Assembly (NCBI GenBank): GCA_016763665.1
Contig: JAESTI010000437.1
Location: 1-35,109, forward strand
Source of the DNA: Bacteroidia bacterium
Lineage (GTDB): Bacteria; Bacteroidota; Bacteroidia; Flavobacteriales; NORP286
Length of the DNA stretch: 35,109 nt
Reading direction: 5' to 3'
The notes beneath the pieces were generated by a model. The model was given only the letters and a program-made list of their open reading frames with translations, was not told where the DNA came from and did not search any database. Below are positions 1 through 35,109 of this stretch, piece by piece. How positions within the stretch are numbered: the first letter of the stretch is position 1; each line of letters starts with the position of its first letter. The position numbers and the translations under genes are program-made.

Positions 1-2
1 TA

Positions 3-665
3 GACCATCTAAAAGTATGGGATGGCGAATCAAAAGAGAATCACGAACTTGGTTTTACTTATGTCAGTTATCATAAAATTGATATCACTGACACTGAAAT
101 CTTGGATCACAATTCAGATCGCGATGCTAATGAATGCGAAAAAGGCGGGGTCAGTGTCCTTGTCACTTTTGAGTATGACAATAAAACTTTTTACTTCGAT
201 TTTCAAACGTCGAGAACGTCAGATGCTTATGCTGTTAGCTCAAATTTATCAGCTTACAGCGATAATAATTACGATGATTTTACAAATCATTTTAAAGTCG
301 CTGACGATGAATACAATACTGAGTTACTCGACGCGGTAGAACAGTCAGTTAAAGAACAATCCCATGCCGACGAACTTTGGACTGAATACATCAAGAAAAA
401 CTATATCACTGACGATAGCGATTACGATGGCTTTGATGGTAATAGCGAGCGTAACGACATGGTTCGTCGTGAGTTAGAAATTACTTTTGAAGAGAGCTAC
501 ACATTCACAAATTTAGCTGAACTTAGAGATTTTCTGAATGATTTTAAAACCACTGATCTCTCAACTGTCTTGCCAAAAGATTCAGACTATATCACTTTGC
601 GATATGTTAAACAGACATTATCAGATTACAGCGAAGTGATCGATTTTAGGATTAATCATACGTAA
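3..665 (+). CDS. Acidic hypothetical protein, 5'-truncated by the window edge
   Basis: The frame is open from base 3 to the TAA at 663-665, so the true start lies left of the window; at least 220 residues are visible. I do not recognise a family. The protein is strikingly rich in Asp and Glu (for example DDSDYDGFDG and KVADDEYN) with few basic residues, and has no signal peptide or membrane segment. It is the first of a plus-strand series of small acidic proteins that converge on the lysis genes. A hairpin with a T-tract follows 25 bp after the stop. An overlapping open frame at 22-339 is a shadow. The acidity could fit a DNA-mimic or other anti-host protein, but that is only inference. Confidence 0.75.
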   Translation, partial: DHLKVWDGESKENHELGFTYVSYHKIDITDTEILDHNSDRDANECEKGGVSVLVTFEYDNKTFYFDFQTSRTSDAYAVSSNLSAYSDNNYDDFTNHFKVADDEYNTELLDAVEQSVKEQSHADELWTEYIKKNYITDDSDYDGFDGNSERNDMVRRELEITFEESYTFTNLAELRDFLNDFKTTDLSTVLPKDSDYITLRYVKQTLSDYSEVIDFRINHT

Positions 666-685
666 AATTCGCGGGGCTTACTTCT

Positions 686-753
686 CACTGGCCCGCTGAT
701 TGAGCGGGCTTTTAGGTAGTAGTAACCAAATTAACTAAGGGAACAAAATCATG
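686..753 (+). repeat. Hairpin-leader cassette, copy 1
   Basis: This 68-bp block runs from just before a hairpin through the ribosome binding site to the ATG of the next gene. It recurs at 1525-1592 at identical length with about four mismatches. It carries the hairpin at 691-709, a T4 run, the stretch AACCAAATTAACTAAGG and the start codon. Confidence 0.85.
691..713 (+). terminator. Terminator-like hairpin
   Basis: The arms GCCCGCT (691-697) and AGCGGGC (703-709) enclose a GATTG loop and are followed by TTTT. The T-run is short, and only about 37 bp separate it from the next ATG. A fresh promoter between hairpin and gene is therefore unlikely, and the structure may be an attenuator or processing site rather than a full terminator. 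Confidence 0.65.
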
Positions 754-1506
754 GAACCAAGAATAGCGCAACAAGAATTTACAGATATCTCATCTCAATA
801 TATGACTGATTCCGAAAAACAGGAAGTAGAAGGATTAGATTTCAATGAAGCTATCCAGCTATTTAAAAAAGTTTTTGGCGAAAAAAGATGGATAGAGATA
901 TGCGGGAAACTAAAAAATTACGGCGAAAAAGTCGTTGAAATCACAATCAACCGCACTGAGATTTATGATTTTAACAAATCAAATGATCACGAAGCGCCGG
1001 ACAAATCAAGCATTGCCATCGAAGTAAACGTCACCGTTAACAATGTAAATTTAAGTTTATGGTTCGAACCTGGACTTACATGCGACGCCGGGGCTATTAC
1101 TACACTGCTAACGGTTGATCTCGAAAAGTCAACCGGCGTAGAAGAAATCAACGACGACGAAGTTTTTCAAACAATAAGAAAAGAACACGGCGTTCAAAAG
1201 GAATTTGATGCGTATTTATCCGAACATTATGTCGACCCCTTTGCTGGCAAGTTAGCAATCAATGAAGGGTATATGGATGCAAACAGCGAGCCGGATGAGC
1301 TTTTTTACAAACTGTTTTATAGATTAAATGCGGATGGAAACGCTGTTATTTTGGATTGCGAAGACGGGGAAGCGATCTGTAGAATGCGCGGCGTTACATG
1401 GATCTATCCGGTTGATAGTGAATTTTCATGCGCGTATGAGCACGCTGAGGGAATTGTACTCACTGTCGAAGATGCGGCGAAATTGCATATTGAGATTGAA
1501 ATTTAA
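751..1506 (+). CDS. Hypothetical acidic protein, 251 aa
   Basis: The ATG at 751 follows an AAGG ribosome binding site inside the repeated leader. No family is recognised. The protein is acidic, soluble, and lacks a signal peptide or transmembrane helix. The N-terminal third looks helical (YMTDSEKQEVEGLDFNEA); the middle is beta-rich with a hydrophobic pattern (SIAIEVNVTVNNVNLSLWF). The C-terminal part (LNADGNAVILDCEDGEA and the stretch after it) suggests another beta sheet. It lies between two copies of the hairpin-leader cassette, so it could move or be expressed as one unit. Smaller overlapping frames inside it are shadows. Confidence 0.8.
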   Translation: MEPRIAQQEFTDISSQYMTDSEKQEVEGLDFNEAIQLFKKVFGEKRWIEICGKLKNYGEKVVEITINRTEIYDFNKSNDHEAPDKSSIAIEVNVTVNNVNLSLWFEPGLTCDAGAITTLLTVDLEKSTGVEEINDDEVFQTIRKEHGVQKEFDAYLSEHYVDPFAGKLAINEGYMDANSEPDELFYKLFYRLNADGNAVILDCEDGEAICRMRGVTWIYPVDSEFSCAYEHAEGIVLTVEDAAKLHIEIEI

Positions 1507-1524
1507 TATAAACATTCCACATTC

Positions 1525-1592
1525 CACTGGCCCGCTGATTGAGCGGGCTTTTAGGTAGAAGTAACCAAATTAACTAAGGGATTAGAATCATG
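1525..1592 (+). repeat. Hairpin-leader cassette, copy 2
   Basis: This is the second copy of the 68-bp block at 686-753, with the same length from its first shared base to the ATG. The differences are one base after the T-run and three just before the start codon. Confidence 0.85.
1530..1552 (+). terminator. Terminator-like hairpin, copy 2
   Basis: The arms GCCCGCT (1530-1536) and AGCGGGC (1542-1548) enclose the same GATTG loop and TTTT follows. It is base-for-base the same hairpin as at 691-713, again about 37 bp before an ATG. Confidence 0.65.
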
Positions 1593-1856
1593 AAATTAAT
1601 AAATTTTAGCGAATCAGTTGTCATTGATATTGACAGCGAGATAAAGTTGTGGGCGATTCAATCATCATATGATGACGAATATATAGCAGTAGCTAAGACA
1701 ACAAATGACTATTGGGTTTGTTATATTAATAGCTCAGATTTCTGTGAAATACCTGCCATGGACGATACCGAAGGTATGGAATTGTGGCTTAAAAATACTG
1801 GTTTAAAAATAATTCCTTTATTTGAATTATTGAAGCCTTACGAAATCTGGGATTGA
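1590..1856 (+). CDS. Hypothetical acidic protein, 88 aa
   Basis: Starts at the ATG in the second repeated leader. Unrecognised. It has about 17 Asp/Glu against about 6 Lys residues, so it is strongly acidic. The sequence alternates short beta-like stretches (SVVIDIDSEIKLWAI, YWVCYINSSDF) with a short C-terminal helix (IIPLFELLKPYEIW), consistent with a small globular alpha/beta protein. There is no membrane segment. The next gene begins 28 bp downstream, so the two probably share a transcript. Confidence 0.75.
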   Translation: MKLINFSESVVIDIDSEIKLWAIQSSYDDEYIAVAKTTNDYWVCYINSSDFCEIPAMDDTEGMELWLKNTGLKIIPLFELLKPYEIWD

Positions 1857-1884
1857 AAGTTAACAGTTTAAATAAGGAAGGATA

Positions 1885-2043
1885 ATGACTAATACAAAAA
1901 TAGAACGCGCGGTTAAAAAAGTTCAAATCGCGATCGATAAGCTAATCGATTTACAGGGCATGGGTTTTGACTCGAGCGAAATAGATCGAGCACTAGAAAT
2001 ATTGAGAAACCTTGAATATGACATTGAAGAAACGCTTGTTTAA
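1885..2043 (+). CDS. Small helical protein, 52 aa (paralogue A)
   Basis: This short frame starts at the ATG at 1885 behind a strong GGAAGG ribosome binding site and ends with TAA at 2041-2043. It begins MTNTKIERAVKKVQIAID and ends in a second helix-like stretch, LEILRNLEYDIEETL, so a two-helix hairpin is likely. It is a close paralogue of the product of 2544-2705, with about 36 identities over 52 residues. The conservation of the pair is strong evidence that both are real genes. Function unknown; a small DNA- or protein-binding partner is possible. Confidence 0.8.
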   Translation: MTNTKIERAVKKVQIAIDKLIDLQGMGFDSSEIDRALEILRNLEYDIEETLV

Positions 2044-2150
2044 ACAAAGCAGTAATTTTTATGAGAAGACAAGACAAATATATTTCACACTGTATCGAAT
2101 TATTTAAAAATAAAGATACTGCCGACATTTTTAGAAAAGGAGTTTTTAAG

Positions 2151-2540
2151 ATGAGTTTGTGCTCAACTTATGTTCAATCACAAGAGGGGAATTGGTATAA
2201 AAACCCAATTATTTGGGGAGAAGATGCGTCCTATTTTGTTTGTTGGGATGACGACGACCCGATAGAATTGGTGATTAGAATTGATTCCAATATGACATTA
2301 AAAAAAGTTGTCGATGAACTTTATTCACAAGGATGGAATATAGAATTACTCGGTCATAAAATGAAAACAGGCGATCGGTATTTTGGGGATAAATTTTACC
2401 CGGCAAGAGCTTATTGGCTTAGACAAAACGATGGGCCAACAGAAACACAATTGCTTACAGATACGGACGCAACTTTAATGGGTAAAATTCAACCAAAAGT
2501 AGAAGGTACTTTTTACACTAACAGAATCAACGGATACTAA
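2151..2540 (+). CDS. Hypothetical protein, 129 aa
   Basis: I prefer the ATG at 2151 because a strong ribosome binding site, AAAAGGAG (2135-2142), lies 8 nt before it. The frame is open back to an ATG at 2061, which would add 30 residues (beginning MRRQDKYISHC) but has a poor ribosome binding site. The product contains a patch of four Asp (CWDDDDP) and beta-rich stretches, and no membrane segment. Unrecognised. It is sandwiched between the two paralogous 52/53-aa genes, and its stop is only a few bases before the second copy, so the trio is probably one operon. Confidence 0.75.
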   Translation: MSLCSTYVQSQEGNWYKNPIIWGEDASYFVCWDDDDPIELVIRIDSNMTLKKVVDELYSQGWNIELLGHKMKTGDRYFGDKFYPARAYWLRQNDGPTETQLLTDTDATLMGKIQPKVEGTFYTNRINGY

Positions 2541-2543
2541 GTG

Positions 2544-2705
2544 ATGACAACCAATACAGAGAAAGAACGCGCGATTAAAAAAGTTCAAATTGCAATTGAT
2601 AAATTAATCGATTTACAAGGTACGGGTTTCTATTCAAGTGATGTAGATACCGCACGTAAAATTCTTAACAACGTTGAATACGAAATTACAAAAACACTTG
2701 ATTAA
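2544..2705 (+). CDS. Small helical protein, 53 aa (paralogue B)
   Basis: Starts at ATG 2544 (a GTG directly upstream at 2541 is in frame and could also be used) and ends with TAA at 2703-2705. The core KKVQIAIDKLIDLQG is identical to paralogue A at 1885-2043, and the rest aligns without gaps. Its stop codon overlaps the stop of the convergent holin-like gene: the four bases TTAA at 2702-2705 serve both strands. Function unknown. Confidence 0.8.
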   Translation: MTTNTEKERAIKKVQIAIDKLIDLQGTGFYSSDVDTARKILNNVEYEITKTLD

Positions 2706-3238
2706 AGCGTTTTCTCTTTAGTTTCGTGACTGCTATAGCCGAACCAGAATTGCATGATCGTCGGTATTTCCCGTGTCAGTAATCCGATTAACACTAATAA
2801 TGTGCCTTCGATATTTTCTGGCACAGTGAGCGTATCAGTCATTAACCCAAAAAGCATACCGAAATAACTCAATACAAATGCAACCGTTAAAAAAATATGC
2901 GGCCACATATTTCGCTTAGCTAATTCCCTGGCGCTCTCTTGACTCTTAACCTCGAGTGCAAAAACATCTACGCCTAGTTTTTCCATCTCGACTTTAAAGT
3001 TATTATCTAACTCTTTTAATTCTGTTAGTTGTTCAGGTGTTGCGTTTTCCACGGCCATTGCAAGCTCAGTGGGGGTCAGTGCCGCGTCGTCAGGTGCCCC
3101 ACTCCATTTGTTCATGATGAGTTTTGCAGCCATCAAACCAGCCGGGCCACCTATGGACGTGCCAATCATTGGCGCGATTTGCTGCAATAAACTAGGCGCT
3201 AACGACTTTGCTATTCCTAAAAGATTTTTAATTCCCAT
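2702..3238 (-). CDS. Holin-like membrane protein (3-TM, GTA-holin type)
   Basis: A 178-residue protein with a hydrophobic/amphipathic N-terminus (residues 1-45), a polar helical middle (55-110) and a C-terminal membrane domain with helices near 112-133, 143-155 and 157-168. This layout, including the polar linker and the aromatic end (IMQFWFGY), resembles the family described as holin of 3TMs for gene-transfer-agent release. Known family members permeabilise the inner membrane so that endolysin can reach the wall. It is the last gene of the leftward block, directly after the membrane-anchored protein and the M15 endolysin, which supports a lysis role. The pore function itself is inferred. Confidence 0.7.
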   Translation of the reverse strand: MGIKNLLGIAKSLAPSLLQQIAPMIGTSIGGPAGLMAAKLIMNKWSGAPDDAALTPTELAMAVENATPEQLTELKELDNNFKVEMEKLGVDVFALEVKSQESARELAKRNMWPHIFLTVAFVLSYFGMLFGLMTDTLTVPENIEGTLLVLIGLLTREIPTIMQFWFGYSSHETKEKTL

Positions 3239-3239
3239 T

Positions 3240-3539
3240 TCACATTGCCTCTCTAATTTCTTTTAGAATGATAAGCATATCTTCATGATCTTTTTCATTC
3301 CTTAATTGTACAGCCTCATTATTTTTTTGAATTAACTCGCTAATTGTTTTGTAATGTTCCATTTTTATAGTTAACTCTGCAATATCATTTTGAGAATACA
3401 TATGCGCGCTTTCACTTCCGTCATGATCATCTACCATCTTACCAGACGTATACCCGACATACATTGCTAAACAAATACCGCATATTGATGCTATTGCAAT
3501 TATATCTTGAAATGTAAATTTCCGCATGATCATTCTCAT
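3240..3539 (-). CDS. Membrane-anchored coiled-coil protein, spanin-like candidate
   Basis: A 99-residue protein with one N-terminal transmembrane segment (about residues 11-30, DIIAIASICGICLAMYVGY), then a polar region rich in Glu, Lys and Gln that looks like a coiled coil (residues 50-99). Its ATG overlaps the TGA of the endolysin gene (ATGA at 3536-3539), indicating translational coupling. Position and architecture fit an inner-membrane spanin (Rz-like) or a lysis regulator. No outer-membrane lipoprotein partner was seen inside or beside it, so the spanin assignment is tentative. Confidence 0.5.
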   Translation of the reverse strand: MRMIMRKFTFQDIIAIASICGICLAMYVGYTSGKMVDDHDGSESAHMYSQNDIAELTIKMEHYKTISELIQKNNEAVQLRNEKDHEDMLIILKEIREAM

Positions 3540-3982
3540 TTTATTTTAAAAAAATAAACCTGTCCATTTACAAAGTTTCTAACATCCATATGAACCCACG
3601 ACATGCCGTTAAACTCTTCAAAACAAGCAGGGTAAGGCAATATGATACTGCCATGTCTGATTAAATTTCGAATATCATGCGCTGGTATTTCACATTTAAA
3701 ATCAACCGCTTTACCTAATTTATGTTGGCTAGTTTCTGAATATTCTTTTTGACCTGGCACTCTAAGACCAGATGCAACCCTATTCCCTCCCCATAACCAA
3801 TCGTTAACAGTGATGGGAATCTTTCTATTGTAAATAGTTTCCAATTGTTCTTTTATACAATCGAGATTCGCAATCAATCTTTCATCGATTAATTGCCAAG
3901 CTTTTTCGCCCCTTAGTTTATATATTGATTCAGGAACAAGTTCTTGTATTTTAAAATATTGAGCTGTTTGGTGATTGATCAC
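3536..3982 (-). CDS. Endolysin, peptidase M15 family
   Basis: A 148-residue protein with the M15 zinc-peptidase signature: SQHKLGKAVD (His87, Asp94) and WVHMD (His131) supply the zinc ligands, with Glu122 or Glu123 the likely catalytic base. M15 enzymes cleave peptide stems of peptidoglycan (D,D-carboxypeptidase or L-Ala-D-Glu endopeptidase). There is no signal peptide, so export would depend on the neighbouring holin. The start is GTG at 3982; there is no closer ATG, and it lies 6 nt after the stop of the upstream tail gene, with an A-rich run between. It overlaps the next gene by ATGA. The class is clear; the exact bond cleaved is not. Confidence 0.85.
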   Translation of the reverse strand: MINHQTAQYFKIQELVPESIYKLRGEKAWQLIDERLIANLDCIKEQLETIYNRKIPITVNDWLWGGNRVASGLRVPGQKEYSETSQHKLGKAVDFKCEIPAHDIRNLIRHGSIILPYPACFEEFNGMSWVHMDVRNFVNGQVYFFKIK

Positions 3983-3988
3983 TTTTTT

Positions 3989-4825
3989 TTACGTCTCTTC
4001 AAAAGTTAATTTTAGAGAAAAAATACTCGGCCCGATATGCACAACTTTATTGTTAGAGATCCGTTTTGCGATCATTGTATTCTCAACGCTGATTCGATTA
4101 GTGGCCATTGGATCTAATGATATTAGCATATCCCGGCCCTTTCCATATCGTTCTAATAGCTCTAATAATTGCTCTCTGTCTGATAGTGGCATATGGTTAA
4201 TTGAAATATCGAATTTTCGATATGGTGCCATACTTAATGTTCGTATTCCCAACCCTCCCGTTCTTTTGTGTATGCTTTTATCAACATGTTCTATCGATGC
4301 CCCTTTTGAGAAATTAACTGTAGCAGTAAAAGCAAACCCAAGGAATAAACGCCCGATATCAATTATTGCGATTGGCGAAGCTGGCTGATCTATATCAACC
4401 TGAAATGACTTGTAAGTGACATTTGTAAACCAAACGGAAAAAGTGTTAGGCAAAGTTAAAGGGTAAATATCATCCCAAGCATCAAACCCTACTGGAGTAA
4501 CCGGCACAATCGATATCGCAGTACTGTCATACACGATCGTACCAGTTTGGTTTATGTCAGCATATAACCTAACTCTAATTGTCGTGTTTTCAGGTAAATT
4601 ATGTTTAGCCAACGCAAAACCCCCGGCTAATAGATCCGTGGTGTTTGATCCTTTGATTGTTATTGGATCGGGAGACCCTGATATTCTCGTTATCGTAGCA
4701 TTAGGATCTAACAAATTTTCAATAGGTAAATCAGATTCAGCCGCAGGCGTTACGGTTATAGTGAGCCCATCCCAGTCAGAATAAGGCACTAAATGTAAAT
4801 TAGAATCTGTATCGTTCATATCCAC
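3989..4825 (-). CDS. Tail tip/baseplate-associated protein
   Basis: A 278-residue protein, beta-rich, without membrane segments. The ATG at 4825 lies inside the end of the upstream hub gene, overlapping by 10 bp, so the two are translationally coupled. The first ~150 residues look like a jelly-roll-type sandwich (ITVTPAAESDLPIENLLDP, FSVWFTNVTYKSFQVDID). The C-terminal part (RKFDISINHMPLSDREQLL) resembles the attachment domain seen in distal tail proteins. By position it is the last structural gene before lysis and no separate long fibre gene follows, so it may be a tip or accessory binding protein. The assignment is from context, not a recognised family. Confidence 0.5.
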   Translation of the reverse strand: MDMNDTDSNLHLVPYSDWDGLTITVTPAAESDLPIENLLDPNATITRISGSPDPITIKGSNTTDLLAGGFALAKHNLPENTTIRVRLYADINQTGTIVYDSTAISIVPVTPVGFDAWDDIYPLTLPNTFSVWFTNVTYKSFQVDIDQPASPIAIIDIGRLFLGFAFTATVNFSKGASIEHVDKSIHKRTGGLGIRTLSMAPYRKFDISINHMPLSDREQLLELLERYGKGRDMLISLDPMATNRISVENTMIAKRISNNKVVHIGPSIFSLKLTFEET

Positions 4826-7389
4826 ACCACTAAATTGGTTTGTATGTCATCTATATTTTTTCTGACTTCTAAAACAATCGCACCCATAGAAGTTTGTTTA
4901 TCAAAAAACAAAAAACCTGGATAAGATATATTTATTTCATCCCCTATTTTGACATCATTAACAGAAACAAAAGATTTTATTAGATAGGTGTTTCTTTTTT
5001 TCACTCTGATTAATTGTCGTCTATCACATTCATCCTGTGTATCTGTTTCGTTTCTAAATATTGTTAATACTCTCTTAGATAAAGCCATCGGGAAATCGGG
5101 CAATAAATTAAAAGTATTCACAAACTGATGATCTCTTGAAAAGTCGTCTCTATCCTGAACACTAACCGCACCCGCTAACGAATCAGCACTTTGAACATTC
5201 CAATTTTTCTGGAAACCAAGTTCAAGATTTTTAATAGGTTCTTCAGTTGAAAGATGTTTCATGCCATTTTCATAAAGGGGAGCAATTACATTCTCATCTA
5301 AATTTAGACTACCGTAAAACTTTTCCTTTATAGATAGTCTAGCAATATACACCCCACCTTTGTTCGCTATACTATCCTCTCTAAATCCTAAAAAAGGCTC
5401 GCTTTTTGCATGAGTGAAAACGTAGGTATATTCTATAAAAGTAGTATCAGTAACTAACAAAACTAATATATCGATAGATGTTGCAACATGAATTTTATCG
5501 TCTTTTGCTAAAGCGAATCTTAACTGATCACCAGTTCCCGAATGCCTCATTACTATTTTTAATTCATAATCAACACCATCGATCAAATCAAATGCCTTTT
5601 CGAAATTCATCGAATATCGACCACCAGAACCATCTATATCTATAAATATAGAGTACAATCCCTCGTTAGCATCGTTAATAACAGTCTCAATCGCTGCCGT
5701 GGCTAGAAACCCAACATCGAAACCATCAAAGAATCCATTAGGTAAAAGATTACTAATGACATTGGTCTCATTCACTAACACGGCAGTTATCGCGTTAGGA
5801 TGATTGTTCAATTCTGTATAGTCGTTAGGTTTATTTACAATAAAAGCTTCTAACTTTCCTAATAAGTTAAAACTGAAAGAACCTCCGACAGTGTTCATCA
5901 ATTCTCTAAGTAAATTTTCCGTTGGTGTGGGTTTATCTATATATAGGCCACAATCTTGCGGTAATGTAGCATGAACAATATTAGATAAATCTCCAAATAA
6001 AACCCCATGTTGATCTACTCTTGCGCCTGACAGAATATTCCATGTCAATGGGGTACCCTCAGAATCCCATGTCCAGGTTGTACCAAATATCCATGTGGAT
6101 GGATCAAAAATAACATGGGTTTTAGTAAAAGGAGAGACCGCTAAATCTGTTATCGTTGCATGATATACTCTGCCTGTAAAATGAAGGTTCGGAGTAACAT
6201 CATCGGATTGGTAAGCAGTGCCTATAGTTTCCAATATTCCATTATTAAAACCAGTGGAACCAACGCCACCAGTTAAAAGAATTCCCACAGTATCCCAAGT
6301 AACCCCATCGTCAGAAGAAAAAAATTGTGCTTTACCATCGTCAGAAGTTCTTTCGAATTTAAGATACATTCTAGTATTAGCAGCCCAAGACGGTTTCGCT
6401 AAAGATGCATATGTTTGGAAAGCTAAGGCATCAGTTCCGTAATCAAAACCTAACGATCCATCTATTTCTATTAAAAATCTATACCCTCTGCCGGTTGATT
6501 CAGAATAACTACATAACAAACATTGTCTTGTGGTAAAAGTTGAGCCATCGTGATTTATTTCCAATTGAAAAGTCATTTTTATATCAGTGTTGACTTGTCC
6601 ATATCCAGTCGTGAAATAGGAATTCGTTGAACCATCCATAGCACCATGCATATCTATAGGAGATAAACGACAGATTTCCTCAGCCATATTTTTGGGGGCG
6701 TAACTAACCTCTTCAACATCGCAGGTTATTTGTCCAGCCGGAGCAGACACTAAAGTAAATTCACCGGTAACCAGATCAACCGTATAATCAGTTACAACTA
6801 CCAATACCACGCCATTATCCCTAACGACTAAACTTGTGATTGAATCTAATCCCGATGTTTTGGCACTACTAACTTTGTAAATCAGCGATCCTGCGTTTAT
6901 CAAAACTGGTCTAATATTGTAAACCTTACCTATCACCACGGGGGATATTTCGCGCCCAATTGAAACCTTCAAAGCTTCTGACGAATTCAAAACAGAAAAT
7001 TTAAAAGTATCAACAGAAGGCGCACTTATCCCTCCTATAATACCATTAGCAACAATACGAAAATTACTAAAAGACCATCTCGCATCGCCAAGGTAGATCT
7101 TAATCGGGAATCCTCGCCAGCTAAGATTAAACCAATCAGTATGAGATCCATCATTTATCAAATCGATATCACCAATAGTAGCTTTGTCCACGGCATCAAC
7201 AATTTTCACGGAACCTTTTATTATACCTTCGAAATATCGATTAGGTTTAGTATCCGTGGTTGCTGATATATATGATCTAGTACTAAACAGAACAATCCCT
7301 TTACTATGTTTCGCTTCAACGAGAATGACTCTTATCGCTGTCGGGGATTTTTCCCACTTTGAATATTCTGCATCTGAGATAACAGGCAT
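4816..7389 (-). CDS. Tail hub/tip protein with two inserted binding-type domains
   Basis: An 857-residue protein directly after the tape measure gene; its ATG overlaps the tape measure stop by one base (TAATG). The N-terminal ~240 residues and C-terminal ~160 residues look like tail-hub material. Residues about 250-430 form a LamG/concanavalin-A-like insert (SFTTRQ-type strands, RGYRFLIEIDGSLGFDYG, TRMYLKFERTSDDGKAQFF). Residues about 545-690 form a second jelly-roll insert resembling carbohydrate-binding modules (NLLPNGFFDGF, YELKIVMRHSGTGDQLRFAL). The protein probably closes the tail tube tip and contacts the host surface. Domain limits are estimates by eye. Confidence 0.65.
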   Translation of the reverse strand: MPVISDAEYSKWEKSPTAIRVILVEAKHSKGIVLFSTRSYISATTDTKPNRYFEGIIKGSVKIVDAVDKATIGDIDLINDGSHTDWFNLSWRGFPIKIYLGDARWSFSNFRIVANGIIGGISAPSVDTFKFSVLNSSEALKVSIGREISPVVIGKVYNIRPVLINAGSLIYKVSSAKTSGLDSITSLVVRDNGVVLVVVTDYTVDLVTGEFTLVSAPAGQITCDVEEVSYAPKNMAEEICRLSPIDMHGAMDGSTNSYFTTGYGQVNTDIKMTFQLEINHDGSTFTTRQCLLCSYSESTGRGYRFLIEIDGSLGFDYGTDALAFQTYASLAKPSWAANTRMYLKFERTSDDGKAQFFSSDDGVTWDTVGILLTGGVGSTGFNNGILETIGTAYQSDDVTPNLHFTGRVYHATITDLAVSPFTKTHVIFDPSTWIFGTTWTWDSEGTPLTWNILSGARVDQHGVLFGDLSNIVHATLPQDCGLYIDKPTPTENLLRELMNTVGGSFSFNLLGKLEAFIVNKPNDYTELNNHPNAITAVLVNETNVISNLLPNGFFDGFDVGFLATAAIETVINDANEGLYSIFIDIDGSGGRYSMNFEKAFDLIDGVDYELKIVMRHSGTGDQLRFALAKDDKIHVATSIDILVLLVTDTTFIEYTYVFTHAKSEPFLGFREDSIANKGGVYIARLSIKEKFYGSLNLDENVIAPLYENGMKHLSTEEPIKNLELGFQKNWNVQSADSLAGAVSVQDRDDFSRDHQFVNTFNLLPDFPMALSKRVLTIFRNETDTQDECDRRQLIRVKKRNTYLIKSFVSVNDVKIGDEINISYPGFLFFDKQTSMGAIVLEVRKNIDDIQTNLVVWI

Positions 7390-10300
7390 TATAAAATACC
7401 TTCTGTTCTGGAAGTTCTATTACTCTGATTAGATTCTTCAATCAAGTCGTTAGATTTATTAACCGCATCACGTCTTTCTATATGTTCGGCGGATCTTTGT
7501 TCTGATATTAATACTGTTACTTCTGTTAACTCAACAATTTTTGCTTCAAGCTTAGTTATTTGTGCCGTGAAATCATCCAAGGGGATAATCGCTTCCGGCT
7601 GGCCACCTTCACCAATTTCAGCAATCATAGGATGGGTAACGATGCCACCATCTGCAAAACTTCGTAAAAAACCCCCGCCGCCGCGACTGCCACCACCACC
7701 ACCAGACCCAGGATTGCCTCGAAAAATAAATTCCTCTCTGCCAGTATTTACAACAATTTTAGATAACTCTGTAAAGTTGTCACCCGCCCACACAACTGAT
7801 TCGTTAACAGCGTTAACAGTTTCAGCAGTGTTAATCCCGATAGCTTTTAAAAAACTATTGATTGCGCCATTTGACGCGAATGCTGAAGTTAGTAATTCTA
7901 TTTTTGAGATAATCCCATCTGAATTGAAATCGATGGTACTAAAATCAATATCCATGTCTGGTAGAGTACTAAGGTCAATATCTATATTCAAACTATCGAC
8001 TATGCCTTGCAATAAACTTGAATTAGCAGCTTCTAAACCCGTAACGATGCCGTTAGAGTCTAAATCTATAGAGTTAACGGCAGATATTAAATCTTCAGTA
8101 TTGATATTATTTACTGCATCAATAATTCCTTGAGCATTTATATCTGGAAAATTAATCGAATCAATACCAGTTGCTATAGATTGAAATAAACCAAACAGGC
8201 CGCCCCCCGGAAGCATAGTCTGAAGAGTTAATTCTAATGGTGAAATTCTGCCATCTGCATTTGCGTCAACCAGTCTGATAATCTCTGCCGCTTGAGCCGG
8301 TAAGATACCGCTACTAATCAATTCCTGTAATGTTAAATTATTGTCAGAATTAGAATCTATCGTACTTAAAATGGTACCTAAATCAGAGATAGAACTAGTG
8401 TTTGCATTTCCAGCAACTAATAATCTGTATAAAGGTGAATCCGTATTCAATAAAGTATTTTGTATTTCTATCGCGCTAACAATGCCATCCTTGTTTAAAT
8501 CCGATGAATCTTTGATAGCGTTGACAAATGCGCCTTTAACATCTTGAAAATTGAGTCCTAAGCCGCTCAACAAAGTATCTATGTCCGTGCCAGTTGCCAG
8601 ATTCAATTCTAGTAATGACTGGACAAATAGCGCTTGATCAAACGAAGTGCGTGAAGATGATTCCTCAATTTGTTGAGCTAAGAGTGATTCTAATCTACCC
8701 GATGTTAAAGATTCGTTAGGAACATTTGGAGCACTGGAAGAATCAAACAAACTCGATACTGAATTCAAATCACTCAATACGCTTGATTTGATATCTTTAA
8801 ACGCACTGCTGGATGCGAAAAATGTTTGAGCAGATTCTAAAAATGTGCTTGAAAACGATGCGAGATCATTGGCTGCGTTTGCGTCTCCGGTATTTGCTCT
8901 CGCTAATAATTCCTCATATTTATTTTGGTTAAATTCGAATGCTTCAGAAGCCGATGCTCCTACTAGAAAAACGTCAGCGATAGATTCTTTTAATTTATCA
9001 GATGCCGCGATTGATTCTTCATATCGTTTCATCTCAATATCAAATAGATCGTTAGCGGCATCATGAATCACGGTGAGACGATCTCGTTCAGTATCGATTC
9101 GGCTTTGTAAATCACCAAACAATGAACTTGATAATATACCTAAGTCGTTTTGCAATGCGGTAGTAATAACAATAAAGTCTTCGAGTGAGCCTTGCAAACT
9201 TATCATTGACTGCGCAGCATCCGCGCCCGCTTTATCTAAGCTTAGGGTTTCATCTCCTAATTTCGATAGCACCTGATTAACAGCTTCCAGGGAACCCCCG
9301 GCCGCAAATGTTTCTATTGTTAATTGGTCAATATTATCTAAATAAGTTTTAAAATCATCCGAAGCATTTTCCATTGACAAAGCGGCTAACGATATTTGAT
9401 CAATTACACCTATGATCTCATCACCTGACTGAATGACTGATTCAGATAGGGCGTCAAAAATTTCGTCAACTTCACCACCAATCGTGTTAAATATCGTTTG
9501 AAATCTCTCGGTGATGAAATCAGTTGTATTTAATTCTTCACTGATAGTGCTTTTTTGTTTCTCGACTGCGGTTTTAATTTTACCTATTTGTGTTTCTGTT
9601 AGTGTTGAGGCGATGACGTCTTCAAGTTCTGCTATACCTTCGAAAAAATCACCAAAACTTTTGATGGCTCTATCGGATGCGCCTCTAAAGGTGTCATGTT
9701 GTGAAAGTGCTCTAATTCCGCCAAATTGTGATTCTGTTACAACGTTAAAATCATCACTGCTATGTTCGTTAAGGCTTTTCGGTAATAGATCAGTCGTTTC
9801 AACCGTTATTTTAGGATCGTGCACCCCGCCGCCAAACAATACATCAACAAAGCTCCCTATCGTCGCGCCGATGAAAGATCCTATTGGCCCTGCAAATGAT
9901 CCGGCTAATGTTCCTATTGTTTGCCCAATGGCGCTATTTGCTTGTTTTCCTGTGAGATTTTCACCAACAGCGTTGCCTAATTTACCGCCAGCGTATGACG
10001 CCCCTATTGTAGCGGCAAAGTTAACCGGGTCAAAACTAAAACCACCACTTGGATCAATCGTACTACCCTTAATCGCGTCGATCGATGCAGTGCCACCACC
10101 AGGCAACGTCGAAATCAAAGTGTCGTTAGCGATGCCTGCGAGCGCTACGTCAGCCGTTCGATTAAATACGCCGGATATTCCAAAATTCGCCAGGGTAGCA
10201 CTGGTAAAACCACCCACGCCACTTGCTGCTAATTTGGATAACCCTATTTTCGATAACCCGGCAGAAGCCAGGGCGCTAACGCCGCCTAAAAGGCCACCAC

Positions 10301-13103
10301 CCCCGGCGCCACCACCTGCCGCACTCAGTGCACCAGTGACACCACCAGACGCCCCCAATCCAAGCTGAATAAGAATGGGGTTGGTGATAGATTGATGCGC
10401 TAGTTCAGCAAGTAATTTTTTGAAAGAACCTAAAATGCTATCCGTGAAATCTTCAAAGGAATCGAAAGCCCCTTCCCATGCTTTCGCAAAAGATTCGTCT
10501 ATTCTTTCTGCTGCATCATCCCACGAATCCGCCAAGTCTTCGGCGGCATCCATCTGTTTTTTAATTTCAGGAAATAAATCAACATGTTCTTTTTTAAGTG
10601 CTAATACAGCTTGTGCATATTGGTCTGTACCATCGGTAACGCCTTTGTAATGTTCTTTTAATAACTCGAGTTCTTCGTTATATTCCTTCTGTTCTAACTT
10701 AAGAGGAAACAACGTTTCTAACAATTTTTTTGTACTTTCTGATTTTGTTTCCTCAAACTCGAACAACCTCGTTAGAAAACCTTCATAAGCTTCTAGCACT
10801 GGGAATAATTTTATATATTCTTGTTTTAACGCTTTTTGCGCAGCAATATGTTTTGATGTTCCTTCTTTGTCGAGTTTTTTAAATGTTGTATTTAAAAGAA
10901 TCAAATCTTTATTATAGTCTTTTTGTGCTTTTTCAAGTGGAAAAAGTATATCTAACAATTCTTGTTCTGCATCTTGTAACTTAACAGTTGCCTTAGTTTT
11001 ATCTTTTGTTTCGTCTTTAACCGCTTTAAGTTCTGCTTTAAGTTTGTTTAATCCCTTTGTATATTCGTCTGCTGATTTCCTGGCATTGGTGGTGGCTTCG
11101 GCACCATCAATCATTGCTTTTACGGTTGCTGTTTCTTCTTTAATGACTTTCAATAATTGCTTATCTAAAAAATCCGCTTGGGTTGCATAATCGCCGGTAG
11201 TCCCACCCAAGGTCACAGTGAAAGCGATAGTTTTTGCGATAGCGACTTTTAATTTTTCATAACCTATGATCATATTTTTAATGGCGTGAGCGGTTGTCCC
11301 TCTAACAACTTCTAAACTGTATAAATAACTACCGACTTGAAAACCAACAAACGCAGCGCTTAATACGCCAGTCGCTAGGCTTAATTTGCTAATAGCTGTA
11401 CTCGCGAGGCCGGCTTTGATTGACACGCCAAACAATGCTTGATTCCAGGGGATTGTTGAAAGTGCAAATTTAACGCCCGCTACTTGTGCAAATCCAGTAA
11501 ATAATGCTAACGTTTTCATTGCACCGGTAGCGGTTGCAACAGCGATAGGCCACGCTTTCATAATGATAGGAAAAGCTTTCAACCCTATATAAATAGCCCC
11601 ACCTGTCAATAACAAATTACCAAATAATTCTAATCCCCCAATAGTGGCTTTAATCGTTGCATCTAATTCTTTTTCATTATCAATAAATGTTGATAACGTT
11701 GTGTTAAGATCTTTAAGACTCTCTGTAAAACCATCTAAAAATTGATCGCCAAAAGCTTTACTAATCGCTGAAACATTATTACCTAACAATTTAAAAGCGG
11801 CATCAAAAGTCGCTGCGCTTGCGGCATATTCTTTCTGTAATGCGACTGCATTCGCCACTTCTTTATTGGCTAACATTTGTGTTTTGGTATATTGTTCTAA
11901 ATTAGCAGACAATGGCCCTAACGTTTTAATTATTTCTTGTCCGCCTAAGCCAACTTTTGCTAATGCGGCGCCCGCTTTTGTTTCTCCTAAATCTCTCAAT
12001 CCTTCTAACAATATTCTGAAACCTGCGATTTTATCTTCAGAAAAAGTTCTAGCCAAAACATCGCCGTCAATCTCTAAAGCTTTCGCGAATTCTTTTAATT
12101 CTTCACCACCTAATGTAACTCTATTTTGAATTTCTTGAAATGCTCTACCCACGGCAGAACCAGCAGATTCAGCCCTGGCACCCATTGCAACCATCGCAGC
12201 ACCTAATGCGGCAGAATCGGCAGCGCTAACGTTAAACAATGCAGTGCTTCTAGCGATCTCGTTAGTGATTCTGGCGATTTGTTTCTCAGTTGCTGCCACT
12301 TCATTACCCACGGCAACAATGACAGAGGCAAAAACATCAACGCTACCTATTGATTCACCGGTAACGTTTAGAATCCTTGCTAGTGTTTGCGCTGCCTCTT
12401 CGCCTTGTAAATTAGACGCCCGCCCTAATTTCGCAATAGTCTCAGTAAATTTTAAAATATCATCCGTGCCAGAGACACCTAATTGACCGGCTGATTGTGC
12501 GAGTGCTAGTAATTCCTCCGTGGTGACGGGAATAGTTCGAGATAGAATACCTATGCGCCTTTCTAATTCTTCAAGTTCCTTTCCTGTGATGCCAGTAGTT
12601 TTTGCAACGCCTACTAAACCAGTCTCGAAAGCAGATGCGTTTTGAATAGCAGATTTAAAAATTAACGCACCACTGGCAAGTGTTACAAACCCTAATAATT
12701 GAGTTTTTGCGCTACCAATAGCTTTAGATAATCTATTAAATCCTTTCGCCCCTTTTTTTGTTGTCTTATCAGTTGTCTTGCCTGTTTTTTTGATTTCCTT
12801 TTCTAATCTTTTAACTTCGTTTTTTGAATCATTAGCAGCTTCCGACATTTTCTTAAATTGTCGATCAGATGAACCAATAGCTTTTTTAAGGGTTTTTTCA
12901 GTTTCTTTAAGTCTAAATGCCAACAGTTTAACTTCGTCTTGAGAACTATTGACGGCCTTTTCCATTTTTTTAAATTGAGACGCAGCGGTTTTACCCACCT
13001 TTACAGTGGCTTTTTCAGTTTGTGATACTTCGGTCTCTAACTTCTTTAAGCTAACAAGAGATTGCGCTGTACCTATCTCAATTTTCAAATCAACTTCAGG
13101 CAT
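7389..13103 (-). CDS. Tape measure protein with EF-hand-like region
   Basis: A 1904-residue protein; ATG at 13103 behind a good ribosome binding site (AGGATGAT). The N-terminus is coiled coil with internal repeats (SQFKKMEKA / RQFKKMSEA). Next comes a typical tape-measure region (SAGQLGVSGTDDILKF, MVAMGARAESAGSAVGRAF) and hydrophobic stretches around residues 490-590. A tandem LFPL..QK.YN repeat lies at about 715-860, and Gly/Ala-rich regions follow. The end has the classical glycine-rich tail then ADGGIVTHPMIAEIGEGG. Length sets tail length; at about 1.5 Å per residue the tail could approach 280 nm. Residues 1535-1736 hold five EF-hand loops, unusual for the family. Antisense open frames within it are shadows. 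Confidence 0.92.
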   Translation of the reverse strand: MPEVDLKIEIGTAQSLVSLKKLETEVSQTEKATVKVGKTAASQFKKMEKAVNSSQDEVKLLAFRLKETEKTLKKAIGSSDRQFKKMSEAANDSKNEVKRLEKEIKKTGKTTDKTTKKGAKGFNRLSKAIGSAKTQLLGFVTLASGALIFKSAIQNASAFETGLVGVAKTTGITGKELEELERRIGILSRTIPVTTEELLALAQSAGQLGVSGTDDILKFTETIAKLGRASNLQGEEAAQTLARILNVTGESIGSVDVFASVIVAVGNEVAATEKQIARITNEIARSTALFNVSAADSAALGAAMVAMGARAESAGSAVGRAFQEIQNRVTLGGEELKEFAKALEIDGDVLARTFSEDKIAGFRILLEGLRDLGETKAGAALAKVGLGGQEIIKTLGPLSANLEQYTKTQMLANKEVANAVALQKEYAASAATFDAAFKLLGNNVSAISKAFGDQFLDGFTESLKDLNTTLSTFIDNEKELDATIKATIGGLELFGNLLLTGGAIYIGLKAFPIIMKAWPIAVATATGAMKTLALFTGFAQVAGVKFALSTIPWNQALFGVSIKAGLASTAISKLSLATGVLSAAFVGFQVGSYLYSLEVVRGTTAHAIKNMIIGYEKLKVAIAKTIAFTVTLGGTTGDYATQADFLDKQLLKVIKEETATVKAMIDGAEATTNARKSADEYTKGLNKLKAELKAVKDETKDKTKATVKLQDAEQELLDILFPLEKAQKDYNKDLILLNTTFKKLDKEGTSKHIAAQKALKQEYIKLFPVLEAYEGFLTRLFEFEETKSESTKKLLETLFPLKLEQKEYNEELELLKEHYKGVTDGTDQYAQAVLALKKEHVDLFPEIKKQMDAAEDLADSWDDAAERIDESFAKAWEGAFDSFEDFTDSILGSFKKLLAELAHQSITNPILIQLGLGASGGVTGALSAAGGGAGGGGLLGGVSALASAGLSKIGLSKLAASGVGGFTSATLANFGISGVFNRTADVALAGIANDTLISTLPGGGTASIDAIKGSTIDPSGGFSFDPVNFAATIGASYAGGKLGNAVGENLTGKQANSAIGQTIGTLAGSFAGPIGSFIGATIGSFVDVLFGGGVHDPKITVETTDLLPKSLNEHSSDDFNVVTESQFGGIRALSQHDTFRGASDRAIKSFGDFFEGIAELEDVIASTLTETQIGKIKTAVEKQKSTISEELNTTDFITERFQTIFNTIGGEVDEIFDALSESVIQSGDEIIGVIDQISLAALSMENASDDFKTYLDNIDQLTIETFAAGGSLEAVNQVLSKLGDETLSLDKAGADAAQSMISLQGSLEDFIVITTALQNDLGILSSSLFGDLQSRIDTERDRLTVIHDAANDLFDIEMKRYEESIAASDKLKESIADVFLVGASASEAFEFNQNKYEELLARANTGDANAANDLASFSSTFLESAQTFFASSSAFKDIKSSVLSDLNSVSSLFDSSSAPNVPNESLTSGRLESLLAQQIEESSSRTSFDQALFVQSLLELNLATGTDIDTLLSGLGLNFQDVKGAFVNAIKDSSDLNKDGIVSAIEIQNTLLNTDSPLYRLLVAGNANTSSISDLGTILSTIDSNSDNNLTLQELISSGILPAQAAEIIRLVDANADGRISPLELTLQTMLPGGGLFGLFQSIATGIDSINFPDINAQGIIDAVNNINTEDLISAVNSIDLDSNGIVTGLEAANSSLLQGIVDSLNIDIDLSTLPDMDIDFSTIDFNSDGIISKIELLTSAFASNGAINSFLKAIGINTAETVNAVNESVVWAGDNFTELSKIVVNTGREEFIFRGNPGSGGGGGSRGGGGFLRSFADGGIVTHPMIAEIGEGGQPEAIIPLDDFTAQITKLEAKIVELTEVTVLISEQRSAEHIERRDAVNKSNDLIEESNQSNRTSRTEGIL
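7896..8501 (-). other. Five EF-hand-type calcium-binding loops inside the tape measure gene
   Basis: Five 12-residue loops fit D-x-[DN]-x-[DN]-[GN]-x-[ILV]-x-x-x-E: DLNKDGIVSAIE (residue 1535), DSNSDNNLTLQE (1583), DANADGRISPLE (1613), DLDSNGIVTGLE (1680) and DFNSDGIISKIE (1725). All metal-ligand positions are filled. Helical sequence separates the loops. Calcium binding is inferred from the pattern. Confidence 0.8.
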
Positions 13104-13116
13104 ATCATCCTCGTTA

Positions 13117-13482
13117 TCATTTCCCCTTAGTTTTCCTGGCTTTATCTTTTTGTTCTATTTTTTCTCTCAAATCATTTAAATAAACGCCATCAAGACTTCT
13201 GATTATGTTTGCAAATTCATCACACGGTATAAGCAGCGGAAATACAGTTATATATGATGTAATTTCGCTTACAGGTATCACGCCTTTTATTATAGACCCA
13301 TGCATGCCTACTTTTTCAATTCTGAGTGGCGATAAATAATTAAAAGCTCCTATTAACCAATCCGAAATCTCGTTAATTTCAGGCATAAAATCGAGGGGCG
13401 TTTTCTTGCCCCTTGATTTTAATTGTTGGTAAAACTTAAAATATTTACCGTGCTCTATTTGCCACTCATAGACGTCTGTTAC
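13117..13482 (-). CDS. Tail assembly chaperone T-part, made by -1 frameshift from G
   Basis: This frame, 121 residues after the shift, is open from a stop at 13504-13506 down to the stop at 13117 and lies in the -1 frame relative to the upstream chaperone gene. An internal ATG at 13386 (MPEINEISDW) has no ribosome binding site, which argues against independent initiation. Slippage on GGAAAAG at 13482-13488 would give a G-T fusion of about 250 residues, close to the size of lambda gpGT (279). The family role is to hold the tape measure protein while the tube polymerises around it. It sits directly before the tape measure gene, as expected. The frameshift is inferred. Confidence 0.75.
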   Translation of the reverse strand, partial: VTDVYEWQIEHGKYFKFYQQLKSRGKKTPLDFMPEINEISDWLIGAFNYLSPLRIEKVGMHGSIIKGVIPVSEITSYITVFPLLIPCDEFANIIRSLDGVYLNDLREKIEQKDKARKTKGK

Positions 13483-13868
13483 TTTTCCAAAGTTTTCTGA
13501 ACTCTATCCTTATAAAAATTGGTCATTTCGTTAGAATATTCAATAACAAACGTCCGGCAATCGACATCTGTCACAATAAGACTTTTACAATTTTCTTTTG
13601 AATAGGGGATTACTTCACCATCCACTTCAAAGCCTTGCCAATCAACTAACAATCCTTCAGATATCGCTTCTGATAATGTTTCAATGTTAGCTTTTTCCTT
13701 TAACTCTTCAGTAGAATTTGAACTAGAGCCGAGTTTTGCTTGGTGCTCTAAAAAAGCTTTTTTAAAGACTGGGTTGTTAGCTCTACAAATTTTTAATTGA
13801 ACGCCATGGTATTCTACCCATGTGCCGTTAGTTTCTGCCTCTTTGTCGACAGGTGTTATCATCATCAT
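13479..13868 (-). CDS. Tail assembly chaperone (G-like)
   Basis: A 129-residue acidic protein between the tube protein and tape measure genes, the standard slot for gpG-type chaperones (lambda gpG is 140 residues). It starts at one of three consecutive ATGs (MMM) near 13868; an AGAG ribosome binding site precedes it. It ends VQKTLEK then TAA at 13479-13481, with a slip-prone GGAAAAG directly before the stop. No motif beyond position, size and the overlapping -1 frame identifies it. Both the unshifted and the frameshifted products are likely made at a fixed ratio. Confidence 0.75.
   Translation of the reverse strand: MMMITPVDKEAETNGTWVEYHGVQLKICRANNPVFKKAFLEHQAKLGSSSNSTEELKEKANIETLSEAISEGLLVDWQGFEVDGEVIPYSKENCKSLIVTDVDCRTFVIEYSNEMTNFYKDRVQKTLEK
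13482..13488 (-). promoter_or_regulatory. Probable -1 ribosomal frameshift site
   Basis: The mRNA reads G-GAA-AAG followed by UAA. Slipping back one base pairs tRNA-Glu with GGA (one G-U wobble) and tRNA-Lys with AAA, both tolerable. The window available for a shift, set by the -1 frame stop at 13504 and the zero-frame stop at 13479, is only about 25 nt, and this is the best candidate in it. Confidence 0.6.
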
Positions 13869-13915
13869 AATACTATTCTCTTTGTGTGTGTTTTCTTTGT
13901 GTATTTTTTAAAGAA

Positions 13916-13954
13916 CCCTCCCCGTCGCTACACAAAGAAAAACGAGGGGGAGGG
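13916..13954 (-). terminator. GC-rich hairpin after the tail tube gene
   Basis: On the minus strand the arms CCCTCCCC-C-TCG and CGA-C-GGGGAGGG (plus 13943-13954 and 13916-13927) form an 11-pair stem with one mismatch, followed by TTCTTT. It lies in the 126-bp gap after the abundant tube protein gene and could partly terminate or stabilise that message. Confidence 0.6.
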
Positions 13955-13994
13955 GTATTTATTTCAATCAGCTCCAAGATGATTAAAACAAAAC

Positions 13995-15170
13995 TTACTT
14001 ATCGATTAAGTTCATACCGACTGTGAAGCCGAGAACCGGGTCTAGTAGCGCCTCATAAGATCCGTCAATCATGAAAAATGAATCCTTACCTTGAATAGGT
14101 GTTTCTAAGGATGTAAATTTCACGTTAGGGAGATAGGCAACAATTGCATTACCATCCTCGTCGGTCAACTTAAATGACAGAGAAAATGACGTATTGTTAT
14201 TAAACAATGTGTAAGCAGCAATATCTTCAAAATATAAAGTAACATCACCAGTTACACTTAAATCAAACGCCGCTAAAGCCGCTGCTCCTAATACACCAAT
14301 AACTTTCGCTGCACTTATCTTGTTGTCGTAATTAAAACTGACAGATTCAATCTGAACGTCAGCTTGTAACCCGGTTGTAGAAAATGCTAACGATTCCACA
14401 GAATTTAAAAGACTGTAACCATCGACAACCGCTACAGTCGTTTGACCTGTTATCATGGTTTCCGTGACGTCTTCAGTTAATCCCAGAATGCCTATACTAC
14501 CGTTTAACAGACTACCGGCGCCGAAAGACCATGATAAAGTATTCATCATGCAACCGCGATAATACATAAACGCTTTTGTTGCCAAAGCAACTTCTTTTTT
14601 AATCGTATAACTATCAGGTAACTCTGTTCCGTTAGGTGTATGTCCCCACGACACTTTGATATTATCGCCCGCCGCTGCGGTCGTTAGACCTCCAGCATCT
14701 TGAGCATCCAAGGTTAATACTAAAGCCGCAACTGCCGAGACTAAAAACAATCCATTGTTATTTGCTAATGCCGCGCCAGATATCAAAACGTATGAACCCA
14801 CGGGAATTGCAGCAAAATTAGCAAGGAGAGCAGACGTAAAAGTTCTGGCAGTTGCATCAATCGCGATATCTGCTTTAGTTTCTGTCCCTGTAACGGTCAC
14901 ACCTTCCATAACCGACTTTATTAAGGGTTTATAGGCATCATATGAAACCTCATGAGGCAGGTCACCGGTCACGCTTTGATCCACGACGATTAGGTCGGGT
15001 TTCTGGCGATCTGTCCTGATAGCTTCTGACGATGCGGTTACTTTGCCGCCTACAGGGCCACCACCCGTGACAGGGAGACGTTGAAAGGCCGGACTAGCAG
15101 GCGTTTGACCTGGCGTAGTTTCCAGAATGTAACTTAAGTCTATTTTTGACGTGCTGATTATTTCAGGCAT
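13995..15170 (-). CDS. Major tail tube protein
   Basis: A 391-residue protein with ATG at 15170 behind AAAGGAA. The N-terminus (STSKIDLSYILETTPGQTP) and the beta-rich body with alternating G, T, S and hydrophobic residues resemble siphovirus tail tube subunits of the tail_tube_2 type. It lies between the tail terminator and chaperone genes, the expected slot. Residues about 95-180 look like an inserted Ig-like or beta domain (TARTFTSALLANFAAIPVG, DAQDAGGLTTAAAGD), which may be exposed on the tail surface. It is followed by a strong hairpin, in keeping with high expression. Confidence 0.8.
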   Translation of the reverse strand: MPEIISTSKIDLSYILETTPGQTPASPAFQRLPVTGGGPVGGKVTASSEAIRTDRQKPDLIVVDQSVTGDLPHEVSYDAYKPLIKSVMEGVTVTGTETKADIAIDATARTFTSALLANFAAIPVGSYVLISGAALANNNGLFLVSAVAALVLTLDAQDAGGLTTAAAGDNIKVSWGHTPNGTELPDSYTIKKEVALATKAFMYYRGCMMNTLSWSFGAGSLLNGSIGILGLTEDVTETMITGQTTVAVVDGYSLLNSVESLAFSTTGLQADVQIESVSFNYDNKISAAKVIGVLGAAALAAFDLSVTGDVTLYFEDIAAYTLFNNNTSFSLSFKLTDEDGNAIVAYLPNVKFTSLETPIQGKDSFFMIDGSYEALLDPVLGFTVGMNLIDK

Positions 15171-15189
15171 TTTTAAATTCCTTTAAAGT

Positions 15190-16227
15190 TTATCTAACGG
15201 TTTTAAATGGTATGAACACGTTTACATTAAAAAAACCATGATCATCATCACTTACCTTTCTTGGCACTATCACTTCAGCCATAACACCATCAAAAGTTTT
15301 GTTTTGGAAAAGAGCGATTAAATCCTTATTTATCAATCCTATTTTCTCCACTCCTTTTCCTAATTCTGTAAACACGGAGATAACGAAAAAACCTTCATGT
15401 TTTATATATCCTGCCGCTACTGCTGCACCTATTACGCCATTCTCCGAACTTGTTATATTTAGTTGTGTTCTTAACCAGAACGCATCTGTTTTGTTTGGTG
15501 TGTTTTCCCAAGTTACTTTTAGTCCTGTCAGATCGTCGTAAAATATCTGAGGAATAACGATTGCGGCATTATTTTTTAAAGTCCAAATTTCTCCAGTGTT
15601 TTTACTTGTTAAAGTCGTTCCTGTTCTGTAATCGTTTGCGTCAAATTCGACTGCGAGAAAATCAGACGACAATAAACCATTATAAATTTGAACAAGTTTT
15701 ATAAATCCATCAACTAACGATCCTATTTTAATTTCAGAGTTAGAAATAAAAATTCTGTCTATGTTTATAGATTTATCAGTACCTAACGGCGAATAACTTA
15801 TATTGTCGTCAGATAAAGAAAACTTGACAATTTTTGTCGTTTTTTCCCATGTAATATTTATATATTTATATGTGCCATTTACTAATCCCGTTGGGATACT
15901 ACTGGCGACAGACAACCCGGCTCCGCCATCGGCACTTAAGTATAATTTAATCGTACCGTCCGCCGCAATCGTTACCTTATAAGAATTATTTCCGCTAGAC
16001 CATTTCTCAATTAAAACAACCTCTATTCCAGGCACCCAATTTGACAACTTGATATACAGTGTTAAATTGATATTGCCTGTAATGCTGGCTTCTATACTAT
16101 GCGGTGAACTTAAATGCGAACTTAATTCACCTGGCAAAATTAGAAATTGAGTTTGCATAGACGTGACAAATTCCACGGCAGTTTTTAACCGTGTTTCAAA
16201 AGCTGCTCTAATTTCTGATTCGATCAT
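15190..16227 (-). CDS. Tail terminator protein split by a LamG-like domain
   Basis: A 345-residue protein. Residues 1-22 (MIESEIRAAFETRLKTAVEF) and 232-345 (LTGLKVTWENTPNKTDAFWL to the end) together resemble the DUF4128-type tail terminator, normally about 130 residues. Between them lies a LamG/concanavalin-A-like sandwich (about 27-225), with typical strands (YKVTIAADGTIKLYLSADGG, YKYINITWEK) and ending (FDANDYRTGTTLTSKNTGE, IWTLKN). The terminator caps the tail tube and joins it to the neck; the insert would protrude from the neck as a ligand-binding domain. ATGA overlap with the upstream gene indicates coupling. Confidence 0.7.
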   Translation of the reverse strand: MIESEIRAAFETRLKTAVEFVTSMQTQFLILPGELSSHLSSPHSIEASITGNINLTLYIKLSNWVPGIEVVLIEKWSSGNNSYKVTIAADGTIKLYLSADGGAGLSVASSIPTGLVNGTYKYINITWEKTTKIVKFSLSDDNISYSPLGTDKSINIDRIFISNSEIKIGSLVDGFIKLVQIYNGLLSSDFLAVEFDANDYRTGTTLTSKNTGEIWTLKNNAAIVIPQIFYDDLTGLKVTWENTPNKTDAFWLRTQLNITSSENGVIGAAVAAGYIKHEGFFVISVFTELGKGVEKIGLINKDLIALFQNKTFDGVMAEVIVPRKVSDDDHGFFNVNVFIPFKTVR

Positions 16228-16577
16228 CGACCGGCCTTTTTCATTGCGCGTTGTATTTCTTTCTCGACAAAAAATTCACCCGCTTGTTCTGAATGTCCTT
16301 CGTTTAATGGAACGATATAAGGTAAATTGTTTGTGATAAAATAACTTTCACCCAATCTCGCTAATCCCACTTTTGGTTTTTTCATTTTTACCGATTTAGC
16401 CGCAGGTTCAACAGACGAATCTATCTCACCTTTTGTAATTCGCCAAGACGCCCTCGCTCTACCTGTATCGACGGGAGTCGCAGTGGTCAACCCGGTATAA
16501 ATATCTATGACAAATTCCCGCTGCTCTTTTGCAACCATTGTTCTAAGTTGTGCAAATGCAACTGATATAGCACTCAT
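16224..16577 (-). CDS. Tail completion/neck protein, HK97 gp10-like
   Basis: A 117-residue basic protein. The stretch TPVDTGRARASWRI is the hallmark of HK97 gp10-type/minor tail Z proteins, followed by a Lys-rich segment and the characteristic ITNNLPYIVPLNEGHS and a C-terminal helix. These proteins act at the head-tail joint or in tail completion. It overlaps its neighbours on both sides by about 4 bp, consistent with an uninterrupted neck operon. Confidence 0.8.
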   Translation of the reverse strand: MSAISVAFAQLRTMVAKEQREFVIDIYTGLTTATPVDTGRARASWRITKGEIDSSVEPAAKSVKMKKPKVGLARLGESYFITNNLPYIVPLNEGHSEQAGEFFVEKEIQRAMKKAGR

Positions 16578-16840
16578 GGCAAAGGTTCATACTCTTCAGG
16601 TGCGACATAATCAGGATTCATATTCGGTTCCCACCAATCAACCCCCATGATCGCATCTACCGCAGTTCTACATTCGGCTTCCGAATCAAAATTAGTAATA
16701 TCATTACCCGAACCTGAGCTTTGCCCCACTTCAACAATGTTAACATTGATAAAAGCACCTGTTTTCTTATTTATAATTATTTGCCAAACTTTAGTTGGCG
16801 AGTCTTTTATCTCGTTAGGTATAATTATTTCTTCTATCAT
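16574..16840 (-). CDS. Hypothetical neck-operon protein, 88 aa
   Basis: The start is placed at ATG 16840, which overlaps the TGA of the giant neck gene (ATGA) and follows GGTGGA; a GTG ten codons upstream is less likely. The product is acidic, beta-like at the N-terminus (KVWQIIINKKTGAFINVNIVE) and ends in a Pro/Glu-rich tail (YVAPEEYEPLP). Unrecognised. The location between head-closure and tail-completion genes suggests a small virion or assembly protein. Confidence 0.7.
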   Translation of the reverse strand: MIEEIIIPNEIKDSPTKVWQIIINKKTGAFINVNIVEVGQSSGSGNDITNFDSEAECRTAVDAIMGVDWWEPNMNPDYVAPEEYEPLP

Positions 16841-19800
16841 GCTGCGATTCCACCATCGGTTATTGTCCACAGGTCGTTAGTGACCATATTGGCGCGAGCC
16901 GTTGCCGCAACGCCCCCGCCAGTGTATTTAGAATTACCTGCATCAAATACGACATTAGGTTGTAAAATTTGTCCGTCCCAATCAATCAACACGGCGTCGT
17001 AGTTTGCAGTTGATAAAGTAACGCCGGCCATCATTGTTGACATAGTGGTTACGCTTGATACGTTCCAATCTGATATATCTTGATTGAATGCAGAGCAACC
17101 TTGTAACATTGCTGACATATTAGTTACGGAACCAGTCACCCAAGTATTTAATGGCTGATTAAACACTAAGCAATTTAAAAATAAACCCTTTAGTACAGTT
17201 GTAGAAGATGTATCCCACCCTGATAACGGACTATTAAACACCCAACAACTTTGAAACATTGATTCAAAACTAATAACATTTGAAACATTCCAATCTGAGA
17301 TATTTGGAATAGTTGTTATAGAATTACAACTAACAAACATTGATGATAAATCAATTGATGAAATCACAGGAATATCAGTAGCTGTAATCGTTAAATTTGA
17401 ACACCCCCAAAAGTTACGATTACTAACGACATCATACGGCCCCCATCTAGTTATAACATCAATCTCTGTATTGCTGGCAAAACGCATATTCAACGCACCC
17501 ATCTTGCCTCGGATCACTATGTTAAAAGTGCCAGCAGTGACATAGAGATGGTTTAACGCTGCGTCGTTGTAGACTGTAATATCGTTATCGCTTCCATCGC
17601 CCCAATCGATATTAAAATCTACTGCGCTATTTGCAAAATTAAGTAAAACCGATTGGTTATCCGTGGTTGTTGTCCAAGTACTATCGAAGCTTGTTAGGCC
17701 GCCATCGGTTATTGTCCATCCATCCGCAGCGATCATATTCGCCCTGGCGTTTCCGGCTGCTATCGATGAGTATTTAGAATTGCCAAAATGGACAACAACG
17801 TTAGGTTGTAAAACTTGAGCATCCCAAGCCACTAACATATTGTCATAGTTCTGTATTGACAGTGTTCCGTATAAGAACATTGTCGAAGCGGCAGTTACTT
17901 GGGACATATCCCAAGCGCTTAAGTCTTGATCAAATAACAAGGCATTTCTAAACATTGACGTCATGTTGACATTAGTCAATGCATTAATTGCCCATCCACT
18001 TATATCTTGATTGAATACAGAAGCTTTCCGTAAAAACTCTGTGAAGTCAGTAACTTTACTTACATTCCACGTTGTTATATTTCCATCAAAAACTGAACAG
18101 CTTTCAAACATACTGTTCATGGTAGTAACGTTTGTTGTAATCCAGCTGTTTAAGTCTTGATTAAAAGATACGCATGACTGGAACATAGCAGAGAATGTTG
18201 TTGCCAACCCTACATTCCAACTATTCAATGGTTGATTGAAAGCAGAACAAAATGTAAACAGATTATGAAATACAGTAACTGAACTAACGTTCCAACTATT
18301 GAGCGGTTGGTCGAATACTGTACACCCACTGAACATAAAACCTATATCGGTTAAAGCAGTTGTAGTCCAAGTAAGAGGTTGATTATAAGCAGAACAATTC
18401 TGTAACATAGAATTCATCGTCGTAACAGCGCTAACAACCCAGCTACTGATATCTTGATTGAATACTAGGCAATCTCTGAACATACTAGACATGTTAGTCA
18501 CGAGTCCAGTATTCCATAGGTTTAGGGGTTTGTTAAACGCAGTACATTGTTTGAATGTAGCTGCCATGTTGGTTACTAGGGAGGTATTGAAATTATTTAC
18601 GTCTTGATTAAAGACAGTACAATTAAAAAACATATTATTAATGTCAGTAACCGATGTAGTAACCCAAGTATTCAAAGGTTGATTGAACGCTACACATCCG
18701 AAAAACATACTATTCATTAATGTTACAGCGCTGACATTCCACGAATTAATATCTTGATTGAAAACTTGACAGTTTTTAAAGGTGGTTGACATATCAATTA
18801 CGGCGCTAACATCCCACAAATTCAAAGGTTGGTTGAAAGCTATACAATCATTGAACATCAAGGGTATGGCAGTTACCGAACTGACAACCCAACTATTTAG
18901 CGGTTGGTTGAAGACAGTACACCCGGTAAACATTCTGTTCATGGTAGTTACTGAACTAACATTCCACGAATTAATATCTTGATTAAACGCAAAACAATTA
19001 AAGAACACATATGACATGTTAGTTACAGAAATTGTATTCCATGAATTAAGAGATTGATTAAATACAAGGCAGCCATTAAATGCAGATTGTAAAGAAGTCA
19101 CTAAAGAGATATCCCAAGTGTCTATATTGGGAACGTCTGTCAAAGCTGAACAAGAACTGAATATTGCAAAAAAGCTGGTAGTACCAATTGTAGGCGTATC
19201 AGTTGCGCTTATTATTAAAGCATTACATCCGTTAAACCAATTATCTGAAAGTAATTCTAACGAGCCCCATTTTCCTATATGAGAGAACTTAGTTTTATCT
19301 CCCGTATTACCGAAGACTATTCCTTTAAACACTCCATTGATCAGGATGACATGATCACCGGCAACTGCGTATATATGTGACAAGGCAGCATCGTTGTAGG
19401 TGGTAATTGGTGCGCTTACAGTTCCATCGCCCCAATCGATGGTGAAATTTAAACCGGTAGCTGAGCTATGCAGTGGGAACGTTACTGATTCAGATGCTGT
19501 GGTTGTTGTGAAGGTTGATATAAATAAATCATTGAGGTCTTCGCCCCCGTCCGTTATTGTCCAAGTGTCATTAGATATTAAACTAGCTCGAGCAATCACG
19601 GCAGCGCTGGCTGCATACTTAGAAAGACCGCCGTTAAAAACTAAACTAGGTTGTAAAGTTTGAGAATCTAACGATAGTAATAATGCATCGTAGTTTTGAA
19701 TGGACAAAGTAACGTTCTTAAGGAAGTCGCCAATATTTGTTACAGAACTGAAATTCCAATTGCTCAAGTCTTGATTAAATAAAGTACAATCTCTAAATGC

Positions 19801-22626
19801 CGAACCTATAAGAGTAACGTTAGAAACATCCCAACTTCCGACTGGTTGATTAAATACAGAACATGAGATGAAAATACTATCAATATTTGTAATGGCAGAA
19901 GTAACATTCCAGACCCCGATTGGCTGATTAAACAGCGAACATGAATTAAACATCGAGTTCATAGCTGTAACTAACGAAACATTCCAGCCTGATATATCTT
20001 GGTTGAAAACTGAACATCCACTTAACATTGACTGTAGATCTGTCGCAGCAGTAGTAACCCAGCTAGTAATATTGCCATCGAAAGCGGCACAATTTTGGAA
20101 CATTTGTTTGAATGAAATAACTAAACTAACATTCCAACTATTAAGACTCTGATTAAAAACAGTACACCCGCTGAACATCTCTTGCATATTGCTAGCTATC
20201 AAACTTACATTCCAGCCGTCAATATTCTGGTTGAATGCAGCACACCCTCTGAACATTCTTAATACTTCTGTTAGAGAAGTTGTCACCCAACTTGTAACGT
20301 CGCCATTGAATGCCGAACAACCATCAAACATGCTTGTCATATTGGTAACGGCACTGACATTCCAGAGATTTAGTGGTTGATTAAACGAATTGCTACCGGC
20401 GAACATACTTTGCATGGTAGTAACTAAAGTTACTATCCAACTATTCAACGGTTGGTTGAATAAAATACAACCATTGAACATAGAATTCATCGCATTTACA
20501 GCGCTAACATTCCAACTATTGAGCGGCTGGTTAAATTTGAAGCAATTACTAAAAAGATTGCTAAGCGTAGTAGCAGAACCTATATTCCAAGCATCAATAT
20601 TGTGATTAAAATTTGAACAAGATGAAAAAGTAAAATGTAAGAGAGTTATATGTGCGACGTTCCACGTTTCCAGATTAGGGATAGTGTCTATTAAGGTACA
20701 ATCTCTAAAAGCAGAGTACATAGTTGTCGTTAGACTAATATCAGGTATATCAGTAGCTGAAATCTTTAAATTTGAACAGCCATAGAACCAAGCATTGTTC
20801 AATAAAGCCAATTCTCCCCAACGACCTATATGAGAAAATTTTGTTTTATCACCAACGTTATTAAAACGTAGTCCTTTAATTGTTCCGTCGATCAAGATTA
20901 CATGATCGCCCGCTACAGCGTATGTATGAGATAACGCTGCATCGTTATAGGTTGTTATAGGAGCTGATATGGTTCCGTCTCCCCAATCGATTGTGAAATT
21001 TAACCCGGTCGCTGAACTATCTAATGGAAAAGTTACAGACTCGCTTGCCGTCGTTGTTGTGAAGGTAGATATAAATAGATCGTTTGTGTCTTCCCCACCG
21101 TCCGTTATCGTCCAGCCATTAGTAATTAAAGCAGCTCTACCAATGACTGCTTTAGATTGGGCGTAAATAGAATTGCCACCACCAAATATAACGTTGGGTT
21201 GGGTTGCTTGTTTACTCCAACTATCTAACAAGGCGTCGTAGTTGGGGATTGACAATGCATTTTGATTGAACATAATTTGCATATCAACGACTGACGATAT
21301 ATCCCAGTCGCTAATATCTCGATCAAATATAGTTGCGCCATCAAACATAAATTGCATATTAGTGACAGAACTAGTGTTCAAAAGATTGAGCGGCTGATTG
21401 AACGCTACGGCATCCCTGAACATATACTGGATTTGTGTTAATGCAGTTGTAGTCCAGTTCCCTATTGGCTGATTAAATACAGTACAACCGTTGAACATAA
21501 AAGACATGTCAGTTACGGAACTAGTGATCCAGCTCGTGATATCACCATTGAAAACTAGTGCGCGGTTGAACATTGCTGACATGTTAGTCGCATTAACAGT
21601 GTTCCAACTGTTTAAATCTTGATTAAAAACAGCGCAAAGTTCAAATATATTATTCATCAATGAAACAGCGCCGACATTCCAGTTATCTAAAGATTGATCG
21701 AACGCCAGGCAATTGTTAAACATAAAAGCCATGTTAGTTACAAGAGCAGTGTTCCAAAGATTGAGTGGTTGATTGAACACTTGGCAATTGTTAAGCATGC
21801 CTTGCATATTTGTTACAGCATTTGTATTCCAACTATTCAGAGGTTGGTTGAAAACTAAACAACTTCTGAGCATGTTATCCATTCGAGTAACTGCACTGAC
21901 AACCCAACTATCGAGCGGCTGGTTGAAAGTAGAGCAACCATCAAAAAGCTGGTTCATAACATTTACAGAACTGACATTCCAACTTCCGATCGCTTGGTTA
22001 AATACAGATGCTCCATTGAACATTAACGACATATCTGTGACACTAATCGTATTCCATGATGTAATATTGCCATCAAATAAAGGGCAACTTCTAAAAGTAT
22101 TACTCATCGAAGTTACTAGCCCGGTATTCCACGAATTTAAATCTTGATTAAAAACTGCGCAGTTATAAAATGTTTCAAAAAGACTAGTTACAGCGCTTAT
22201 ATTCCAAGTATCCATATTTGGTATAGTGGTTACTGAATTACAATCTTTAAATGCGCTTTGCATATTTGTAACAGCAGTAATATCAGGAATATCCATTGCT
22301 GTAATTGTTAGATTGGTACAACCATAAAACCAGGAATCAGAAAGTAGCTTTAATGGCCCCCACGTTTTAATCACGTTAATTTTTGTTTTATCACCAACGT
22401 TGTTAAATCTGAAACCTTCGATAGTTCCTATAATATTAACATCGTAAACGCCCGCATTCGCATAAACATGGCTCGCGTTTGCATCGTCCCAGGCGTTGAT
22501 CGCTTGTAATGCAGTGCCGTCTCCCCAATCAACAAACGCGCTATATACCCCCGTGCTCATTAACGGCAGGGTGATAGATTCGCTTGACGTCGTAGTAGTC
22601 CATGATGCCAAAAAATGCTCAATCGG
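16837..22626 (-). repeat. DUF285/BspA-type repeat array, four modules
   Basis: Protein-level tandem repeats of 25 residues (75 bp) are grouped in four modules of about 14, 14, 18 and 5 units. Each unit has a conserved Trp at the end, a central MF or LF, a Cys and an FNQ turn. Module boundaries fall near 21098, 19545 and 17700. At DNA level the units are well diverged. Confidence 0.85.
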
Positions 22627-23664
22627 CGTATACGAAGCGCTGACGATGGTTGAATAGTTAGGAATCTCATCAAAAGCAAAGATCGAATAAAAATATTCGA
22701 CATCGTTTGTCAAACCTGCATCGATTACAGAAGTATCCGTACCTGTATAAACGAAATCGCCAGCCGTAGGTGTTGCCGGAGCGCTTACCGTGTCTCGACG
22801 AATTGTTACGCCTGCGAAATCTGAATCAGTAGGGTTGACCCACGAAAGCGAAAGTTCGTTAGAAAATTGAGAAACAATGGCGAAATTAGTGGGTGAACTA
22901 GGTGCCGTAACATCTGCCGGAATAGTCGAATCTTGCGCCGCTAATGAATAGTTAGGTACTGAATCATAAGCGAAAATCGAATAAAAATGCTCGATATCGT
23001 TGGTTAAATTGATATCTGTAAAAGCAGTTTCATCACCGCCGTTGTAAACCAGGGTGCCGTCATTTCTATCTATTGGAAATGATCCAATTTTGTGAAGGAT
23101 GATCACACCTTCAAAATCTGAATCAGTGGGATTAACCCAGCTCATTAGTGCTTGTTCATCACCAGAAGCCGCGACAAAGCTGGTCACAACGCCAGGGGAA
23201 ACGATATCAGGTGCTACTGGCGCTATTACGGAATCTTGAACCTCTTTGATCAGTAATTTAAACGTCGCCCCTACCGCGTCAGCAGAAGCCTTAGTGATCT
23301 CGTAAACAGTGCCACTTATATCAACGTAATATTTTAAACTATCCATTTCAAAACTAGGCGCCCCCAATTCTGAATCTAAAACTAATAATTCTTGAACTTT
23401 GTAATTGTAATTTATGGCATCCGCTTCATTGTCTTTTTCTTTGTCTGTTAGAACGCCTCGACAAGTACCTAAAGTTTGTACGACGCCACTAATGTTGGTT
23501 GTGAAATAATTTTTTGTGCCTTGAACCACACCAGAAGTATTTGCGTTATATCCTGCCGAATCATCGCGCGAATAAATTTTAAATGTAGAAATCGCGCCCA
23601 CCAAGTCATCGTCAAATGCTTCCTGAATATCTTGGGTGATTTCTTGATATAACGTTAACGGCAT
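16837..23664 (-). CDS. Giant head-closure protein with FN3 and BspA/DUF285 repeat modules
   Basis: A 2275-residue protein in the slot normally held by a ~120-residue head-closure protein. Residues 1-150 look like such a connector (QEITQDIQEAFDDDLVGAI; DISGTVYEITKASADAVGA). Two fibronectin-III-like domains follow (about 155-245, 250-345), each with SWVNPTDSDF and YFYSIFA. Then come four modules (about 346-855, 856-1373, 1373-1988, 1988-2275), each opening with a PKD-like strand set (VDWGDGT or IDWGDGT), running through 25-residue repeats of the type NVSSVTxMxxMFxxCxxFNQPLNSW, and closing with WTITDGG. About 50 repeats in all. DUF285/BspA repeats are known from bacterial surface adhesins. It likely forms whiskers at the neck. 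Confidence 0.75.
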   Translation of the reverse strand: MPLTLYQEITQDIQEAFDDDLVGAISTFKIYSRDDSAGYNANTSGVVQGTKNYFTTNISGVVQTLGTCRGVLTDKEKDNEADAINYNYKVQELLVLDSELGAPSFEMDSLKYYVDISGTVYEITKASADAVGATFKLLIKEVQDSVIAPVAPDIVSPGVVTSFVAASGDEQALMSWVNPTDSDFEGVIILHKIGSFPIDRNDGTLVYNGGDETAFTDINLTNDIEHFYSIFAYDSVPNYSLAAQDSTIPADVTAPSSPTNFAIVSQFSNELSLSWVNPTDSDFAGVTIRRDTVSAPATPTAGDFVYTGTDTSVIDAGLTNDVEYFYSIFAFDEIPNYSTIVSASYTPIEHFLASWTTTTSSESITLPLMSTGVYSAFVDWGDGTALQAINAWDDANASHVYANAGVYDVNIIGTIEGFRFNNVGDKTKINVIKTWGPLKLLSDSWFYGCTNLTITAMDIPDITAVTNMQSAFKDCNSVTTIPNMDTWNISAVTSLFETFYNCAVFNQDLNSWNTGLVTSMSNTFRSCPLFDGNITSWNTISVTDMSLMFNGASVFNQAIGSWNVSSVNVMNQLFDGCSTFNQPLDSWVVSAVTRMDNMLRSCLVFNQPLNSWNTNAVTNMQGMLNNCQVFNQPLNLWNTALVTNMAFMFNNCLAFDQSLDNWNVGAVSLMNNIFELCAVFNQDLNSWNTVNATNMSAMFNRALVFNGDITSWITSSVTDMSFMFNGCTVFNQPIGNWTTTALTQIQYMFRDAVAFNQPLNLLNTSSVTNMQFMFDGATIFDRDISDWDISSVVDMQIMFNQNALSIPNYDALLDSWSKQATQPNVIFGGGNSIYAQSKAVIGRAALITNGWTITDGGEDTNDLFISTFTTTTASESVTFPLDSSATGLNFTIDWGDGTISAPITTYNDAALSHTYAVAGDHVILIDGTIKGLRFNNVGDKTKFSHIGRWGELALLNNAWFYGCSNLKISATDIPDISLTTTMYSAFRDCTLIDTIPNLETWNVAHITLLHFTFSSCSNFNHNIDAWNIGSATTLSNLFSNCFKFNQPLNSWNVSAVNAMNSMFNGCILFNQPLNSWIVTLVTTMQSMFAGSNSFNQPLNLWNVSAVTNMTSMFDGCSAFNGDVTSWVTTSLTEVLRMFRGCAAFNQNIDGWNVSLIASNMQEMFSGCTVFNQSLNSWNVSLVISFKQMFQNCAAFDGNITSWVTTAATDLQSMLSGCSVFNQDISGWNVSLVTAMNSMFNSCSLFNQPIGVWNVTSAITNIDSIFISCSVFNQPVGSWDVSNVTLIGSAFRDCTLFNQDLSNWNFSSVTNIGDFLKNVTLSIQNYDALLLSLDSQTLQPSLVFNGGLSKYAASAAVIARASLISNDTWTITDGGEDLNDLFISTFTTTTASESVTFPLHSSATGLNFTIDWGDGTVSAPITTYNDAALSHIYAVAGDHVILINGVFKGIVFGNTGDKTKFSHIGKWGSLELLSDNWFNGCNALIISATDTPTIGTTSFFAIFSSCSALTDVPNIDTWDISLVTSLQSAFNGCLVFNQSLNSWNTISVTNMSYVFFNCFAFNQDINSWNVSSVTTMNRMFTGCTVFNQPLNSWVVSSVTAIPLMFNDCIAFNQPLNLWDVSAVIDMSTTFKNCQVFNQDINSWNVSAVTLMNSMFFGCVAFNQPLNTWVTTSVTDINNMFFNCTVFNQDVNNFNTSLVTNMAATFKQCTAFNKPLNLWNTGLVTNMSSMFRDCLVFNQDISSWVVSAVTTMNSMLQNCSAYNQPLTWTTTALTDIGFMFSGCTVFDQPLNSWNVSSVTVFHNLFTFCSAFNQPLNSWNVGLATTFSAMFQSCVSFNQDLNSWITTNVTTMNSMFESCSVFDGNITTWNVSKVTDFTEFLRKASVFNQDISGWAINALTNVNMTSMFRNALLFDQDLSAWDMSQVTAASTMFLYGTLSIQNYDNMLVAWDAQVLQPNVVVHFGNSKYSSIAAGNARANMIAADGWTITDGGLTSFDSTWTTTTDNQSVLLNFANSAVDFNIDWGDGSDNDITVYNDAALNHLYVTAGTFNIVIRGKMGALNMRFASNTEIDVITRWGPYDVVSNRNFWGCSNLTITATDIPVISSIDLSSMFVSCNSITTIPNISDWNVSNVISFESMFQSCWVFNSPLSGWDTSSTTVLKGLFLNCLVFNQPLNTWVTGSVTNMSAMLQGCSAFNQDISDWNVSSVTTMSTMMAGVTLSTANYDAVLIDWDGQILQPNVVFDAGNSKYTGGGVAATARANMVTNDLWTITDGGIAA

Positions 23665-23668
23665 TTTA

Positions 23669-24103
23669 TTAAGCTCTTAAAACGTTAGAAGTTTTTGGGC
23701 TAGTGCTCGAGTTTAAAACGCAGTATGGAGAGAGCATCGAAGTCACGGCCGGATAAGGATCGATCACGGAAGTCACGTTATCCGCGCGTGCGAATTTGCG
23801 CCTTGTTGTGATACCTGCTTTTATTGTCTTCTCTAAAATATTTGTTTCGGGCTCATTAAAAAGCGAACCTTTCAAATGCTCAATAGCCAAAATACTATTC
23901 GCCATTTGAATCTCAGATGGTGCGTCGTCTTCGTCTACAGCAGAGAAAAAAGTATATTTCGAATCGATAAAAGAACGCGCATGACTTAACGCGTTCCCCT
24001 TAGTAGTATCATTTCCTGCGTCCCAAGTTGCGTCGCCTGTGTTTACAGTTTCGGCATTAGCTAACGTAACATAGGTAACAGGTAACTTAGGCAGGTTAGG
24101 CAT
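23669..24103 (-). CDS. Head-tail adaptor protein (gp6-like / DnaT_2-like)
   Basis: A 144-residue protein, helix-rich, ending 4 bp before the giant neck gene. The pattern YVTLANAETVNT..ATWDAG and later ALSHARSFIDSKY, MANSILAIEHLKGSLF and ITTRRKFARADNVTS fits the connector family that phage annotations call gp6-like or DnaT-like. In known phages it binds the portal ring and receives the head-closure protein. The position between coat and closure genes fits. The label DnaT-like reflects family naming and does not imply ssDNA binding here. Confidence 0.7.
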   Translation of the reverse strand: MPNLPKLPVTYVTLANAETVNTGDATWDAGNDTTKGNALSHARSFIDSKYTFFSAVDEDDAPSEIQMANSILAIEHLKGSLFNEPETNILEKTIKAGITTRRKFARADNVTSVIDPYPAVTSMLSPYCVLNSSTSPKTSNVLRA

Positions 24104-24259
24104 TTAATCCTCGCGTACTCTTTTGGTAGTTTTCTTTGTTTGTTTTAATGTAGGGTCATCGAGTGTGAAGCCTGCTTTTTCCATCGCCTGTTTATCCTCT
24201 GGCGTGTCGTTACATTCGACAGGGTTTCCTGTTTTGTTGTAAAAAATTACGGTTGACAT
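24104..24259 (-). CDS. Small hypothetical protein, 51 aa
   Basis: This short frame has ATG at 24259 behind AGGTGA and a TAA that abuts the adaptor start. It begins MSTVIFYNKTGNPVEC and ends in a basic, Lys/Arg/Thr-rich tail (KQTKKTTKRVRED). The middle (DKQAMEKAGFT) matches the product of the neighbouring gene at 24273-24503 (FKAMENAGWS), so the two may share a fold or origin. Function unknown; placement next to the coat gene suggests a minor capsid or assembly role. Confidence 0.75.
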   Translation of the reverse strand: MSTVIFYNKTGNPVECNDTPEDKQAMEKAGFTLDDPTLKQTKKTTKRVRED

Positions 24260-24272
24260 AAATCACCTATTT

Positions 24273-24503
24273 TTATTCGTCAGAAGTTACAACGCCCGAA
24301 TCATTATTCGGATCGTCTTTTGCTGCTTTTTCCTCGGCAGCTAACCGATCAGATTCAGCTTGTTTTGCCAATTCAGCTTGGTGCGCTTCCGCAGCTTCAC
24401 TGAAATTTTCAGGTTCAGTGCGCGACCATCCTGCATTTTCCATCGCTTTAAATTGCGAAGGATCTGCATTGATCACAACCCCTTCTTTATACATTTTTGC
24501 CAT
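24273..24503 (-). CDS. Small charged protein, 76 aa
   Basis: ATG at 24503. The first 30 residues (MAKMYKEGVVINADPSQF, then KAMENAGWS) are globular-like; the rest is an Ala/Glu/Lys-rich, probably single-helix region (EAAEAHQAELAKQAESD) ending in an acidic disordered tail. Unrecognised. The shared AMExAG core with the 51-aa neighbour suggests a duplicated module with different tails. It lies downstream of the coat gene behind a strong inverted repeat. Confidence 0.75.
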   Translation of the reverse strand: MAKMYKEGVVINADPSQFKAMENAGWSRTEPENFSEAAEAHQAELAKQAESDRLAAEEKAAKDDPNNDSGVVTSDE

Positions 24504-24539
24504 TTTGAAATTCTCACCTAGTTAAATTGTTACAAGTAT

Positions 24540-24582
24540 GATGAAAAATCTAAGACGTTTTTAATGCCTTAGATTTTTCATC
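24540..24582. terminator. Perfect 15-bp inverted repeat after the coat gene
   Basis: The arms GATGAAAAATCTAAG (24540-24554) and its exact complement (24568-24582) enclose a 13-nt loop, 8 bp past the coat stop. The T-run (GGTTTTTATT) sits on the plus-strand side. As a minus-strand element it has no following T-run, so it may act on mRNA stability or partial termination rather than as a classic terminator. Confidence 0.7.
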
Positions 24583-24590
24583 GGTTTTTA

Positions 24591-25739
24591 TTAAACGTCG
24601 TCAGATAACAACGTAATTCTGCGGGGTTCATAACAAGCAGCCCCCACTAAAACATCCATTGACATGGTTGTCTTTTTATCGGTCATGTTATAACCGCGAA
24701 CAACACGGATACTCACACCACCCGCCGAAAGTACAGAGGCGACTTGATCACCCGGTAAATCCAGAATCGGGAATGCTACCGCCAACGATTTATCATCGAA
24801 AATCGCACCACGTTTCACATAAGCTAAACCTGAACCAATCACACTAATGGCCGTCGCATCAGGGATTATTTCCGTGATGGGGTCAACTAAAGGAATAGAG
24901 GTTGCAAGGGCCGCTACATTGGACGCGACTACTATAGGGCGTTTGACGCCTGCTATTTTCAAATGATCGCCCGCCGTCAATCCGCCAACAACTGCGGTAG
25001 TGATTAGCGTCTTCTCGCCCACCAAATTACCTGCACCGTTGTTTGTAACGCCTGTACCAGAACTATAAGTACCCGAAGCGGCAGCATCAGTTGAAGGGAA
25101 ATTGACAGAACTAAAAAAGTCCATTCCCATCACCGATCCCATTTGGCCAGTACGCAAAGTTGTTTCACCGTCAGCGCCGCGAGTTTGGCTTTGGTTAAAC
25201 CAATCCTTACCCAATAGTTTGGCTTCCAAGGTATCGTCAACCAGGCAGAATCGATTGCCAGGGTTCAGTTGTTGGAGTAATGCGGCCTGTCTGGCCAGCG
25301 CAACATCGGCAGAAGTTTCAAGCAATACCGCAGAATGATACAAACCATGAGCATCTAGTATTTTTGATGCCGTGTAGATTTCCACTTTTTCAGCGAGACG
25401 AATGGCTGAAGGTGCGATTACTTCGTTGATAAAACCCTCAAAATCAAGGGCCATTTCTTTTGACGTCAATTCAACAGATATGTCAAAATGCTTCTCGATC
25501 TTCATATTTCGACTGGATGAACGCACGGATTGAATAGAAATGGAACCAGCGAATTCTTTCGCTTCGTAATCAGGGCCAGTTTTGATGCGGATGGTATCGC
25601 CTTTCGCATAACCGTCAGGTACAGTGTTCCAATCAGATGATTTATCCATTGAAACCAGGGGGGCGATAATGAGATTATCAGACATTACTGAAAGCGCTTC
25701 GGCAGCGATCCAATCTATTTCTTCGAAAGCATTTGGCAT
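24591..25739 (-). CDS. Major capsid (coat) protein, P22 gp5-like
   Basis: A 382-residue protein. The N-terminal pattern (MPNAFEEIDWIAAEALSVM, NTVPDGYAKGDTIRIK, FDISVELTSKEMALDF) and later YTASKILDAHG and LAYVKRGAIFDDKSLAVAF fit the P22 coat protein family, which has an HK97 core fold with an extra insertion domain (P22 gp5 is 430 residues). It builds the icosahedral shell around the scaffold. A long, structured leader precedes it and an inverted repeat follows, consistent with its own high-level expression unit. Confidence 0.85.
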   Translation of the reverse strand: MPNAFEEIDWIAAEALSVMSDNLIIAPLVSMDKSSDWNTVPDGYAKGDTIRIKTGPDYEAKEFAGSISIQSVRSSSRNMKIEKHFDISVELTSKEMALDFEGFINEVIAPSAIRLAEKVEIYTASKILDAHGLYHSAVLLETSADVALARQAALLQQLNPGNRFCLVDDTLEAKLLGKDWFNQSQTRGADGETTLRTGQMGSVMGMDFFSSVNFPSTDAAASGTYSSGTGVTNNGAGNLVGEKTLITTAVVGGLTAGDHLKIAGVKRPIVVASNVAALATSIPLVDPITEIIPDATAISVIGSGLAYVKRGAIFDDKSLAVAFPILDLPGDQVASVLSAGGVSIRVVRGYNMTDKKTTMSMDVLVGAACYEPRRITLLSDDV

Positions 25740-25796
25740 TTTTATCTTCTCCAGAATAATAATTAAGTATCCTGAGAAGATATTTCCAAGGACACA

Positions 25797-25831
25797 TTTA
25801 TAAAGTTGGAAAATTCCAACAATTTTATAAA
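25797..25831. repeat. 35-bp inverted repeat in the coat leader
   Basis: TTTATAAA occurs at both ends (25797-25804, 25824-25831) around the arms GTTGGAA (25805-25811) and TTCCAAC (25814-25820). The symmetric arrangement could be a protein-binding operator or a hairpin in the coat mRNA leader. Confidence 0.55.
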
Positions 25832-25849
25832 CGTATCCAAATTGAAACC

Positions 25850-25919
25850 GGTCAAATTAGATAGTGGGCGACCCGCCCCACATTCGACTATAGTTGATTA
25901 CTCTATCGGGTACCTGACC
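25850..25919 (-). ncRNA. Candidate structured RNA element in the coat mRNA leader
   Basis: On the minus strand nested pairings are visible: GGTCA with TGACC (plus 25915-25919 and 25850-25854), GATAG with CTATC (25903-25907 and 25860-25864), and a strong hairpin GTGGGGCGGGTCGCCCAC (25864-25881) with one bulged G. A palindrome ACTATAGT lies in the remaining junction. It matches no riboswitch, ribozyme or tRNA I can recall. The class is unknown. Confidence 0.4.
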
Positions 25920-25995
25920 CTCGTTAAAACCAGTCTAACGGAATATCCAGCGCCATAGCTCGCATACGATAAGCGAAAATACTAAATTAAAATGA

Positions 25996-26036
25996 GAAAA
26001 AAGTAAAGGGATATGTTATTTAAAACCATACCCCTT
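25996..26036 (-). terminator. Terminator after the scaffold gene
   Basis: On the minus strand the arms AAGGGGTATG and CATATCCCTT (26027-26036 and 26006-26015) form a 10-pair stem with one G-U, followed shortly by a T6 run (TACTTTTTTC). It would separate scaffold from coat expression and implies a promoter in the remaining leader. Confidence 0.7.
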
Positions 26037-26059
26037 CTTTTTCAATTAAAAAACCATTT

Positions 26060-26962
26060 TTAAGCGTTTTTCTTTTTTTCCTTTCTCAATTTTGCATATA
26101 GGGTCATGTCTCCACTTTTAGCCGCAGCATTCATCCTGTTTTGTATTGTATCGCCAGTGCCGCCGCCATCACCAGTCGCACCGGTCGCACCAGAGCCTTG
26201 ACCTTGAGGCCAATAATACGGATGAGTCGTTTTTAATTGCTCAATAAAAAGCTTAGGACTCAATAACACACCCGCTTCTGTTTTGACCAACTCGCCGTTA
26301 GCGTCCCTGGCTTCCAGATTCCCAGCAGTATCAATTTTAAAAGCATCGGCTCCCCGTCTAACTGCATCATCGATTGCTTTTGGTAAAACCCCCGCTTTTT
26401 CGGCTTCTGTTCTGAATTGAATATCAACCAACTTGTCCTCGTACATTGTTTTATAGTTATCTCTTTCTTTAACAACCGTTTCAAGTTCCAAAACCGAGGT
26501 TGCTTTTTCAGATTCATGATCCGCTTTTATTCGCTCGACTCTTTTATCGATAACCTCTTCGATTTTTCCGTCAGCAATTAATTTTGCCTCTTCGTCGTTT
26601 TCATAAACAGAAAGCATTTTTTTAACTTGTTCGATATCCATACCGTCAAATTGCTTTGCGGCTTCTTTTGCTGCTTTTGTTTCAGCTAACAGTGTTTTCC
26701 TTTTTTCATCAAAATCAGAGGTTAATTTTGAAGTGTTTTCTGAAACAGCATCGGAAATAGCTTTTAACATTTCATCCTTTGTTATTGGCTTAGGTTCATC
26801 ACCATCACCGGTACCACCACCCCCGCCATCGCCATCACCTTCAAAATTAATGCCCACAGGACTAACGATATCTAATCCGTAACCTAACGCACCAAACGCA
26901 CCAAACGGAATTTGATTGTTTCGAAAATTACTACCAAATTTAGATCTTTTAAATTTACGCAT
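26060..26962 (-). CDS. Capsid scaffold protein
   Basis: A 300-residue, highly charged protein immediately upstream of the coat gene. After a basic N-terminus (MRKFKRSKFGSNFR) and a Gly/Asp-rich linker (residues 41-55), residues 60-200 are coiled-coil-like (KRKTLLAETKAAKEAAKQF, VLELETVVKERDNYKTM). The C-terminus has a Gly-rich linker and a basic helix (LRKEKKKNA), as in scaffold proteins that use a basic C-terminal helix to bind coat. ATG at 26962 follows AAGGGAAC. Scaffold directs shell assembly and leaves before DNA packaging; no protease was seen, so exit rather than cleavage is likely. Confidence 0.85.
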   Translation of the reverse strand: MRKFKRSKFGSNFRNNQIPFGAFGALGYGLDIVSPVGINFEGDGDGGGGGTGDGDEPKPITKDEMLKAISDAVSENTSKLTSDFDEKRKTLLAETKAAKEAAKQFDGMDIEQVKKMLSVYENDEEAKLIADGKIEEVIDKRVERIKADHESEKATSVLELETVVKERDNYKTMYEDKLVDIQFRTEAEKAGVLPKAIDDAVRRGADAFKIDTAGNLEARDANGELVKTEAGVLLSPKLFIEQLKTTHPYYWPQGQGSGATGATGDGGGTGDTIQNRMNAAAKSGDMTLYAKLRKEKKKNA

Positions 26963-26982
26963 TGCTTTGTTCCCTTGTGTAA

Positions 26983-28131
26983 TTAACTAAAAGCTTGTTC
27001 CCATTGTCGGGGATAAAGTTTCTCTAACTCTTTTAATGTTAACGATCTACTGGCTTTTTCTGAAAACTTTTCCAGAGTCAACCCACCACGACGATAGAGT
27101 CGCGCTTTTTTCTTACCTAAGTACTCATCCTGAAACCAAGCGGGCTGAGTTTTAAACCAGTCTTTGAATTCCAGGTTAGCAGAATATTGTCTACCTTTCC
27201 CCATGTTTTTAGACTTGTTTTTAGCATGTTCCCCCTTCGACAGCACAGACTTAAATTTATTGTTTGCATCAGTATCAACGCGAATAGACGACCTTGGTTT
27301 GCCGCGTGATTCTTTATTAAAATCAAACCCGGCACGACTGCCTTCAATGTTTGCAGTTATCGGCACGGCGACACTACGACAATTAAAATGCGCAGGCGGG
27401 CCACCTATCCATGCCACCCCATGGTCAATCGGTTGTTTAGTATCAGCAGTATATTTCAAACCATCGCGCGTTCTACAGATAACTGTTACTCTTCCGTCCA
27501 AAGTTGCCATCCAGTAAACAGCAGCAATAACATCACTATATTGATCAAGATAAGCATCTTTAATAGCTGCCGCATTGCTTTGGATTCCCGTTCTGATAAG
27601 AGTTTGTAAGTCTCTTTTACCCATCTTAAGAGACCCGGCAATTTCGTCAGCAATGACAGCGTTAGAACGACCCAATGAAACACCATCAACAATAGCTCGA
27701 CGCAGCAAGCGAGAGTCACGACGGGCCAAATGAGAAAGATGCTCACGGAAAGTCTTTCCCTCGAATCTGTCCAGTGTTTTAAATCCTGCGATTTCTGGAA
27801 TAGAAATGATAGCAACTTCACTTTCAGCGAGACCAGACAAAGCTTGACTTTGCCAGCCGCTTTCTGAAAGTAAAAATTTAGAGGTTGATTTAGCATAATC
27901 TCTACCTATTTCTTTGTAACCGTCTTTTAAAAGGCCAACAATTCCGCTAAGTTCATGTAATAATCTTTTTTTAGTCGCGCCAGATAGCAATGATAAATTA
28001 TTCAATCGTTCAATTATTTTATTTTGTATCCTTTCCAACTGTCTAAGCGATGTCACTATTTCAGTACTAGTGTATTGTGAAATATGCACTTGATGCTGTA
28101 AATATAGATCAATCGCGTTAGAGTGTTTCAT
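26983..28131 (-). CDS. Minor head protein, MuF-like
   Basis: A 382-residue protein. A long helical N-terminus (1-100) leads to the phage Mu gpF/SPP1 gp7-like domain: YWMATLDGRVTVICRTRDG (about 206-224) and GGPPAHFNCRSVAVPI (about 243-258), with Cys219, His248 and Cys251 in the family positions. These proteins bind the portal, sit inside the head and can be ejected with DNA. The C-terminal ~60 residues (FKTQPAWFQDEYLGKKKARLY split by a turn, then SRSLTLKELEKLYP) are also typical. No toxin domain is seen. It overlaps the upstream gene by 14 bp. Confidence 0.85.
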   Translation of the reverse strand: MKHSNAIDLYLQHQVHISQYTSTEIVTSLRQLERIQNKIIERLNNLSLLSGATKKRLLHELSGIVGLLKDGYKEIGRDYAKSTSKFLLSESGWQSQALSGLAESEVAIISIPEIAGFKTLDRFEGKTFREHLSHLARRDSRLLRRAIVDGVSLGRSNAVIADEIAGSLKMGKRDLQTLIRTGIQSNAAAIKDAYLDQYSDVIAAVYWMATLDGRVTVICRTRDGLKYTADTKQPIDHGVAWIGGPPAHFNCRSVAVPITANIEGSRAGFDFNKESRGKPRSSIRVDTDANNKFKSVLSKGEHAKNKSKNMGKGRQYSANLEFKDWFKTQPAWFQDEYLGKKKARLYRRGGLTLEKFSEKASRSLTLKELEKLYPRQWEQAFS

Positions 28132-28537
28132 TAAAATCTCTTATTATTTTATTACACTTATATATGTTCTCGTTAACCGCATCGACATCCCAATGATACG
28201 CATAAACTTTCAACTGGGGTGATGGACTTTTAATCGGGAATTGAGTAAGTTGCAATCCTACTTTCATCCATTGTTGAAAAGCCAGAGTATGTCCAGGCGG
28301 ATGTAAATACCTTTTGTACGGCTTCCTCGTATCTTCGATTTCCCATCCAAGGTCTAACAACGTGACTAGATCTTCAGGATTAATGCCACCACAATAGGAA
28401 CATGTACGAGGTTTGAAAAATTGTTCCGGCCAAAAGGATTCTTCTCTATCCCATCTATCCGTCATCCAATGATCCGGCCCGCTAGGAACAGCGACAGGAT
28501 GTATTTGTTTGCGCGCATCGCAAAAATGTTCGCTCAT
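28118..28537 (-). CDS. Hypothetical protein with CxxC motif, 139 aa
   Basis: A 139-residue protein, rich in Trp, His and Pro. CSYCGGINPED suggests a zinc-knuckle half, and the Trp/Pro-rich segment KRYLHPPGHTLAFQQWMKVG follows. There is no membrane segment. Its ATG overlaps the TGA of the preceding micro-gene (ATGA), and its end overlaps the MuF start. Similar proteins often sit between portal and MuF genes in related phages, but I know no function. It may be a packaging or head-vertex accessory. Confidence 0.7.
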   Translation of the reverse strand: MSEHFCDARKQIHPVAVPSGPDHWMTDRWDREESFWPEQFFKPRTCSYCGGINPEDLVTLLDLGWEIEDTRKPYKRYLHPPGHTLAFQQWMKVGLQLTQFPIKSPSPQLKVYAYHWDVDAVNENIYKCNKIIRDFNETL

Positions 28538-28704
28538 ATTCTACTCACCTTTGATTCTGTTAATAAATTCCACCATTTCACGCATGTATCACAATAACAA
28601 AGATCGTTAGTCTTCCTTTTAGCATTTTGAAAAGCATCATACCCACAAGGATTGTTAGTTGTTTCGCAACGCAGTACATTTTTCACTGTTTCTAATTCTG
28701 ACAT
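28534..28704 (-). CDS. Cys-rich micro-protein, 56 aa
   Basis: This short frame starts at ATG 28704 (MSELETVKNVLRC) and ends at the TGA that overlaps the next ATG. It has five cysteines, including NPCGYD and LCYCDTC, which suggest a zinc-binding fold. The ATGA overlap with the 139-aa CxxC gene indicates coupling, so the two may act together. Function unknown. Confidence 0.75.
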   Translation of the reverse strand: MSELETVKNVLRCETTNNPCGYDAFQNAKRKTNDLCYCDTCVKWWNLLTESKVSRI

Positions 28705-28708
28705 TTTT

Positions 28709-28909
28709 TCAATCCCTCAATTCTAACGAATTAAACCAATCTTCAAGTACAGCTCTTATTATTATTTTCCATTCTTCTAATTCTTCAATTTCCATTGATC
28801 CGCTGATTATTCTTTCTATCACGCATGAAGGTATGACATGCTGATCCCCTTCAATATCTTCAATTACGACATGTTGCATATGATCTAAAATATCTACTAT
28901 TTCAGTCAT
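28709..28909 (-). CDS. Small acidic protein, 66 aa
   Basis: I place the start at ATG 28909 (MTEIVDILDHMQHVV), 4 bp after the portal stop and behind GGAATAAT within the portal end; an upstream in-frame start at 28945 would overlap the portal gene. The product is Glu/Ile-rich with helical character (EIEELEEWKIIIRAVLEDWF). Unrecognised. It is in the head operon between portal and MuF genes. Confidence 0.7.
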   Translation of the reverse strand: MTEIVDILDHMQHVVIEDIEGDQHVIPSCVIERIISGSMEIEELEEWKIIIRAVLEDWFNSLELRD

Positions 28910-28913
28910 GATA

Positions 28914-30464
28914 TTATTCCGCCGTTGATAAATCTTCGTCTTCAATATTTACCATCTGTTTTTCTAACCTTTCCATTTCGTCATCAACTGTATCACCATC
29001 AGGTAAAATACCCGCTTTCCTATGCTGTTCAACAAGTGCCTCTAACGATAAAGCACCACTTAAATATGAACTTAACAGAGCTGCGATATCCGTGTGACTT
29101 AAACTAGAATTTGCGAATTCAGTTGAGGCAACGAAAGAAACCTCAGAATCATTTTTACCAGACCATCGCGCCGCCATTTTTAAAATTTTCTCAATCGCAT
29201 TCGATGCACTAACGACAGCAGATTGTAACGTGGCGCCGCCAACAGAGCGATGGATTTTTACGGCTTCGGCGGACTCTGCGCCTTTTTTCCTGGCACCTAA
29301 CAAGGTCGCACCAAACGCGGCGGCTTCTTCTTGTAAACTAATGATATGTTCAAGAACATGAGACAATCCAGACGTATCAGTTTCTGTATAAGCCATTGTT
29401 GCCTCGGGATTAGGCAACGCGATAACAATATTAGATCCTGTAGCTGACGGGGGTTTGTCTACACCCGTGACGTATAATGTCGGGTTACAAGTCATGAATT
29501 CAGCATTGTTTAAATCAGCAGTTTTCATATAAATCTGTAAAGCGATATCCGCCACACCTTGCAACGGCGACTCATCACAATCAGCAGTATTGTCAATGCT
29601 ACCGGCAAAAATAAATGGAATTTCATCTATCACTTGATTAAAAATAATGGGTTGGTTAATCTCAAGTGGATAATCTTCTTTTTGATCTTCTCGATAAACA
29701 TCAACTATAAAACCAGGTACTAAAGGATTATTTTCCGTATCATCTTCTGGATCTGGATTATACATTCGTAAAACTAAATATTTACTTTTCACTTCATGTG
29801 CGTAAATGTTGTCAGATTCTAAATCTAATTCGTCTTCTAACAAGACAACATACTTGAGGGTGTTTTCGCCGTTTTCGCTTTCAGTATTCCAATTAATCGC
29901 AGCTTCAGCGCTATACAACATAATCTTGAATTTGTTATCTATCGTTGTATCTAACATCACACCAATTCTGCCGGATTGCATGATTTCGCCTACCATAAAG
30001 GCGAATAATTCATAGATGCTAAAACCGTCATTGGTAGAATCATCAATCAAGTATTTTAATTCAGAAGGTAGATCAATCGAAGGCGGTTTACTCGTAGCAA
30101 TACCTAACAACCCGCGCAAAGCAAATGCTGTTATATCGGGTACCCTGGCACGACGTAAATATGATTCATAATTTCTGTTAGTAGGATAATACCACGGCAC
30201 GGAATCGTTGATTATACTAATACCTTCGTTCCGTGACGAAGGTTCAAAGCCACCAATTTCTTTAGGTGGTCTTGTCTCGTTTACGACGGCATCACCGGGT
30301 TCTGATTTAGAATCGACCATTGCACCAGGCATAGGCAAATACAAAACGTTATTTCTCTTTACAGATGCAGACCCGCCAACAAAATCTCGCACCAATCGCC
30401 ACACATAAATAAACGCTTTATACTGCGGGTGTCTAACCGATACTTTTTCGATAATAGTTGTCAT
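28914..30464 (-). CDS. Portal protein, DUF4055-type
   Basis: A 516-residue protein directly after the large terminase; ATG overlaps its TGA (ATGA). The N-terminal pattern (HPQYKAFIYVWRLVRDFVGG, YLRRARVPDITAFALRGLLG) and the later GATLLGARKKGAESAEAVKI match the DUF4055 portal family. Twelve copies form the dodecameric ring at the unique vertex through which DNA is packaged and ejected, and to which adaptor and MuF proteins bind. The acidic C-terminus (NIEDEDLSTAE) is typical of a disordered tail. Length is normal for the family. Confidence 0.85.
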   Translation of the reverse strand: MTTIIEKVSVRHPQYKAFIYVWRLVRDFVGGSASVKRNNVLYLPMPGAMVDSKSEPGDAVVNETRPPKEIGGFEPSSRNEGISIINDSVPWYYPTNRNYESYLRRARVPDITAFALRGLLGIATSKPPSIDLPSELKYLIDDSTNDGFSIYELFAFMVGEIMQSGRIGVMLDTTIDNKFKIMLYSAEAAINWNTESENGENTLKYVVLLEDELDLESDNIYAHEVKSKYLVLRMYNPDPEDDTENNPLVPGFIVDVYREDQKEDYPLEINQPIIFNQVIDEIPFIFAGSIDNTADCDESPLQGVADIALQIYMKTADLNNAEFMTCNPTLYVTGVDKPPSATGSNIVIALPNPEATMAYTETDTSGLSHVLEHIISLQEEAAAFGATLLGARKKGAESAEAVKIHRSVGGATLQSAVVSASNAIEKILKMAARWSGKNDSEVSFVASTEFANSSLSHTDIAALLSSYLSGALSLEALVEQHRKAGILPDGDTVDDEMERLEKQMVNIEDEDLSTAE

Positions 30465-31861
30465 AACATTTTTACTCCGGCTGTTTTTATCTGCATTCGT
30501 TTTACTGGGAACAATTTATTGATTAAATATCCCAACGCATCATTTGAGTGATCTGCACCAGATTTTTTATCTGGCTTACCATGCACATCATATGTTTGTT
30601 GTTCTAAATTTTCAGTCACTTGTTTTGCGACATTGATATTAACTTTAACTTTATTGTTACTGAATACAGAGTTAACCGATATAACTCTATCTTTTACAAA
30701 AGGGTTAGCAGGATTAACAATTATTCTAAAACCAGCATCTCGTAATAACTTATGATCTGACCCGTTAGCATCCTTTGAGCTTGCACTACTGCCCGACGCA
30801 TCTGGATATATCTTGATATTATTTTTAGGATAACGTTTTCGAATTTCGCGAATCATGTCGGGCGTATCGCGTAAATCAATAAATTCGTCTACTATATATA
30901 GCTTGCCTCGGCGTAAAACTCCAACGACGGCGGCCATGTGGTAAACGTTAAAATCCATTCCTATGTGAAGTTGTTCCCTTTCAGCGACGGTATAATCAGT
31001 TTTATTTGTGTCACGGTCGAAAGAATAATAGACCGTGCCAGTTGTGAAATTTGTCCAGAATCCTTCGATGAATGCATCAACCAGGCCGGCCGGATAGATC
31101 CGGCGCAATTGATCGACGTAACCTTCTGGTAGGCCATCTATATTCGTATAGGTTGGAGCCCTGACGTATTCGTAACCGGGGGCCGGGTCTTTACCCCACA
31201 TGTTGTAAGTAAACCCATAGCCATCGTCAGGCGTTCCATATGCGCAGATTCTATTCATTTCAAGCAAAGGTTTGCCGGTTTTTATATCGATGACTTTTTG
31301 ATTATTATCCCCAAATACAGGCACTTTTTGGCGATTTCTGGCGACGATTTTATTCCACACATCCTGTACATGGTTTTTATGTACGACACCCATTTCATCA
31401 GCGTGTGATCTAAAAACTTCATAACCAACAATACTTTCGGGGTTATTCATCGATCGAAAAATAATATCACCGTGGTCTTCAGTGCGTATTATTTTATCGT
31501 TCTTATTATATTTGTAAGGGAGATTTAAATTGGTCAATTCTTCTTCCATTCGGGGCGCCGTGTTTAAGGCGATCTGATCATAGGTCGGATCGTATAGCGC
31601 TACATTTCCCGATGAAAATTGCGTCAAGTCTCGAATGGCGCATTGAATTTTAATGTATGTTTTACCGCTACCATAACCACCAATAAATAATGGGTTGGCG
31701 CAAGTAAGTTGATAAAAAATACTTTGTGGAATTGTTAATTTATGTTTTACAAAACCTATCTGCTGATTATCTTCGGCCCACTCTTCGTCATCCAACGCAC
31801 CAACGTCAGGTTGTTTCCCGTATGAAGACCTAAGATATTCGTGGTCTATAGTTTCTGTCAT
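30461..31861 (-). CDS. terL: Terminase large subunit
   Basis: A 466-residue motor and nuclease. The start is set at ATG 31861 (MTETIDHEYL) behind TTGGGAA; the 14 extra upstream residues would read through a terminator hairpin, so they are rejected. Walker A is GGYGSGKT (61-68), Walker B ends at SHADEM (Asp155, Glu156). The RNase-H-like nuclease acids are Asp303 (HIGMDF), Asp354 (IYPDASG) and Asp441 (HSNDALGY). It pumps DNA into the prohead via the portal encoded next to it. No small subunit is recognisable upstream. Confidence 0.93.
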   Translation of the reverse strand: MTETIDHEYLRSSYGKQPDVGALDDEEWAEDNQQIGFVKHKLTIPQSIFYQLTCANPLFIGGYGSGKTYIKIQCAIRDLTQFSSGNVALYDPTYDQIALNTAPRMEEELTNLNLPYKYNKNDKIIRTEDHGDIIFRSMNNPESIVGYEVFRSHADEMGVVHKNHVQDVWNKIVARNRQKVPVFGDNNQKVIDIKTGKPLLEMNRICAYGTPDDGYGFTYNMWGKDPAPGYEYVRAPTYTNIDGLPEGYVDQLRRIYPAGLVDAFIEGFWTNFTTGTVYYSFDRDTNKTDYTVAEREQLHIGMDFNVYHMAAVVGVLRRGKLYIVDEFIDLRDTPDMIREIRKRYPKNNIKIYPDASGSSASSKDANGSDHKLLRDAGFRIIVNPANPFVKDRVISVNSVFSNNKVKVNINVAKQVTENLEQQTYDVHGKPDKKSGADHSNDALGYLINKLFPVKRMQIKTAGVKML

Positions 31862-31875
31862 ATTTTTCCCAACGA

Positions 31876-31895
31876 CAAAAACCCCGAATGGGGTT
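31876..31895 (-). terminator. Terminator upstream of the large terminase gene
   Basis: On the minus strand AACCCC and GGGGTT (31890-31895 and 31880-31885) flank a 4-nt loop and are followed by TTT. It lies just upstream of the terminase start and would end transcripts from the lipoprotein gene. Confidence 0.7.
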
Positions 31896-31933
31896 AAATC
31901 CATTGGGGGTTTTTTCCTGGCTGGATTCCAGGC

Positions 31934-32338
31934 TTAAATAATAAGATTTAGCCTAGAAGTGGCACCATAGTCAGAATGTTGGTAAACCGGCGAATTAAAG
32001 AAATAATCTTCAGATCGCCAAGTTTTCGCACCATAGTCAGGATGTTTGCATGATATTCGATTATCCATGACTTCGGGCGAAACGTTTCGATTCGCTCCAT
32101 AATCAACATGTTTGTAAACAATAATATTATCTATGTAATCAAAACTGTCTGAGTTTTGCGCGCCATAATCAGGATGACCGATATGGGCAACGCCATCATC
32201 AAACACGACCACAATTGTGATGTCTTCAGTATCAACCACGTCGCTCGTTAGATAGACGCAATCTGAACCCCACAAAGTACACGCACTGACCAGTGGTGCC
32301 GTGAACGTGAGAATGATGATTAAAAGAACTCTCATCAT
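31934..32338 (-). CDS. Lipoprotein with 22-residue HxDYGA repeats
   Basis: A 134-residue protein with a signal peptide and lipobox: MMRVLLIIILTF then APLVSAC, cleavage expected before Cys20. Four HxDYGA motifs begin at residues 55, 77, 99 and 121, an exact 22-residue period, with consensus HPDYGA...DY.DN..VYK. The ATG at 32338 follows a GGGAG ribosome binding site, and a terminator (31876-31895) lies after it, so it is a stand-alone unit. Phage lipoproteins often block superinfection or are accessory lysis factors; neither is shown here. The repeat may be a beta-type binding surface in the periplasm or on the cell surface. Function unknown. Confidence 0.75.
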   Translation of the reverse strand: MMRVLLIIILTFTAPLVSACTLWGSDCVYLTSDVVDTEDITIVVVFDDGVAHIGHPDYGAQNSDSFDYIDNIIVYKHVDYGANRNVSPEVMDNRISCKHPDYGAKTWRSEDYFFNSPVYQHSDYGATSRLNLII

Positions 32339-32428
32339 TATTTCATTCTCCCATAAGTTAAAATTAATTCCCTGGTTTAAAAAAGCGAATCATCCTTTAT
32401 TCACCAATTCTTAATTAGTTTGGCATTT

Positions 32429-32707
32429 TCATCCATCAATTTTTGTAGAAGCTTCATTTCGTTTGTATAATACCTTTTCTGCTTTTCTACCTAACGCATC
32501 TAACGCATCATCCTTTATTGCTGGACAATTCTGAAACACATCAGGTATGGTCATAACATGATCGAACATCCCTTTTGTATCTCTAACCCCGCCATCGCCA
32601 ATCGTCCAACCATTCTCGAGTTCAATCTCGGCAACAACGGGCGCGGCAGATTTAAACTGTCTAGCGGAACCAAAAAGAAACTGTAAAAAATATTGCCACA
32701 AATTCAT
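32429..32707 (-). CDS. Hypothetical protein, 92 aa
   Basis: ATG at 32707 overlaps the TGA of the upstream Cys-rich frame (ATGA). An N-terminal hydrophobic, aromatic segment (MNLWQYFLQFLFGSA) could be a membrane-associating helix; the rest is soluble and charged. Unrecognised. It is part of the chain of coupled small genes upstream of the terminase, and 90 bp without any visible feature separate it from the lipoprotein gene. Confidence 0.65.
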   Translation of the reverse strand: MNLWQYFLQFLFGSARQFKSAAPVVAEIELENGWTIGDGGVRDTKGMFDHVMTIPDVFQNCPAIKDDALDALGRKAEKVLYKRNEASTKIDG

Positions 32708-32857
32708 AGCGTAGACTCGTAATTACACTTACGACATCGAACCTTCATTCGCCGACGACCTAAATCATCCCCCAACATATAGGGATTAATACATTTATAT
32801 GTATGTAAACAAAAAAGCTGCTTGACGCTTGACCCATAAACGAATTTTCTCTTTCAT
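32704..32857 (-). pseudogene. Cys4 micro-gene interrupted by one extra base in an A6 run
   Basis: ATG 32857 overlaps the TGA of the upstream gene, but the zero frame (MKEKIRLWVKRQAAF...) ends at 32795-32797. One base out of register, a frame reading FCLHTYKCINPYMLGDD and then KVRCRKCNYESTL runs to a TGA at 32704-32706 that overlaps the next ATG. Removing one base from the A6 run at 32811-32816 joins both into a 50-residue protein with four cysteines (CLHTYKC and CRKC) typical of small phage zinc proteins. ATGA coupling at both ends supports one real gene. The break may be a sequencing error, a true mutation or programmed +1 frameshifting. Confidence 0.65.
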
Positions 32858-33087
32858 TTTGGTAACTCTATTTTGGTAATGAATTCTGTTATGATTGGGG
32901 TGATTACCTCACCTTTGATAATTAAAAAACTATCACCCCAGTAGCTAGGATCATTATTATCTGGAATACTTGATAATGCATTCCCGAAACAGTGTTCTTC
33001 TAAGAGACGTTCTTCTAATTCTTCTTTCGAAAAAGATTTGACTATTGTATCACCATCCGAATTATGAATTACAATATATTCATTCAT
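32854..33087 (-). CDS. Hypothetical protein, 77 aa
   Basis: I place the start at ATG 33087 (MNEYIVIHNSDGDTIVKSF) behind AGGTAATTT; the upstream TTG at 33138 would overlap the 28-aa membrane micro-gene. The product has an acidic helix (SKEELEERLLEEHCFG) then a beta-rich C-terminus (FLIIKGEVITPIITEFITK). Unrecognised. Its TGA overlaps the ATG of the broken Cys4 gene. Confidence 0.7.
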   Translation of the reverse strand: MNEYIVIHNSDGDTIVKSFSKEELEERLLEEHCFGNALSSIPDNNDPSYWGDSFLIIKGEVITPIITEFITKIELPK

Positions 33088-33098
33088 ATTTAAATTAC

Positions 33099-33185
33099 CT
33101 AAATTACGTTCATCACTGCCATAATAGTAACCGCGCAAATAATCATAAAGATAATCACTTTTTCAAAATCATCTGCGTCTTTCAT
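33099..33185 (-). CDS. Membrane micro-protein, 28 aa
   Basis: ATG at 33185 with AAAAAGGTAGC upstream; ends at TAG 33099-33101. An acidic head (MKDADDFEK) precedes a single hydrophobic helix of about 19 residues (VIIFMIICAVTIMAVMNVI), so a one-pass membrane peptide is likely. The clear ribosome binding site and the clean spacing to neighbours support expression. Function unknown. Confidence 0.6.
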   Translation of the reverse strand: MKDADDFEKVIIFMIICAVTIMAVMNVI

Positions 33186-33207
33186 AAACCGCTACCTTTT
33201 TAAAAGT

Positions 33208-33250
33208 GTGAGGGAGTAATTCAAGCAGGCCATACTTACCTCCCTCTCAC
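33208..33250. repeat. Inverted repeat, hairpin 1 of the gap
   Basis: GTGAGGGAG (33208-33216) pairs with CTCCCTCTCAC (33240-33250), a 9-pair stem with a 2-nt bulge. It lies in the roughly 100-bp gap between the nuclease and the 28-aa gene. Confidence 0.55.
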
Positions 33251-33253
33251 CTA

Positions 33254-33292
33254 TTTGATGCGTGACCATGACCACACCACGGCCGCATCAAA
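33254..33292. repeat. Inverted repeat overlapping the nuclease stop codon
   Basis: TTTGATGCG (33254-33262) and its exact complement CGCATCAAA (33284-33292) enclose a 21-nt loop. One arm overlaps the nuclease stop (33288-33290). There is no T-run on the minus strand, so it may be a processing or stability hairpin rather than a terminator. Confidence 0.55.
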
Positions 33293-33752
33293 TTCCCTTA
33301 ACTATCATTCGTCGATAAACTTCTATATTCTGAGCAGTTATACAATGTTTATCGTAAAGATCGATTTGTTTTAACGCCCATATTTTAAACGTGTTTTCAC
33401 TCAATCTCAAAAAACCCAGATCTAAATCAATAAGACTAGCACTGATTAAAAATTCCCAAGGCAGATGATTAAATCTAAATGCAACCACAGGAATTAAATT
33501 AAAATCGGGCTCATCATCACGATTAAACGCAATATATTGACAGTCATTTTTAACCTGAATCCAGGCAGAATGCAAATCTAACTTTTGTTTGCGTTTAACT
33601 TCAAAAATGAAAGGATAGCAATTTGTGATATCAGCACCCCCAGATCTCACTTGTTCGAGATTGCGTTTGCCGCCTTCCAAATTTAGATTGTCACTAAGCC
33701 AGCGACAGAATTCGCGTTCGCCGTTGGCGCCTTTATTCCTAGAATTAACCAT
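33288..33752 (-). CDS. PD-(D/E)XK nuclease, Holliday-junction-resolvase-like
   Basis: A 154-residue protein with the core of Hjc-type and related nucleases: RNKGANGEREF (Glu12 or Glu14), RSGGADI (Asp41), FEVKRK (Glu51, Lys53) and a later Gln66 in SAWIQV. Asp, Glu and Lys form the metal site that cuts DNA. Phages use such enzymes to resolve branched DNA before or during packaging; its place upstream of the terminase fits. The exact substrate is uncertain. The ATG at 33752 overlaps the end of the small membrane gene upstream. Confidence 0.8.
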   Translation of the reverse strand: MVNSRNKGANGEREFCRWLSDNLNLEGGKRNLEQVRSGGADITNCYPFIFEVKRKQKLDLHSAWIQVKNDCQYIAFNRDDEPDFNLIPVVAFRFNHLPWEFLISASLIDLDLGFLRLSENTFKIWALKQIDLYDKHCITAQNIEVYRRMIVKGI

Positions 33753-33888
33753 ATGGATTGACCAGAAAAGCTATAACGAGAGTAAAAATAAACAATGCCA
33801 TTTTAATTCTACCCTTTTGAATATAAGACATGATAGCTATCACTATAGAAACGGCAAGAGCTACCCATAACAATTGTTGTATGCTCAT
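33745..33888 (-). CDS. Two-helix membrane micro-protein, 47 aa
   Basis: ATG at 33888 overlaps the TGA of the upstream gene (ATGA) and the TAA at 33745-33747 overlaps the nuclease start. It has two hydrophobic stretches, about residues 4-23 (QQLLWVALAVSIVIAIM) and 30-44 (MALFIFTLVIAFLV), separated by a short basic turn (QKGRIK), as in small holins or membrane inhibitors. Function unknown; it is distant from the lysis genes. Confidence 0.7.
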   Translation of the reverse strand: MSIQQLLWVALAVSIVIAIMSYIQKGRIKMALFIFTLVIAFLVNPYG

Positions 33889-34436
33889 TTATGATAAACC
33901 TTGAGGACTTCGTTTATAGCATTATAAATAATCAAACGAGCTTCAGATGATTCTGATTTTTTTTTATTAACTATTTTCTGAATTTTTTCGTCTCTTGTTT
34001 CCCGACAAGCTTTCAATATTAATAGGGCGTCTTTTTCAGAAAGATCCAATACCGATTGTGGCCAGCCAGAATTTAAAAGCAATCGAATACTAGCTTGAAG
34101 CGCTGTATCGAAAGGTTTTTTAGAATATTCAGAAAGCGCTTTTAATATTTCTTTGCCTGTTTCCATATCAAAAGATACTCTAACTTGCACGATTCTATTA
34201 GCTTCGAAAAAACTCATTTTATATCCTTTCTCGATATCAGAGATTATACCACTCTGATTTTTACCATCAACTTTCAATAAATTTTTCAGAGAAACGTATA
34301 TATCAGTGCGCAAAGCGAATCCGGCGCTAGTTTCCGTGTATTTAGATGGACTTTGCAAAAGGTTGCGAATCAACGCGGCTTCGTCAACGCTAAGATCCAA
34401 ATAAACTAACGCATCACGTTTTATACAATCGGCCAT
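33885..34436 (-). CDS. Hypothetical helical protein, 183 aa
   Basis: The start is placed at ATG 34436 (MADCIKRDALVYLDL) behind GGGAATAAG, 2 bp after the upstream gene's stop; an in-frame TTG at 34469 would overlap that gene. The protein is helical and of mixed charge, with LSVDEAALIRNLLQSPSKY near the start and a basic helical C-terminus (KIQKIVNKKKSES). No family is recognised. It could conceivably be a small terminase or a regulatory protein, but no helix-turn-helix is clear. Confidence 0.7.
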   Translation of the reverse strand: MADCIKRDALVYLDLSVDEAALIRNLLQSPSKYTETSAGFALRTDIYVSLKNLLKVDGKNQSGIISDIEKGYKMSFFEANRIVQVRVSFDMETGKEILKALSEYSKKPFDTALQASIRLLLNSGWPQSVLDLSEKDALLILKACRETRDEKIQKIVNKKKSESSEARLIIYNAINEVLKVYHK

Positions 34437-34438
34437 TC

Positions 34439-34597
34439 TTATTCCCATTCTGCTATCAGGTTGGCGCAAGTTTCAGCGACAGTGAGCCATTTTTTCTCTT
34501 TCGCTCTATCCCCTTCGTTGTGTGCTTCATTTGCACGCATGAAAGATTTATCTATCGTTAGCATGAGCTGTTTAATCGACATATCTTTAAGCTTCAT
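34439..34597 (-). CDS. Small helical protein, 52 aa
   Basis: Short frame from ATG 34597 (behind a GGTGA) to TAA at 34439-34441, 2 bp before the next ATG, so likely coupled. Sequence MKLKDMSIKQLMLTIDKSF, then charged helices ending LTVAETCANLIAEWE. Probably an all-helical two-helix protein. Function unknown. Confidence 0.7.
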   Translation of the reverse strand: MKLKDMSIKQLMLTIDKSFMRANEAHNEGDRAKEKKWLTVAETCANLIAEWE

Positions 34598-34610
34598 TTA
34601 AAATCACCAG

Positions 34611-34724
34611 TTAAAAATAGAGACATTCTTCTCTACCACAGTGGTTGCATTTGACCACAAAGGGAACGCCGGTTGGCGTGAAATCAGGACAATATCTCAT
34701 CCAACACATAAACCTGCGTATCAT
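34611..34724 (-). CDS. Cys-rich micro-protein, 37 aa
   Basis: ATG 34724 overlaps the TGA of the upstream gene (ATGA); TAA at 34611-34613. The cysteines (MCWMRYC, then VKCNHCGREEC) form a probable zinc-binding pair set like small zinc-ribbon proteins. Tight coupling and the CxxC pattern support a real gene. Function unknown. Confidence 0.65.
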   Translation of the reverse strand: MIRRFMCWMRYCPDFTPTGVPFVVKCNHCGREECLYF

Positions 34725-35109
34725 GATTTGCGAAACGCTTTTCTTAAAACATCAAGTTCATCTAACGCTTTGTCACGCTGTTTGAGCATATCGACAAAAT
34801 TCGATTCTGCTATTTCGAGGCGTTCAAGCGCGACAGTTAAAAACTGACCATTATCAAAAGCTTCCTTAGCCCAAACCAAATCAGGATCACTGAACATATC
34901 ATCCGGCACAATCTCTAACCCTTCATAATTAACTAAGTCGTTTAAAGCTTTGTCACGCTGCTTGAGCATGTTAGCAAAATTTAATTCCACTTGTTTAATA
35001 CGTTCAAGCACTACATTAAAAAACTGACCATTATCAAAAGCTTCTTTAACCCATGCTAAATCAGGATCATCAAATATATTTTGTGGAATAATTTCTGTTA
35101 TGTAAGTCA
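34721..35109 (-). CDS. Tandem-repeat helical protein, 5'-truncated by the window edge
   Basis: The frame is open from the right edge to TGA 34721-34723; a GTG at 35011 is internal because the frame continues upstream with matching sequence. Two copies of a 60-residue unit are visible: PDLAWVKEAFDNGQF at the outer end and PDLVWAKEAFDNGQF 60 residues later, each followed by ALERL or VLERI and MLKQRDKAL. More copies may lie beyond the edge. The units look helical and could form a coiled or alpha-solenoid rod. Function unknown. Confidence 0.75.
   Translation of the reverse strand, partial: TYITEIIPQNIFDDPDLAWVKEAFDNGQFFNVVLERIKQVELNFANMLKQRDKALNDLVNYEGLEIVPDDMFSDPDLVWAKEAFDNGQFLTVALERLEIAESNFVDMLKQRDKALDELDVLRKAFRKS

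Follow-up and report, generated by a model that had tools for sequence, protein, structure and literature searches.

A 6.8-kb gene in the head-closure position

The window, i.e. the whole stretch of 35,109 nucleotides that was analysed, belongs to an uncultured tailed phage. Its minus strand contains an ORF of 2275 codons, uninterrupted by stops, that runs from an ATG at 23664 to 16837. This ORF, here called the fusion gene, its domains and the neighbouring genes of direct relevance are the following:

13995..15170, minus strand: tail tube protein (PF18906; phrog_290), a query for finding relatives
15190..16227, minus strand: tail terminator Tc1 (phrog_179, PF13554) with a putative LamG/ConA-like insert
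16224..16577, minus strand: Ne1, or tail completion protein (phrog_169)
16574..16870, minus strand: ORF98, without a confident family in Pfam and PHROGs scans
16837..23664, minus strand: fusion gene, Hc1-FN3-FN3-(PKD-DUF285)x4; 2275 aa, 249 kDa, pI 4.05
16837..17697, minus strand: module 4, residues 1990-2275; PKD-like unit, 5 repeats (2104-2213), cap, stop codon
17698..19542, minus strand: module 3, residues 1375-1989; PKD-like unit, 17 repeats (1513-1930), cap
19543..21093, minus strand: module 2, residues 858-1374; PKD-like unit, 14 repeats (975-1311), cap
21094..22629, minus strand: module 1, residues 346-857; PKD-like unit, 14 DUF285 repeats (461-801), WTITDGG cap
22630..23217, minus strand: two FN3-like domains, residues 150-345 (weak Pfam match and alignments with long proteins)
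23236..23664, minus strand: predicted head-closure (Hc1/stopper) domain, residues 1-143 (HMM built without the window, and AlphaFold fold matches)
23669..24103, minus strand: head-tail adaptor Ad1 (phrog_477/493), the upstream neighbour of the fusion gene
24591..25739, minus strand: major capsid protein (phrog_283), a query for finding relatives

As judged from PHROGs and Pfam assignments, the fusion gene is preceded in transcription order by genes for the large terminase, the portal, a Mu-F-like protein, a putative scaffold (named by size and position only), the P22-type capsid protein and Ad1. It is followed by ORF98 and the genes for Ne1, the tail terminator, the tail tube, a tail assembly chaperone and the tape measure, after which come two genes from families without a named function and an endolysin gene. 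The stop codon of Ad1 and the ATG of the fusion gene are separated by 4 nt. The order Ad1, fusion gene, ORF98, Ne1 therefore places the fusion gene in the Hc1 (head-closure or stopper) slot, and the claim of the first-pass annotation that this slot is occupied by a 6.8-kb gene is borne out by an intact ORF between Ad1 and Ne1. ORF98 is missing between Hc1 and Ne1 in all 62 relatives in which both were placed (gap of -56 to +2 nt), and was possibly gained along with the extension.

Elsewhere in the window, the last third of the tape measure protein (7389-13103) has matches to EF-hand-like calcium loops (EF-hand_5, E 8.4e-8; best stretch residues 1609-1625). A small ORF at 31934-32338 starts, by eye, like a lipoprotein and contains the motif DYGA four times at intervals.

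Residues 1-143 resemble a stopper protein

A profile built from 48 stand-alone Hc1 relatives, which had been collected independently of the window, matched residues 4-140 of the fusion protein with an E-value of 7e-19 over profile positions 2-119 of 120. It should be noted that the profile behind the length survey described below, unlike this one, had the head of the fusion protein among its seeds. When residues 1-150 were shuffled, a five-sequence profile listed 1 of 2000 shuffles (E 0.0025) and the larger profile none of 2000 (E up to 10). At the sequence level, the match is thus not due to chance. The Hc1 profile matched nothing else in the frames of the window and the early region, in a genome that may be incomplete. 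A direct PHROGs scan of the whole fusion protein listed no connector family, phrog_161 included. Searches of PDB sequences gave no match for residues 1-150 as a single query and none for the whole protein; a profile match to a TATA-box-binding protein (E 0.55) was taken as chance.

The AlphaFold model of residues 1-150 (pLDDT 73, pTM 0.68) starts with a helix at residues 5-20, which is followed by beta strands. It has the N-terminal helix and antiparallel barrel of the stopper fold, and a fold search matched it to lambda FII, SPP1 gp16 and other solved stoppers. Homology and predicted fold together identify residues 1-143 as a stopper domain, in line with the earlier proposal that the first 150 residues or so are connector-like. 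Of the outcomes by which the first-pass annotation would have been refuted, a lack of the connector fold in this part is thus excluded. Residues 1-143 share their slot, profile and predicted fold with the Hc1/stopper family phrog_161, to which lambda gpFII, SPP1 gp16 and phage 812 gp97 belong.

The homology begins at the ATG, level with the starts of the stand-alone relatives. The database gene call P0005 begins at an internal TTG (23367, residue 100), so that the greater part of the connector head is missing from the annotated protein. This shows how fused connector heads can get missed.

The extension is built from FN3-like, PKD-like and DUF285 units

The stopper domain is extended in frame by about 2130 C-terminal residues. 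For the FN3-like pair, the Pfam fn3 score was 15.3 bits, which is below the cut-off of 25. Residues 1-345 matched 81 long proteins among 7991 scored candidates (one being the window's own record), with identities of up to 51% and the best alignments spanning about residue 153 to 344. Since 60 of these 81 proteins carry PF00041 somewhere, the FN3 assignment is supported despite the low Pfam score.

Each of the four modules that follow starts with a PKD-like unit, continues with an array of repeats of 25 residues and closes with a cap whose last residues are WTITDGG. The four PKD-like units align and have a D-W-G-D-G motif in common, but only the first passes the Pfam cut-off (PKD_4, 35 bits; cut-off 27). 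DUF285 (PF03382) scored 1170 bits in 14 stretches (cut-off 25), and TIGR02167, named PARCEL repeats in NCBIfam, scored 213.7 bits (cut-off 30). A self-built HMM gave 51 matches, one of which was a spurious match of 7 residues, leaving 50 repeats (14, 14, 17 and 5), two of them weak and both at array starts. The composition and the figure of about 50 repeats given by the first-pass annotation were therefore confirmed. Its term 'BspA-type' calls for caution: the repeats belong to DUF285/TIGR02167, and the BspA-type family LRR_5 (PF13306) was not matched, as Pfam at E-values of up to 0.1 gave only DUF285, PKD_4 and fn3. No known ligand-binding motif that would name a target was detected in the fusion protein.

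Module 1 was modelled as a regular solenoid of short strands, with pLDDT values of 65-94, mostly above 80, in the array block. Compared with solved leucine-rich repeats, the array model gave weak similarities, with TLR2 and TLR9 in the top rows (best E 0.014, TM 0.24).

The definition of PARCEL includes dyad symmetry in the coding DNA (PMC2996958). The coding DNA contains 7 inverted 10-mers within 200 nt versus a mean of 8.6 (sd 3.6) in 100 synonymous shuffles, 67 of which reach 7. By this count, which is a simpler test than the MEME search described in PMC2996958, the palindromic feature is not seen. PARCEL-type palindromic spreading was considered as the origin of the array; the DNA shows no dyad excess. 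The GC3 of the array (0.351) lies inside the range of seven other genes of the phage (0.27-0.41).

The fusion is seen in one phage only

Because the alignment A3 was too variable for scanning, relatives were recruited via the capsid and tail tube proteins. The relatives yielded 76 ORFs matching the Hc profile, of which 4 were cut by contig ends (two of these being the phage's own contig fetched twice). Merging of identical sequences reduced the remaining 72 to 55 complete proteins, which are 118-146 aa long (median 124) and have at most 20 residues after the aligned domain. With 2275 aa, the fusion protein is thus outside the usual size of a stand-alone Hc1. The slots of 11 of 65 relatives lacked a match to the Hc1 profile; in the one examined (L035), the slot protein matches phrog_161.

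Searches with the fusion itself led to the same phage. A pattern scan of viral contigs with residues 1-150 retained 1 of 16 candidate stretches, which was a near-identical contig, and a search of the protein database by size class retained none of 67 candidates. Among 560 candidate long proteins, the only one sharing the Hc1 head was the window's own record, and the DNA of the fusion gene had no match in 50,697 phage records. Since it is shared by none of the 55 relatives and by none of the 560 candidates apart from the window's own record, the extension is specific to the source phage in the data at hand, where the fusion is seen only in near-identical assemblies. Over 16.8 kb, the virus record G001 shows 99.87% identity; it reaches from residue 1 to 2267 of the fusion protein, with a single codon change in the gene (N956S). 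The 3' end of the gene is also present on contig L067, along with Ne1 and the tail terminator (99.94% identity). As G001 and L067 both carry the metagenome id 3300029925, they represent a second assembly of a close strain rather than a distant confirmation. Having been seen in only one phage, the fusion could be a recent oddity.

A tail tube search of genome contigs gave 4 weak loci in 202 candidate stretches, namely in a Micavibrio MAG, Dyadobacter, a Clostridia MAG and Chenggangzhangella, from which no host could be named. Likewise, Pfam gave no clue to the host in 10 of the 16 ORFs of at least 120 aa in the G001 early region (L189). This region encodes a DUF1643 protein (4126-4629) and an ORF (6868-7551) with a RyR-domain match below the cut-off.

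PKD-DUF285 modules are frequent in viral contigs

When viral contigs were scanned with the four modules, at least 469 of 600 candidate stretches encoded a relative. The best 80 of these, representing 77 distinct loci, contain 127 ORFs with at least four repeats and 93 with the WTITDGG motif. Many of the 127 are near-duplicates (68 are distinct by their first 120 residues), and 15 lack the N-terminus. In contrast to the fusion protein with its Hc1 head, none of these 127 ORFs from the best 80 relatives matched the Hc, Ad1, Ne1, Tc1, tail tube or capsid profiles of the clade, which would miss connectors of other families. Eight long N-terminal parts were scanned for families. The part from L128 matched structural families, among them tail families and Hoc-like head decoration. 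The part from L186 matched a tail-sheath family (28 bits) as well as a family that has no named function, and the other six matched no family with a named function.

DUF285 was matched in 111 of 50,697 annotated phage records, 66 of which are Synechococcus, Prevotella or Aeromonas phages. Among the matches listed, most genes either lack an annotation or are labelled as hypothetical, as BspA-like or as 26-residue-repeat surface protein. DUF285/TIGR02167 (PARCEL) proteins of the same repeat family as in the fusion occur also in jumbo phages, ORF 200 of Vibrio phage pir03 being an example (PMC7765460). The PKD-DUF285 module is thus a common viral part, for which a stopper is the unusual anchor.

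The tail terminator is also enlarged

Two genes (ORF98 and Ne1) beyond the fusion gene, the tail terminator measures 345 aa versus a median of 135 in 54 distinct complete proteins that match its profile, the source phage's own copy in L067 included. About 200 extra residues are inserted past its first helix, with a LamG/ConA-like match at an E-value of 0.003, below the cut-off. The LamG-like insert suggests that the whole neck may be decorated for binding.

Additions of other kinds are present in relatives. The tail terminator of L035 (12757-13518) has a different, N-terminal addition of 141 residues without a Pfam match, and the Ne1 proteins of L036 (1739-3136; 465 aa) and L012 (12009-12653; 214 aa) have 344 and 91 residues, respectively, ahead of the Ne1 domain. 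The apparently extended tail terminator (326 aa) of L105/L106 was taken as an artefact of the ORF start, since the extra part coincides with Ad1 sequence read in a different frame.

Comparison with known neck structures

Stoppers are compact ring proteins that gate the channel. In long-tailed phages they are hexameric, and the stopper of phage 812 bears one external beta-sandwich domain, its termini touching decoration proteins on the outer surface that are thought to reinforce the neck (PMC12886913). The fusion differs from this single external domain by its multi-rod extension. The adaptor of roseophage R4C has an extra peripheral Ig-like domain (PMC10276861), and is thus similar in that a neck-ring protein bears an additional peripheral domain; this is a single domain contacting the capsid, on an adaptor, whereas the fusion concerns a stopper with a proposed outward rod.

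Binding arms at the neck are known from lactococcal phages. The neck passage structure (NPS) of TP901-1 and the 936 group forms neck fibres tipped with surface-binding modules, and one of the carbohydrate-binding modules bound host cells, though weakly (PMC6669499). Neck passage proteins exchange modules by shuffling (PMC10684548). Those of 936 phages are about 500-900 residues long with a BppU-like N-terminus; the NPS has been proposed to be an 18-mer collar with trimeric coiled-coil fibres, and that of TP901-1 is non-essential. The likeness lies in arms with binding modules at the neck, a site which for the fusion is deduced from homology. The NPS is a separate protein, whereas the arm of the fusion is joined to the stopper in one ORF. 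Likewise, T4 whiskers (wac), XM1 collar spikes and Sf14 whiskers are described as separate neck-attached proteins (PMC10491603, PMC11821841), i.e. not fused to the stopper; collars and whiskers are also treated in PMC4493119.

The remark of the first-pass annotation that it knew of no such described arrangement needs to be narrowed. Neck appendages that bind have been described already, and so have single additional outer domains on a stopper or adaptor. In the open-licence papers listed, no report of a stopper or head-closure protein with a giant repeat adhesin attached to it was found, and the words stopper and head closure are absent from the main text of PMC13243795. Large flexible arms have rarely been described at the neck.

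Possible function of the fusion protein

We consider it probable that the fusion gives rise to six flexible whiskers of about 250 kDa each that are covalently anchored in the neck and serve auxiliary binding to the host or the matrix. Residues 1-143 would form the usual stopper subunit in a ring that has the adaptor above it and the tail terminator below it. This position and the six copies are extrapolated from long-tailed phages with solved necks, where stoppers are hexamers (PMC12886913). The FN3 pair would act as a spacer between this ring and the rods, past which the four PKD-led DUF285 solenoids would follow, so that six acidic whiskers with some 300 repeats in all would project from the neck. 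Assigning about 0.5 nm to every repeat and 4 nm to every Ig-like domain, we estimate a contour of roughly 45-50 nm for each whisker. The extension would run outward, because the termini of the phage 812 stopper meet outer decoration proteins (PMC12886913) and because a folded extension of 2100 residues is unlikely to fit the channel. Most likely, the arms would bind the host surface or the surrounding matrix weakly but at high avidity, and would keep the virion close to the cell until the tail tip has located its receptor; this role is suggested by analogy to the lactococcal neck structures that bind the host (PMC6669499). A further-reaching idea, towards which we lean slightly less than against it, is that the stopper ring of this siphophage anchors its largest adhesive device, complemented by the lectin-like insert of the tail terminator, so that initial, reversible contact with host or matrix would be made by the neck and not by the tail tip.

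A fusion at the neck could also be structural, bracing the neck or capsid vertex or holding tail fibres like T4 whiskers. Precedents are the phage 812 decoration proteins thought to reinforce the neck (PMC12886913) and the T4 whiskers, which act in tail-fibre assembly and infection control (PMC10491603). In our judgement, fifty repeats in four PKD-led rods resemble display arms more than braces, and PKD-DUF285 modules often occur in viral ORFs in which no neck domain of this clade is recognised (among the best 80 of at least 469 relatives). We therefore regard a structural role as rather unlikely. Processing of the long protein, or a start at the TTG of residue 100, might leave the virion with few or no repeats, the repeats acting elsewhere, e.g. 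upon release at lysis. The database gene call is in line with such a start, which would however cut away the larger part of the stopper domain. The phage would then have no Hc1, as the profile has its only match here among the frames of the window and the early region (of a possibly incomplete genome); moreover, the homology of the head starts at the ATG. This possibility appears improbable to us.

Two further explanations were rejected. A tail-tip or side-fibre adhesin that merely happens to be encoded in the head-tail region would agree with the other viral PKD-DUF285 proteins (from the best 80 of at least 469 relatives), whose N-termini miss the neck profiles of the clade. The N-terminus of the fusion, on the other hand, fits the stopper family and fold and is the sole Hc1 match in the window, which makes this explanation very hard to sustain. 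Hardly any weight, and if anything still less, can be given to a chimeric contig in which a DUF285 gene was joined to an Hc1 gene during assembly. Repeats often break assemblies, and G001 indeed ends at residue 2267 of the fusion; yet the junctions between Hc1, FN3 and array are spanned by G001 without a difference in sequence (99.87% identity over 16.8 kb), L067 connects the 3' end of the gene to Ne1, and the GC3 of the array is within the range of seven other genes of the phage.

If covalently anchored neck whiskers are indeed formed, the stopper ring tolerates a very large outward cargo of 2100 residues and represents a covalent six-fold display site for adhesins. Modules for host range and matrix binding might then be sought in connector proteins.

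Other observations in related phages

By eye, L024 (6784-7939) contains three similar-looking ORFs of 128-149 aa in tandem between the capsid and Ad1 genes, and so does L038. Tail tube proteins of 502 aa are encoded by L065 (5103-6611) and L066 (7292-8800), and that of L065 has a weak match to Big_5 (bacterial Ig-like), below the cut-off, near its C-terminus.
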